From a virus: a stretch of 43,273 nt of DNA. The stretch covers positions 1 through 43,273 of the IMG/VR virus record IMGVR_UViG_3300046532_002553; one strand, written 5' to 3'. Shown in pieces: positions 1-43,273 of the stretch (its first letter is position 1; every line of letters begins with the position of its first letter). The position numbers and the translations under genes are program-made. The notes under the pieces are model-generated. The model saw only the letters and a program-made list of their open reading frames with translations. It did not search any database and was not told the DNA's origin.

Positions 1-165
1 CGCATCACGGGTGTGTGTGGCACGCCGCTTGGCATCACGCAGGTTGGTGACAGCCTGGCCAGCGCTGTCTTTAATCAGCATCTGAGCCCCGCCAAATCGC
101 AGGGCGTACTTGCCCCTGCGCTCAACGATCTGTCCAGTGCCTTCTGTCCTCTTCTTTTGTGCCAT
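1..165 (-). CDS. int: Tyrosine integrase, N-terminal part (gene continues at the right end of the window)
   Basis: ATG at 165-163 opens 55 codons that stay open to position 1. The ATG is preceded by CTGGAG seven bases upstream, the ribosome site used by other leftward genes. The product begins MAQKKRTEGTGQI and contains an ERRGKYALRFGG stretch, typical of the N-terminal arm region of phage integrases. 165 is divisible by three, so the next codon would begin at 43273, exactly the frame of the integrase fragment there. Together they give 356 residues, a normal length for this family. I read this as one gene broken by linearising a circular sequence. If the window is not circular, this is a 55-residue fragment. 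Confidence 0.85.
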   Translation of the reverse strand, partial: MAQKKRTEGTGQIVERRGKYALRFGGAQMLIKDSAGQAVTNLRDAKRRATHTRDA

Positions 166-203
166 TGTCCTGCTCCAGGGTGTATGGTTTGGCTCATCAG
201 TGA

Positions 204-244
204 TCGGGGAACCGCCCCGACCAGACCAGGTTCACAGACCTGGT
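204..244 (-). promoter_or_regulatory. Two adjacent hairpins upstream of the integrase
   Basis: Positions 225-231 and 238-244 form a perfect 7-bp stem around a 6-base loop (CTGTGA on the leftward strand). Positions 204-209 and 215-220 form a 6-bp stem with a 5-base loop. They sit between the end of the 254-880 gene and the integrase start, on the leftward transcript. The CTGTGA loop is one base from the CTGCGA loops found before other genes of this cluster, so I group the first hairpin with that family. No T-run follows, so this is not an obvious terminator. Confidence 0.65.
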
Positions 245-253
245 TTCGCCGGA

Positions 254-880
254 TCAGGTGACATCGTCGATGAGCCACTCCTCGCTGCCAGGACGCAACA
301 TCGTCATGTAGTAATCGCCGACCCTGTCAGCGTCCCAGTGGGCGATGACCCTGCAACCGATGATCAGTGTGACGATGTAGTCGACGATCGTCACTTTGAT
401 AGACTCGATCTGCAGCGATGTGCCACCGTAGTACTCGCAGACCCTGTCACGTATCTTGTTCGCCGTGCCTACCCCGATCTGGTCAACTGTGATGTCGGTG
501 AATCCACCCAGGACGGATGGTTGTACTTTTCGACCATCAGCAAAAATGCTGCCTACATGACAAATGCGACGGTGACCTTGATCATAATCGTCGACCATGT
601 ACTCGCGATCGTCGACCAGGTTCTGCGCTACGCAGCTCCGCCGAATGATCTCAGCACTGGTTGCCAAGGCATCTTCATGGTCGTCGGTGAAATAATCACC
701 ATGGCGTTGATGGGCACCATTGATGTCGTAGCATTTTATGACGTAATCATATGGGTCGACCAGCATCCGCTGCCAGTCCGCCACGGTGATCGGTGATTTC
801 TCAACGTCATACGATATCCGGGTGACGGCGGTGGTTTCCCACTGGGCAGCGGTGGTGGTGGTGGTGGTGGTCTTGTTCAT
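254..880 (-). CDS. Hypothetical phage protein, Thr-rich N terminus
   Basis: This 208-residue protein is not recognised. It begins MNKTTTTTTT, encoded by ACC repeats at about 850-873, followed by a mixed alpha/beta-looking acidic protein with no membrane segment. A CCTGGAG ribosome site lies before the ATG. The 32 bp at 867-898 (first codons plus leader) are identical to 2147-2178 in front of another gene of this cluster, so leader and start have been copied or exchanged as a unit. A hairpin at 906-923 precedes it. It is probably an accessory early gene. Confidence 0.75.
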   Translation of the reverse strand: MNKTTTTTTTAAQWETTAVTRISYDVEKSPITVADWQRMLVDPYDYVIKCYDINGAHQRHGDYFTDDHEDALATSAEIIRRSCVAQNLVDDREYMVDDYDQGHRRICHVGSIFADGRKVQPSVLGGFTDITVDQIGVGTANKIRDRVCEYYGGTSLQIESIKVTIVDYIVTLIIGCRVIAHWDADRVGDYYMTMLRPGSEEWLIDDVT

Positions 881-905
881 GGTGTTTTTCTCCAGGGTTG
901 GTTGT

Positions 906-923
906 GGGGCGGTGATTCGCCCC
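906..923 (-). promoter_or_regulatory. Leader hairpin, GGGGCG stem, AATCAC loop
   Basis: On the leftward strand GGGGCG-AATCAC-CGCCCC forms a perfect 6-bp stem with a 6-base loop, lying between the stop of the 939-1256 gene and the ribosome site of the 254-880 gene. It differs from the more common GGCGCG/CGCGCC copies by a matched change on both arms, so pairing is kept. Confidence 0.8.
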
Positions 924-938
924 GGTTGTGGTTAGGTG

Positions 939-1256
939 TTAGGCGGTGATGTTGTGAACGGGCGTGTAGCCCTTAAGTCTGTCCAAACTGAACATTTGAG
1001 TCTGGATCGTGTAAGTCGTATCTTTGCCAACGTCCTCATTTTTATGATGGGAAGAAGCGTGAAAAATTTGATTAACAAAGTTGCTCCCAACGATCTTTCC
1101 CGGCATTGTCACTAATGCCCAGTAGCCATCTGCCGATTGGGTGACTTCATATTCTCCGGGATGTACCTCTATGTCAGTGTACCAACTGGCAGTTTCATAG
1201 CCCCGACTATATACCCTTGGTTCAGCGAGCGTGAATGTTCCGATTGCTGTTGTCAT
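939..1256 (-). CDS. Hypothetical protein (105 aa)
   Basis: The sequence is not recognised. It is 105 residues, begins MTTAIGTF, and has Tyr/Trp-rich segments such as RGYETASWYTDIEVHPGEYE, which look like a small beta-rich domain. No signal peptide or membrane segment is visible. A GAGGAGA ribosome site lies directly upstream, preceded by the hairpin at 1278-1295. It lies in a row of similar-sized leftward genes separated by the same leader module, which suggests a co-transcribed accessory cluster. Confidence 0.72.
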   Translation of the reverse strand: MTTAIGTFTLAEPRVYSRGYETASWYTDIEVHPGEYEVTQSADGYWALVTMPGKIVGSNFVNQIFHASSHHKNEDVGKDTTYTIQTQMFSLDRLKGYTPVHNITA

Positions 1257-1277
1257 GGTGTCTCTCCTCGGTTATCT

Positions 1278-1295
1278 GGCGCGGTGATTCGCGCC
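1278..1295 (-). promoter_or_regulatory. Leader hairpin, GGCGCG stem, AATCAC loop
   Basis: GGCGCG-AATCAC-CGCGCC, a perfect 6-bp stem with a 6-base loop, lies just upstream of the ribosome site of the 939-1256 gene. It has the same loop as the copy at 906-923 with a different but still fully paired stem. Confidence 0.8.
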
Positions 1296-1326
1296 GGTTG
1301 CGGTTTGTGGTTAGGGTTTGTTATGG

Positions 1327-2160
1327 CTATGCTCCGAGGTAGGGCAACCCCGCTGTTATTTTCACGATGTGCCCGGACTTGAGTAGGGCGATATGGGAAT
1401 CGGCGTCAGCGCAGGCCCACGTAAACCAGCGTTGCACATCGTCGCGCACCTGACCGTAGGGCCAACTACTGTACCCGCTGCGCCACTCTTCATCCGCCTG
1501 CTGCCGCTCGTCATCGTCCAGCGTATTGCTGCCGGTGATCGCGTACTCGGCGCAGACATCGACGGGTACTGCGTACTCGGCATTGCACCGGCACAGCAGG
1601 GGGGCAGCGTAGCCGCCACGGACATCGCAGCCCGTGTGGATTTGTATCACGATGATCGTGTCATCGTCAGCGTACAGGCCAGGCTCGGCGCTATCGCAGT
1701 CCTTGGGCACCAGGACGTTCCAGGTGAAAACCTGCGACAGGTCGTTCTCGTGATTATACACGTTGTCGGTGCCGTGCCCCTGGTAACGTACCGGCAGGTA
1801 GTCCTCGCCACGATCCAGAGTGTAGGGGGCGTCGTCCACCAGAAAAAACCGATGCAGGCTGTCAGCCCATGCCAGCTTGCCGTCATCCTGCTCCGCGTCC
1901 CACTCCAAAAATTTAGTGGTCAGGTCCTGGTCGATCACGTACTGATTCTCCAGCCACTTGGCTGTTTCTATCGTGGCGCTGCAGTCGGGATCATCCCAGG
2001 TCACCTCAGGGGTGTTATGGGTGATCGGGGGCTGGTCATAGATGCGTCCGTAGGCGCCTCCGCTGTCCAAGAAGTGACTGCCCGTATTCTCCCGACAGGA
2101 TTCGGCGAACGAGTGCTGATCGGCGCTCCCGCCGTTCTCATTTTCAGTGGTCTTGTTCAT
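1327..2160 (-). CDS. Hypothetical phage protein with a Cys-containing HTGCDVRGGY segment
   Basis: A 277-residue acidic protein. Around residues 177-205 it has IHTGCDVRGGY followed by LLCRCNAEY and VDVC, a spaced set of cysteines and a histidine that could bind a metal. I have a loose memory of this pattern in other phage hypothetical proteins but can assign no function. A CCTGGAG ribosome site precedes ATG 2160. The leader and first codons (2147-2178) are identical to those at 867-898. The opposite strand is also open for most of the gene, but without a plausible start signal. Confidence 0.75.
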   Translation of the reverse strand: MNKTTENENGGSADQHSFAESCRENTGSHFLDSGGAYGRIYDQPPITHNTPEVTWDDPDCSATIETAKWLENQYVIDQDLTTKFLEWDAEQDDGKLAWADSLHRFFLVDDAPYTLDRGEDYLPVRYQGHGTDNVYNHENDLSQVFTWNVLVPKDCDSAEPGLYADDDTIIVIQIHTGCDVRGGYAAPLLCRCNAEYAVPVDVCAEYAITGSNTLDDDERQQADEEWRSGYSSWPYGQVRDDVQRWFTWACADADSHIALLKSGHIVKITAGLPYLGA

Positions 2161-2181
2161 GGTGTTTTTCTCCAGGGTGAT

Positions 2182-2197
2182 GGGGGTCGCAGCCCCC
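2182..2197 (-). promoter_or_regulatory. Leader hairpin, GGGGG stem, CTGCGA loop
   Basis: GGGGG-CTGCGA-CCCCC on the leftward strand, upstream of the ribosome site of the 1327-2160 gene. The same stem and loop recur at 5238-5253, and a near copy with loop CCGCGA lies at 42344-42359. Confidence 0.78.
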
Positions 2198-2211
2198 GTT
2201 GTGGTTGTGGG

Positions 2212-2334
2212 TTAGGCGCAGGTAATATAAACCAGAACTGCCAGTGCTAGTGCCAGGATGGCGATTGCGTTTAGCTGGTATTCCGCCTCGGTCATCGTGT
2301 GTTTTTGTTTTTTATTGCGGTCGTTTTCTGGCAT
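2212..2334 (-). CDS. Small single-pass membrane protein (40 aa)
   Basis: I chose the internal ATG at 2334 because GAGAGGG lies at the right distance before it and the hairpin 2357-2374 lies upstream, as for its neighbours. The product has a charged head (MPENDRNKKQKHTM) and one hydrophobic helix near the C terminus (AIAILALALAVLVYITC). It may be an inner-membrane microprotein. Its position in the accessory cluster suggests an early function rather than lysis. The role is unknown. Confidence 0.65.
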   Translation of the reverse strand: MPENDRNKKQKHTMTEAEYQLNAIAILALALAVLVYITCA

Positions 2335-2356
2335 GATGTTACCCTCTCGGTTATAT

Positions 2357-2374
2357 GGCGCGGTGATTCGCGCC
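2357..2374 (-). promoter_or_regulatory. Leader hairpin, GGCGCG stem, AATCAC loop
   Basis: Perfect 6-bp stem GGCGCG/CGCGCC with loop AATCAC, 16 bases upstream of the GAGAGGG ribosome site of the small membrane protein gene. It lies between two coding regions. Confidence 0.8.
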
Positions 2375-2392
2375 GGTTGTGGTTGTTGTGGA

Positions 2393-2605
2393 TTACCCGT
2401 TGTCATTATGCGAAGCGTAGCGGTTTAGCCCTGCAAGTATCCCCTCTGTCGTGCAATGGACGACTATCAGTTCCGCCCGAACAGAGTAGGTATCTTCCTC
2501 CTCTTGCTGCTCATCAAACGCCGCTATAGCCTCTGCTCTCGTCCTGTGATAGGAGCTGCCGCCGTCGTTCGTATCTGCTGTGTAGTTGTTCCTGTAAATC
2601 CTCAT
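2393..2605 (-). CDS. Hypothetical protein (70 aa)
   Basis: The start at ATG 2605-2603 is favoured because it overlaps the TGA (2604-2602) of the upstream gene as ATGA, the usual sign of translational coupling. A start seven codons earlier is also open. The product begins MRIYRNNYTAD and has RAEAIAAFDEQQEEEDTY, resembling short phage proteins with one helix and a beta hairpin. No function is recognised. It is the only gene of this stretch without a hairpin in front of it, which fits co-translation with the gene before it. Confidence 0.65.
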   Translation of the reverse strand: MRIYRNNYTADTNDGGSSYHRTRAEAIAAFDEQQEEEDTYSVRAELIVVHCTTEGILAGLNRYASHNDNG

Positions 2606-2823
2606 CCCTGACCCCTCGCCCGACATGCTGCTGCCTGCCGCCTGCCTGCCCTGCTACCCTGCCTCAGCCCTGTGTCTGTTTTTTTCACAGGAGGAGCCCG
2701 TAGCGCCACCTTGCTATTTGCATATCCATCTGGGTCAGGATGTCCACATGCTATCGCATAATACCACGCCTCTCCCCAGATTTCATCTAGTTTATCCTCT
2801 CTGCTTTCCATGGTTTCTTTCAT
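2602..2823 (-). CDS. Hypothetical protein (73 aa)
   Basis: The ATG at 2823 has CAGGAG upstream and the hairpin 2845-2862 beyond that. The N-terminal half (EDKLDEIWGEAWYYAIACGHPDPDG) reads like a small folded domain. The C-terminal third is Arg/Ala/Gly-rich and low in complexity. It ends in an ATGA overlap with the next gene. No family is recognised. Confidence 0.6.
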   Translation of the reverse strand: MKETMESREDKLDEIWGEAWYYAIACGHPDPDGYANSKVALRAPPVKKTDTGLRQGSRAGRRQAAACRARGQG

Positions 2824-2844
2824 CGTTCTCGCTCCTGGTTATCT

Positions 2845-2862
2845 GGCGCGGTCATTCGCGCC
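2845..2862 (-). promoter_or_regulatory. Leader hairpin, GGCGCG stem, AATGAC loop
   Basis: Same stem as 1278-1295 with a one-base loop change (AATGAC). It lies directly before the CAGGAG ribosome site of the 2602-2823 gene. Confidence 0.8.
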
Positions 2863-2870
2863 GGTTGCTG

Positions 2871-3095
2871 TTAGTGTCCGCAGATAAAAATCACTCTGCT
2901 GCGGGACAAATCTGTATCCACAAATTTTGACGATCTCACAACACGGACGCCGCTCCCGCCCTCGCGATCCTGCAACCACAAAGCGTTTTCGATCATAGTT
3001 AGCCAGCTATCGCGACCGTCGAGTATCATTCGGGCGAAACTCCCCAACCGCTCCTGCCCGTTATCAGTTACCTGTGCGTAGTGTGTCATATTCAT
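2871..3095 (-). CDS. Hypothetical protein (74 aa)
   Basis: It begins MNMTHYAQVTDNG. The GAGAGG ribosome site is very close to the first ATG (3095), so the third codon (ATG at 3089) may be the true start, giving 72 residues. The central part (WLTMIENALWLQDREGG) looks like an amphipathic helix. The next gene upstream starts with the same MNMT and the same leader, so the start regions are related while the bodies are not. The function is unknown. Confidence 0.65.
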   Translation of the reverse strand: MNMTHYAQVTDNGQERLGSFARMILDGRDSWLTMIENALWLQDREGGSGVRVVRSSKFVDTDLSRSRVIFICGH

Positions 3096-3113
3096 TCCTC
3101 TCGGTTGTTATCT

Positions 3114-3131
3114 GGCGCGGTCATTCGCGCC
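3114..3131 (-). promoter_or_regulatory. Leader hairpin, GGCGCG stem, AATGAC loop
   Basis: Perfect 6-bp stem and 6-base loop before the GAGAGG ribosome site of the 2871-3095 gene; identical in stem and loop to 2845-2862. Confidence 0.8.
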
Positions 3132-3144
3132 GGTTGCGGTTGCG

Positions 3145-3390
3145 TTAAGCGATTGCGTTGATGTCATCCTGTGGTACGATTTTGGCGAACCGATCCCCAA
3201 GCCATTCGTTGATGTGATCGGTAGTTGTCGCACTGTACTTTTCCTCGGTTCGGATATAGCCACCACCAGATCGCCATCGAGGCGCCACAAACGCCGCGAC
3301 CGGCGTCGAATAGCTGAAGAGTACAATATCGCCGCCTGCGGTCGTGATCTCAGTTTGATTTGGTGCAATGTGTCGGAGCGTCATGTTCAT
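3145..3390 (-). CDS. Small conserved-type phage protein (81 aa)
   Basis: This frame is preferred over the overlapping 3108-3368 frame because it has the MNMT start, the GAGAGG site and the leader hairpin. The sequence has a SYSTPVAAF segment followed by a K-Y-S-x-T-T-x-x-H-I-N-E-W pattern. I recall both parts as typical of very small proteins in many phages and mobile elements, but I cannot name the family with certainty. It is probably a compact beta-rich fold. The function is unknown. The start may be ATG 3384 rather than 3390. Confidence 0.7.
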   Translation of the reverse strand: MNMTLRHIAPNQTEITTAGGDIVLFSYSTPVAAFVAPRWRSGGGYIRTEEKYSATTTDHINEWLGDRFAKIVPQDDINAIA

Positions 3391-3405
3391 TCCTCTCGGT
3401 TGTGT

Positions 3406-3423
3406 GGCGCGGTGATTCGCGCC
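3406..3423 (-). promoter_or_regulatory. Leader hairpin, GGCGCG stem, AATCAC loop
   Basis: A copy of the GGCGCG-AATCAC-CGCGCC element, between the stop of the ArdC-like gene and the GAGAGG ribosome site of the 3145-3390 gene. Confidence 0.8.
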
Positions 3424-3437
3424 GGTTGTTGTGGTGG

Positions 3438-4412
3438 TTAGACGGTGGCCTTCGGCGCCTGGTCCCCTGCGGCGTCGATGTCCAGGATGTAGTCGGCGGC
3501 TTTAGCAGCCTTGCCGCTGGCCAAAACAATCGCCTTGGGATCTGATTGCAACTTTTTAATCCAGGACTGAATGTAGGCATCCCGGTTCGTAGCGATCGCA
3601 GGCTTGTCGATGCCCAGCACCGCCAGCACCATGGAGGCGCCCAGTTCCGCGACCAACTCCTCCCGGCTGTAGTCGGCGGAACCAAACGCCGCCTGCTTTT
3701 CAAACGCCCGTGCCAGCCTTGACTTGTGTCCAGTGCTGTGGACAGCTTCATGGGCCAGCGTAGCATAGTAAGACTCGCTGTCTTTGAACGACTGTACCGG
3801 CGGCATTTGCACGCGGTCATCACTGGGGCTGTAGTAGGCTTGATCACCCCCATTGGCGAAGCCGATCTTCTGATCAGCGATGAATCCCATTAGGGCCGCA
3901 TCGGCAATGGCTATGGGCTCGATCTCCGTGACGTCCCCAGCATCGATCACCGGGGCCAGCTTGTCGAGGCGATTGCCCAGCTTCGCCAAGGCCTCAGCAG
4001 GCATGTCGCACTGGTCCACGTTGAACACGACGAACGACCGCAGGACGGGGAATGAACTGACAGCCTTCTCGCCCGTCGCCGGGTCGATCTCGTCCTTGCT
4101 GAGCAGCTTCCAGAAAACCGCGACCGTGCCGCGCTCCCCTTTCTTGACCATGCCGCCCAATTTTTTCGCCTGATTGAACGTGAGCCACCACTGGCTGCTG
4201 TAGCCCTTGGCTTGACGCATCATTTCCAACCAGAACCAATTGGTGCCACTGTAGGTCTTGCCCGTCGATACACTGCGGGGGGCGTCGCGCAGACCAGCTC
4301 CATCGGCGCCCCAGGGACGCTCCCAGGGGATGTTGCCCTGCTCCAGGCTGGCGATTACTGTGTCGGTGATCTCTTGGTACAGGTCGCGGCGGATTTTTTT
4401 TGTTTTCTTCAT
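3438..4412 (-). CDS. ardC: ArdC-like anti-restriction protein with zincin metallopeptidase domain
   Basis: The 324-residue product has the two-part architecture of the ArdC family. The N-terminal ssDNA-binding domain (DUF1738 type) carries ITDTVIASLEQGNIPWERPW (residues about 15-34) and GTNWFWL (56-62). The C-terminal zincin domain carries HEAVHSTGH (H221, E222, H225) and EELVAEL (251-257) supplying the likely third ligand. The start at 4412 follows CCTGGAGGG; an upstream ATG at 4454 lacks a ribosome site. ArdC proteins protect incoming ssDNA from restriction. Here it lies in the leftward early cluster, which fits early expression after entry. It is the most clearly recognisable gene of that cluster. 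Confidence 0.93.
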   Translation of the reverse strand: MKKTKKIRRDLYQEITDTVIASLEQGNIPWERPWGADGAGLRDAPRSVSTGKTYSGTNWFWLEMMRQAKGYSSQWWLTFNQAKKLGGMVKKGERGTVAVFWKLLSKDEIDPATGEKAVSSFPVLRSFVVFNVDQCDMPAEALAKLGNRLDKLAPVIDAGDVTEIEPIAIADAALMGFIADQKIGFANGGDQAYYSPSDDRVQMPPVQSFKDSESYYATLAHEAVHSTGHKSRLARAFEKQAAFGSADYSREELVAELGASMVLAVLGIDKPAIATNRDAYIQSWIKKLQSDPKAIVLASGKAAKAADYILDIDAAGDQAPKATV

Positions 4413-4460
4413 GGTGCTTTCCCTCCAGGGATTTGGTTGGTGCATTGCTGGCATCGTCAG

Positions 4461-4500
4461 GCGGCGGGAACAACCCCGCCGCGACGCACTCGCAGGTGCG
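4461..4500 (-). promoter_or_regulatory. Tandem hairpins before ardC
   Basis: 4461-4482 is a perfect 8-bp stem (GCGGCGGG/CCCGCCGC) with 6-base loop GTTGTT. Immediately next to it, 4485-4500 has a 5-bp stem (CGCAC/GTGCG) with loop CTGCGA, the same loop as at 2182-2197 and 5238-5253 on an unrelated stem. They lie between the 4518-4814 gene and the ArdC-like gene. Confidence 0.75.
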
Positions 4501-4517
4501 TTTCGCCGTTTACTTGG

Positions 4518-4814
4518 TCACTTCCTTACGCGGGTCTGTCGTATATCCGTGTAACAGGTGACGAAGTTCAACGCACTGCTGTCGGGATCACCGTATTCCA
4601 TATCGAACCCCGCGTCGGACAATTTCTCGCTCGCTTCGTCGGCCAGTTTCGCGGTGGTGGTATTGCGACCCCCGCACAGGAGCCGTGCGGCCCTCGCAAC
4701 TTTGGCGTAATGCGTACTGAGTTCGTGCAGACGTTCGACGCCGCCGCTATTTGCGTGTATCTCTGTGCCGTTGTCCAGGGTGATCATGTACATAGTTTTC
4801 ATCATGGTCTTCAT
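4518..4814 (-). CDS. Hypothetical protein (98 aa)
   Basis: The ATG at 4814 follows CCTGGAGA, with the hairpin 4835-4852 before it. The same frame is open further upstream but without a ribosome site. The product starts with a Met-rich MKTMMKTMYMITLDNG, then a helical stretch (LSTHYAKVARAARLLCGG) and ends in basic residues. No family is recognised. It lies directly upstream of the ArdC-like gene in the same transcript. Confidence 0.7.
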   Translation of the reverse strand: MKTMMKTMYMITLDNGTEIHANSGGVERLHELSTHYAKVARAARLLCGGRNTTTAKLADEASEKLSDAGFDMEYGDPDSSALNFVTCYTDIRQTRVRK

Positions 4815-4834
4815 GGTGTTCTCCAGGGTTATTT

Positions 4835-4852
4835 GGGGCGGTGATTCGCCCC
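4835..4852 (-). promoter_or_regulatory. Leader hairpin, GGGGCG stem, AATCAC loop
   Basis: Identical to the element at 906-923 (GGGGCG-AATCAC-CGCCCC). It lies before the CCTGGAG ribosome site of the 4518-4814 gene. Confidence 0.8.
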
Positions 4853-4869
4853 GGTTGTGGTGGTGTAGG

Positions 4870-5211
4870 TTAGACGGTGAAGAGATCGGCGCCCGAGAAT
4901 GCCCGTTCCCAGGTGGCCGTGATGTTGCGCCGGGCCTGAGCTGCGGCGTCCCAGCTCGTTGCTCCCTGCTCCCGCCGTGCACTGGCGTCCGCCGCATCGG
5001 CTACGAGATCGTCGATCTGTCCGTTGATGCGAATGAACCGCCGACTCGGGGACGGCCCAGGGTAGAGGCTCTCTGTGCCGACCAGCTCTGCCCGTCCAGT
5101 GGTCCCACAGCGATGGCAAGTGGGCTCCCTGCTCCCGCCGGTCAGGGTGATGTGGCGATGCAGGCACATGTGCGCTGCCCAAGCAGTGCTGGTGGTGGTG
5201 GTGGTGTTCAT
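4870..5211 (-). CDS. Hypothetical protein with possible zinc-binding cysteines (113 aa)
   Basis: The start at 5211 follows CTGGAGAGCACC. The N terminus is Thr-rich, then residues 15-35 hold MCLHRH and TCHRCG, a Cys/His set that could form a small zinc site. The C-terminal half is helical (ADAADASARREQG). Two copies of a 17-bp DNA element, at 4961-4977 and 5124-5140, lie inside the gene in different codon frames. The leader (5202-5227) is identical to that of the neighbouring gene (5563-5588). The function is unknown. Confidence 0.7.
   Translation of the reverse strand: MNTTTTTSTAWAAHMCLHRHITLTGGSREPTCHRCGTTGRAELVGTESLYPGPSPSRRFIRINGQIDDLVADAADASARREQGATSWDAAAQARRNITATWERAFSGADLFTV
4961..4977 (-). 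repeat. 17-bp interspersed element, copy 1
   Basis: CGGCGGGAGCAGGGAGC on the leftward strand. It starts at codon position 1 of the 4870-5211 gene (reads R-R-E-Q-G-A). Identical copies lie at 5124-5140 and 40924-40940. Confidence 0.85.
5124..5140 (-). repeat. 17-bp interspersed element, copy 2
   Basis: Identical to copy 1, but beginning at codon position 3 of the same gene (reads G-G-S-R-E). The repeat is therefore conserved as DNA or RNA, not as peptide. Confidence 0.85.
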
Positions 5212-5237
5212 GGTGCTCTCCAGGGTGTTGTTGTGAT

Positions 5238-5253
5238 GGGGGTCGCAGCCCCC
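5238..5253 (-). promoter_or_regulatory. Leader hairpin, GGGGG stem, CTGCGA loop
   Basis: The same element as at 2182-2197, lying before the CTGGAGAGCACC ribosome site of the 4870-5211 gene. Confidence 0.78.
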
Positions 5254-5269
5254 GTTGTGGTGGTGGTGA

Positions 5270-5572
5270 TTACTGACAGTCTGCGTCGTTGCAGGTGTCG
5301 GGATCTTGCGAGGTGTGACCCAGGGGGCACCCGCAACTGCTGCAGGTGCTGAACCCCTGCTCGATATCGACCAGGCCACCGACGTTCAGCCACTGGCCTT
5401 CGAACTTGAACACGCTGTTGACCTGCAGCCGGTGGACTGCGTCGATGTAGACGGTCTCACTCTGCGGGTCGATCATCTCGACCAGGGTCTGGCAGTCGAG
5501 CTGCACCAGCTCCGTGCTCGCGGTGTTGACGAACCCGTTGGTCATGGTGCGGGTGGTGATGCTGGTGTTCAT
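5270..5572 (-). CDS. Hypothetical protein with C-terminal Cys-rich zinc-ribbon-like tail (100 aa)
   Basis: This is the first gene after the promoter at 5619-5647. The start at 5572 follows CTGGAGAGCACC; the frame is open further upstream but would cross the promoter. The body is a mixed alpha/beta domain. The last 25 residues contain CSSCGCPLGH and TCNDADC, five cysteines plus a histidine arranged like a small zinc ribbon. Such tails are often involved in binding nucleic acid or protein. As the promoter-proximal gene it is probably the first product of the cluster. The role is unknown. Confidence 0.72.
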   Translation of the reverse strand: MNTSITTRTMTNGFVNTASTELVQLDCQTLVEMIDPQSETVYIDAVHRLQVNSVFKFEGQWLNVGGLVDIEQGFSTCSSCGCPLGHTSQDPDTCNDADCQ

Positions 5573-5618
5573 GGTGCTCTCCAGGGTGATGGGTGAATAA
5601 CAAACAGAATGAACCCAC

Positions 5619-5647
5619 AATGTAATGCAGTACCAGCCACTTGTCAA
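5619..5647 (-). promoter_or_regulatory. Leftward sigma70-type promoter
   Basis: On the leftward strand TTGACA (5647-5642), a 17-bp spacer, then TACATT (5624-5619). The -35 is a perfect consensus and the -10 matches at 4 of 6. Transcription would begin about 40 bases before the ATG at 5572 and enter the whole accessory cluster. Confidence 0.75.
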
Positions 5648-6026
5648 GTCGCCCTTATAGGATAACATGCGCCCCTAAGGTGTGGCGGGGCAGTGGACGA
5701 CGGCGGAATGCGGGCCAGAGCCTGGTGGAGGCCTATCCCGCCGTGCTTAGGCTGGTGCTGCGCAGCTGTGGCTGCTGGACCCCTGGACCCCTCCCACTAC
5801 TGGGATAGTCCAGCATCCCGCCACATCTACTGTGTGGCGCTGATGTCATACTGTATACGAGCAGCAGCATGCTGGTCATGCAATAGGTCATGGTCGACCC
5901 GCCGTTCGCTCGCTGCTCTCACCGCTGCCCCCCTGACCCCTTGGGTGCCGGGGGGGGGTTGGACCCTCGGCCCCCGCCCATATACAGATATCTCCCCCTG
6001 ACCCCGCTACCCTATTTTTTTTCCCA

Positions 6027-6041
6027 GGGAAATAATTTCCC
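6027..6041. promoter_or_regulatory. 15-bp palindrome, possible operator
   Basis: GGGAAAT-A-ATTTCCC, perfectly symmetric about one base, beside an 8-T run (6015-6022) and an AT-rich tract. It could be a repressor or initiator binding site. This is inference from symmetry and context only. Confidence 0.4.
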
Positions 6042-6105
6042 ACCTACAAAATACTAATAAAAACTTAACCCGCCCCGTACTGGCTTTTTTAGCCCCCCTC
6101 CGCCC

Positions 6106-6134
6106 AAGGTAACAACCTCGATCGCCGTTGTCAA
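6106..6134 (-). promoter_or_regulatory. Possible second leftward promoter
   Basis: TTGACA (6134-6129), 17-bp spacer, TACCTT (6111-6106). The -35 is perfect and its flank (CTTGACAA) matches the promoter at 5619-5647, but the -10 is poor. It would transcribe the non-coding region toward the accessory cluster. Confidence 0.4.
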
Positions 6135-6171
6135 GTACGGGGTGTGGTTTAGCGAATCCAAGCCAGTTCAG

Positions 6172-7041
6172 TTATTGAGCACGGGTTACGGAATACTTGA
6201 CCGTCCTGTCTCGCCCTTCCTGCCAGATACGCATCCAAACTGCACCTAATGGCTTTGGTGGGCCTCCTCGCTCGATGTGCCATCCCCCGAAGCCATCTCC
6301 GTATTCATCTTTGTATGTGCCACAGCGTACATGGGTTTGCTCGTCCATGTAAATTTTTCCACTTCTGTTGATTCGTTCCCGAGCAATCGGCAGTATCCAG
6401 TTGTCATGCGTATGGCCGGTGACGACCAGGTCTGCGTCGGGCAAGAAAACTGACATTCGATTAGTCTGTATCACGCCGCGAGTAACAGGCCCACCGCCAC
6501 CGGAGCCGTGAAAGTACTTCATTCGGATGACGTGTTTCTTCTCCCCACCGAGGTGAGCGCGGAGAATGATCCACCCCCCATATCCGCCAGCATGCACCTT
6601 TCCACCGGACATGTGGGACATCAGATCACAGGTGCGTTCGGTAATGTCCGTCTCATGCCGTTTAGTGATGGCCGTTTCATGGTTCCCTCGGCCCACGATA
6701 ACGAAGTTCTCTGCATAGGGTGAGTAGAACTCGGCTGCATACTTGACTAAGGAATCGAGATATTCGCCATCCCTGTACTTCTCGCGTAGTGCGGATCGGT
6801 CGGCGCGCTTATCCCACTTACCCTGCATAGCACAATGCATGTCGCCTATGTCGATGATGCCTGCCTGGCGCTCGACGGCTTGTTTCAGGTGCTTGTTTTC
6901 CAACTCCCAATCAGTGTGTGCATTATCGTGGTGTCGATCGCTCGATAGCAAAAACCACTGCTCTTGGTCAACACTGGTCAGGTCGAAGGTCACGGCGTGT
7001 ACGTTGCGAGTGACTTGCTGAACTGCGTGTCTTGCTTTCAT
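6172..7041 (-). CDS. Calcineurin-like metallophosphoesterase
   Basis: A 289-residue protein with the metallophosphoesterase motif series in order: S-D-R-H (D35, H37), IGDMH (D67, H69), GRGNHE (N120, H121, E122), FHGSGGG (H178) and TGHTHDN (H210, H212). These residues bind the two metals and the phosphate. There is no signal peptide, so it acts in the cytoplasm. GAGGGC lies before the ATG. The substrate is unknown; phage relatives include nucleic-acid and nucleotide phosphatases. It lies downstream of the terminase gene in the same direction, which suggests a link to DNA processing or late functions (inference). Confidence 0.92.
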   Translation of the reverse strand: MKARHAVQQVTRNVHAVTFDLTSVDQEQWFLLSSDRHHDNAHTDWELENKHLKQAVERQAGIIDIGDMHCAMQGKWDKRADRSALREKYRDGEYLDSLVKYAAEFYSPYAENFVIVGRGNHETAITKRHETDITERTCDLMSHMSGGKVHAGGYGGWIILRAHLGGEKKHVIRMKYFHGSGGGGPVTRGVIQTNRMSVFLPDADLVVTGHTHDNWILPIARERINRSGKIYMDEQTHVRCGTYKDEYGDGFGGWHIERGGPPKPLGAVWMRIWQEGRDRTVKYSVTRAQ

Positions 7042-7107
7042 AGACAGCCCTCTTTTGTGGATTTTAATCCTTACAGCTGACGAGCTGCAAGGTTATCTGA
7101 TGAGCAC

Positions 7108-7335
7108 TCATACTCCCTCCTGGTAGACATCATTGATCTTGCTGGCTATATCGTCCAGCTCATCAGGGGTCGTCAATTTGGCTTTGATTAGGATAGATGA
7201 GACAGCAGCCAGCAGAAGCCCTGACGTCACTACCTTCTCTTGCATGACGTCAAGGTCGCGCTGGGCGTAGTGGCTGATCCGCTCGATCATCTTCCTGTTC
7301 TTTTCTACCTGCTCTGCTACGCTTCTGAAAGCCAT
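7108..7335 (-). CDS. Hypothetical helical protein (75 aa)
   Basis: The ATG at 7335 follows CTGGAGGAAG. The product is almost wholly helical, with an N-terminal charged coiled-coil-like part (VAEQVEKNRKMIERI) and a hydrophobic middle (SGLLLAAVSSILI) too short and weak to call a membrane segment firmly. It lies between the phosphoesterase and terminase-side genes. No family is recognised. Confidence 0.68.
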   Translation of the reverse strand: MAFRSVAEQVEKNRKMIERISHYAQRDLDVMQEKVVTSGLLLAAVSSILIKAKLTTPDELDDIASKINDVYQEGV

Positions 7336-7390
7336 GCTCTTCCTCCAGGGGTTGGGGTTGGGGAAAATGTAGGTGCCTAATTCTGGCAGG

Positions 7391-7654
7391 TCAAACCTTG
7401 TACTTGCTGTGACTGAATAGCATGTCGCGGGTGTCGGGCCCTACCCCGATATCACGACCTGGTGGCTTGACCTTCTTGACTATTTTGAGGCAATCGATGA
7501 GAGCTGCGATCGGATCGTCAGGGTTAATGATGTTGCAGGCCACGTTGAGAGCGGTCATCAGCTCAGGCCTGGGGACCTGCACATTGAACCCCTTCAAGCC
7601 GAGGACGTGCAGCCCACCCCTGTACTTCGTTCCCATCACCCAGGACCTCTTCAT
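7391..7654 (-). CDS. Hypothetical protein coupled to the terminase gene (87 aa)
   Basis: I chose ATG 7654-7652 because it overlaps the terminase TGA (7653-7651) as ATGA; another ATG four codons earlier is possible. The product (MKRSWVMGTKYRGG...) contains LMTALNVACNIINPDDPIAA and a basic KIVKKVKPPGRD stretch. No family is recognised. The coupling suggests production at a fixed ratio to the large terminase. It could be a packaging accessory, but the sequence does not show this. Confidence 0.68.
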   Translation of the reverse strand: MKRSWVMGTKYRGGLHVLGLKGFNVQVPRPELMTALNVACNIINPDDPIAALIDCLKIVKKVKPPGRDIGVGPDTRDMLFSHSKYKV

Positions 7655-9225
7655 GCGCCCACCCACTTACGTGCATCCTGCTGCTGCTTCTTGCGTCGGT
7701 TCCGAATGACACGCCACCGATCAATGACAGCCTCAGGCTCAGCTGACAGCCTCTGTGAGTCAGCTCCATGGAAAGTGAACGTCACGGCATCGGCCATATC
7801 GGGGGACGATTCGCCCCGTCGGCGCAGGCTCTTCTTGCCTTCGACCTTGAGGGGGCCGTCGGCATCGTCATATGTCAGGATCGTCAGCTCATGGATCAAT
7901 CGCTGGAACAGGTCCCCGTCATCCTTAAATACAGGCTCGCTGAACTTCAGCCATAGCCGGGTCTGCCACCAGAGGTAATCCCTGACCCGGCTACAACGCA
8001 CCCCGCCGTCACGCCAGGGTGCCTCATGGGGGATGACCGCTGCGACAATCACTGGCTCATCAATTAGTGCCTTGCGGATGTTGTTGAACACCCCCGTGCC
8101 GACACCATTTTTCTCAATGTTGATTCGCCCGATCTTCACCCCATGAGACACAAACTCTCGATAAGTGTTAGTGATGTGGGTCTCTGTCTCGTCAGTAGGC
8201 TTGTGCCATCGGTCGACGGCAATCAGAGCCCGGCCTTGACGCACTGCGTAGGCAGAGTAGTCGTCACCCTGATCAGCGACGTCGACCCCCATGATAGCCA
8301 TTTGTGGCTGGCTTTCTGGCATGGATCGCTCAAAGCATCGCATGACGTCTGCCCTGGAGATAAGCTGGTCCTTTGCCTCGGTGGGGAACTCCCCGTCGAC
8401 ACGCACCCGCACCACATTGCTGTCCTGTCCGTGATCTCGCTCACGCTCAGTGATATACATAGGAGTGACGCGCCCCTTAACCTGGATGACCTTCTCTCTG
8501 CCGAGCGGGTCGGTGTAGGCGTAGCTGTAGGCCTCGGTTGCGAGGCACTCGCGGCAGCTGAACGTGAAACACCTCCAGACTGACTCGCGGCTGCTGAAGG
8601 CGTTGTAGAAGTAGCCGTGGTTCCTGGTCGGGTTCCCGAACATCACTGATCGGGCATCCTCGTCAGACATGCCGCCACCCAGGGTTTCAAAGACGATCTC
8701 CTCCACGCCACTAGGCTCTTCGATAATGAATAGCGGTGTCCCATGTACGCCAGCCAGAGCTTCGGTGTTTTCCTTTGATGCTGTCTGGTGGGTGGACTCC
8801 CAGGGGTGGAACGTCGCGTCGTTGTAGACCCCGCGCTCCTCGTTGACAATAAATTGGTCGCGCAGCCAGGGAACCAGGTGCCCTCTGGTTAGCTTACATT
8901 CGCCCCAAAGGCGATCAGCTACCGTCTGCTTAGTGGGACCGGTAAGGAGGCATTTCATAGGCTGGCTCAGATCCTTGTTGCAGACCAGGTGCCACCAATG
9001 AATCCAGCTTTCCAGGCGAGTCTTCCCTACACCATGACCGGACTTAATTGCGATGTACCGGTGGAACGGCAGAGCCTTTAGGACCTCAGCCTGCTGGTGG
9101 GTGGGGTAGCCGTACTTATCAGCCTGCATCGCTTCGATAACAAAGGCCAGGGGATCTTGGCGCCAGCGACCGATATAGAAAGCCATCTTCCGCAGCGACC
9201 TATTTAGATGCTCTTTCGTTACCAT
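7651..9225 (-). CDS. terL: Terminase large subunit
   Basis: A 524-residue DNA-packaging motor. The ATPase part has Walker A SGHGVGKTR (residues 62-70), Walker B LFIIEE (165-170) and the GNPTRNHG coupling region (about 198-205). The nuclease part has GVDVADQGDD (313-322), INIEKNGVG (369-377) and SSPDMADA (473-480), the RNase H-like acidic residues. Length and domain order are normal for the family. It is transcribed leftward, away from the portal and capsid genes. The intergenic region 9226-9315 is therefore a divergent control region. No neighbouring gene is clearly a small terminase subunit. Confidence 0.96.
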   Translation of the reverse strand: MVTKEHLNRSLRKMAFYIGRWRQDPLAFVIEAMQADKYGYPTHQQAEVLKALPFHRYIAIKSGHGVGKTRLESWIHWWHLVCNKDLSQPMKCLLTGPTKQTVADRLWGECKLTRGHLVPWLRDQFIVNEERGVYNDATFHPWESTHQTASKENTEALAGVHGTPLFIIEEPSGVEEIVFETLGGGMSDEDARSVMFGNPTRNHGYFYNAFSSRESVWRCFTFSCRECLATEAYSYAYTDPLGREKVIQVKGRVTPMYITERERDHGQDSNVVRVRVDGEFPTEAKDQLISRADVMRCFERSMPESQPQMAIMGVDVADQGDDYSAYAVRQGRALIAVDRWHKPTDETETHITNTYREFVSHGVKIGRINIEKNGVGTGVFNNIRKALIDEPVIVAAVIPHEAPWRDGGVRCSRVRDYLWWQTRLWLKFSEPVFKDDGDLFQRLIHELTILTYDDADGPLKVEGKKSLRRRGESSPDMADAVTFTFHGADSQRLSAEPEAVIDRWRVIRNRRKKQQQDARKWVGA

Positions 9226-9243
9226 GCCAGTAAGATATCCTAT

Positions 9244-9290
9244 TGTTCAAAAATGTACAGCAATGTCCTTGTAATGTTCAAATATGTACA
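9244..9290. promoter_or_regulatory. Pair of 16-bp palindromic sites in the divergent terminase/virion gap
   Basis: TGTTCAAAAATGTACA at 9244-9259 and TGTTCAAATATGTACA at 9275-9290 differ by one base and start 31 bp apart, close to three helical turns. Each is an imperfect palindrome of the form TGTwCA-N4-TGwACA. The arrangement is that of a cooperative operator controlling the leftward terminase and the rightward virion operon. No cognate regulator can be named from the sequence. Confidence 0.7.
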
Positions 9291-9296
9291 CTACCC

Positions 9297-9360
9297 GTAC
9301 TAAAGTGGCGGAAAAATGGCGGAAATAACCAGAGTCTCAAGGATTTGTACGAAAGTGGCG
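9297..9360 (+). repeat. Direct repeat GTACnAAAGTGGCG around the first virion gene start
   Basis: A 14-base motif occurs at 9297-9310 and 9347-9360, 50 bp apart, with a TGGCGGAAA doublet between them overlapping the ATG at 9316. It could be a terminase-recognition (pac/cos-like) site or a control element. The second copy lies inside the predicted gene, so the true start of that gene may be further downstream. Confidence 0.5.
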
Positions 9361-9930
9361 AGCAAGACTAACACGGACGACAAGCGTAAGCAGCAGCAGG
9401 AGATCGACGATACGATGTCAGCTGCCTATCATCGCCGCCTGGTTATGGCGGATGGTGACTACCAGGACTACGTGGACGGCGACAGTGCGAATGGGGCGGA
9501 CAAGTTCGTTGCCACACTGGCGGGGCGAGAGTTCCAGTCGGGCCTTGCGCGTTACATACCGCAACGGAAGGCTACTGACGAGGAGTTGGAGCGCGGCGTC
9601 GCGTCCCTCGATGCTGCCTTAGAGAAGCTACCGGATATCCCCCAGGTCTCTGCAGAAAATTCACAGCTACGCGCTGCGCTCGTTAGAACTCGCATTGAGC
9701 TTGGAAGTTTAGAGGCTGAGCGGGGTATCTGGCATCAGGCCAGCCAGGGCACGATCGAGAATCAGGGGCTGAAGCAATTCCGCAACGATATGACCTCGAT
9801 CCGTGGACTGTTCGACGACTACCTCCACATCGTCACCGGGCCAGGTGCCCCAGCCCCCGCTGACGTAGCCGCCCGAATCGAGCTAGTGATCAACCGAACG
9901 ATCGAGAGGTTGCCCAGTGCCGTCGCTTGA
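9316..9930 (+). CDS. Hypothetical protein upstream of portal (204 aa)
   Basis: The first gene of the rightward virion operon. Its product is hydrophilic and helical, with a likely coiled coil (about residues 110-135) and a C-terminal helical segment. Its 3' end overlaps the portal start by 14 bases. There is no ribosome site at 9316. Starts at GTG 9355 or ATG 9415 are also possible and would move the second direct repeat upstream of or to the gene edge. By position it could be a small terminase subunit or a head-assembly factor, but no HTH or family motif is visible. Confidence 0.65.
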   Translation: MAEITRVSRICTKVASKTNTDDKRKQQQEIDDTMSAAYHRRLVMADGDYQDYVDGDSANGADKFVATLAGREFQSGLARYIPQRKATDEELERGVASLDAALEKLPDIPQVSAENSQLRAALVRTRIELGSLEAERGIWHQASQGTIENQGLKQFRNDMTSIRGLFDDYLHIVTGPGAPAPADVAARIELVINRTIERLPSAVA

Positions 9931-11659
9931 ACCAAGACGAGACGACCCTCACCGCTTTGAATCGATGCTGCAGCAGAGCGTCGACTACCAGAGGACGTGG
10001 CGGCAAGAGAACTCCCGCCACTTCGCATTCTATGATGGCGACCAGTGGACTGCCGATGACCTGCAGATCCTTGCTGATCGACGCCAGCACCCGACCGTCA
10101 TCAATTTGACCAGGCCGACCGTGGATATGATCGCAGCGTTACTGATCTCAGGCGGCGACGACGTGGTGCTCGCCGGTCGCGAGCCGTCGGACGAAGATGT
10201 CGCGGGTGAATACACAGCTCTGCTGCGCCAAGTCGAGGACTCCAGTAAGTTTCGCTTCCATCGCAACGCCGCGATCCTCGATGGGCTGAAGGGTGGCATC
10301 GGCTGGATACACCTCGGAGTGACCGGCAAGGGAAAGAAGGCTTCAGTTTGGGGTAAGCGCCGACCGTGGCATGAGTTCTATTGGGACCCCTATGCGGTCG
10401 AGCCCTGCATGAGCGACGCCCGATTCATTGCCAGGTCCTACTGGATGGATCGCGACGCCGCGATGAAGAAGTGGCCAGATAAGAAGTCGGAGATCGAGAA
10501 CCTGGATGACTCGATGTTCGGTAGCGACCCTGGGGGAATGGATGACTATCACTCTCAGGAGCAAGACGTACAAATCGTCCTCGCCAATCAACCGCTGATT
10601 GGATTGCAAGGACCGAACGGCAGGCGTGTACGCATCATCGAGATGTATTACCGAGATGCCCAGGAAGTGATTCGCAGAATCGTCTTCACTTGTGACGTCG
10701 CTCTTGAGGGTGATATCCACGACGATTCGAAAAACGTCACGCCGTTCAACGACAAGGAGGACATGATCCCCTTCGTTCCGTTCTGCGCGTTCCGTGACCG
10801 GCATGGCAACCCGCAGGGCGTGATCAACTTTTTCGTTTCGCTGCAGGAAATGATCAACAAGGCGAACAGCAAGTACATCCATACGCTGTCGAGCTACCAG
10901 GCTATCTACGAGCAGGGTGCGGTCAAGGATGAGCAGGCGTTGATCGAGCAGCTCGCGCAGCCCGACACGGTGATTATGGTTGAGGATGGTGCGCTGCAGA
11001 GCAAGCGTATCGAGATCAACAAGCAATTCCCAGAGCTGGTTCACCTGCGCGAGATGGTGATGATGTACATCTCGCTTTTCCAGCGCGTGTCCGGTGTCAA
11101 CGATTCACTGTCGGGTCTCGGTGGAACAAACGCACGCAGCGCAGCTCAGGAAGCTGGCCGCAGCGAGAAGGGTGCCGTCATGCAGACGACAATCTTCGAA
11201 AGTTTTGCCCACACTAATGTTGAGATCGCTGAGCGTATGCTCAAGATGGTCGCCCAGTTCTACCCCGACGATACCAAGGTGCGCATTCTTGCGCCAGAGG
11301 GCACCACTGAATTTGTCTCGTTCGATGGCACGCGACCGTCCATCCTGGTCGACAAAGATACCGGCGACGTCCTCGGCCCAGGCGAGGGTATCAAGCGGTC
11401 GATCAAGGACGTCCTTAAGTACGACGTGATCTTCAAACGCGTACCGCAATTTGACACTATCCGCGAGCAGCAGATGCAGGTCCTGGGCGAGGTATTCAAG
11501 ACGCTCGTACCGTCAGGCGCATTCCCGCCCGACATCGCAGCTCGCATCCTGATTGAGAATATGGATGCACTCCAGAACAAGGGCGAGATCCTTCGTATTC
11601 TCAAGGAACGATTTGAACAACAGCAGCAAGCGGCAGCTCAAGCCCCACAGGGCATATAG
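9917..11659 (+). CDS. Portal protein (P22-type)
   Basis: A 580-residue protein starting at GTG 9917. It has features of P22-like portal proteins: an early FYDGDQWT segment (about residues 33-40), INLTRPTVDMI (61-71), a long middle domain with WDPYAVEPCMSDARF, and a C-terminal helical, Gln-rich tail (QQQQAAAQAPQ) as expected for the barrel. The portal is the dodecameric ring through which DNA is packaged and ejected. The absence of tail tube genes downstream agrees with a short-tailed virion. The 14-bp overlap with the gene before it suggests coupled translation. Confidence 0.9.
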   Translation: MPSLEPRRDDPHRFESMLQQSVDYQRTWRQENSRHFAFYDGDQWTADDLQILADRRQHPTVINLTRPTVDMIAALLISGGDDVVLAGREPSDEDVAGEYTALLRQVEDSSKFRFHRNAAILDGLKGGIGWIHLGVTGKGKKASVWGKRRPWHEFYWDPYAVEPCMSDARFIARSYWMDRDAAMKKWPDKKSEIENLDDSMFGSDPGGMDDYHSQEQDVQIVLANQPLIGLQGPNGRRVRIIEMYYRDAQEVIRRIVFTCDVALEGDIHDDSKNVTPFNDKEDMIPFVPFCAFRDRHGNPQGVINFFVSLQEMINKANSKYIHTLSSYQAIYEQGAVKDEQALIEQLAQPDTVIMVEDGALQSKRIEINKQFPELVHLREMVMMYISLFQRVSGVNDSLSGLGGTNARSAAQEAGRSEKGAVMQTTIFESFAHTNVEIAERMLKMVAQFYPDDTKVRILAPEGTTEFVSFDGTRPSILVDKDTGDVLGPGEGIKRSIKDVLKYDVIFKRVPQFDTIREQQMQVLGEVFKTLVPSGAFPPDIAARILIENMDALQNKGEILRILKERFEQQQQAAAQAPQGI

Positions 11660-11673
11660 CTGACCGGCTGCGA

Positions 11674-11685
11674 CCCCTGCAGGGG
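11674..11685. repeat. Perfect 12-bp palindrome between portal and scaffold genes
   Basis: CCCCTGCAGGGG in the 79-base gap after the portal gene. No T-run follows, so it is not a standard terminator. It may be an RNA-processing hairpin or simply a short palindrome. Confidence 0.4.
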
Positions 11686-11738
11686 CGACGGTCATTCAGG
11701 CCTTAGCGACTCTGGAGGTAATTACACCGATAGGTGAG

Positions 11739-12551
11739 ATGATGACAGAAGAGACAGCGACAATCGAAGCCCCGCCAGTAGAAGCTCCAGCAGTCACAAC
11801 AGAAGAGATGCTGAACTTCAGAGCTGGCACTGCACCTGCAGAAGAAGAGGCTGTACCGGTAATTCCTGAAGAGAAAAAGGAAGAACCCGCACCCGACGCA
11901 GCTTCATTGCAGAAGCAGCTCGCGGACACGCAGCGATGGGGTAACGAGAGTAGTCAGAAGCTAGCCGAGGCAACGAAATCTTTGGCTGAGTTACGGGATG
12001 GGAAAGCAGAAGAGGAGCGATCAAAGGTCAATGAGGAGCGCAAGGTAAAAGCCCTGGCGCACTTGAAGGATGACGCCTACTTCGAAGACCCCCAGGCTGC
12101 AGTTGCTGCTGCTATCGAGGAGCTGATCAAGATCATCCCAGGCGAAAGCCCAGTAATGGATCTCGATGACATCGTCTCACGTAAAGTTGCCGAAGCACAA
12201 TTCACTCAGGCCGAGCAGACCTTTATGGTCGACACGCCTGATTACCTGGAGAAGGTCAACGACAACTTCGTTGAGTTCCTGCAGGCGGACTCCTCATGGT
12301 ACAAAGCATGGCGCGATCGAGGTGGTAACCCACCCGCGCTATACGATCTGGCAAAGCGCTGGGAAGGTGTGCAGGCAATGCTCACTAATCCTGATGGCTA
12401 TGTCGGTGATGCCGTGAATGAGGGTGACGAACGCTTCGACACAGGCAGTCAACCATCGCAACCTCCCCCGCCAGGTTCTGAAGCAGAACCATCGGCAGGC
12501 TCAGGCATGAATGCTTTCATGTTTAATGAGTTGGGGAGGGCAAAGAAATAG
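11739..12551 (+). CDS. Probable scaffolding protein
   Basis: 270 residues, very acidic and Pro/Glu/Ala-rich at the N terminus (EEKKEEPAPD), then a long charged helix (about 57-105), an ordered middle, and a Ser/Pro/Gly-rich tail. Composition, length and position between portal and major capsid genes are those of podovirus scaffolding proteins, which guide capsid assembly and then leave. Two adjacent ATGs (11739, 11742) follow GGTGAG and either may be used. The identification rests on position and composition. Confidence 0.78.
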   Translation: MMTEETATIEAPPVEAPAVTTEEMLNFRAGTAPAEEEAVPVIPEEKKEEPAPDAASLQKQLADTQRWGNESSQKLAEATKSLAELRDGKAEEERSKVNEERKVKALAHLKDDAYFEDPQAAVAAAIEELIKIIPGESPVMDLDDIVSRKVAEAQFTQAEQTFMVDTPDYLEKVNDNFVEFLQADSSWYKAWRDRGGNPPALYDLAKRWEGVQAMLTNPDGYVGDAVNEGDERFDTGSQPSQPPPPGSEAEPSAGSGMNAFMFNELGRAKK

Positions 12552-12560
12552 GAATAGATC

Positions 12561-13676
12561 ATGGCATCTTTTGTAAGAGCTACAGGACATGCGGCAAATC
12601 CAATTGTTCACAACAAGCAGATTTTCCGCGACACCGTACTCGGCAGTGTTATCGGCGAACTCATGGGCAGTGCAGGATCGGGTGCCCCGATCGTTACTGA
12701 CTTTGAACTCGCTGCACAAGCTGGCGATACCAAAACCATCCACCTCACACCCTGGATCGATGTCGATCCGATCGAAGGCCAGGACGTTACGCTGAAAGGC
12801 AATGAGTCCAGCATCACGGAAGCCGTGTTCGACGTTGTGATTGACGAGCGCAACTGGCCGATCGCGACCCGTGGTCGCATGACAGATCAGCGCTCGTTGG
12901 TGAACTGGCAGACTGAAGCTAAGAAGCAAATCGGTAACCTGATCGAGCAGTACAACAACGATCAGATTTTCCGTCAGCTCTCTGGCTACACAGGTCCGGG
13001 CGACACCTCGGCCACCACACCTCGCGTTAATGGGGCGAACCGTTGCTTTAGTTGCACAGGGACGTCTGGCGTTTCGCTGGTGACTGCTGCGAACAGCACA
13101 GAAACCCTGCTCGACAGCAGCATGGCGCAGACTGACCTGATGAATATGAAGGCGATCGATGACATCGTCGCGCATGTCTCGGCGAAGCGTGCGAACGATT
13201 ACCGGCTGAACTGTGTGAAGCGCACGGGTCAGGGCGACCAGGAGTTCTATCACCTGTTCCTCAGTCCTATTGCTGCGAATCAGTTGCGTGCTGATCCCGA
13301 CTGGCAGAACCTGCACCTGAGTCGGCTGGAAGCTGGCCTGGGCGACTCGTTCGCGACTGGGTTCCTCGGTGTGTACAACAATGTGCTCGTTCGGTACAAC
13401 AACCGGATCAAGACGTTCAACGTCACTGGCACTGATACCTATGCTCGCAACTTGTTGATCGGTTCGGATGCGTTGTACGCAGCTTGGGCAGTGACGCTCG
13501 GCTTCGACAGCGACACGGACGACTACGGTCGTGAGCAGGGTCAGAACGGTTACCAGATTCGCGGCGAAGGCAAGATCCGTATGTCGATCGATCCTGACAC
13601 CAACCCGTCGGCTGGTACTGACGATCAAGACCTGGGCGTTGCTCAGATCATCAGCGCCACACCGGCACTCGCGTAA
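12561..13676 (+). CDS. Major capsid protein (N4 gp56-like / DUF4043 family)
   Basis: 371 residues. The pattern GDTKTIHLTPWIDVDPIEG-x-D-VTLKGNE followed by DVVIDERNWPIATRGRMTDQRS and a helix ending DQIFRQLSGY is that of the N4 gp56-like capsid family, whose HK97-type fold builds the shell. It follows the scaffold gene after nine bases. Codon use is even, and the antisense strand is open for most of the gene, a side effect of the codon bias. Confidence in function is high; the exact subfamily is from memory of the family pattern. Confidence 0.88.
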   Translation: MASFVRATGHAANPIVHNKQIFRDTVLGSVIGELMGSAGSGAPIVTDFELAAQAGDTKTIHLTPWIDVDPIEGQDVTLKGNESSITEAVFDVVIDERNWPIATRGRMTDQRSLVNWQTEAKKQIGNLIEQYNNDQIFRQLSGYTGPGDTSATTPRVNGANRCFSCTGTSGVSLVTAANSTETLLDSSMAQTDLMNMKAIDDIVAHVSAKRANDYRLNCVKRTGQGDQEFYHLFLSPIAANQLRADPDWQNLHLSRLEAGLGDSFATGFLGVYNNVLVRYNNRIKTFNVTGTDTYARNLLIGSDALYAAWAVTLGFDSDTDDYGREQGQNGYQIRGEGKIRMSIDPDTNPSAGTDDQDLGVAQIISATPALA

Positions 13677-13687
13677 GGAGGTGACTC

Positions 13688-13990
13688 ATGTCCGCATCAA
13701 CACCAACCCGCGTGAAGGTCGTGGGAACAAAACTCAGCCCTCGGTTCGTCACCGCTGACGTCACATTCGTTGACGGCGACGCGACCGTAACTGCTGGGCA
13801 GTTGGAAGCAAACCTCATCCTCGGTTTTGCCGGGGGTGCGTGGGATGCTGCCGCTGGCGTGCCAGAGGTGATCTGCACCGAGACGCCCTATGTGGCAGGT
13901 GGAGTCGCCTCGATCGCGCTGAGAAAGGATACAAGTGCTCCCGCAGACGGTGTGGATGAAGTTCATTCCATGCTTTTCTGGGTTAGCTAA
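13688..13990 (+). CDS. Small structural protein, possible head decoration (100 aa)
   Basis: GGAGGTGACTC precedes the ATG. The product is rich in Val, Thr, Ala and Gly, with no helix-forming stretches, and looks like a compact beta-sandwich. Its place immediately after the major capsid gene is typical for decoration or cement proteins. No family is recognised, so the role is inferred from position and composition. Confidence 0.65.
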   Translation: MSASTPTRVKVVGTKLSPRFVTADVTFVDGDATVTAGQLEANLILGFAGGAWDAAAGVPEVICTETPYVAGGVASIALRKDTSAPADGVDEVHSMLFWVS

Positions 13991-14023
13991 ACAACCAAAC
14001 AACAACAAAAAAGGAAAAACATC

Positions 14024-14512
14024 ATGGCTGATATCTCAAGTGCCATCAAAGAACAGCGTGGCATGAGTTCGAAGCGGTCGAATGGGTACATCTATCGGAC
14101 GTACAAACTCGACTTCCTTGACACGACCGATGGCGACATCGGCACACTCGCAAAACACGACATCGTTCCGATCGCGATCGGTGAAGCATTCTTGGGCGCG
14201 AGATTCATCGTGACCACTGGCTTCTCTAACCTCGCGACCGACCTGACCGTCAAGTTCCATGTTTCCGGTGGCGGTGGGAATGTTTTGACGGGGGCAATCC
14301 CCCAAGCAAACCTTATTGCGGGTGATGTTCTGTCGCTTCATACAAACGACTTCAGCGTCGACACGACAACGGTCCGTGGCTATTCACACACGACCGCCGC
14401 AACCGTCCAGGTTGAGCTTGCGGGGACAGCCGCGCTGACTGCTGGCGTTGGTGTTCTGATCTGTGAGTTCTGCGACGCAACAGCGTTACTGAACGGCGGG
14501 ACAGTCGCCTAA
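14024..14512 (+). CDS. Small beta-rich structural protein (162 aa)
   Basis: AAGGAAAAACATC before the ATG is a good ribosome site. The sequence is beta-rich (VKFHVSGGGGNVLTG, VQVELAGTAALTAGVGVLI) after a short basic helical start, resembling head-fibre or decoration proteins of other short-tailed phages. It is the last gene before the terminator at 14523-14580, so it belongs to the highly expressed capsid unit. Not assigned to a named family. Confidence 0.65.
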   Translation: MADISSAIKEQRGMSSKRSNGYIYRTYKLDFLDTTDGDIGTLAKHDIVPIAIGEAFLGARFIVTTGFSNLATDLTVKFHVSGGGGNVLTGAIPQANLIAGDVLSLHTNDFSVDTTTVRGYSHTTAATVQVELAGTAALTAGVGVLICEFCDATALLNGGTVA

Positions 14513-14522
14513 CGATTAACTA

Positions 14523-14580
14523 GATACCTGGCTGGGGGAGCTGTTGTGGCCTCCTCAGCCTGGGTATCGCCCTTTTTTTT
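14523..14580 (+). terminator. Rho-independent terminator after the capsid genes
   Basis: A long, slightly imperfect inverted repeat running from GATACCTGGCTG (14523-14534) to CAGCCTGGGTATC (14556-14568), followed by GCCC and eight T (14573-14580). It would end or attenuate the capsid transcript and lower expression of the genes further right. Confidence 0.9.
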
Positions 14581-14772
14581 ATGGCAGGACAACGAGATCC
14601 AATAGCAGAAGCACGGCGGAAGAAGGCGCGTGCGCGCAATGCGCTTCGGTCGCTTCAATGCACCGTGACGGAACCAGTGTGTGAATGCTGCGACAAGCCG
14701 CAGTCGACCTGGAAGAACTACAAAGCCCACCTGTACCACTGCAGGAAAAAGCATGAGTACATCAGCGTATAG
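14581..14772 (+). CDS. Small zinc-finger-like protein (63 aa)
   Basis: A basic protein (MAGQRDPIAEARRKKARAR...) with C-E-C-C near residue 34 and a later HLYHCRKKH (residues about 50-58), a spacing that fits a single C2H2 or CCHC zinc knuckle. The ATG starts on the first base after the terminator T-run, so it has no ribosome site and would need read-through transcription plus leaderless-like initiation. It overlaps the next gene by 20 bases. The protein looks real, but the start is unusual. Confidence 0.6.
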   Translation: MAGQRDPIAEARRKKARARNALRSLQCTVTEPVCECCDKPQSTWKNYKAHLYHCRKKHEYISV

Positions 14773-16567
14773 TAAGATTAGGAAGCGCGTCAGGGAAGAG
14801 ATCACCCGTGACCTCGATGGGGATTACTGGCCCGACGATGTGCTCGATGCCTGGATTAACGAAGGACAGTTGAACTACTGCCGCGAAGGCAGGGTTCTGC
14901 GCAAGCGTGCGCCGCTTCAGCTAAAGGAAAATATCGAGGTTTACACTGCTCCTCCTGACTGCTATGAGATCCTCCGCATTGAGGCGGCTGATGGACGGCT
15001 GCTTGAGCCTACGACGTCTCGCGAGCTGGAAGGTTTGATCGGCGGCAGTAACCGTGGGATGAGTTCACGCGGCACCTGGCTCTCGACGCGATCTGGTGCT
15101 GACTGGCTCAATAAGACCGGCACCCCAACGCACTGGTTCCAGGACCTGGATGGCCGAACGCAATTTAGACTTTACCCGCGAGCATCTCCGACCATCGAGA
15201 CGGCGCCGGTAGCGTTCAGTGGTGGACCGTCGCCGCTGTCGTTTAAGTCAAGTGTCCGCGCCACTATCTCATCGCCAACTGCAAATGACTCGCTCGCCTG
15301 CGCTAATGGTCACTTGTGGTGGTTGGCGACGGGTATCAATGCAATAGTTCGCGTCGACGAGGATGGCCAACAAGTTTTTTCGACGTACACAACCGCCCTT
15401 GATGCAGAGCCTACAGACGTCACTGTCTACAATGGTCCTTGGAATGACTACATCGCACCGCTGACCGCTTACTGCATTGCGTGCACGGGGGGGGCTGGCG
15501 GAAGCCAAAAGAGAAAATTTCCTCCTGACGGCACCCCCGGCACCACCAGCACCACCATCGGCCCAGGTACTGGAACCTTCTATAACAAGATTCTGATCGG
15601 CCCAGGTGGATACAATCTCTTCTATGGGAGCACTACGTCTGGCATGATCAGATACCATGGCTCGACCTTCTCTGGGGTTGATTCCGCATTAGCCTCCGAG
15701 GTGTGGTATCAAGGGGTTGCGGTTCCAGGTTCGACAGTGCAGACCGGCAATATCTACATCGCGGTTGGCGCAGGTGGCTTATATAAGTGGCCTGAAATTA
15801 CGCCTGGGGCTGGCACCCAGATTACGACCGACGATGTCCGTGGTATCGTGAACATCACACCAACGGTGTCGTACATCAATGTTGGTGGCACACTGAAGCG
15901 CCTCACTACTGACACCGACACAATTACAGCCACTGCCGTCACTGGCTTAGATGCAGGTCCGCTGAGAGAGTGCGGGTTGGATATATACGCGACCCGTGGT
16001 AATGAGATTGTCCGCATCGACATCTCTGATTACCCCAGAGGCCCTGAATTTATCGCCGAGACCTGGATTAACGCATTCGGCGAGCTGTGGGCGATCGATG
16101 GGCCGACAAGTGCCGTTTTCCAGGGGAGGCTCGCCATTATCGAAGCGCAGAACGGCACGACCCCATACATCCATCAATTCGACCCCGACACTGGCGCAGT
16201 CTCCTCAATCGATAGTGTTTTAGCTGACCAGGAGACCGGCGCGATCGTCGACTACATCGACACCGAAGCTCCGGTGTACATCGATGGCGAGGCTGGGGTG
16301 GTGGCATCGATCACCAATGACGCCGACGCATACATCCTGTGGTACGTCGCCGATCCGCCCATGGACTGCCTGTTGGTCGCTGACGAGGACGCAATGGTTT
16401 TTTACGCGGCAGCTCGCTGCTACCAACTTGACGACGAGCAGATGGATGTTGCTGCAGCACGGATATGGGAGGCACGGTACATCAACCGGCTTGCCCTTGC
16501 CCGTGAAGGCAGCGTCAAAAACTGGACAACGACGCGATCGCGTCACACTAAAGGAACGTACATGTAA
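14753..16567 (+). CDS. Head-tail adaptor with a large inserted propeller-like domain
   Basis: The start at 14753 follows GCAGGAAAAAGC; the frame is open upstream but without a ribosome site. The N terminus (REEITRDLDGDYWPDDVLDAW) and the C terminus (ADEDAMVFYAAARCYQLDDE plus a following helix) together resemble podovirus head-tail adaptors (tail tubular A / gp4-like), which are normally about 200-250 residues. Here 604 residues are present. Between about 155 and 500 lies a Gly/Thr-rich series of short strands (for example GGLYKWPEI, GGTLKRLTTDTDT, GNEIVRIDI) that reads like a beta-propeller. The insertion would project from the neck ring. Confidence 0.7.
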   Translation: MSTSAYSKIRKRVREEITRDLDGDYWPDDVLDAWINEGQLNYCREGRVLRKRAPLQLKENIEVYTAPPDCYEILRIEAADGRLLEPTTSRELEGLIGGSNRGMSSRGTWLSTRSGADWLNKTGTPTHWFQDLDGRTQFRLYPRASPTIETAPVAFSGGPSPLSFKSSVRATISSPTANDSLACANGHLWWLATGINAIVRVDEDGQQVFSTYTTALDAEPTDVTVYNGPWNDYIAPLTAYCIACTGGAGGSQKRKFPPDGTPGTTSTTIGPGTGTFYNKILIGPGGYNLFYGSTTSGMIRYHGSTFSGVDSALASEVWYQGVAVPGSTVQTGNIYIAVGAGGLYKWPEITPGAGTQITTDDVRGIVNITPTVSYINVGGTLKRLTTDTDTITATAVTGLDAGPLRECGLDIYATRGNEIVRIDISDYPRGPEFIAETWINAFGELWAIDGPTSAVFQGRLAIIEAQNGTTPYIHQFDPDTGAVSSIDSVLADQETGAIVDYIDTEAPVYIDGEAGVVASITNDADAYILWYVADPPMDCLLVADEDAMVFYAAARCYQLDDEQMDVAAARIWEARYINRLALAREGSVKNWTTTRSRHTKGTYM

Positions 16568-17400
16568 TGGCTACTTCAATCGTTAAGCGCCTGATCGGCA
16601 CAGAGGACGTCGCATTCGACGAGGACGGCACCGACACCAGGATGGCTGTACCAACTTCCACTGGTTCGACGCGCAGTGTGAAGCGAGTTAATGCAAAAGA
16701 TATTCCCTTGTCGGCAGCGACGCGGGAGCAGAAGACTGCGGAAGACGCAAAATTCACAGCGACCGACGTCGACGCTGCTATCGCGGAGTTGGGTGCAGAG
16801 CTGGAGCAGATAGGCATCCCCGATGGTCTCCGAATTGAGGAACTCGCCGGGACACTGCAGATCAAAGCAGACTCGATTCGCGAAAATGAGATGGCTGATA
16901 ATAGCATCGACTCCGACCAGTATGTCAACGGGTCAATCGACAACGAGCATCTCGCTGTAGGCGCAATTGCAGGTTCAGGCACGGGGACGAATGTAGTGCT
17001 TGCCAAGAGTATTGACACGCCCGACATCGCAGACGGGGCGATCGAAGCACTGCAGATCCTTGATGGCACGATTTCGGCAGAAAAGCTGGCGACTGATTCC
17101 GTTAAAGGTGTGTCGCTCGACATGGACACCTCGGGAACCGGATTCAGCCACTTCATCTTTTTGGCAGGCACCCACAACTATGGCGGAGGCGGCGGGACAT
17201 CGGCGATCAGCGTAGCGGGCATTGCAGACACCGACACCGTGTTACTGACATACCAGACGAGGGCAAATAACATCGCCGGGTCCGGCTACGAGCTGAAGGT
17301 CGTCGCGGACAACTCATCAGGCACTGCCATCATCACATTCCTGACGGACCCAGGCGTTTCCATTATTAACTTCCTGGTCCTGCGAGCTGTCACCACGTAA
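16567..17400 (+). CDS. Tail fibre or spike-like structural protein
   Basis: 277 residues. ATG 16567 shares its A with the TAA of the adaptor gene (TAATG). The middle consists of short irregular repeats (NSIDSDQYVNGSIDNEHLAVG, SIDTPDIADGAIE, DGTISAEKLA) typical of trimeric phage fibre shafts. The end is a Gly-rich beta domain (HNYGGGGGTSAISVAG). It probably attaches to the neck or tail hub, given its neighbours. Receptor binding is possible but not shown. Confidence 0.7.
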   Translation: MATSIVKRLIGTEDVAFDEDGTDTRMAVPTSTGSTRSVKRVNAKDIPLSAATREQKTAEDAKFTATDVDAAIAELGAELEQIGIPDGLRIEELAGTLQIKADSIRENEMADNSIDSDQYVNGSIDNEHLAVGAIAGSGTGTNVVLAKSIDTPDIADGAIEALQILDGTISAEKLATDSVKGVSLDMDTSGTGFSHFIFLAGTHNYGGGGGTSAISVAGIADTDTVLLTYQTRANNIAGSGYELKVVADNSSGTAIITFLTDPGVSIINFLVLRAVTT

Positions 17401-17405
17401 GGCGA

Positions 17406-19283
17406 ATGAAGGCAACATACAATCAGTTCACTGGCGGCATCAATAACTTCATTGATGCACAGAACCTCCCGGCTGAGTTTGCCGTTGACGTCGTTGATGC
17501 AACGGTGTCGAACGGCAGTATCGTGCCGCTGCCGGGAGCCGCAACATCGATCGTGCCGAAGAGTGATTTTACTTTGTATAATCCGACAGGCCAACGTAGC
17601 CTGGCGCGCTTCGGTAAGACGATATTCTGGTCCGACAATGCAACGGGGGAGCTGAGCTCCTCTCTTGGGTACATGGGAGTGCCTGCGCCGTCGGCGCATG
17701 TGCACTTCGAAGACGGCTTTCGCGGGGACCGCTTTGAGGGCATGTATCAATATGCCTTCGCCTTCCGGTCGAGAGAGGGGTTTCTGTCGGCTACGGCACC
17801 CCCTGGATCGCCGCGGTCTGTTTCTTTTTCTGCTGACCGGGAAACGGTGAGCCTTCAGTCCCAGGACGCGACGCCATACCGCACCAGCCAACAAGTACCT
17901 AGGATAATTGCGGTTCTCTCCACCAACGAGCACCAGTACCAACCGAGGACTTTTAGGTATGGCTATCGCGCAGGAACTGTAGTCAGCGACCGTGGTAGAT
18001 ATTACAAAGCGAAGCAGGACATCTGGAATATAACCGTTACCCCAACCAAGTGGGGGTGGAATCCCCGCAAAAATGGCGTCTTAGAACAATCACATCCACT
18101 GAGCCCAGACCAGCGTCCCCCGAACCTTAAATACTGGCAGGACATCACGCTGTTCACGACCAATGTCGGTGGCCTGGATAAAATCAATATAAAAAACCTC
18201 CCGGTGTCGACAGACAGCTTTATTGGCAACGTCGTTATCCTGCGCACGCTTCGGGATGCCGGGGTGTTCTATGTAGTGGGGGAAGTGCCGAACGGCACGA
18301 CATCGTTTGCTGACAGTGTCTCGGACGAGACGTTAATGCTGAGCGAGAGCATTGACATGACAAAAGGAAATGAGCCGCTGTATACATCGGTCGGGCAGGA
18401 TGTAGCAACCCTGACTGGTGGTAAGTATCTCACCGAGTTGATCGAGACTTTCTACCTCGCCGCCGGTGCCCAGCTGTTCGTTAGCGAGCAGAGCAACCCG
18501 CATTCCTGGGACCCGTTGAAGTATCTGCAATTCGACGAAGAGATCACAGCACTGGTTGCAGGCAATGCGTCGGTGATCGTGTTCACCTTGAACAAGCGAT
18601 ACGTCGTCACCGGCACCAACTTCGCGGACCTGGCCCGAATCGAGCTGCCCACCAGGCAAGGGTGCCCGAACTGGAGGACGGTCGCGTCGCTCGGCAACAA
18701 CCTGGTATGGCAGAGCAACGACGGTATCGTGACGTTTGGTAAGCAGCCCGAACTTGAGGGTGACCGGACGACCTTGGTCACTGCCGATCGGTACGTGTTC
18801 GACGGTGTCGCTAACTTCGCCGTCGTCGCCAACGACGTGTACTACCTATTCTATGATGACCACGCTGTGGCGATTGACTTTAAACATGGGATGAATATCA
18901 CGCGCCTGGCGCTGACCGGCTATCGGTGGGCATGGTGGGACGAGAACAACGATCGCCTGCACTTGCTCTCATCGGGTGGTGGGTGGGAAGATATAGCTGG
19001 CGGTCCTGGGCAGAGGTGGACGTATGTCACGCCCCGTATGCACTTGACCGAAGGTCGCCAGCCGCTACAGTTGCGCAGACTGTACATCGACGCGGACGAA
19101 GATGTCTACGTGGAGGTCATTCTCGACGGCAAGGCGGCTTGGTCGAAGACGTTGACGCGACGTCATCGGCGACGCGACCTACAGAGCTATGTCGCACGCG
19201 GTCTAATCGGCACCGACGTGCAGTTGCAACTGCGCAGTAAGGGCACGATGCGATCAATCACTATCGACTTTCGACAATTATAG
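17406..19283 (+). CDS. Tail nozzle / stabilisation-like protein
   Basis: 625 residues starting MKATYNQFTGGINN, the GGIN-type opening common in podovirus tail tubular B / P22 gp10-like nozzle proteins. The body is a chain of beta blades (FLSATAPPG, LFVSEQSNPHSWD, RYVVTGTNFADLARIELPT), with the SEQSNPHSWD and RQGCPNWRTVASLGNN stretches that in this family surround the central channel. Length and position after the adaptor and fibre fit. It forms the short tail below the adaptor ring. Confidence 0.78.
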   Translation: MKATYNQFTGGINNFIDAQNLPAEFAVDVVDATVSNGSIVPLPGAATSIVPKSDFTLYNPTGQRSLARFGKTIFWSDNATGELSSSLGYMGVPAPSAHVHFEDGFRGDRFEGMYQYAFAFRSREGFLSATAPPGSPRSVSFSADRETVSLQSQDATPYRTSQQVPRIIAVLSTNEHQYQPRTFRYGYRAGTVVSDRGRYYKAKQDIWNITVTPTKWGWNPRKNGVLEQSHPLSPDQRPPNLKYWQDITLFTTNVGGLDKINIKNLPVSTDSFIGNVVILRTLRDAGVFYVVGEVPNGTTSFADSVSDETLMLSESIDMTKGNEPLYTSVGQDVATLTGGKYLTELIETFYLAAGAQLFVSEQSNPHSWDPLKYLQFDEEITALVAGNASVIVFTLNKRYVVTGTNFADLARIELPTRQGCPNWRTVASLGNNLVWQSNDGIVTFGKQPELEGDRTTLVTADRYVFDGVANFAVVANDVYYLFYDDHAVAIDFKHGMNITRLALTGYRWAWWDENNDRLHLLSSGGGWEDIAGGPGQRWTYVTPRMHLTEGRQPLQLRRLYIDADEDVYVEVILDGKAAWSKTLTRRHRRRDLQSYVARGLIGTDVQLQLRSKGTMRSITIDFRQL

Positions 19284-19292
19284 GAGACTCAC

Positions 19293-19754
19293 ATGGGTGC
19301 AGGCGTATCAAAATCAAAAGGAAGGACAACTGAGACCCCGATGTCCAAGTCCCAGGTCAAGATCCTAAACAACCGCGAGCGGCAGCACCAGGAGATCGTC
19401 TGGCCGAAGTTCGTTAACGATCTAAAGGACACTGGTGATGGGATGCGAAGTCGGTTCATGCAGGGCATCCTGTCAAATTTTTCAACAGCTGCCCAGAATA
19501 ATACGAGGGGCCAGAACCAGAACCTTGCCCAGCGTGGCGTCCAGGACAGCGGTGTCGGTCACCTGTTGCGCCAGAACCAGCGCGCCAGTGAAGCCTCCAG
19601 CAGGGCTGCGCTGACGCAGCAGGCGGCAGCGCAGCAGCAGAATACTCGTATGGGTCTATTTGAATTAGCGCAACGCTGGGCACCGCAGCCCACCTCTGCT
19701 CCAGGGCAGGGGCAGAAGCAAAAGTCATCCAGTGTAGAAGCTCACATCTGGTAG
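19293..19754 (+). CDS. Probable small internal/ejection protein (153 aa)
   Basis: Hydrophilic, Gln/Asn/Ser/Ala-rich, largely helical (AALTQQAAAQQQNTRMGLFELAQRW), with a Gly/Ser/Lys-rich start and no membrane segment. A GGAG site lies before the ATG. Position between the nozzle gene and the internal virion proteins, and composition, match the first of the small ejection proteins of T7- and P22-like phages. The role is inferred. Confidence 0.65.
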   Translation: MGAGVSKSKGRTTETPMSKSQVKILNNRERQHQEIVWPKFVNDLKDTGDGMRSRFMQGILSNFSTAAQNNTRGQNQNLAQRGVQDSGVGHLLRQNQRASEASSRAALTQQAAAQQQNTRMGLFELAQRWAPQPTSAPGQGQKQKSSSVEAHIW

Positions 19755-20177
19755 ATGAATGAAATTATTCAACTCAAGGCTGATGATGATGAGAGTTATA
19801 GCTTCATACACATGTGCTGCACCCTGCCACACATCCAGGCTGCGCTCTATGCTCCCTGGCAGGGAGCTGGTGGCTATCACCGCATCTGTTCGCTGCTTGA
19901 TGGCGGTGACCCGTTTGTGGTTCCGGTCATTGACGGCAAAGCTGTCGGCCTGGTTTTTGGAGAAGGACCCCCACCCGAACTACGTGGTCACCTCGCGTTC
20001 TTTCGCAAGGTGCCGCCCCAACAACTCAGGCGAGCGATGGAGCTTTTGTTGGACTTTTCTGTTGATCTCGGCTATACGCGGATTTCGGCGGAGGCTCCAA
20101 TGCGAGCAGCAAGGATGTTCATCCGCCGATGCGGATTCACCCAGCAGAAAGATTCTCGCTGGATAAAGGAGCTTTGA
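19755..20177 (+). CDS. GNAT acetyltransferase-like virion-region protein (140 aa)
   Basis: The ATG begins on the base after the previous stop. The sequence fits the GNAT fold: a central strand pair (DPFVVPVIDGKAVGLVFGEG), a helix (QLRRAMELLLDFSVDLGY), the strand ISAEAP and the terminal motif AARMFIRRCGFTQ typical of GNAT proteins. The classic acetyl-CoA loop (Q/R-x-x-G-x-G/A) is not evident, so it may be an inactive structural relative. Similar GNAT-like proteins occur at this point in T7-like and other podovirus genomes. Confidence 0.75.
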   Translation: MNEIIQLKADDDESYSFIHMCCTLPHIQAALYAPWQGAGGYHRICSLLDGGDPFVVPVIDGKAVGLVFGEGPPPELRGHLAFFRKVPPQQLRRAMELLLDFSVDLGYTRISAEAPMRAARMFIRRCGFTQQKDSRWIKEL

Positions 20178-20178
20178 C

Positions 20179-22467
20179 ATGGCAGAGACGATTGCTAAGG
20201 AACACACGGTCGAGAACGAGAGCACGATTAGGACAAGACTTGCCAGCCGGGGTTCCCAGTTCAAAGAATCGCTCAGCAGTGCCGCTGGCGGGTTGGGTTC
20301 CCGGTACATAGACCACGTCCGCGAGAATACAAGAGGTGGGCGCATCCTGTTTGGAGATTCAGCAGCCGACCGGGAACACAAGGAAACGAACAGGGAACTG
20401 GCCCGACTGCGCCTGGAGCGGCAACAGTTTCTGAACGAAAACATGGGGGGAGATTACACCGCCACCCAGGAGCGCTTGGATAAGCAGGACATCGCCAGAG
20501 ATGAGGCCACCGCTGAACAAAGGCGTCTCCGGGAACAAGCGATCGCCGACCGCCCTGGCGAAGAAAAGCGTCAAAAGCTGCAAATGGATGCCTACGAACT
20601 ACAGCTTAAAGCAGCACAAACGGCGGCAGATAATGCTCCAGGGGACCGGCTGAAACAGGAGGCTGCGGATAAGCTCCAGAAGAATATCAACACCCTGCGA
20701 TTGGAAATAGAACAGTTCAAGAAGAAAAACATGGCAGCTGATCAACATCATGTAGAGCTGGGACGAGCCTCAGATCTCGCTCGGCGAGCGGGCGATGCCT
20801 TTCTGGAGCAGTACACCACGGGGTCGGACACAGCTAGCATGATGATAAAGGCGCTGATCCAAGAGGGTGGCTACAAAATACCAGACGGCGACTTCCAGAA
20901 ATATCTGAAGAGTGATCCACAGCTGCAACAACTTGCGGCTGACTACTCTCTGTTGCAGGTCAATGATCGCCGAGGCAAAGGCACTCCTGCAGAGCAGGAG
21001 CTCCAAGAGGGGGTATGGCAGGCAGGACTTCGTCAATTCGGCTATTCTGAGCTGCCGGGGGGGATGATTATGACCCCTACAGGAAGGAGATTCACTCAGG
21101 ACGAGGCAATACAGGATATCATGGGGCGCATGGCGGATCATGCAGAGGCCAGCATGAAGAGGTCGGCATGGAAGAAAGCTGCGCAAGGCGAGGTGAAGTC
21201 CGTCCTCGTCGAGGGGCTCATTGCCTCCGACTGGGCGATGGTTAACGCTGTCAAAGAAGCTGATGCGCTTTATAAAGCGTACCCTCAGGAGGTCCAGGAC
21301 AGGGCTGATGCGTGGGGCCTGTTGCGCCAGCTCGCGGACACGCCTGAGGGCACGGATACATACGAAGCGACAGGAATGAAATTAAAGGAACTCGCAGAGG
21401 ATATTGGCGTCGAGGTGTCGGATGATGGTCGGTATGTAAGGGACGACAAGATCCCGGCGGCTCATGGACCTGGCTTCGATGAGGATGGTGGGGGGTGGCT
21501 TTTGCTTTCAGATTACAAGGATCGGCTCGGCAAAAGCAACGCGATAATAGCTGCGGTAACGGGTCGGGTGGAAAGCGAGGCGCAGCGCAAGGAAGATCAG
21601 AAGCCTGTCGCAGGCCTGATGGTCAAGCAGCAGGGGGAAGACTGGATCGCATTCGACCCGGCCACCGGCACCGTAGCCTGGCGGGTGGATTCGAGGAGCT
21701 TGAGTCGCACGTTTGCTAATCTGGATACTGACCCTAAACTGAAACCCCTGAAGCAAGCATATTCGATCTGGCGCGCTGAAACAACCCTTCTTGATGATAG
21801 CACCGAGTTCCCGTATGGCGCATCCTCATCGACGAAAAAAATCTTTGCGATGTTCCTCCATAACACCAGCTGGACTTTGCCCGGCGACGCTGCCGGGGCC
21901 GATTCGGATATAGCTGGCACGGGGTTGGAAGATGAAGTACAGCCAGGGGGACTCCACCCGCGGAAAAATATGGATGGCAGATTTGGGGTCGACTATTTTT
22001 TCCCCGACCCCAACAAAGTGGTAGAGGAACCTGAATCCGGGTCTGCCGAGGAACCTGAATCCGGGTCTGCCGAGGAATCTACCAGCCTGATAGGCCTGGA
22101 TGAAGGGATATCACAAGGGACAGACAAAGTCACACTGTTGCGACGTGAGCGCTTTAAGCTCGGCGAGTCCACCGCAGGCGATGTGATTGCTCGATTGCAG
22201 AAGAAATTGTCGATCGATGGTTACCTGAACAAGCTAAACGCGCTGGCCGCGACCGGCCATGCGATCAAGTCAGGAAAGCCCGCTTATATAAAGGCTATTT
22301 CTAACGACCCCATAATGAAAACTAACACGCCACCCGCCATTATCTCTCGGCTCCTCTTGATAGAAAAGCTCAACCAAGAAAAGCCCTCAAAATCCGAGCT
22401 GGCCAAACTTAGCCCCAAACACCAAAAGCACTACAGGACCGTCCGGGCGAGGCTCTTCGATAAATGA
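20179..22467 (+). CDS. Internal virion (ejection) protein, coiled-coil rich (762 aa)
   Basis: AAAGGAG precedes the ATG. Residues about 45-190 are strongly coiled-coil (EHKETNRELARLRLERQQF, ERLDKQDIARDEATAEQRR, KLQKNINTLRLEIEQFKKK). The rest is helical and hydrophilic. Near residue 615 is an acidic tandem repeat. Length, composition and place before the giant gene agree with the middle ejection protein of podoviruses, which leaves the head with the DNA and helps form the channel through the cell envelope. It overlaps the next gene as ATGA. Confidence 0.72.
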   Translation: MAETIAKEHTVENESTIRTRLASRGSQFKESLSSAAGGLGSRYIDHVRENTRGGRILFGDSAADREHKETNRELARLRLERQQFLNENMGGDYTATQERLDKQDIARDEATAEQRRLREQAIADRPGEEKRQKLQMDAYELQLKAAQTAADNAPGDRLKQEAADKLQKNINTLRLEIEQFKKKNMAADQHHVELGRASDLARRAGDAFLEQYTTGSDTASMMIKALIQEGGYKIPDGDFQKYLKSDPQLQQLAADYSLLQVNDRRGKGTPAEQELQEGVWQAGLRQFGYSELPGGMIMTPTGRRFTQDEAIQDIMGRMADHAEASMKRSAWKKAAQGEVKSVLVEGLIASDWAMVNAVKEADALYKAYPQEVQDRADAWGLLRQLADTPEGTDTYEATGMKLKELAEDIGVEVSDDGRYVRDDKIPAAHGPGFDEDGGGWLLLSDYKDRLGKSNAIIAAVTGRVESEAQRKEDQKPVAGLMVKQQGEDWIAFDPATGTVAWRVDSRSLSRTFANLDTDPKLKPLKQAYSIWRAETTLLDDSTEFPYGASSSTKKIFAMFLHNTSWTLPGDAAGADSDIAGTGLEDEVQPGGLHPRKNMDGRFGVDYFFPDPNKVVEEPESGSAEEPESGSAEESTSLIGLDEGISQGTDKVTLLRRERFKLGESTAGDVIARLQKKLSIDGYLNKLNALAATGHAIKSGKPAYIKAISNDPIMKTNTPPAIISRLLLIEKLNQEKPSKSELAKLSPKHQKHYRTVRARLFDK
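22024..22071 (+). repeat. Two perfect 24-bp tandem repeats in the ejection protein gene
   Basis: Each unit encodes E-E-P-E-S-G-S-A, giving an acidic linker. The two units are identical in DNA, which points to a recent duplication by slippage; copy number may vary between relatives. Confidence 0.9.
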
Positions 22468-25400
22468 GCCGCAACGCCACAATTCACGACCTTCGCGAAG
22501 ACCCACGCTTCCAGGCACTAGACCGTAGGAGGCAGCAGGAGAAGGTATTTCATTGGCTGCGCGTGCAGCAGCACCTCGGTGTCCAGAAGCACGGTGCCGC
22601 CTTTCAGACGCAAGAGCTGCTTAGGCGTGCGCGGGAGCAGATCCCTGAGCTGACGGCTGCTGACGATGCCAGCTTTGGTGACCTCGCTGCTGGGTTCCTG
22701 GAGGGTGCCGTCCGAGGCTCGCCTATTGGATGGGTAGCTGGGCCCATCGACAAAAGGATTAGCCAGCCTGATCCATCTACCAAAAACAATTTATTAGGTC
22801 CAGACATCCTGGCTCAGGCGCAATCCTTGCGCGACTCAGGAATGTCTGAGTCCGACGTGCAAGCATTCCTCGACGGGTCGGTCAACTTCATCTCAAAGAA
22901 GGAACGGGGGCGGGGGTTAGCTAGGCACATCGTCGGCGTTGACAAATCGATCACCCGCGAGTTCAGCGGTGGCGCAGCCACGATGGTCGGATCTCTACTC
23001 GGCGCAGCTGGGTACATGAATATCAGTAGGGCAATAAATAGCCAAGTTAAGACCTTGAAACTTGAGAACCAAATCTCGGATGAGGCGGCTAAGATCCTTG
23101 AGGTTTTTGAATGGAGTGACATGCTCACTCCTGAGTACTGGGCGAACGAAGCAGCTGGGTCCTTATCTGTGACGATTCCCTTGCTGCTGACCGGCGGCGG
23201 CGCCATGGCTCTAGCTGGCCGAGCTGGCCTGAAAGGCCTCATGGCCACGGCAGTCGGAACCTTAACGACCGTCACGCCGATTGAAGCGGCCCTGGAGGCG
23301 ACGCGGGTATGGCAGCAGGTCCTGGACGAGGGTGGGTCCGAGGAGGATGCCGCTCGCGCAGGGGCATCGACGTTCGCTAATAACTTCGCGATGCTGGCTG
23401 TCAGCAACACACTCGGATTCCATATAGCTAAGAGCACTATCTTCCGTCGCATGTCGCCGGATATGCAGAAGTCGTTTGTGAAGTGGGGCATGTCGAAGGT
23501 GGGGCACCGTGTCGGCGTTGCCACCGGTCTCGTTGGCCAGGCAGTAATCGAGGGCGTAGAAGAGGCTGCATTCCAGAATTACTACCAGGACCTCGGCATC
23601 GCGGTAGGGAGGGGCACCGCTGACCGATTCTTTGAGCCGTTCGTCCAACCCGCGCTAGAGTTTACCACGGCACTACTGACGGGCAACTTGAGCGACGCCC
23701 AGCGTCGCACTTTGGCTCTCGGCATGGCCAGCGGTCTACTGTTCGGCGGAGGGGCACAGATCTATGGCTCGACCAGGAACCGGGCCAAGAGTTGGACGTC
23801 AGAATGGGTCGACATCAGAGGAGACCTGTTGCGTCGGAAAAAGAAAGGAGAAAAGGTCGCCGACGAGAAAATCGAGTTCGCTACTAAGATGATCGACACT
23901 GGTCGCGATCTGATTGCTCGGTTTAAGAAGGACGACCTGACCGACGAGGATGTCTCGACGGTGATGGAGGAAGTGGCCCAGAAGTTCTGGAAAGCGTTGA
24001 ACGAAAGCCGCACCGTTGATGATCCTAAAGCGGCTGGCGCGTTTGATCCTGACACGGTGTTCAATGCAGAGACACCTATTGACACCAGCGACGAAAGCGG
24101 CCCGATCGACAACAGCACCACAGCTGAACCACCGCCTGTTACCGAGACGATCCCCTTAGAATTACAAGCGGGAACCCTGAGACCTCCGACTGCTCAGGAC
24201 TTCGCTGACGTCGACTTCACTGACGGCAATGCCGCAGAGCTTAATGACTTCTTGGCGCAGTTCCTTCCCTTTAAGGTAGTCGCATCAATGACCCCGGCTC
24301 AGCGCCTCGCAGCAGGCAATAATATAGAGACCCTGCGCGAAAGCATTACGACATCTCAGCCTGAGCTGTCCAATCCCCGGAAATTTCGTCGGCCATCAAT
24401 CATCCGGCCAGCTGCAGGAGGGGAAAGTGGGAGAGGCCCGAAGTTCACGCCCCCCAAAGTAACCCCGCCCCAGGACGAGATGATCGGACCAGAGATGGAG
24501 AAGCTGGACTCCCCTGGCCTTGTGTCTCTGGGCGCCGTGCTCGATGCTGCGACGCCTGCTGGAGAGTCAGCACCAACTGGCCAGCCAGGCTTACCTGGAC
24601 TGGGGGGGCGTCGATCTGGCAGCTCTGCTTCGCCAGCGGCAGCTCCCCAGCTGCCATCCTCGTCAACCAGCCCGGTCACGCAGCCTGGGCTACCTGGCCT
24701 TGAGGTTCAGCCCGACATGTTCGACGCAAGTGAGTTCGAAGTGGATGGCGAATCGGCAGTGTCCGAGAATCATATCGTCACTGCAGGTAAGCCCGGTGAA
24801 GTGGTGCTGACCAATGTCGAGGACGGCACCGAGCGGTCATACCCCACCGTCCAGGCTGCACGCGAAGCCGCCCAACAGCAGGAACTGGACTTCATCGGCA
24901 CGCCGCAAAGCCTCGACGACCTGGAGCAGCAGCTTCGAACTGCGTCGCCCGATCTCACTGACGCTGATATCAGCTCATTCCGTGCGATGGTCGAAGGCAA
25001 TGCCGCCCTTGAAGCTCGCGTCAGCGGCAACCCGATTTCCGTAGATGACTACGTGCGTCGTGCGTTCAGTTCGGCACAGACTGGCGTCGTGCCCAGCGAC
25101 AATGCCCTACAGAAGCGGCGCAACCTATCGCATAACCCTCACCTTGCGCTGGAGATGTTGGCTGGCACTGCCGTCGCCCCGATCACTGTCGACTTCCCGG
25201 CGAAGCCAAAAATCATCGAGGTCGCCCGATTTGTTGAGCGTCTGGCTGGTGACCCGATAGCCTGGGCTAAGGCAACAGAAGAGCAGAATAAGATTGTAGA
25301 GGACGCGCTGTATAACGAGGTCCTGTTCGCACTGGAGAAGCACAAGGGTGCGAAGGGCTGGTACAAGAAGAACCTTGAATTGGCAATGAAACGCCTCGCC

Positions 25401-28400
25401 GCGATCGAGAAGAACTCAGGCCTGCCGAAGACCCTACACAAAAAGGAAAACCAATTCCTCTTAAAGGCTATCATCGCGATCACGTCAGATGGCAATGCGG
25501 TCCAGCAGAACCTGAATCAGGCATGGGACATTTACGCGAGCTGGCAGAAGAATGGTCGACCGAACCTTCGCCTCGCGACTGGCAAGAACGTCGACGCGAT
25601 CCGCGATAACCTCGGCGAGCTGGACATGGTCGTCAGTGAACTCGGCCTGAAGAAAGCGGTGACCTGGTTGACGGTAAAGGAGTCAGTGTCCGATGTCCGC
25701 GCCTCGCTTGTGCGCGACCTGGGTATGTCGAAGGAGGAAGCGGCTTCCATTGGCACAGCCGAGTTGGCCAGTGCGATCATTCCGCGTGGTGTCTTGTTCG
25801 GCCCGAAGCTGGGCTCGTTCTTGAACAACCTCAATGGCGACTTCTCGACAGTGACAATGGACCGGTGGTTCATGCGGACGATCGGTCGCATCACTGGTGA
25901 GCTGGTCGAGGTCATCACTGGCCAGAAGCGAATTGACTATCGCAAGCGTGTGCGTAATGCGCTTAATGCAATATCTAAAGAAGAGCTGGCCAGCCTGCCT
26001 ATATCGCGGACTCAGGCCAAGGGTTCTGGCGTCGAGGCAGTATCAAAAAAGATAGAGAGATACTTCTCCCCGAAGGCTCGGCGCGAGGACCTGTCCGCAG
26101 AGCTGAATGAGGTGCGCCTCGCAGCGAATACATTATCGAAGTCACTGGAGCCGGTGCGCAATTCGCCAGACAGCGGCGGACATCGGAAGTGGATGCGCGA
26201 GCGCGTAGAAGCTGTACAAAAACAACTGCGTGCAGCAGGCATCCAGCTGGAGAATGCTGACGTGCAAGCGCTGCTGTGGTACAACGAAAAGGAGCTATAC
26301 CTTGCCCTCGGAAACAGACCAAAAAAGGGGGCAGACGACTTCGCCTCCGCAGCAGAAATCGTCCACAAGCGAGTGGCTGGCCGACCATCTGGAATCACTG
26401 CAGGACGAGCAGGACGAGTGGAACGCATCGGAGGCAAGACAGGCAAAGAGGGCCTGGGTCGAGCGCGTGAGGGGGGCCCGTTTGCAAAAGACCGCGACGG
26501 GCAAGTAAGAGCAGAGGTCGAGTTCGATGAGGACTCGCGTGCAATCATCCGTGCGTTCAAAGGTGCGGATGGTCTCGACATAGCCCATGAGCTGTTCCAT
26601 GTATTCAGGAAGCGACTGGGCGACCTCGCCAACCAGGGGTTCCCTGAAGCCAGGGAGATGTTAGGGACCTTGGAGAAGTGGGCAGGAGTGAAGAAGGGTA
26701 ACTGGACCGTCGCCGCCGAAGAGCGCGTCGCCGAAGCTAGTGAGCTGTACCTGTCAGAAGGCAAGCCGCCGACCGAGGGATTGCGTGATGCGTTCGAGCA
26801 TTTCAAAAACTGGCTGTCAGATATCTGGTCGCGCATCAGTGGCGATATCAAGCTGACGCCAGAAGTTCGGGACGTGTTTGACCGGCTGCTTGGTAAGGCT
26901 CCACCGGTTGCTGTCCCTGCCGCACCTGCTGCCCCTACAGGGTTGGAGTCGGCACGGTTCAACTTCACGGTAGTCACTAAGCACATCGAGCTGATGAAGC
27001 AGATGCTGATCGACGGTCGGTTCGATGATCTACGCGAGCTGAACCGCGCCGTGATGCGCCATGCCCTGGCCGACATACCCAGCAGGAATTACAAGCTAAA
27101 AAGCTGGGACGTCGAGGGTGTCTGGGACGGCACCACGGAACCATCGATCTCTGTCGAGATCAGCGCGGACGCTGCGACGATGGACAAGGTCCGTGCCCGC
27201 CTCGCTGCTGTTAGCTCGATGTTTAAGCAGGAGGAGCTGCATGAGATCGAGATGGACGTCGAGCTGCCCGAAGGGGTAGCCCTGGGTGGCAGGGTTGGGT
27301 TCAATTCGTATCAGCCATTCGCAGTCATCTCGCTGCCAAGGAAGGCTAAGTGGTCGCAGGTTGAAGCAGCTCGCGCCACGTCGGGCATTCTCGGCGCATC
27401 GTTTGACGGCACTAATATTCTGGTGTATAATGTAGAAGAGACAGCTGAAGTATTCGAAAACCGAGTCGCTGTCTTAACGGAGACACTCAATGGCAATCAA
27501 AACGATACAGGACTTCGGGGAAGCATTACAGCGCAGTATGGCGTCGCGAGGATTAGACGTTACAGTGACACCCAGAACGCCGCAAAAGGGCAGCAAGGGT
27601 ATGCAGAAGCGTCTGTTTCTGACGCCTCATCCACCATCAGCGACCTCTCCGCCGAGCTCTTCCTCAGAATCGCCCAACACACAGGCGGACGGCTAACTGC
27701 CCCTGAGGCTCGCTCATTTTTTACACTGAGCGACCTGAACCCTGACCAGATCGCCCACCAGATGGCGATTGCCGATCGGTTTGGCTCAGCTCCAGTCGAC
27801 GACCTGTCAAACCCCCTCGTTGCCAGAGCTTACGAAGCTGCCGCCACTGCTATGATCAACCAGTGGAACGACATCATCGATGGTAACATCGAGATCGTGA
27901 TTGTGCCCTGGGAGCGTATCGAGCACGGCGCTAAAGTCATCGGCGAACCGTATCCGAACTCCGCCGCTGTCGTTAATGACATCCGCCAGAACCGCAGGCT
28001 TCGCGTACTCCAGACTGACGCGTCATCCTTCGGGCCTGAGGGCGCCGACTTCACGGCCCATCCGTTCCTTAAGCAGGCAACAGGTATCAAGGCACCGGTG
28101 ATGGGGAAGAACGGCGTCATAAAAAATCAACCGATCCTTGTCAACGACGTTCTGCGTGCAGTGCATGATGCAATCGCCCATGGTCTATACGCAGACTCGT
28201 TCGGCCCAGTCGGGGAAGAGGGTGCATGGCGCGCTCATATGGCAACGATCGCCGACCCTTGGGCCAGATGGGCAATCACCACCGAGACGCGAGGGCAAAA
28301 CTCCTTTGTCAACTACGGACCAAAGGTGCGCGATTCGGATGGGAATTTAATCACCTCTGGCCAGGCTGGGTATACCCCGATCGCCGATCGAGGGTTCGCA

Positions 28401-31400
28401 GTACAGAAGGCGTTTCTGCTGCCGCTGACCGACGTCCTTACTGGCAACTTCTCGATTGATGGTCCTGTCCTCGACCTGATTGACGAGCTTAATGACCAGG
28501 GTGTCGATCGCCAGGCGCTTAGTTCGATCGAGGTTCTTGATGCCGACGTCGAGGCAATTAACAATCCGAACGACGCAGTCGACGAGATCCTTCGCAGCAA
28601 CAGCGCGGAGCGCGCAGCTGACAAGATCCAGGCGCTGGCGCAGCAGGTTGCCGACAACAACCCCGAAGCATTCGGCGACCTGCTGTCTGCAGTGCCCACC
28701 ACGCCAGAGTTTGAAGAGACCCGTGCGCTACTGGAGCAGCAGGGCGACGAGATCGCAGGGATGCAGTATGCCCCTGTCGACAATGGTCGCGCACCCCTGC
28801 GCGTAGCTATTGCCACACTGAACCCTGAGCACTTCGGTCGCCAGCCGGTAGCACCAGCCCAGGCAGCGATAACTTTGGGTAAAATACTGGGGCAGAAGAT
28901 CGCGATTGCGAGCGCCCGGCAGAAGTCACGCTTCGCCCAGTCGCGTGGTCAGTTCGACCCAGGCCAGCAGGTAGTCACCCTCACTGGAATCACTCACATA
29001 CCGCGTACTGCGCATGAGATAGCGCACGCGATCAGTGCCCTGTATGGGCTGGACCCCCGCACTGGTCCAGCTGCAGCTGAGCTACTGCGGCTGGGCAACA
29101 ATGGATCACTGCCACCCAACCAGGCTAACCCTGTCCAGTACACGCGGGAAGAGGGGCTCGCTGAATTTATCTTTGGCGTCATGGTCAACCCTGATGCCAT
29201 CGCTACTATCGCACCGATGATGATGGCGCGCTACACCGCTGCTGTCAAAGATGGTGGCGTGCCTAAGGCAATCCGCGACGCTATCCATGCATATGGCGAA
29301 GAGATCCGCCTGATCTCTGGGCTGGGGCGAGCGGAGCAGAACCGACTCGGCGCGTTTGCGTGGGGTGACGAGCGTGACAGCCTCGGCGCCCGCATCAAGA
29401 AAAAGTTCTACGGTGACAAGGATGCCCCAGGGTTTCAGCCCTCTGACTTCGATCGCTTCGCCCACTCGACTACCAATCCGATCGCGATGTTCCAGTCAGC
29501 GATGCGTGATGCGATGGGCGCGAAGGATCGCACGGTTGACGAGCTGCTGCCGTCTTCGAATCCCATCATCGGCGCACGCCTGCTGGCTGGTCATGCCGGT
29601 AAGATGTATGACTACTTTATGAACGGGGTGTTCGACTTCCATGGCAAGCGTCGCGACGGCGATGTCGGTCGCAACGCCAAGGACCTGTACAAGTGGTTCG
29701 ACGGCTTGACTAGGGCCCAGATCGAAGCCGACGTGCAGATGACTGCGACCCTTATGACAGCCGAGCGCGTGATCGACGTCGCGGTTCTAAAGGCTGAGCG
29801 CAAGCAGTTGCAGGCTGAGATCAAGTCACTGACCAAGACGCTTGGCGCAGCAGAGCGTGCTAATAATGGCGACCTGGCCGAGCTGCTGTTGTCAGAGATC
29901 GAAGAGGCAAAGAACGAGCTTGCGCAGACAAAGGACTTCGCCGATATAACGTCGCCCCTCGGCCTGGGCCTACTACCTGAGGTCGACGCTGCCCGTGAGA
30001 TCATCCAGGACCTTGAGCAAAACCAGCCAGTTCGCCTGGAGCGCATTAAGAAAGCTGCAGCTGAGTACAGAGCGTTCAGCGAATCCTTCCTGACCTATTC
30101 GGTTGAGGGTGGGCGCATGTCGCAAGAGGCATTCGACCGGATCAAAAAGAACAACGGTCACTACGTTGCCATGCGTCGCGAGATGCTGGCCTATGCTGGT
30201 GAGCGCCTGGCGATCGGCGGCGGATCTTCAAAGGGCAACCCGACGTCGTTCACTAATGTCGGCAAGGTCACCAACGCTGTCGTTAAGTTCACTGGCAGCG
30301 AGCGAGCGATGCTCGACCCATACCAGGTACTATGGGAAGCAGGCAGTCGCATCGTTGGCGAGACGGATCGCAACGCAGTCTGGCAGAACGTCGTTCACTT
30401 GGTCTTGCCTGATGCGGACACCTCGGCGGCGTCGAAGGGATTCCTCTCCTCGATCGTTCGGCGCACAGCTCTCGACGAAGCCAACTCAATCCCCGTGTAC
30501 TTCGATGGAGTGAAGCAGAGTTACGTCGTCCATCAGGATGTCCTGGCCGAGGTGACTGGCTACGCTGATTCCCACATCAAGCTGCCAATGCTGTTCGGCC
30601 TACCAGCTCGCATCCTGAAGGCAGGTATCCTCAACTTCCCAGCGTTCGGGATACGTCAGCGGAACAAAGACATCCAGGAGCGCGCTGTTATCTCGCGGAC
30701 GGCCCCGTCGCTGGCGTCACTGCCTGGCATCAAGTCGTTCTTTGTAGACTTTGTCAGGGTCTGGAAGCCTGTCGACAGTGAGATGGTGTCGCTGCTGCTG
30801 CGATTCGGCGGCGACCAGGTCCACAGCTTTATGAAGGGACCGGCGGAATGGCATTCGATGCAGCGGGGGATCTCCAGGGAGTTAGAGAGTGATTCGAATG
30901 TCGTCGTCACTTCCTTCGCAGCACTGACTAAGGCTTATGACAACTACTTCGTATCAGGCGGCGATCGTGCGACGCGGGTTATTGAATATGAAAGCGCTTA
31001 CAAGAAAGCTAAGGATGAGTTGGGCTACGACGACTACAACGCACACCTCTATGCAGCGTTCAATGCCCGTGACCTGATGGACTTCTCTATGGCTGGTGAA
31101 TACCTCCAGGTCGTCAGGCAGTGGACAGCCTTCGGCGCGATCCCCGCCCAGGCAATGCGCAGGCAGCTCCGGTTTCTGGGTGAGGGTAAGGGTGCGACCG
31201 GCACTGGCGACCTTGCGGTGAAGCACGCGATGCTTGCCCTTCCGAAGCTCGCGGTGTTTGGGACTATTAGTGGACTGATGGGTCGGGCTTTGATACATGC
31301 GATCGGTGGCGATGCCGAGAAGGAATACCAGCGCATGTCGACATCACAGCGGCATCTGTACAATAACATCCCGTTGATGTTCGACGGCAAGGTGCAGTGG

Positions 31401-32093
31401 ATATCCATCCCGCGACCCTACGAGGTCGGACTCTTTGCTGCAGCTGCCGATCTGCTGTACAGCGACATCCTGACAGATGAGGTCGACCCCTGGCAGGGGT
31501 TCGTCGGATCTGCCCTGCACCTAATCTCTCCGGTGAGCGACGAGATGATGGCTGGCCCGGCGCGAGCCCTAATTGAGGCGACGACCGGCTACGACTTTTT
31601 CCGTGAGCGATTCATCATTCCACCCTGGGACCTGGGGCGCCCATTACATGAACGCGGTGGCATCTCAAGAGCCTCCCGCGTATCGAAGCTAATCGGTGAC
31701 ATCGCAGGCTTCGATGCCAGGCGTCTCGATCAGTTCATCAAATCCAGCCTGGGCTATTTCGGCAAGACAATCCTTGATGTCAGCAACATCGGACGCGACG
31801 ACGTCCAGGGTTTTAGCTTCAATCCATTCTACCTGACGACCAACGTCGTTGGCTTAACTAAGGCCCAGGCTGAGAGTGCTGCACGACCAGTTCAGGCAGT
31901 GTTCGAAATCACTAAGAACGATGGTCGTATTCGTGAGATGCGTCAGTACAAAATGATGCGCAAACACATGCGGCAGATGTTCGATACCAAGAAACCAGAA
32001 CTGCGCCAGCGATCGCGTGAGCGGATGATTGCAGCAGCCGAGAAGCTGATTGTCCAATACGAGAAGCGCTACGCAAACAAACCACCAAGGTGA
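22464..32093 (+). CDS. Giant polyvalent internal virion protein (3209 aa)
   Basis: A single 9.6-kb gene coupled by ATGA to the one before it. Visible parts: a Gly/Ala-rich hydrophobic segment (residues about 234-270); a Pro-rich linker with two QPGLPGL copies (about 705-755); a first zincin site HELFH (H1375, E1376, H1379) with AEERVAEASELYL downstream; a conserved phage module with VNDVLRAVHD (1893-1902) and TTETRGQNS (1939-1947); a second zincin site HEIAH (H2184, E2185, H2188) with REEGLAEFI downstream; a coiled coil (about 2441-2492); and an LPD38-like region ending in IPRPYEVGLF (about 2870-2990). This is the architecture of phage polyvalent proteins, thought to be injected with DNA to counter host defences. 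No N4-type RNA polymerase motifs were seen. Confidence 0.85.
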   Translation: MSRNATIHDLREDPRFQALDRRRQQEKVFHWLRVQQHLGVQKHGAAFQTQELLRRAREQIPELTAADDASFGDLAAGFLEGAVRGSPIGWVAGPIDKRISQPDPSTKNNLLGPDILAQAQSLRDSGMSESDVQAFLDGSVNFISKKERGRGLARHIVGVDKSITREFSGGAATMVGSLLGAAGYMNISRAINSQVKTLKLENQISDEAAKILEVFEWSDMLTPEYWANEAAGSLSVTIPLLLTGGGAMALAGRAGLKGLMATAVGTLTTVTPIEAALEATRVWQQVLDEGGSEEDAARAGASTFANNFAMLAVSNTLGFHIAKSTIFRRMSPDMQKSFVKWGMSKVGHRVGVATGLVGQAVIEGVEEAAFQNYYQDLGIAVGRGTADRFFEPFVQPALEFTTALLTGNLSDAQRRTLALGMASGLLFGGGAQIYGSTRNRAKSWTSEWVDIRGDLLRRKKKGEKVADEKIEFATKMIDTGRDLIARFKKDDLTDEDVSTVMEEVAQKFWKALNESRTVDDPKAAGAFDPDTVFNAETPIDTSDESGPIDNSTTAEPPPVTETIPLELQAGTLRPPTAQDFADVDFTDGNAAELNDFLAQFLPFKVVASMTPAQRLAAGNNIETLRESITTSQPELSNPRKFRRPSIIRPAAGGESGRGPKFTPPKVTPPQDEMIGPEMEKLDSPGLVSLGAVLDAATPAGESAPTGQPGLPGLGGRRSGSSASPAAAPQLPSSSTSPVTQPGLPGLEVQPDMFDASEFEVDGESAVSENHIVTAGKPGEVVLTNVEDGTERSYPTVQAAREAAQQQELDFIGTPQSLDDLEQQLRTASPDLTDADISSFRAMVEGNAALEARVSGNPISVDDYVRRAFSSAQTGVVPSDNALQKRRNLSHNPHLALEMLAGTAVAPITVDFPAKPKIIEVARFVERLAGDPIAWAKATEEQNKIVEDALYNEVLFALEKHKGAKGWYKKNLELAMKRLAAIEKNSGLPKTLHKKENQFLLKAIIAITSDGNAVQQNLNQAWDIYASWQKNGRPNLRLATGKNVDAIRDNLGELDMVVSELGLKKAVTWLTVKESVSDVRASLVRDLGMSKEEAASIGTAELASAIIPRGVLFGPKLGSFLNNLNGDFSTVTMDRWFMRTIGRITGELVEVITGQKRIDYRKRVRNALNAISKEELASLPISRTQAKGSGVEAVSKKIERYFSPKARREDLSAELNEVRLAANTLSKSLEPVRNSPDSGGHRKWMRERVEAVQKQLRAAGIQLENADVQALLWYNEKELYLALGNRPKKGADDFASAAEIVHKRVAGRPSGITAGRAGRVERIGGKTGKEGLGRAREGGPFAKDRDGQVRAEVEFDEDSRAIIRAFKGADGLDIAHELFHVFRKRLGDLANQGFPEAREMLGTLEKWAGVKKGNWTVAAEERVAEASELYLSEGKPPTEGLRDAFEHFKNWLSDIWSRISGDIKLTPEVRDVFDRLLGKAPPVAVPAAPAAPTGLESARFNFTVVTKHIELMKQMLIDGRFDDLRELNRAVMRHALADIPSRNYKLKSWDVEGVWDGTTEPSISVEISADAATMDKVRARLAAVSSMFKQEELHEIEMDVELPEGVALGGRVGFNSYQPFAVISLPRKAKWSQVEAARATSGILGASFDGTNILVYNVEETAEVFENRVAVLTETLNGNQNDTGLRGSITAQYGVARIRRYSDTQNAAKGQQGYAEASVSDASSTISDLSAELFLRIAQHTGGRLTAPEARSFFTLSDLNPDQIAHQMAIADRFGSAPVDDLSNPLVARAYEAAATAMINQWNDIIDGNIEIVIVPWERIEHGAKVIGEPYPNSAAVVNDIRQNRRLRVLQTDASSFGPEGADFTAHPFLKQATGIKAPVMGKNGVIKNQPILVNDVLRAVHDAIAHGLYADSFGPVGEEGAWRAHMATIADPWARWAITTETRGQNSFVNYGPKVRDSDGNLITSGQAGYTPIADRGFAVQKAFLLPLTDVLTGNFSIDGPVLDLIDELNDQGVDRQALSSIEVLDADVEAINNPNDAVDEILRSNSAERAADKIQALAQQVADNNPEAFGDLLSAVPTTPEFEETRALLEQQGDEIAGMQYAPVDNGRAPLRVAIATLNPEHFGRQPVAPAQAAITLGKILGQKIAIASARQKSRFAQSRGQFDPGQQVVTLTGITHIPRTAHEIAHAISALYGLDPRTGPAAAELLRLGNNGSLPPNQANPVQYTREEGLAEFIFGVMVNPDAIATIAPMMMARYTAAVKDGGVPKAIRDAIHAYGEEIRLISGLGRAEQNRLGAFAWGDERDSLGARIKKKFYGDKDAPGFQPSDFDRFAHSTTNPIAMFQSAMRDAMGAKDRTVDELLPSSNPIIGARLLAGHAGKMYDYFMNGVFDFHGKRRDGDVGRNAKDLYKWFDGLTRAQIEADVQMTATLMTAERVIDVAVLKAERKQLQAEIKSLTKTLGAAERANNGDLAELLLSEIEEAKNELAQTKDFADITSPLGLGLLPEVDAAREIIQDLEQNQPVRLERIKKAAAEYRAFSESFLTYSVEGGRMSQEAFDRIKKNNGHYVAMRREMLAYAGERLAIGGGSSKGNPTSFTNVGKVTNAVVKFTGSERAMLDPYQVLWEAGSRIVGETDRNAVWQNVVHLVLPDADTSAASKGFLSSIVRRTALDEANSIPVYFDGVKQSYVVHQDVLAEVTGYADSHIKLPMLFGLPARILKAGILNFPAFGIRQRNKDIQERAVISRTAPSLASLPGIKSFFVDFVRVWKPVDSEMVSLLLRFGGDQVHSFMKGPAEWHSMQRGISRELESDSNVVVTSFAALTKAYDNYFVSGGDRATRVIEYESAYKKAKDELGYDDYNAHLYAAFNARDLMDFSMAGEYLQVVRQWTAFGAIPAQAMRRQLRFLGEGKGATGTGDLAVKHAMLALPKLAVFGTISGLMGRALIHAIGGDAEKEYQRMSTSQRHLYNNIPLMFDGKVQWISIPRPYEVGLFAAAADLLYSDILTDEVDPWQGFVGSALHLISPVSDEMMAGPARALIEATTGYDFFRERFIIPPWDLGRPLHERGGISRASRVSKLIGDIAGFDARRLDQFIKSSLGYFGKTILDVSNIGRDDVQGFSFNPFYLTTNVVGLTKAQAESAARPVQAVFEITKNDGRIREMRQYKMMRKHMRQMFDTKKPELRQRSRERMIAAAEKLIVQYEKRYANKPPR

Positions 32094-32097
32094 CACT

Positions 32098-32409
32098 ATG
32101 CCAGACCAGATCAAAATGCAGCTTACCGTCGACGCAACCGTCGCTACCGCTACCTACACCGACTTGACCGCTACGAACAGTGCCAGCCAGAACAATAACC
32201 GCAATTGGCTGCAGATCGACAACGAAGATGGCGTTGCCTTTTACTGGGTTGCGAGCTGCGCTGTAGCCCCGCCAGCGTTCAACACCAACATGGTTAAGGT
32301 CGCCGCCACGACTAAGCACATCGTTATAGACAGTAAGGTTCCGCTCGGCAAGGTGTGGGTGTACCACGCCACCGGTAGTAATCAATCATTCAAACTGTGG
32401 GAGGGCTGA
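32098..32409 (+). CDS. Small structural-type protein (103 aa)
   Basis: The start at 32098 follows AAGGTGACACT. The product is Thr/Ala/Asn-rich and beta-rich (MQLTVDATVATATYTDLTA), with no membrane segment, and ends in a stretch (GKVWVYHATGSNQSFKLWEG) like those of small fibre-tip or decoration proteins. It lies between the giant virion protein and a fibre-like gene, so a virion role is likely. No family is recognised. Confidence 0.65.
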   Translation: MPDQIKMQLTVDATVATATYTDLTATNSASQNNNRNWLQIDNEDGVAFYWVASCAVAPPAFNTNMVKVAATTKHIVIDSKVPLGKVWVYHATGSNQSFKLWEG

Positions 32410-32410
32410 C

Positions 32411-33127
32411 ATGAGTTGGAGCTATCAAGGCAGTGCGGCGCACGCAGCGAGCCACAAGCTCGGCGGCGCCGATGTCATAGAGGAAAAGACGTTGGTCGCC
32501 CAGAACGGCGCAGGTTATTCAAACTATGTGATGAGCGGCTGGGGCCTATTTTTTGCTGGCACTGCGTCTGATCAAACCAGCTCGACCGATTTTTCATCTG
32601 ATGGGATGGGATTTAAACAAACGAGCCAAGCCGTGTCTGCCACAGGCGCAGTATACAACTGGCCGTTCTCGGCTGCGCTTGATACTGGCGGTCTGATAAA
32701 AACGCGCACGAAGGTCAAGCTCGACACCGTTGCGACTGTTCGATACTTTTATGGCTGGAGTTCCGACAATGCATACAGTACAATGGCCGATGATGACCCG
32801 GCGACGTATCAATGCGGCTTCCAGTTCTCGACCGCTCGCGGCGATACAAATTGGCAAATCGCTCTGGATGACAACGGCACGCAGGTGCTCACCGATACCG
32901 GATTAGCTGCGGCGGCTGGCGTGTACTGGTTCGAGATCGATATCGTCGCGGCTGGATCTTGCAAGTTTACGATCCAGAACGGCGCCGGCGCCGAGCTGTA
33001 CAGCGCGACGATCTCGGCCAATGTTCCGAGCGCCGGTAATTTGATGTACTACGTCCAGGGCGGCGAAACCCAGGCGGCTGCGGCAATCAATCCCATCACC
33101 TACTGCGTACAGGTATACTCACCATGA
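32411..33127 (+). CDS. Probable tail fibre / receptor-binding protein (238 aa)
   Basis: GGGAGG precedes the ATG. The N terminus has AAHAASHKLGGADVIEE, the H-x-x-G-G-x-D motif seen at shaft-to-domain borders in many phage fibres. The rest is a beta-rich, Gly/Thr/Ser/Trp-containing domain of about 190 residues like a lectin-type sandwich. Its place at the end of the virion operon suits a receptor-binding tip. The last bases overlap the next gene as ATGA. Confidence 0.7.
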   Translation: MSWSYQGSAAHAASHKLGGADVIEEKTLVAQNGAGYSNYVMSGWGLFFAGTASDQTSSTDFSSDGMGFKQTSQAVSATGAVYNWPFSAALDTGGLIKTRTKVKLDTVATVRYFYGWSSDNAYSTMADDDPATYQCGFQFSTARGDTNWQIALDDNGTQVLTDTGLAAAAGVYWFEIDIVAAGSCKFTIQNGAGAELYSATISANVPSAGNLMYYVQGGETQAAAAINPITYCVQVYSP

Positions 33128-33330
33128 TAATTGAATTTAAGGGTGTCGGCGTCGTTGAACACCTCGACACAATTAAGTCCGAGTTCATTGCGCTCGGCAA
33201 ATATGGGCAGAATACGCGAAGCGCGGATTGCGTCGCCGTTGACTGCTCGCCAGATCTTAATGCTGCGGAACAGCAGACCATGACCAACCTCGGCACAACC
33301 ATCGGGTGTGATAGCGTAACGGTAAATTAA
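33124..33330 (+). CDS. Small hypothetical protein (68 aa)
   Basis: Coupled by ATGA to the fibre-like gene. The product (MIIEFKGVGVVEHLDTIKSEF...) looks like a small alpha/beta domain with two cysteines (about residues 36 and 41) and a third near the end. It could be a fibre assembly factor or a minor structural protein by position. Not recognised. Confidence 0.6.
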   Translation: MIIEFKGVGVVEHLDTIKSEFIALGKYGQNTRSADCVAVDCSPDLNAAEQQTMTNLGTTIGCDSVTVN

Positions 33331-33342
33331 ACAGGAGTGGAA

Positions 33343-33684
33343 ATGAGTCCCATCGGCGACGAGACTAATCTGGACATAAACCTCAAATGGTTAATCCAAA
33401 TAGTCGTAATGGTAGGCGCGGTTGTCTGGGGGTATTTCACGTTGACTTCACACATCAGGCAATTGGAAATTGAAGTGCTGCGGATGCAGGACAGCGTGAT
33501 ACAGAATGCCGAATTTAGAATAAAATGGCCCTTGGGGGAATTGGGCGCGTTGCCAGACGATGCCGAACAGAACATGCGCCTAAAACATTTAGAAGAAAAA
33601 GTCGAGAAAGCGGAAATACAGATTGACCGCTTGAGGATTCGCGATGCAGCAGCCACCACCAACACACCTGAGGAATTGAAATGA
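33343..33684 (+). CDS. Membrane-anchored coiled-coil protein, lysis cassette (113 aa)
   Basis: AGGAG precedes ATG 33343. One membrane helix lies near the N terminus (WLIQIVVMVGAVVWGYFTL, residues about 16-34), followed by a coiled coil (HIRQLEIEVLRMQDSV and later HLEEKVEKAEIQIDRL). A short N-terminal part would be cytoplasmic and the long coiled coil periplasmic, as in an i-spanin, though a holin or structural role is possible. It is coupled by ATGA to a lipoprotein gene, the usual i-spanin/o-spanin order. Confidence 0.65.
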   Translation: MSPIGDETNLDINLKWLIQIVVMVGAVVWGYFTLTSHIRQLEIEVLRMQDSVIQNAEFRIKWPLGELGALPDDAEQNMRLKHLEEKVEKAEIQIDRLRIRDAAATTNTPEELK

Positions 33685-33947
33685 GGAAAACCGCGTTCAT
33701 CATCGTTGTCGCTTTCGCCATGTCCGGGTGCGCAACAGTACAAATGCCGATGGCGGAAGGATCGGACCAGGTAATGACGTTCAAAGGATTTGCGTCGAAC
33801 ATGACGATTGATTTACCGGGTGGATTTGATGCCGATGGAAATCCACTTACCGGTAAAACTGTCAACATCAATGCACACATTCTGGAAGGCCCCGCGGTAG
33901 AGGCCCTGAAGTCCATCGCCCCGTTTGCTGCGATGGCGGTTCAATAA
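33681..33947 (+). CDS. Small lipoprotein (88 aa), possible o-spanin
   Basis: It begins MRKTAFIIVVAFAMSGCA: two basic residues, a hydrophobic stretch, then A-M-S-G-C, a usable lipobox with Cys 17 as the lipidated residue. The mature part is about 72 residues and beta-rich. The ATGA overlap with a membrane/coiled-coil gene suggests the two act as an envelope pair, which would be outer-membrane disruption if they are spanins. It is longer and less Pro-rich than classical o-spanins, so this is tentative. Confidence 0.68.
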   Translation: MRKTAFIIVVAFAMSGCATVQMPMAEGSDQVMTFKGFASNMTIDLPGGFDADGNPLTGKTVNINAHILEGPAVEALKSIAPFAAMAVQ

Positions 33948-33949
33948 AA

Positions 33950-34297
33950 TTGGACGTAGTCGATACAGCGCACGCTCAGCACTTCATCCAAGCGATCACT
34001 GGATGGGCTGGTGGGTTGTTCGTTGCCGGATGCGTGGTCCTGATCTTCCGCACGACGATTCAAAATGTCGTGGCCGGAATATTATTCAAAAGAGGCGCTG
34101 AATTAAAACTGGACCAAACGGTGTTGATTAGCAAGCGGAAAGCCAGGTTGGTGCGTGTTGGAATTTTAAAAACTGTTTTTTATATGGACAATGGAAACCA
34201 AAGAAAGATGATCGTGCCTAATTCACAGCTGGTACAATTAACCTTGGAAGTGATCTTGGAAGAACACATAACAGAAGAAAAAAAAGGAAATGAATAA
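33950..34297 (+). CDS. Minimal MscS-like membrane protein (115 aa)
   Basis: The only start is TTG 33950, with no strong ribosome site but two bases after the lipoprotein stop. Residues 18-35 form one hydrophobic helix, followed by IQNVVAGILFKRGAELKLDQ and then RKMIVPNSQL (86-95). This order matches the pore-lining TM3 helix and the beta domain of MscS-type mechanosensitive channels (S-N-x-A-A-G-x-L-L ... I-P-N-x-x-I). The two sensor helices and the C-terminal domain of MscS are missing. Cellular MscS is about 286 residues. In this cassette it could act as a pore or a lysis-timing protein (inference). Confidence 0.62.
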   Translation: MDVVDTAHAQHFIQAITGWAGGLFVAGCVVLIFRTTIQNVVAGILFKRGAELKLDQTVLISKRKARLVRVGILKTVFYMDNGNQRKMIVPNSQLVQLTLEVILEEHITEEKKGNE

Positions 34298-34373
34298 TGA
34301 TCGCCAGACCGACGCAAGCAAGAGCCTGAGCGACATCCTTAAGGGCGATCCCAGCATCGACGCTGCGCCATAG
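34290..34373 (+). CDS. Very small ORF (27 aa)
   Basis: ATG 34290 overlaps the stop of the MscS-like gene and ends in TAG 34371-34373. The product is hydrophilic (MNNDRQTDASKSLSDILKGD). A purine-rich AAAAAAGGAA lies directly before the ATG, too close for ideal initiation. It could be a real microprotein or chance. It is listed because the overlap pattern matches that of true genes in this operon. Confidence 0.35.
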   Translation: MNNDRQTDASKSLSDILKGDPSIDAAP

Positions 34374-34381
34374 ATCAATTT

Positions 34382-34418
34382 ATCGATCGCTCGCGCAACG
34401 GCTGGGTTGGCGATCGAT
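34382..34418. repeat. 9-bp inverted repeat in the lysis cassette gap
   Basis: ATCGATCGC (34382-34390) and GCGATCGAT (34410-34418) form a perfect stem with a 19-base loop in the gap 34374-34480. No T-run follows, so it is at most a weak terminator. It may regulate the XhlA-like gene downstream. Confidence 0.5.
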
Positions 34419-34480
34419 TCACGGGCTGGCTTTGTTACGGGAGTGGCAGGGCCAGTCCACCTTTTTGGAGATTAGGGGGC

Positions 34481-34684
34481 ATGAATCACATAGAAGATTT
34501 ACAGAAGGAGCTGCAACTGCAGACGGCAGCAATCAACAAGATGACCGTGTGCCTTGAGACGTTGACGGTGCAGTTCACCTATCAGCAGGCGAGCCTCGAT
34601 CGGCTGTGGAAGATTGTGTGGGGCGTGATCTCATTCACCTTCGTTGCGGTCGGCTGTGCCTTGACTGCCCTGGTGGTCAAGTGA
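34481..34684 (+). CDS. XhlA-like tail-anchored protein, holin candidate (67 aa)
   Basis: GGAGATTAGGGGGC precedes the ATG. The first 45 residues are a charged coiled coil (IEDLQKELQLQTAAINKM) and residues about 47-66 a single C-terminal membrane helix (VWGVISFTFVAVGCALTALV), the layout of XhlA-type holin or haemolysin proteins. Its stop overlaps the next start as GTGA, coupling it to the lipase-like enzyme. With that partner it forms the most holin/lysin-like pair in the genome. Confidence 0.72.
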   Translation: MNHIEDLQKELQLQTAAINKMTVCLETLTVQFTYQQASLDRLWKIVWGVISFTFVAVGCALTALVVK

Positions 34685-35337
34685 GTACCTGGATCAGGCT
34701 GGCCGAAGCTGCCGCCAACATCTACGACGCAACCGACCGAACCAACTACGGTGGCGTCGAGTTCCGTACAGAGATGATACAGGATATCCCGACGTTCGTC
34801 ATTTGCGGGACCAACCACGGGACTCGACCAGGCTGGTGGCGACGAATGCTCGGCTGCTGCCGTGATTGGTTGACAAATATCCAGCGCCAGCAGATAGCTA
34901 TTCAGATCGGCGGATCTCGCGTCAAGATCCATGCAGGATTCTGGCGAGCTGCGTGCGAGGTTGATCGATACTTCGAAGCCTGGGCCGATGATCGTGATGG
35001 CAAGGTCGCACTCGCTGGCCACAGCCAGGGTGCGGCAATCGCAGCGTGTCTCGCGATCCTGTATGAGCATCGCAACCCAGGTAAGATCGCGCACCTCTGC
35101 TTACTCGCCTGTCCAAAGGTCGGCGACGCGAAGCTGGGCCAGTTATTCCGAGCGCTATTCCAGCCATTCCAGTATCGGCTGTTCGCACGGAAACTCGACC
35201 CGATCGTGCATCTGCCGACCGTTGGGTACAAGCCACTGGCGAAGCGGACGTGGTTGCCGTCCAGGCTTAATGGAAAGCTGGATCACGCAGCACAGGAGTA
35301 CGTCCGCGAGCTCAAGGATCTGGAGGCTGCGCATTGA
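34681..35337 (+). CDS. Class 3 lipase-like alpha/beta hydrolase (218 aa)
   Basis: GTG 34681 overlaps the preceding stop as GTGA. The protein has the lipase class 3 layout: VKIHAGFWRA (residues about 81-90), the nucleophile elbow GHSQG (S115), CPKVGDAKLG (144-153), and D173 in DPIVHLP with a late His (H202), giving a plausible Ser-Asp-His triad. No signal peptide is present, so export would need the holin-like partner. It may cleave membrane or outer-membrane lipids during lysis. I found no muramidase, amidase or peptidase endolysin elsewhere, so this may be the main lytic enzyme. Confidence 0.82.
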   Translation: MSTWIRLAEAAANIYDATDRTNYGGVEFRTEMIQDIPTFVICGTNHGTRPGWWRRMLGCCRDWLTNIQRQQIAIQIGGSRVKIHAGFWRAACEVDRYFEAWADDRDGKVALAGHSQGAAIAACLAILYEHRNPGKIAHLCLLACPKVGDAKLGQLFRALFQPFQYRLFARKLDPIVHLPTVGYKPLAKRTWLPSRLNGKLDHAAQEYVRELKDLEAAH

Positions 35338-35730
35338 ATTTCTTTTCTATTGAGTCACGGAATTGATCACGGTCAGGCGTCTCTCTTGGTATGCGCTGTA
35401 ATCCTATCCCCTGTCTGGAACTCCCCTCATTTGGAGCCGAGCTTTTCATCTTAGTAACGCCGTGGCTATCTGGCTTGAACTTGGGGGACGTCGTGCCCAC
35501 CAAGTGCCGCCGCCATTTGCGCGCATCGTGGAGGATAGTGCGAGCAGGTTCCACAACACCACGAACGTGTCCGGGGAGAACTTCATGGGCTCAACCCCTT
35601 GGTTCTACAGGCACTTACTCGCAAAAATACAGCTATAAAGAAACTTTATAACTCACGCTATTTAGCCGCTTTCTCCGCTTGTAATGTGATTACTGCGCTG
35701 CAAGTTGATCTCTGTAACCAGGGGGTGCTA
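35338..35730. other. Gap between lysis cassette and HTH/recombination module
   Basis: About 390 bp with no convincing gene. A leftward frame at 35312-35554 (80 codons, GTG start, no ribosome site) and a rightward frame at 35391-35651 are open, but neither has a start signal or family resemblance. The right half holds two palindromes (35634-35650 and 35681-35693) and AT-rich sequence, so I regard it as a control region for the rightward module. A small regulator in the leftward frame cannot be excluded. Confidence 0.5.
35634..35693. promoter_or_regulatory. Two palindromes upstream of the HTH genes
   Basis: TATAAAG-AAA-CTTTATA (35634-35650) is a perfect 7-3-7 palindrome and GTAAT-GTG-ATTAC (35681-35693) a perfect 5-3-5 one. 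They lie 81 and 38 bases before the ATG at 35731 in the only AT-rich gap of this arm. They look like operator sites. No clear promoter with 17-bp spacing was found. Confidence 0.55.
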
Positions 35731-35943
35731 ATGCCAGATGTAACGAATTTCTTGACAGTCAAACAAGTCGCCGAGCGGCTCAGTATGGAGCCTGAACAGG
35801 TGCGTAGCTGGATCGCAGCTGGCAACCTGGTTAGCATCCAGCCGACCCGCCCAAAGCGCGCAGGTGGTGAGCGTCGCGGTCGTCACCCGCACTATATTAA
35901 CGAGGCCGAACTGCAGCGCTTCATAGCCGCGAGCCTGGGCTAA
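35731..35943 (+). CDS. MerR/excisionase-type HTH protein (70 aa)
   Basis: The start at 35731 follows AGGGGGTGCTA. The sequence FLTVKQVAERLSMEPEQVRSWIAAGNL is a standard helix-turn-helix_17 / MerR-like segment, followed by a basic wing (RPKRAGGERRGRHPHYINEAEL). Such proteins serve as excisionases or small regulators. In a genome with a tyrosine integrase, a recombination directionality factor is a good candidate, though it lies far from the integrase. It overlaps the next small ORF as TAATG. Confidence 0.8.
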   Translation: MPDVTNFLTVKQVAERLSMEPEQVRSWIAAGNLVSIQPTRPKRAGGERRGRHPHYINEAELQRFIAASLG

Positions 35944-36056
35944 TGATCGCGATCGAAGCTATCCGGGTCGGCAGGTCCTACAGAATTTCCCACGCTGTTC
36001 TGCAGCAGTGGATCAACAAGCAACGAGTCACATCCCAGGAGGGACCCACAATATGA
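35943..36056 (+). CDS. 37-residue HTH-like microprotein
   Basis: The ATG shares its first base with the stop of the HTH gene (TAATG) and its own TGA overlaps the next ATG (ATGA). The product contains AIRVGRSYRISHAVLQQWINK, which is the C-terminal half of an HTH_17 (excisionase-type) domain, the part after the recognition helix. It may be a separate DNA-binding microprotein, or a remnant of a second HTH gene. Both overlaps support translation. Confidence 0.6.
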   Translation: MIAIEAIRVGRSYRISHAVLQQWINKQRVTSQEGPTI

Positions 36057-36286
36057 GACTCAGCCGCAGTACACTCGACCAGCTCGTCACCAAAGTGAGG
36101 GCGAAGACCAAGCGACCCATCATGCTCGGACGCACCGCCAGCTCCTATGAGATTGAGGACTGGTCGGACCCCGATAATATCGAGATCCCATACTCAGGAT
36201 CAGCTGGCGAGATCGTCGCGTACCTGTGTGGTCTCGGCGACGTCCCTCAGCCCCGTGAGTCCACAACCGCCGCCGATGCCCTTTGA
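36053..36286 (+). CDS. Hypothetical protein (77 aa)
   Basis: AGGAGGGACCCAC precedes ATG 36053, which overlaps the previous stop. The product begins with a basic helix (RLSRSTLDQLVTKVRAKTKRP) and has an acidic middle (EDWSDPDNIEIPYSG). It reads like a small folded protein, with no recognised family. It lies in the tightly packed early module before the annealase gene. Confidence 0.65.
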   Translation: MRLSRSTLDQLVTKVRAKTKRPIMLGRTASSYEIEDWSDPDNIEIPYSGSAGEIVAYLCGLGDVPQPRESTTAADAL

Positions 36287-36359
36287 ATATCAACTATACC
36301 TGTGGGTGGCTGCGGTCGTGATTACCTCGATCGCAGCCACCAGGGTACTGGAGAGTTAA
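36276..36359 (+). CDS. Possible 27-residue membrane microprotein
   Basis: ATG 36276 overlaps the end of the previous gene; TAA 36357-36359 is two bases before the annealase start. The product (MPFEYQLYLWVAAVVITSIA...) is one hydrophobic helix. There is no clear ribosome site, and the region also forms a strong hairpin (36305-36341), so the conserved feature could be the RNA instead. Confidence 0.35.
   Translation: MPFEYQLYLWVAAVVITSIAATRVLES
36305..36341 (+). promoter_or_regulatory. 10-bp hairpin before the annealase gene
   Basis: GGTGGCTGCG (36305-36314) pairs perfectly with CGCAGCCACC (36332-36341) around a 17-base loop. It lies 6 bases before the GGAG ribosome site of the gene at 36361. 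There is no T-run. It could modulate translation or processing of the recombination genes. Confidence 0.6.
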
Positions 36360-36360
36360 G

Positions 36361-37167
36361 ATGGAACTATCACAACACTTTATCGACCTGGCCCAACCCT
36401 TTGGGCCTGACGGTTACAAAGAGGTCCGCTTCGGCCAACGCTCATTCACCTGCGTCGATGCTTACCATATTGTCGAACGACTCACTGAGGTGTTTGGATT
36501 ATGTGGGCGGGGGTGGGGCTTCGACAGCTTGGACTTCATGGAGTATGAGAAGTTCGTCTCCTGCCAAGGGGCAATCTGGTATAGGCTCGCCAGTGATGCG
36601 ACTGACTCTATTGCCGACTGGCCTGTGTACTACGTCCACGCCAGTGGCGACGGTCGCATCCAGGGTGACAATGTCCCCGAAGCTCGCAAGATGGCGCAGA
36701 CTAATATGCTGTCGAAGGCGTCGTCATTCCTTGGCGTCGGTCTGGGCGTGTACAAAGGGATGGGGCACGACGACCCGTACCTCGCCAGCCAGGCCAGTAG
36801 CCCAGTGGTCACCCAGGACGCTCCGCCGAAAATTGAGCCCGGCGATGTCAAGCCAATATCCGCTAAGCGGGCCCAGCAGCTGACAGCAATCGGTGTCGCG
36901 GCGTTTGGCGAGGGGTGGCCAGATGCGCGCCTGCCGATGGTTCTGGCCGTCACCAAGAAGCGGACGGTCACTATTGACGACCTGTCGGGCGACGAGTGCG
37001 AGCGGATGATCGCAGCGATCAAATGCAATCAAGCAGGCAGCGCGAAGTATGGCGCCGAATGGGGAGCGAAGCGGACGAACTGGCTGGGCACACAGAATGT
37101 GACGGACGTTGTCGAGCTGTCCCAGGTCCGCATTGAGCAAGCGATCAGCAAGTTGGAGGCACCATGA
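36361..37167 (+). CDS. Rad52-like ssDNA annealing protein
   Basis: 268 residues; CTGGAG before the ATG. The segment RSFTCVDAYHIVERLTEVFGLCGRGWGF (split here for length: FTCVDAYHIVERL, then VFGLCGRGWGF) and the later ARKMAQTNMLSKASSFLGVG fit the Rad52/Sak-type annealase core. The C-terminal third is a separate hydrophilic helical region (about 165-268). It would bind ssDNA and pair complementary strands. Its stop overlaps the exonuclease start by 4 bases, the usual exonuclease/annealase pairing of phage recombination systems. Confidence 0.75.
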   Translation: MELSQHFIDLAQPFGPDGYKEVRFGQRSFTCVDAYHIVERLTEVFGLCGRGWGFDSLDFMEYEKFVSCQGAIWYRLASDATDSIADWPVYYVHASGDGRIQGDNVPEARKMAQTNMLSKASSFLGVGLGVYKGMGHDDPYLASQASSPVVTQDAPPKIEPGDVKPISAKRAQQLTAIGVAAFGEGWPDARLPMVLAVTKKRTVTIDDLSGDECERMIAAIKCNQAGSAKYGAEWGAKRTNWLGTQNVTDVVELSQVRIEQAISKLEAP

Positions 37168-37937
37168 AAAAGCACTTTAGCCTACACCAGTTCCGCATGC
37201 TCACTGAATGCCCTGCTAAGTGGCACGCCTATGCTCGCGAGGACTGGCAGTTGCCACCGCCCAGCGATGAGATGCGCGCCGGTAATCTGTTCGAAGCGGT
37301 CGCAACCGGGACTCAGGGCGAAGACGCTGATAACATGTACGTCCGGGGCGATCGCGACAAGGGATTGAAAAAAATATTTGCCGATGCTGCACAAGCTGGC
37401 GATGAGTTTGCACGGCATGATCACACTGCCCCGTATGTCACGGGCACGTATCAGCACAGGCTGGAGGGTGAGCTGTTCGGGGTCAACTGGCTTGGATTCG
37501 TAGACGTCCTGCAGGCCGATCGATTTATCGAGCTGAAGTGCCTGGGTAACTGGCGCGACCAGTACGACGTTGCGGCTCGACGCTACAAGGCCTGGTACTG
37601 GTCATACGAGCTACAGTGCAGCCTGTACAAGCACCTACTGCAGCAGGACGTGGAGTTATGTCTGTCGGCCACCCCTGTGCTGGTCGCAGTCAATCGCGGC
37701 AATGGTGCAGTTGTGCCCGTCGAGTGGGTGTCGATCCGTGAGCCTGGGGTGATCATTGATGAGGCGTCGCAATACCGCTGGCAGATGCCGTTCGTTGAAA
37801 TCGCAGAGCAACTGGCCGAGTGGTTGCAGTCCACGCTGCCGCCACCGTTGCCGAGGTGCGGGACGTGCGACGTGTGTGCGATGCTCGACCCTGTTGCGAT
37901 CGAGGTCGATGGCATCGGAGGCATGGATCGTCGGTGA
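37164..37937 (+). CDS. PD-(D/E)XK exonuclease with likely Fe-S cluster
   Basis: 257 residues. Motifs: H8/C16 region at the start, GFVDVLQADRFIELK (D114, E123, K125) as the PD-(D/E)XK core, and ELQCSLYKHLL (QxxxY, Q151/Y155), typical of Cas4/AddB/lambda-exonuclease-type enzymes. C16 together with C232, C235 and C238 (RCGTCDVC) supplies four cysteines in the N- plus C-terminal arrangement that holds a 4Fe-4S cluster in AddB and Cas4. It would resect DNA ends to feed the annealase encoded next to it. Confidence 0.82.
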   Translation: MKKHFSLHQFRMLTECPAKWHAYAREDWQLPPPSDEMRAGNLFEAVATGTQGEDADNMYVRGDRDKGLKKIFADAAQAGDEFARHDHTAPYVTGTYQHRLEGELFGVNWLGFVDVLQADRFIELKCLGNWRDQYDVAARRYKAWYWSYELQCSLYKHLLQQDVELCLSATPVLVAVNRGNGAVVPVEWVSIREPGVIIDEASQYRWQMPFVEIAEQLAEWLQSTLPPPLPRCGTCDVCAMLDPVAIEVDGIGGMDRR

Positions 37938-37980
37938 TGCAGGCGCGCAGTTGTACATCCATAAGGGGATGATGGCATGA
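37909..37980 (+). CDS. Possible 23-residue ORF between exonuclease and next gene
   Basis: The ATG lies inside the exonuclease 3' end and the TGA overlaps the next ATG (ATGA). The product MASEAWIVGDAGAQLYIHKG looks protein-like, and the region after the exonuclease stop is otherwise non-coding. It has no clear ribosome site. It may couple translation across the 39-base gap. Confidence 0.35.
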   Translation: MASEAWIVGDAGAQLYIHKGMMA

Positions 37981-38180
37981 CATGGAAACAGGGGGACATC
38001 TGCGAGGTAACGCTTGCAGCGCTCAATCCAAAGGCGCAGTCGGGCCAGGTCGTGCGTTGCCGAATCATGGCAGTGACCAACCGCTACGCATCGGTGATCA
38101 GGACGGACCGGCGGCAGCAGACCAGACATAGCGTCCTGGTCGCCCAACTTAAAAAAATTAGTGAGGGTCATGGTGGGTAG
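37977..38180 (+). CDS. Hypothetical small beta-rich protein (67 aa)
   Basis: The product (MTWKQGDICEVTLAAL...) has alternating hydrophobic residues (VVRCRIMAVTNRYASVI) suggesting a small SH3- or OB-like barrel, then a basic end. It overlaps both neighbours. No family is recognised. In this module it could be an accessory to the nucleases. Confidence 0.62.
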   Translation: MTWKQGDICEVTLAALNPKAQSGQVVRCRIMAVTNRYASVIRTDRRQQTRHSVLVAQLKKISEGHGG

Positions 38181-38577
38181 AAAAACAACACCGACGCAAC
38201 GCACGCTCAAAGTCTTCCGGGAATTAGGTGTGCGCGCTGGCATCGTCGAGCGACGCATCCAGGCAGGACCGGGTCGACCGTTCGGCCATAGTACTGACCT
38301 GTTCGGCATCATCGACATCATCGCTCTCGACGTGGCGCATGCTCGCGGCATCATCGGGGTGCAGGTGTTCGGGCAAACGGGCTGGACAGCGCATGCTCGC
38401 ACGATCTGCGAGGAGAGGGAAGAGGAGACCCGCGACTGGCTGCTGTGCGGAGGTCAGCTGCAGCTCTGGGGCTGGCGTAAAGTAAAAGTGAAGCGAGGGG
38501 GCAAGGCGGTCGTCTGGCGACCGCGCATCGGCAATGTTATTTTGATTAACGACAAACCAACAATCGAGGAGGAGTAG
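38170..38577 (+). CDS. PD-(D/E)XK-superfamily phage nuclease (resolvase-like)
   Basis: The product has TPTQRTLKVFRELG at the start, STDLFGIIDIIALD (D49) and GIIGVQVFGQTG (Q65), then ARTICE and WLLCGGQLQLWGWRK. This D ... x-x-Q layout is that of a phage restriction-endonuclease-like family in which the usual Glu is replaced by Gln, related to resolvase and VRR-type folds. GAGGG lies before the start, and GTG 38173 is a possible alternative. It probably cuts branched DNA during recombination or packaging (inference). Confidence 0.72.
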   Translation: MVGRKTTPTQRTLKVFRELGVRAGIVERRIQAGPGRPFGHSTDLFGIIDIIALDVAHARGIIGVQVFGQTGWTAHARTICEEREEETRDWLLCGGQLQLWGWRKVKVKRGGKAVVWRPRIGNVILINDKPTIEEE

Positions 38578-38578
38578 C

Positions 38579-38914
38579 ATGTTTAACATTGACGGCAAAG
38601 TGGTCGACATCGTATCGGAAGATATCGAGAGCAAAAAGGACCCAGGCACGACGTACCCGAAGATCCACATCGTGGTCGACATCGGCACGGCAGGTGAAAC
38701 ATACAAGGAGATCGCTGTCGAGTTTTTCGGACGTGACTGCGACAAATGCGAAGGCATCAATCGTGGTGACCACGTTGTCGCGTACATCAACCTCAAGGGC
38801 GGCAAGGGTGCCAACTCTGGTCGTTACTGGCTGGGTGCGTCAGGCGTGTCAATCGAACGTGTCGCATCAGCAAGCACAACGGCGATGCCGATAGAAGACA
38901 ATGACATCTTCTGA
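38579..38914 (+). CDS. ssb: Single-stranded DNA-binding protein
   Basis: GAGGAGGAG precedes the ATG. 111 residues: an OB-fold-like beta sequence (MFNIDGKVVDI, KIHIVVDIG, GDHVVAYINLKGG) and a short linker ending P-I-E-D-N-D-I-F, the acidic tip with terminal Phe that SSB proteins use to bind partner enzymes. It resembles phage SSBs of the DUF3127 type more than classical Ssb. It would coat the ssDNA made by the exonuclease. Confidence 0.8.
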   Translation: MFNIDGKVVDIVSEDIESKKDPGTTYPKIHIVVDIGTAGETYKEIAVEFFGRDCDKCEGINRGDHVVAYINLKGGKGANSGRYWLGASGVSIERVASASTTAMPIEDNDIF

Positions 38915-39362
38915 GCTGAGTTTCCCAGCAGAATGGGAAGGTAGATTTGGCAACATGCCCAGCATGGGTGCGTCGGTGATCAAGCGCTTCGGCGCTGACA
39001 CCAGTCCGACCCTCTGGCTGCAGCTGTTGGACATCGCTGTCGAGCGGGGGCACTGCACGCATGACAAGCCCCTGCTCCCGGCGCTGACCAGCTGCCGCGC
39101 AGCAGCAATCGCTCGGTCGATGCCGGTGAGCAATAGCACGCCGAAACTGCGCGGTCGGTATGCAACGGGACGGGACATCGACATCGTGGTACGCGCTCGA
39201 CAACACTGCACCGCCAGCTATTTGGTGCGCTTGTGTAATTATTTAACCAACACGATCCCCAGCGAGGAGGACTACGCACAGCTGGAGCGCGAGCTGCCCC
39301 AGCGCGCCGTCGACCGCTCTCCCTGGGTGGCACTCGCAGAACAAATGCGGGCGGATACTTAA
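38901..39362 (+). CDS. Hypothetical protein (153 aa)
   Basis: It overlaps the SSB end by 14 bases. The product is mostly helical with a conserved-looking LLPALTSCRAAAIARSMPVSN and RDIDIVVRARQHC. The His and Cys residues (RGHCTHDK, ARQHC) are spaced but form no clear zinc motif. No family is recognised. Its place among recombination genes suggests a DNA-related role. It ends in a TAATG overlap. Confidence 0.65.
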   Translation: MTSSELSFPAEWEGRFGNMPSMGASVIKRFGADTSPTLWLQLLDIAVERGHCTHDKPLLPALTSCRAAAIARSMPVSNSTPKLRGRYATGRDIDIVVRARQHCTASYLVRLCNYLTNTIPSEEDYAQLERELPQRAVDRSPWVALAEQMRADT

Positions 39363-39484
39363 TGACAGAAAACCACAAGAAGTTCCTGGCGCACCTGAAG
39401 GACAGCTCGTCTGCCGTATTCAGGTCGCTGCTATGTTTGCTCGGCATGGCCCTGGTGAGCGGTATCGACGCGGGAGCGCTATGA
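39362..39484 (+). CDS. 40-residue membrane microprotein
   Basis: ATG shares a base with the previous stop (TAATG), and its TGA overlaps the methyltransferase ATG (ATGA). The product has a charged start (MTENHKKFLAHLKD) and a hydrophobic middle (VFRSLLCLLGMALVSG). The tight overlaps on both sides support translation and couple it to the methyltransferase. The function is unknown. Confidence 0.6.
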   Translation: MTENHKKFLAHLKDSSSAVFRSLLCLLGMALVSGIDAGAL

Positions 39485-40317
39485 ATGAGTTGGCACTATT
39501 CGCAGGCGCTGGTGGAGGAATACTCGGAGGCATGCTCAGTGGATGGCGAACGGTTTGCGCTGTTGAGATCGAGCGATATGCCCGCGACGTACTGCTGGCA
39601 CGACAGAACGACAGAATCCTCGAACCTTTTCCAGTATGGGACGACGTGCGAACCTTCGATGGGCGACCCTGGCGAGGACTTGTTGACGTGGTATCGGGCG
39701 GATTTCCTTGTCAAGACATCAGCGTTGCGCGAGCGATGTGGGGACGCGAGGGCATTAGGGGCGTACGATCCTCTCTATGGTGGCAGATGTTCAGAATTAT
39801 TGAACAGGTTCGACCGGCCTATGTATTCGGTGAAAATTCACCAGCACTGCGAACAAATGGACTCTGTGAGATCATCGAAGAACTTACCGGCATCGGGTAT
39901 GCTTGTCGATGGATCACTCTCGGGGCTGACGCTGTTGGACTTAATCATCGTCGACATCGACTATGGTTCTGCGCAACTGCCGACACCGACGGCTCGGGAT
40001 TGGAAGGACACGCTCGGCATGAATCCGAAACGGAAGGACGGCAAGACACGCCTCGACCGCTTGCCGATGTTGCTTTTCGATCATGCCAGGGCTGCGGGTA
40101 TATCTACGACGACGAACTGGGCAAATACGGATGTCCGAATTGTCACGCTGAGGGGCCAGGTGGAAGTTATGATTACGGGTCGGGACTACTGCCCCGAGTT
40201 GTCGGAATGGCTGATGGGATGGCCGATCGGGTGGACAGACTTCGAGCCATTGGCAACGGTCAAGTTCCAGCAGTGGCAGCGCTCGCATGGGATATCTTGA
40301 GCAACGGCGAAATCTAA
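39481..40317 (+). CDS. DNA (cytosine-5) methyltransferase
   Basis: 278 residues with the C5 methyltransferase motifs in order: LFAGAGGG (I, residues 6-13), GGFPCQDIS (IV, catalytic C77), GENS (VI, E118), RRHR (VIII, 157-160), a target region with a four-Cys zinc ribbon (C202, C205, C218, C221) and AIGNGQVP (X, 257-263). ATG 39481 overlaps the previous stop. It would methylate phage DNA against host restriction. The target site cannot be read from the sequence. The +1 frame is open over nearly the whole gene and also reads like a protein (next entry). Confidence 0.93.
   Translation: MNELALFAGAGGGILGGMLSGWRTVCAVEIERYARDVLLARQNDRILEPFPVWDDVRTFDGRPWRGLVDVVSGGFPCQDISVARAMWGREGIRGVRSSLWWQMFRIIEQVRPAYVFGENSPALRTNGLCEIIEELTGIGYACRWITLGADAVGLNHRRHRLWFCATADTDGSGLEGHARHESETEGRQDTPRPLADVAFRSCQGCGYIYDDELGKYGCPNCHAEGPGGSYDYGSGLLPRVVGMADGMADRVDRLRAIGNGQVPAVAALAWDILSNGEI
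39485..40300 (+). CDS. Overprinted +1-frame ORF inside the methyltransferase gene (271 aa)
   Basis: Starting at ATG 39485, four bases after the methyltransferase ATG, the +1 frame stays open for 271 codons to TGA 40298-40300. Its product is not low-complexity. It begins MSWHYSQALVEEYSEAC, contains LPTPTARDWKDT, and ends with EWLMGWPIGWTDFEPLATVKF. I recall this pattern from proteins annotated next to C5 methyltransferases in many phages. The strings are the exact +1 reading of motif I and of AIGNGQVP, so conservation may be carried passively by the methyltransferase. Coding status is open. Confidence 0.5.
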   Translation: MSWHYSQALVEEYSEACSVDGERFALLRSSDMPATYCWHDRTTESSNLFQYGTTCEPSMGDPGEDLLTWYRADFLVKTSALRERCGDARALGAYDPLYGGRCSELLNRFDRPMYSVKIHQHCEQMDSVRSSKNLPASGMLVDGSLSGLTLLDLIIVDIDYGSAQLPTPTARDWKDTLGMNPKRKDGKTRLDRLPMLLFDHARAAGISTTTNWANTDVRIVTLRGQVEVMITGRDYCPELSEWLMGWPIGWTDFEPLATVKFQQWQRSHGIS

Positions 40318-40359
40318 CGAAAATAATACACCGTCGGACGTGTAAAGGAGTTACTGAAA

Positions 40360-40557
40360 ATGAGATGGTCGCGACACTGTATCCTTGGCTGGGTGGTGGT
40401 CGCGGTGCTAACGTCTACCTGCGGGACAGTAGCTACACCGCAGGTAGATGAAGGCATGTACAACAAAGACTTCATTACGCCAAAAGCGGAACTACACTTA
40501 CACCTACACATGCTGCAGATACATCAACCGCAACGCGCACGCGGCTACTGGATATAG
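40360..40557 (+). CDS. Small exported or membrane protein (65 aa)
   Basis: AAAGGAGTTACTGAAA gives a strong ribosome site. The N terminus (MRWSRHCILGWVVVAVLTST) is basic then hydrophobic, like a signal peptide or membrane anchor. A following Cys lies in T-S-T-C, which is a poor lipobox. The rest is hydrophilic and His-rich (ELHLHLHMLQIHQ). Not recognised; perhaps an envelope microprotein. Confidence 0.62.
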   Translation: MRWSRHCILGWVVVAVLTSTCGTVATPQVDEGMYNKDFITPKAELHLHLHMLQIHQPQRARGYWI

Positions 40558-40574
40558 CCGAGGAATTGACTACT

Positions 40575-40781
40575 ATGGACATAGTCGCCTGCATATCATG
40601 CGGGTGAGTGGGCGAGGAGAGCGAGGCTCCCTGCCAGACCTACGGCACCGGCACCACTGACAGCCTGTGCGACTTCCCAGGCGCGTTGTACAGCTGCCCT
40701 GATTGCACCGACCCCTGTATGCCTGTTAATTCGCTGCAGCATGACGCCCCTGGGGACGAGAAAGGCCCGACCCGCACCTGA
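40575..40781 (+). CDS. Cys-rich small ORF with an in-frame TGA after codon 10
   Basis: GAGGAATTG precedes ATG 40575. The first ten codons read MDIVACISCG, then TGA at 40605-40607, then GTG and 56 more codons in the same frame to TGA 40779-40781. That second part has C-x11-C, CPDC and DPC, like a small zinc-ribbon protein. Either the second part starts at the GTG (40608), or the TGA is a mutation, or it is read through. The complete frame looks like one domain (C-x-x-C early, C-x-x-C late). Function unknown. Confidence 0.45.
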
Positions 40782-40797
40782 GTGCAGATCGGGCCCT
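40758..40797. terminator. Convergent hairpin terminator
   Basis: GGCCCGA (40764-40770) pairs with TCGGGCC (40789-40795) around an 18-base loop. For leftward transcripts it is followed by TTTCT, and it lies just beyond the 40816-41130 stop, so it would end the leftward cluster. It also lies at the end of the rightward operon. The T-run is weak. Confidence 0.55.
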
Positions 40798-40815
40798 ATG
40801 TGGCTCCTCGTACGC

Positions 40816-41130
40816 CTATGCGTTATCCAGGGCTCTTTTGATGCCCTTGTTGATTCGACCGTCCCCCAGCTGCAGGGCCTTCTTGCGCTGCGCATCCGTG
40901 AGCCTGATCGAGGTGTTGGCACCGCTCCCTGCTCCCGCCGTGCGCCACCAGCACGCCAGCGGGTGATCGCTATTGATGTCGACCTCCAGCCGCTCGCCCT
41001 TTGTGATGCGCCTGAGGTGCACCAGGGTGCTGTCGCCGCGTACCAGCTGCGTCGACCGTGGCACGCCAGCGATCTTAGCCTCGCGTCGCGTTATATTCCG
41101 CTCTTCAAAAATATTAAGTGCGCCTTTCAT
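40816..41130 (-). CDS. Hypothetical protein, last gene of leftward cluster (104 aa)
   Basis: ATG 41130 has CCGGAGCAG upstream, as do the 41239-42015 gene and, nearly, the integrase. The product is basic at the start (RNITRREAKIAGVPRS) and end (KGIKRALDNA), with a Gly/Ala-rich middle. No family is recognised. The third copy of the 17-bp element (40924-40940) lies inside it. With the window closed into a circle it belongs to the same transcript as the genes at 254-5572. Confidence 0.65.
   Translation of the reverse strand: MKGALNIFEERNITRREAKIAGVPRSTQLVRGDSTLVHLRRITKGERLEVDINSDHPLACWWRTAGAGSGANTSIRLTDAQRKKALQLGDGRINKGIKRALDNA
40924..40940 (-). repeat. 17-bp interspersed element, copy 3
   Basis: CGGCGGGAGCAGGGAGC on the leftward strand, beginning at codon position 2 of the 40816-41130 gene (reads A-G-A-G-S). 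Each of the three copies uses a different codon frame. Confidence 0.85.
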
Positions 41131-41195
41131 TTGACTGCTCCGGTGTTGGGTTGTAGTTTATTAGCGCTTAATACCTCTCCAGGGTGGAGGGCACC

Positions 41196-41231
41196 GCAGC
41201 CCCGCTCGGCCTTACGGTCTAGCGGGGCTGC
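41196..41231. terminator. Strong 11-bp hairpin between two leftward genes
   Basis: GCAGCCCCGCT (41196-41206) pairs perfectly with AGCGGGGCTGC (41221-41231) around a 14-base loop, just after the stop of the 41239-42015 gene. On the leftward strand no T-run follows, so it is more likely an attenuator or a 3'-end stabiliser. On the rightward strand it is followed by GCTTTATT. Confidence 0.6.
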
Positions 41232-41238
41232 GCTTTAT

Positions 41239-42015
41239 TCAGCCTTCTGCCCCAGCCTCCATGCCCTGGAGGCGTTGCTGGTAAATACCCCAGAATGTCG
41301 GGTCGAGGCTGATCGCCTGACCGCTGCAACTCCGGCCCCACCAGGTCCCATACGCGTTGTCGAGCACCGCCTCGCCGACCCGACGCAGGTGACCATGCAC
41401 CCAGTCGTCGGTGATTAACCACCACTCCAGAACCTCGGTGTCGCTGGCTTTATCCTCCACCTGCTCCTGCCACATCTCTATGGTGTCCTCCTCATGGTAG
41501 CCAACAGACGCCGCCGCGCAGAACCCGCGATGATCCTGGTCGTAGCTCGCGTCGCCACTAAGGAACACGTAGCCCCCGTCGTGGTAGCGCACCCGCACAT
41601 CAATCTCGCAGACGGTGTCGTCAACCTCCCCCTTGACTGCTGCCAGCCAGGCAAGCAGTTCGCCGCGATCGACGTCAGGCGCATTCCCGCCGCCTGGGGC
41701 ACGATGGCCCCAGACCTCTGCTGCCTGCTCCAGAAGCTGCTCGATCAGGTCGTCCGCGACGATGTCGTCTTCGGTCTCACCGACCACCTCAGGGACGTCG
41801 ATCCCGTGCGCGTCGAGGTACTCGCGACACTGAGCCAGGCCCCAGTCGCTGGGGTCCGGTCGCAGGCCTGCGACATTGTCCCAGGACCACTCGTCGTCCT
41901 TGCCCATCAAGTCGTCGACCAGCGAGCCCTGATGCGCGACACAGGCGCTGTTGATGCGGTCTTCGATGAAGCTGCGCTGATCGTTGCTTGCGTTGCTGTA
42001 GTGGATGTTACTCAT
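41239..42015 (-). CDS. Acidic hypothetical phage protein (258 aa)
   Basis: The start at 42015 follows CCGGAGCAGTACA and overlaps the TGA of the upstream gene as ATGA; the frame is open further upstream without a ribosome site. The product is strongly acidic and Trp-rich (EMWQEQVEDKASDTEVLEWW, DNAYGTWWGR), with DVRVRYHDGGYVFLSGDASY in the middle, suggesting a soluble mixed alpha/beta protein. High negative charge is common among phage DNA-mimic inhibitors, but nothing here shows that role. Not recognised. Confidence 0.75.
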   Translation of the reverse strand: MSNIHYSNASNDQRSFIEDRINSACVAHQGSLVDDLMGKDDEWSWDNVAGLRPDPSDWGLAQCREYLDAHGIDVPEVVGETEDDIVADDLIEQLLEQAAEVWGHRAPGGGNAPDVDRGELLAWLAAVKGEVDDTVCEIDVRVRYHDGGYVFLSGDASYDQDHRGFCAAASVGYHEEDTIEMWQEQVEDKASDTEVLEWWLITDDWVHGHLRRVGEAVLDNAYGTWWGRSCSGQAISLDPTFWGIYQQRLQGMEAGAEG

Positions 42016-42320
42016 TGTACTGCTCCGGGGTTGGTGGTTGTGGTTACTGCTGTGTCGTCGTGCAACGGTGCTTCTTCGGGGTCCACTAACTGCCGCCACG
42101 GGCTAAGGGTGGCCTCGATCAGGTCGAATGCCTCGGCCCACGTCTGCGCCTCCCACGCATCATTGACGGGCGCACCGAGATACAGACGGCACTCGATCCG
42201 GTCGGGTTCAGCGCCGCACTCGTCGCCATACGTGAAGTGCTTGTACTGCACGGAGAACGCTCCGCCGCCCTGCGTTGCAGCGATTGCTGCCAGTTCTGCG
42301 TTTGCCTGTGCGAATGTCAT
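42012..42320 (-). CDS. Hypothetical protein (102 aa)
   Basis: ATG 42320 follows CCGGAGAAAAAACTAT. The product (MTFAQANAELAAIAATQGGG...) has a helical start, a central YKHFTYGDECGAEPDRIECRLY with two Cys, and a second helix (AEAFDLIEATL). It looks like a small domain seen in phage genomes but I cannot name it. It is coupled to the acidic protein gene by ATGA and separated from the integrase stop by the hairpin 42344-42359. Confidence 0.7.
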   Translation of the reverse strand: MTFAQANAELAAIAATQGGGAFSVQYKHFTYGDECGAEPDRIECRLYLGAPVNDAWEAQTWAEAFDLIEATLSPWRQLVDPEEAPLHDDTAVTTTTNPGAVQ

Positions 42321-42343
42321 ATAGTTTTTTCTCCGGGGGTGAT

Positions 42344-42359
42344 GGGGGTCGCGGCCCCC
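42344..42359 (-). promoter_or_regulatory. Leader hairpin, GGGGG stem, CCGCGA loop
   Basis: GGGGG-CCGCGA-CCCCC on the leftward strand, between the integrase stop and the ribosome site of the 42012-42320 gene. It is one loop base from the copies at 2182-2197 and 5238-5253, although it lies at the other end of the linear window, in keeping with circular continuity. Confidence 0.78.
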
Positions 42360-42367
42360 GTTTGTGT

Positions 42368-43273
42368 TTAGGACAACGCAGCAAGAACTGCGTCGGTTTC
42401 AGAATGGTCGTACACGTCACGCAGCAGCATCGGCGAGGTGCCAACAATGCGCACAATCAGGTCGCGATCAACACCCGCTTCGATCAAAGTAGTGACAAAT
42501 AAGTGCCGCCAGGAATGGAACCCCCTGACAACCCTGCCGGTGGCGGCATCTGCCGTAGCAATGCCAGCCCCCCGTAGGTGATCCATTAGCATCTGGCTCA
42601 GGGTCTTCTTGTCGGAAACGTACCATGCTGCCAGTTCAGGTAGGATATACTGGTCGTCGTGGTCGCCCCACTGCTCCAGCTCAGCGATCAGTACGGGGTG
42701 CATCGGGATGCGTACCGGCCTTCCGCGCTTGCTAGTGGTGACGGCAATAGTGCTGCCGTCCAAGCTGCTCCACTGCAACTGGCAGCAATCGCCCCGACGC
42801 ATGCCGGTATAGCGTCCGATGACATGCAGTGTGTGAAACTCGCGGCCACCCCGCCGACAGTACTTCTCCCGGCCACGCAGCTCGGCGTGGTACTGGAAGA
42901 TCAGCTCCTGATCCGCCTGGCTGAACGGCTCCTTATTGACCGTATCCAGGCGCGGTGCTTGCGTCTTCTTCCAGGGGTTGCGACGCGCTTCGAAGAGCGC
43001 CTCCCACACGGCCATCAGCGTCGCCCTGTGTGTCCTGACCGTTGCCGGTGCGCAGGTCATCTGCTTGAGATAAGAGACTGATAGGTCGCTGTCGATGTCG
43101 TCGACTGTGAGCCCCTGTGCAGTAGCCCAGCGCCCAAAGACCCCCAGGCGGCACTTGTGGTTGTACATGGTATCGACGGTCAACTCCTGGTCTCGGAGCG
43201 GAGCGGAATCGAAAGCCTCGTACAGGTTGCCGATGATAGCTGCGCTGACCTTCGCCGGTACTACAGCTACTTG
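42368..43273 (-). CDS. int: Tyrosine integrase, main part (5' end continues at position 165 to 1)
   Basis: The frame is open through 43273 and continues at position 1 to ATG 165, so the protein is 356 residues. In that numbering: a core-binding SAM-like domain (about 65-165) with CAPATVRTHRATLMAVWEAL; the catalytic Arg in TGMRRGD (R214); a Lys in SKRGRP (K237); HSWRH (H308, R311); and the nucleophile in DVYDHSE (Y343). All family residues are present, so it should be active. An internal TTG at 43183 could start translation but has no ribosome site. It would catalyse attP x attB recombination. No att core could be identified. Confidence 0.95.
   Translation of the reverse strand, partial: QVAVVPAKVSAAIIGNLYEAFDSAPLRDQELTVDTMYNHKCRLGVFGRWATAQGLTVDDIDSDLSVSYLKQMTCAPATVRTHRATLMAVWEALFEARRNPWKKTQAPRLDTVNKEPFSQADQELIFQYHAELRGREKYCRRGGREFHTLHVIGRYTGMRRGDCCQLQWSSLDGSTIAVTTSKRGRPVRIPMHPVLIAELEQWGDHDDQYILPELAAWYVSDKKTLSQMLMDHLRGAGIATADAATGRVVRGFHSWRHLFVTTLIEAGVDRDLIVRIVGTSPMLLRDVYDHSETDAVLAALS

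Follow-up and report, generated by a model that had tools for sequence, protein, structure and literature searches.

A phage-encoded MscS pore core in a lysis-like cassette and its possible role as a lysis pore

The mini-MscS gene and its cassette in the window

The window analysed here is the whole viral record IMGVR_UViG_3300046532_002553 of IMG/VR (43,273 nt). Given its genes for a P22-like portal, a Phage_capsid_3 coat protein, an SU10 adaptor, an internal virion protein, a terminase, an integrase and a C5 methylase, the virus is judged to be a short-tailed and probably temperate phage. A temperate or mobile lifestyle is likewise indicated by the presence of both the integrase (42368-43183, minus strand) and an ArdC-type anti-restriction protein with a metallopeptidase domain (3438-4454, minus strand). 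A single ORF at 22464-32093 encodes a giant polyvalent protein of 3209 aa, in which LPD38, near the C-terminus, was the only domain recognised, and the ORF of the C5 cytosine methylase (39433-40317) overlaps almost wholly with another one in a different frame of the same strand (39485-40300).

The gene under study, here called mini-MscS, occupies positions 33950-34297 of the plus strand (115 codons and a stop) and encodes a protein of 115 aa. Its TTG start lies 3 nt past the stop of an upstream lipoprotein gene, and the strand opposite the ORF contains several stops. This start is supported by the homologue in L001 (IMG/VR contig 3300010883_011338), which carries an ATG at the matching residue. 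L001, whose mini-MscS is 63% identical to that of the window and has the same neighbours, belongs with the window to a ‘near group’ (the window, L001/L003, L005/L007 and L006) with members of 111-119 aa that are about 50-63% identical to the window protein.

The initial annotation had placed the gene in a lysis cassette among a possible spanin pair, an XhlA-like protein and a lipase. Two genes upstream, at 33343-33684 (plus strand), is an i-spanin-like gene for a single-TM protein with a periplasmic helix, which matches phrog_20984 (E 3.5e-21). This family has no assigned function in PHROGs. It has homologues in cultured pelagiphages; in HTVC027P an M15 endolysin (peptidase) is encoded two genes further on. 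We regard phrog_20984 as a candidate spanin family. The start of the next gene (33681-33947, plus strand), which encodes an o-spanin-like lipoprotein of 88 aa with the lipobox MSGC, lies inside the stop of the i-spanin-like gene, producing a 4-nt overlap. The single-TM/lipoprotein architecture and the gene overlap are thus those proposed for a spanin pair, but no spanin family match passes the cut-off. L001 lacks the i-spanin-like gene. The lipoprotein, for its part, has homologues of 46-73% identity in the other three near-group phages; it is directly upstream of mini-MscS in the window and L001, and in L005 and L006 it is also upstream, at a distance of a few hundred bases. A rescan with the profile of this lipoprotein returned the same three other records only, and no match was observed in a scan of 84,980 cellular genomes. 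Identity with the superinfection exclusion protein Cor (E 0.0066) was rejected, as the similarity covers only the signal peptide (residues 1-27).

Downstream of mini-MscS, positions 34481-34684 (plus strand) encode a 67-aa protein with a C-terminal TM (hydropathy 2.29 at residues 48-66). It is XhlA-like in architecture, though no family match passes the cut-off; similar coiled-coil proteins with a C-terminal TM are encoded near mini-MscS in L001, L005 and L006. The following gene (34681-35337, plus strand, GTG start) was confirmed as a class 3 lipase (PF01764, E 6.1e-11), and a class 3 lipase is found in the same place in L001 (E 3e-14). At 34423-34458, a terminator-like hairpin (16 pairs, T-rich tail) separates mini-MscS from the XhlA-like gene and may divide the cassette into two units of transcription.

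Homology to the MscS pore core

The match of residues 35-97 of mini-MscS to the Pfam family PF00924 (MS_channel_2nd) scores 22.6 bits (E 1.2e-4), where the curated cut-off is 20.2. The Pfam scan of the protein reported no further MscS domain, and the window record contains no second PF00924 match. Among nine related records, six contain a match above the cut-off. These single-sequence data are uneven: members L011 and L012 of the more distant ‘far group’ described below pass the cut-off (22.4 and 22.9 bits, respectively), while the L001 member falls slightly short (18.1 bits) and those of L005 and L006 have no PF00924 match. A weak similarity of the L005 member to PF10873 CYYR1 (E 0.011) was far under the cut-off of that family and was discarded.

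A comparison by hhalign of a profile of 24 phage mini-MscS relatives with seven cellular MscS proteins was decisive. The match had a probability of 96%, an E of 3.3e-9 (for a single comparison) and a score of 60.4, compared to a maximum of 24.9 among 200 column shuffles (mean 13.7, sd 2.5) and to 18.5 for the reversed alignment. It spans TM3a, TM3b and the beta domain, aligning residues 10-96 with residues 87-172 of E. coli MscS, and places N39 on N117, G43 on G121 and the PN motif on P166-N167; identity to E. coli MscS is about 16-19%. Within the mini-MscS family, G43 and VPN are invariant and N39 is nearly so. A PDB search with the single sequence gave just one weak, unrelated match, and with the profile only MSL1 was found (E 0.8-1.5).

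The layout of the protein follows this register. Its one hydrophobic segment, a TM3a-like membrane helix at residues 15-33 (AITGWAGGLFVAGCVVLIF; 33992-34048, hydropathy 2.08), is preceded by about 14 residues only. A TM3b-like helix (residues 34-49, 34049-34096) is suggested by the hhalign register and by the model, and the strands of the MscS beta domain lie within residues 57-101 (34118-34252), with IVPN encoded at 34211-34222. The TM1 and TM2 sensor paddle is absent, and so is the C-terminal alpha/beta vestibule: the protein ends about 15 residues past the last beta strand and no such Pfam domain was found. Since K and R are absent from the 14 residues before the TM segment and abundant after it (9 in the next 40), we infer from the positive-inside rule an N-out/C-in topology like that of MscS TM3. 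The charge bias around the TM segment is weaker in far-group members. The L005 and L006 proteins (6875-7234 and 5995-6348 of their records) carry a C-terminal run of 6-9 aspartates, missing in other members.

AlphaFold2 models of the window protein and of the L058 member were of moderate confidence (pLDDT 63.9 and 66.9, pTM 0.41). The predicted window structure is a helix at 6-32, a break at 33, a second helix at 34-49 and strands at 57-60, 63-70, 74-79, 85-90 and 99-101, which in this model is a TM3a-TM3b-beta arrangement. The L058 model has a single continuous helix without the TM3 kink. For both models, the first 50 matches listed by Foldseek against the PDB were without exception members of the MscS superfamily. 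The initial annotation would have been refuted by a missing MscS profile match or by a fold lacking TM3-beta, and neither was observed, even though the L058 model is without the kink.

Some other small beta-barrel membrane protein could resemble MscS by chance, a reading to which the unmatched L005 and L006 members and the moderate model confidence would lend some weight. It is contradicted by the shuffle-controlled profile match, the register of TM3b and VPN and the exclusively MscS fold matches, and we consider it hardly credible. Homology of mini-MscS to the MscS pore core is well supported, in agreement with the initial annotation, which had recognised a pore helix and beta domain without sensor helices. 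By its core, mini-MscS is a derived member of the MscS superfamily and not a canonical MscS channel: E. coli MscS shares the TM3a-TM3b-beta core and the aligned N117, G121 and PN motif, but has 286 aa with TM1, TM2 and a C-terminal alpha/beta domain, whereas the phage protein has 115 aa and is encoded in a cassette with a lipoprotein.

The closest known protein, and the smallest characterised relative that we found, is TcMscS of Trypanosoma cruzi, a mechanosensitive heptamer of 165 aa and 478 pS which lacks TM1 and the vestibule and keeps TM2 (PMC12334622). The window model gave a balanced fold match to it (PDB 9bgq, TM-score 0.64/0.55). Both are miniature MscS proteins that stop after the beta domain, without TM1 and the alpha/beta vestibule. 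TcMscS is, however, eukaryotic and a proven heptamer, while mini-MscS, known from sequence, has a single membrane helix and is one helix shorter still.

The phage family and the exchange in the far-group cassette

Profile-led scans of IMG/VR gave at least 50 viral loci of the mini-MscS family, which fall into two groups. The far group includes 47 loci, with complete members of 127-134 aa that are 33-39% identical to the window protein. No member of the family has extra TM helices. Between the two groups, identity is 24% in the TM3a pore helix and 44% in the beta domain. Comparison of the window and L003 genes gave a pS of 0.84 and a pN of 0.25, which implies strong purifying selection on mini-MscS. 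The members from the window, L005, L006 and L012 retrieved no real relatives by tblastn from 50,697 phage records (INPHARED), and the window DNA had no match in phage records. In 84,980 cellular genomes, one pattern-limited scan with mini-MscS patterns revealed neither a relative nor a near-identical sequence. In BFVD, three unnamed viral proteins of 104-138 aa match the mini-MscS fold, so that unannotated members are probably already in UniProt; the phage family is previously unnamed.

Gene order in the far group is fixed: mini-MscS, a lipoprotein, a one-TM protein and usually a two-TM protein. The lipoprotein is shorter than, and different from, that of the near group. In 47/47 loci its start is located between -25 and +80 nt from the mini-MscS stop, compared to 1.5% of random places. 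It is followed by a one-TM protein of 50 aa and, in most loci inspected, then by a two-TM protein of 56-78 aa; inserted genes interrupt some of these cassettes.

A scan with the far-group lipoprotein yielded 80 loci, 50 of which contained mini-MscS only and 25 a different protein only; none contained both. In four of the 5 loci with neither protein, the lipoprotein is at a contig edge, the exception being L138. The replacing protein (L119:200-493, L124:2215-2508, L141:554-847 and 22 other loci), hereafter the swap protein, belongs to a 97-aa single-TM family (GTDTANLIQTLGFPVVAAAAAGIFGYKIVFYVLRDLSQEVKNVYEIVVKLIDRLNGHDKETNKLAREVAMLRVEVGSLYKCLG) and gave no blastp match with mini-MscS. The surroundings are conserved between the two kinds of loci, with upstream flanking proteins 58-86% identical, lipoproteins 69% and one-TM proteins 61%. 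The short N-terminus, single TM and long charged helix of the swap protein are arranged as in BhlA-type holins. The protein is holin-like in that architectural sense; assignment to the BhlA family itself was rejected, as PF10960 was not matched. Its best similarity in a cultured phage is weak (E 0.02), to a gene beside the CsgF/CsgG curli-pore genes of phage Melnitz. In that phage two tandem short proteins of similar architecture (L150:3704-3982 and 3995-4342) are encoded directly upstream of csgF/csgG and are possibly a holin pair.

Because an unrelated membrane protein replaces mini-MscS in an otherwise conserved cassette, the two slot proteins probably do the same job. This replacement is the strongest hint at the function of mini-MscS, and it concerns the far group, whose members are about 35% identical to the window protein and accompany a different lipoprotein, the near group of the window having another gene order.

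A further link with lysis comes from the far-group two-TM protein, a homologue of which (53% identity) occurs in Synechococcus phages; in cyanophage Yong-M4-211 this homologue is 18 nt downstream of an L-alanyl-D-glutamate peptidase. The i-spanin-like and lipoprotein pair of the window speaks for lysis too, and the initial annotation was right in that the cassette of mini-MscS is lysis-like; it is also late. No endolysin was recognised in Pfam and PHROGs scans of the window, and the endolysin families PF01510, PF08291, PF00959, PF01464 and PF13539 were not detected in 17 records, possibly fragments or carrying diverged enzymes. In the open-access literature we found no phage mini-MscS described as a lysis protein.

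Candidate functions of mini-MscS

We propose, at roughly even chances, that mini-MscS is an MscS-derived oligomer of the inner membrane which serves as a holin or pinholin-type lysis pore. Its acidic N-terminus would be outside, followed by one TM3a-equivalent helix in the membrane, the TM3b helix at the interface and the beta domain in the cytoplasm. By analogy with MscS, where this domain holds the heptamer ring together, and with TcMscS, the beta domain may drive oligomerisation. The protein would then self-assemble late in infection into a small MscS-type pore and, acting with the lipoprotein and small TM proteins of the cassette, depolarise the membrane as a heptameric pinholin does. Pinholin heptamers enclose a lumen of about 2 nm (PMC9636201). 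The pinholin S21 68 of phage 21 is likewise a small phage membrane protein, and its heptameric channel corresponds to the working form proposed here; it differs in having no homology to mini-MscS, no cytoplasmic beta domain and a SAR endolysin partner, which was not found here. The CsgGF pore of phage Melnitz and pelagimyophages is another cellular pore proposed as repurposed by phages for lysis, as a pinholin-like device according to its discoverers (PMC9004378). It is however an outer-membrane curli pore of unrelated fold, linked to the present cassette only by the neighbouring gene weakly similar to the swap protein (E 0.02).

The initial annotation had offered three ideas, a pore-former, a tension sensor timing lysis and a dominant-negative partner of host MscS. 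The first is best supported, through the slot that mini-MscS shares with a holin-like protein, but the lack of a recognised endolysin counts against it, as do the origin of the swap evidence in the far group, the purely architectural likeness of the swap protein to holins, the lower conservation of the pore helix and the moderate confidence of the models. The higher conservation of the beta domain than of the pore helix, and the two more small TM proteins that follow mini-MscS in most far-group cassettes inspected, would also suit a regulator or scaffold, whose beta-domain ring holds, delays or organises the real holin in an antiholin-like manner while those small TM proteins make the pore. 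Such a role seems unlikely, if worth keeping in mind, since the swap protein keeps the membrane arrangement of mini-MscS and the same one-TM protein is present with either slot protein. A working tension-gated valve, guarding the infected cell from early bursting or delaying lysis until membrane tension rises, draws on TcMscS, in which TM2, TM3 and the beta domain suffice for mechanosensitive gating (PMC12334622). Mini-MscS is also without TM2 and therefore has no lipid-facing paddle; moreover, cellular genomes already encode such channels (PF00924 in 14/14 control genomes) and a holin-like protein can take the slot, which makes a valve rather improbable.

Slightly less probable again is an envelope guard, for instance for superinfection exclusion, made of mini-MscS and its lipoprotein outside the lysis machinery. 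The universal lipoprotein pairing and the weak Cor similarity of the window lipoprotein would fit it, but this similarity is confined to the signal peptide, the genes have late structural genes around them, and in a cyanophage one member of the cassette is linked to an endolysin. Finally, mini-MscS could join and poison host MscS heptamers, as both proteins have the heptamer-packing domain. We disfavour this third idea of the initial annotation and judge it very improbable, given the low identity to E. coli MscS, the conservation of mini-MscS across phages with divergent cassettes, its fixed partnership with phage genes and the absence of a near-identical cellular sequence in the pattern-limited scan.

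Returning to the lysis pore, we suggest more tentatively, at somewhat below even chances, that a new class of holin has arisen in phages from the core of the MscS channel, with one helix per subunit, assembled by a beta ring, swappable with an unrelated single-TM holin-like protein in one lipoprotein-linked lysis cassette and possibly still gated by membrane tension, so that turgor would time lysis. Other virus-encoded relatives of mechanosensitive channels are the MscS/MscL-like channels of large DNA viruses, such as the 261-aa MscS-like protein with three TMs of an Aureococcus virus, which infects an alga (PMC6163359); this Aureococcus virus protein is not encoded in a lysis cassette.

These results give a name to a viral protein family that is widespread and has no match in PHROGs version 4. 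Mini-MscS would be smaller than any MscS pore known so far, showing which part of the channel suffices for a hole. The occurrence of either mini-MscS or an unrelated holin-like protein in one operon slot amounts to a natural swap experiment, and the family lets phage biology test whether a safety valve of cells has become a device for lysis.
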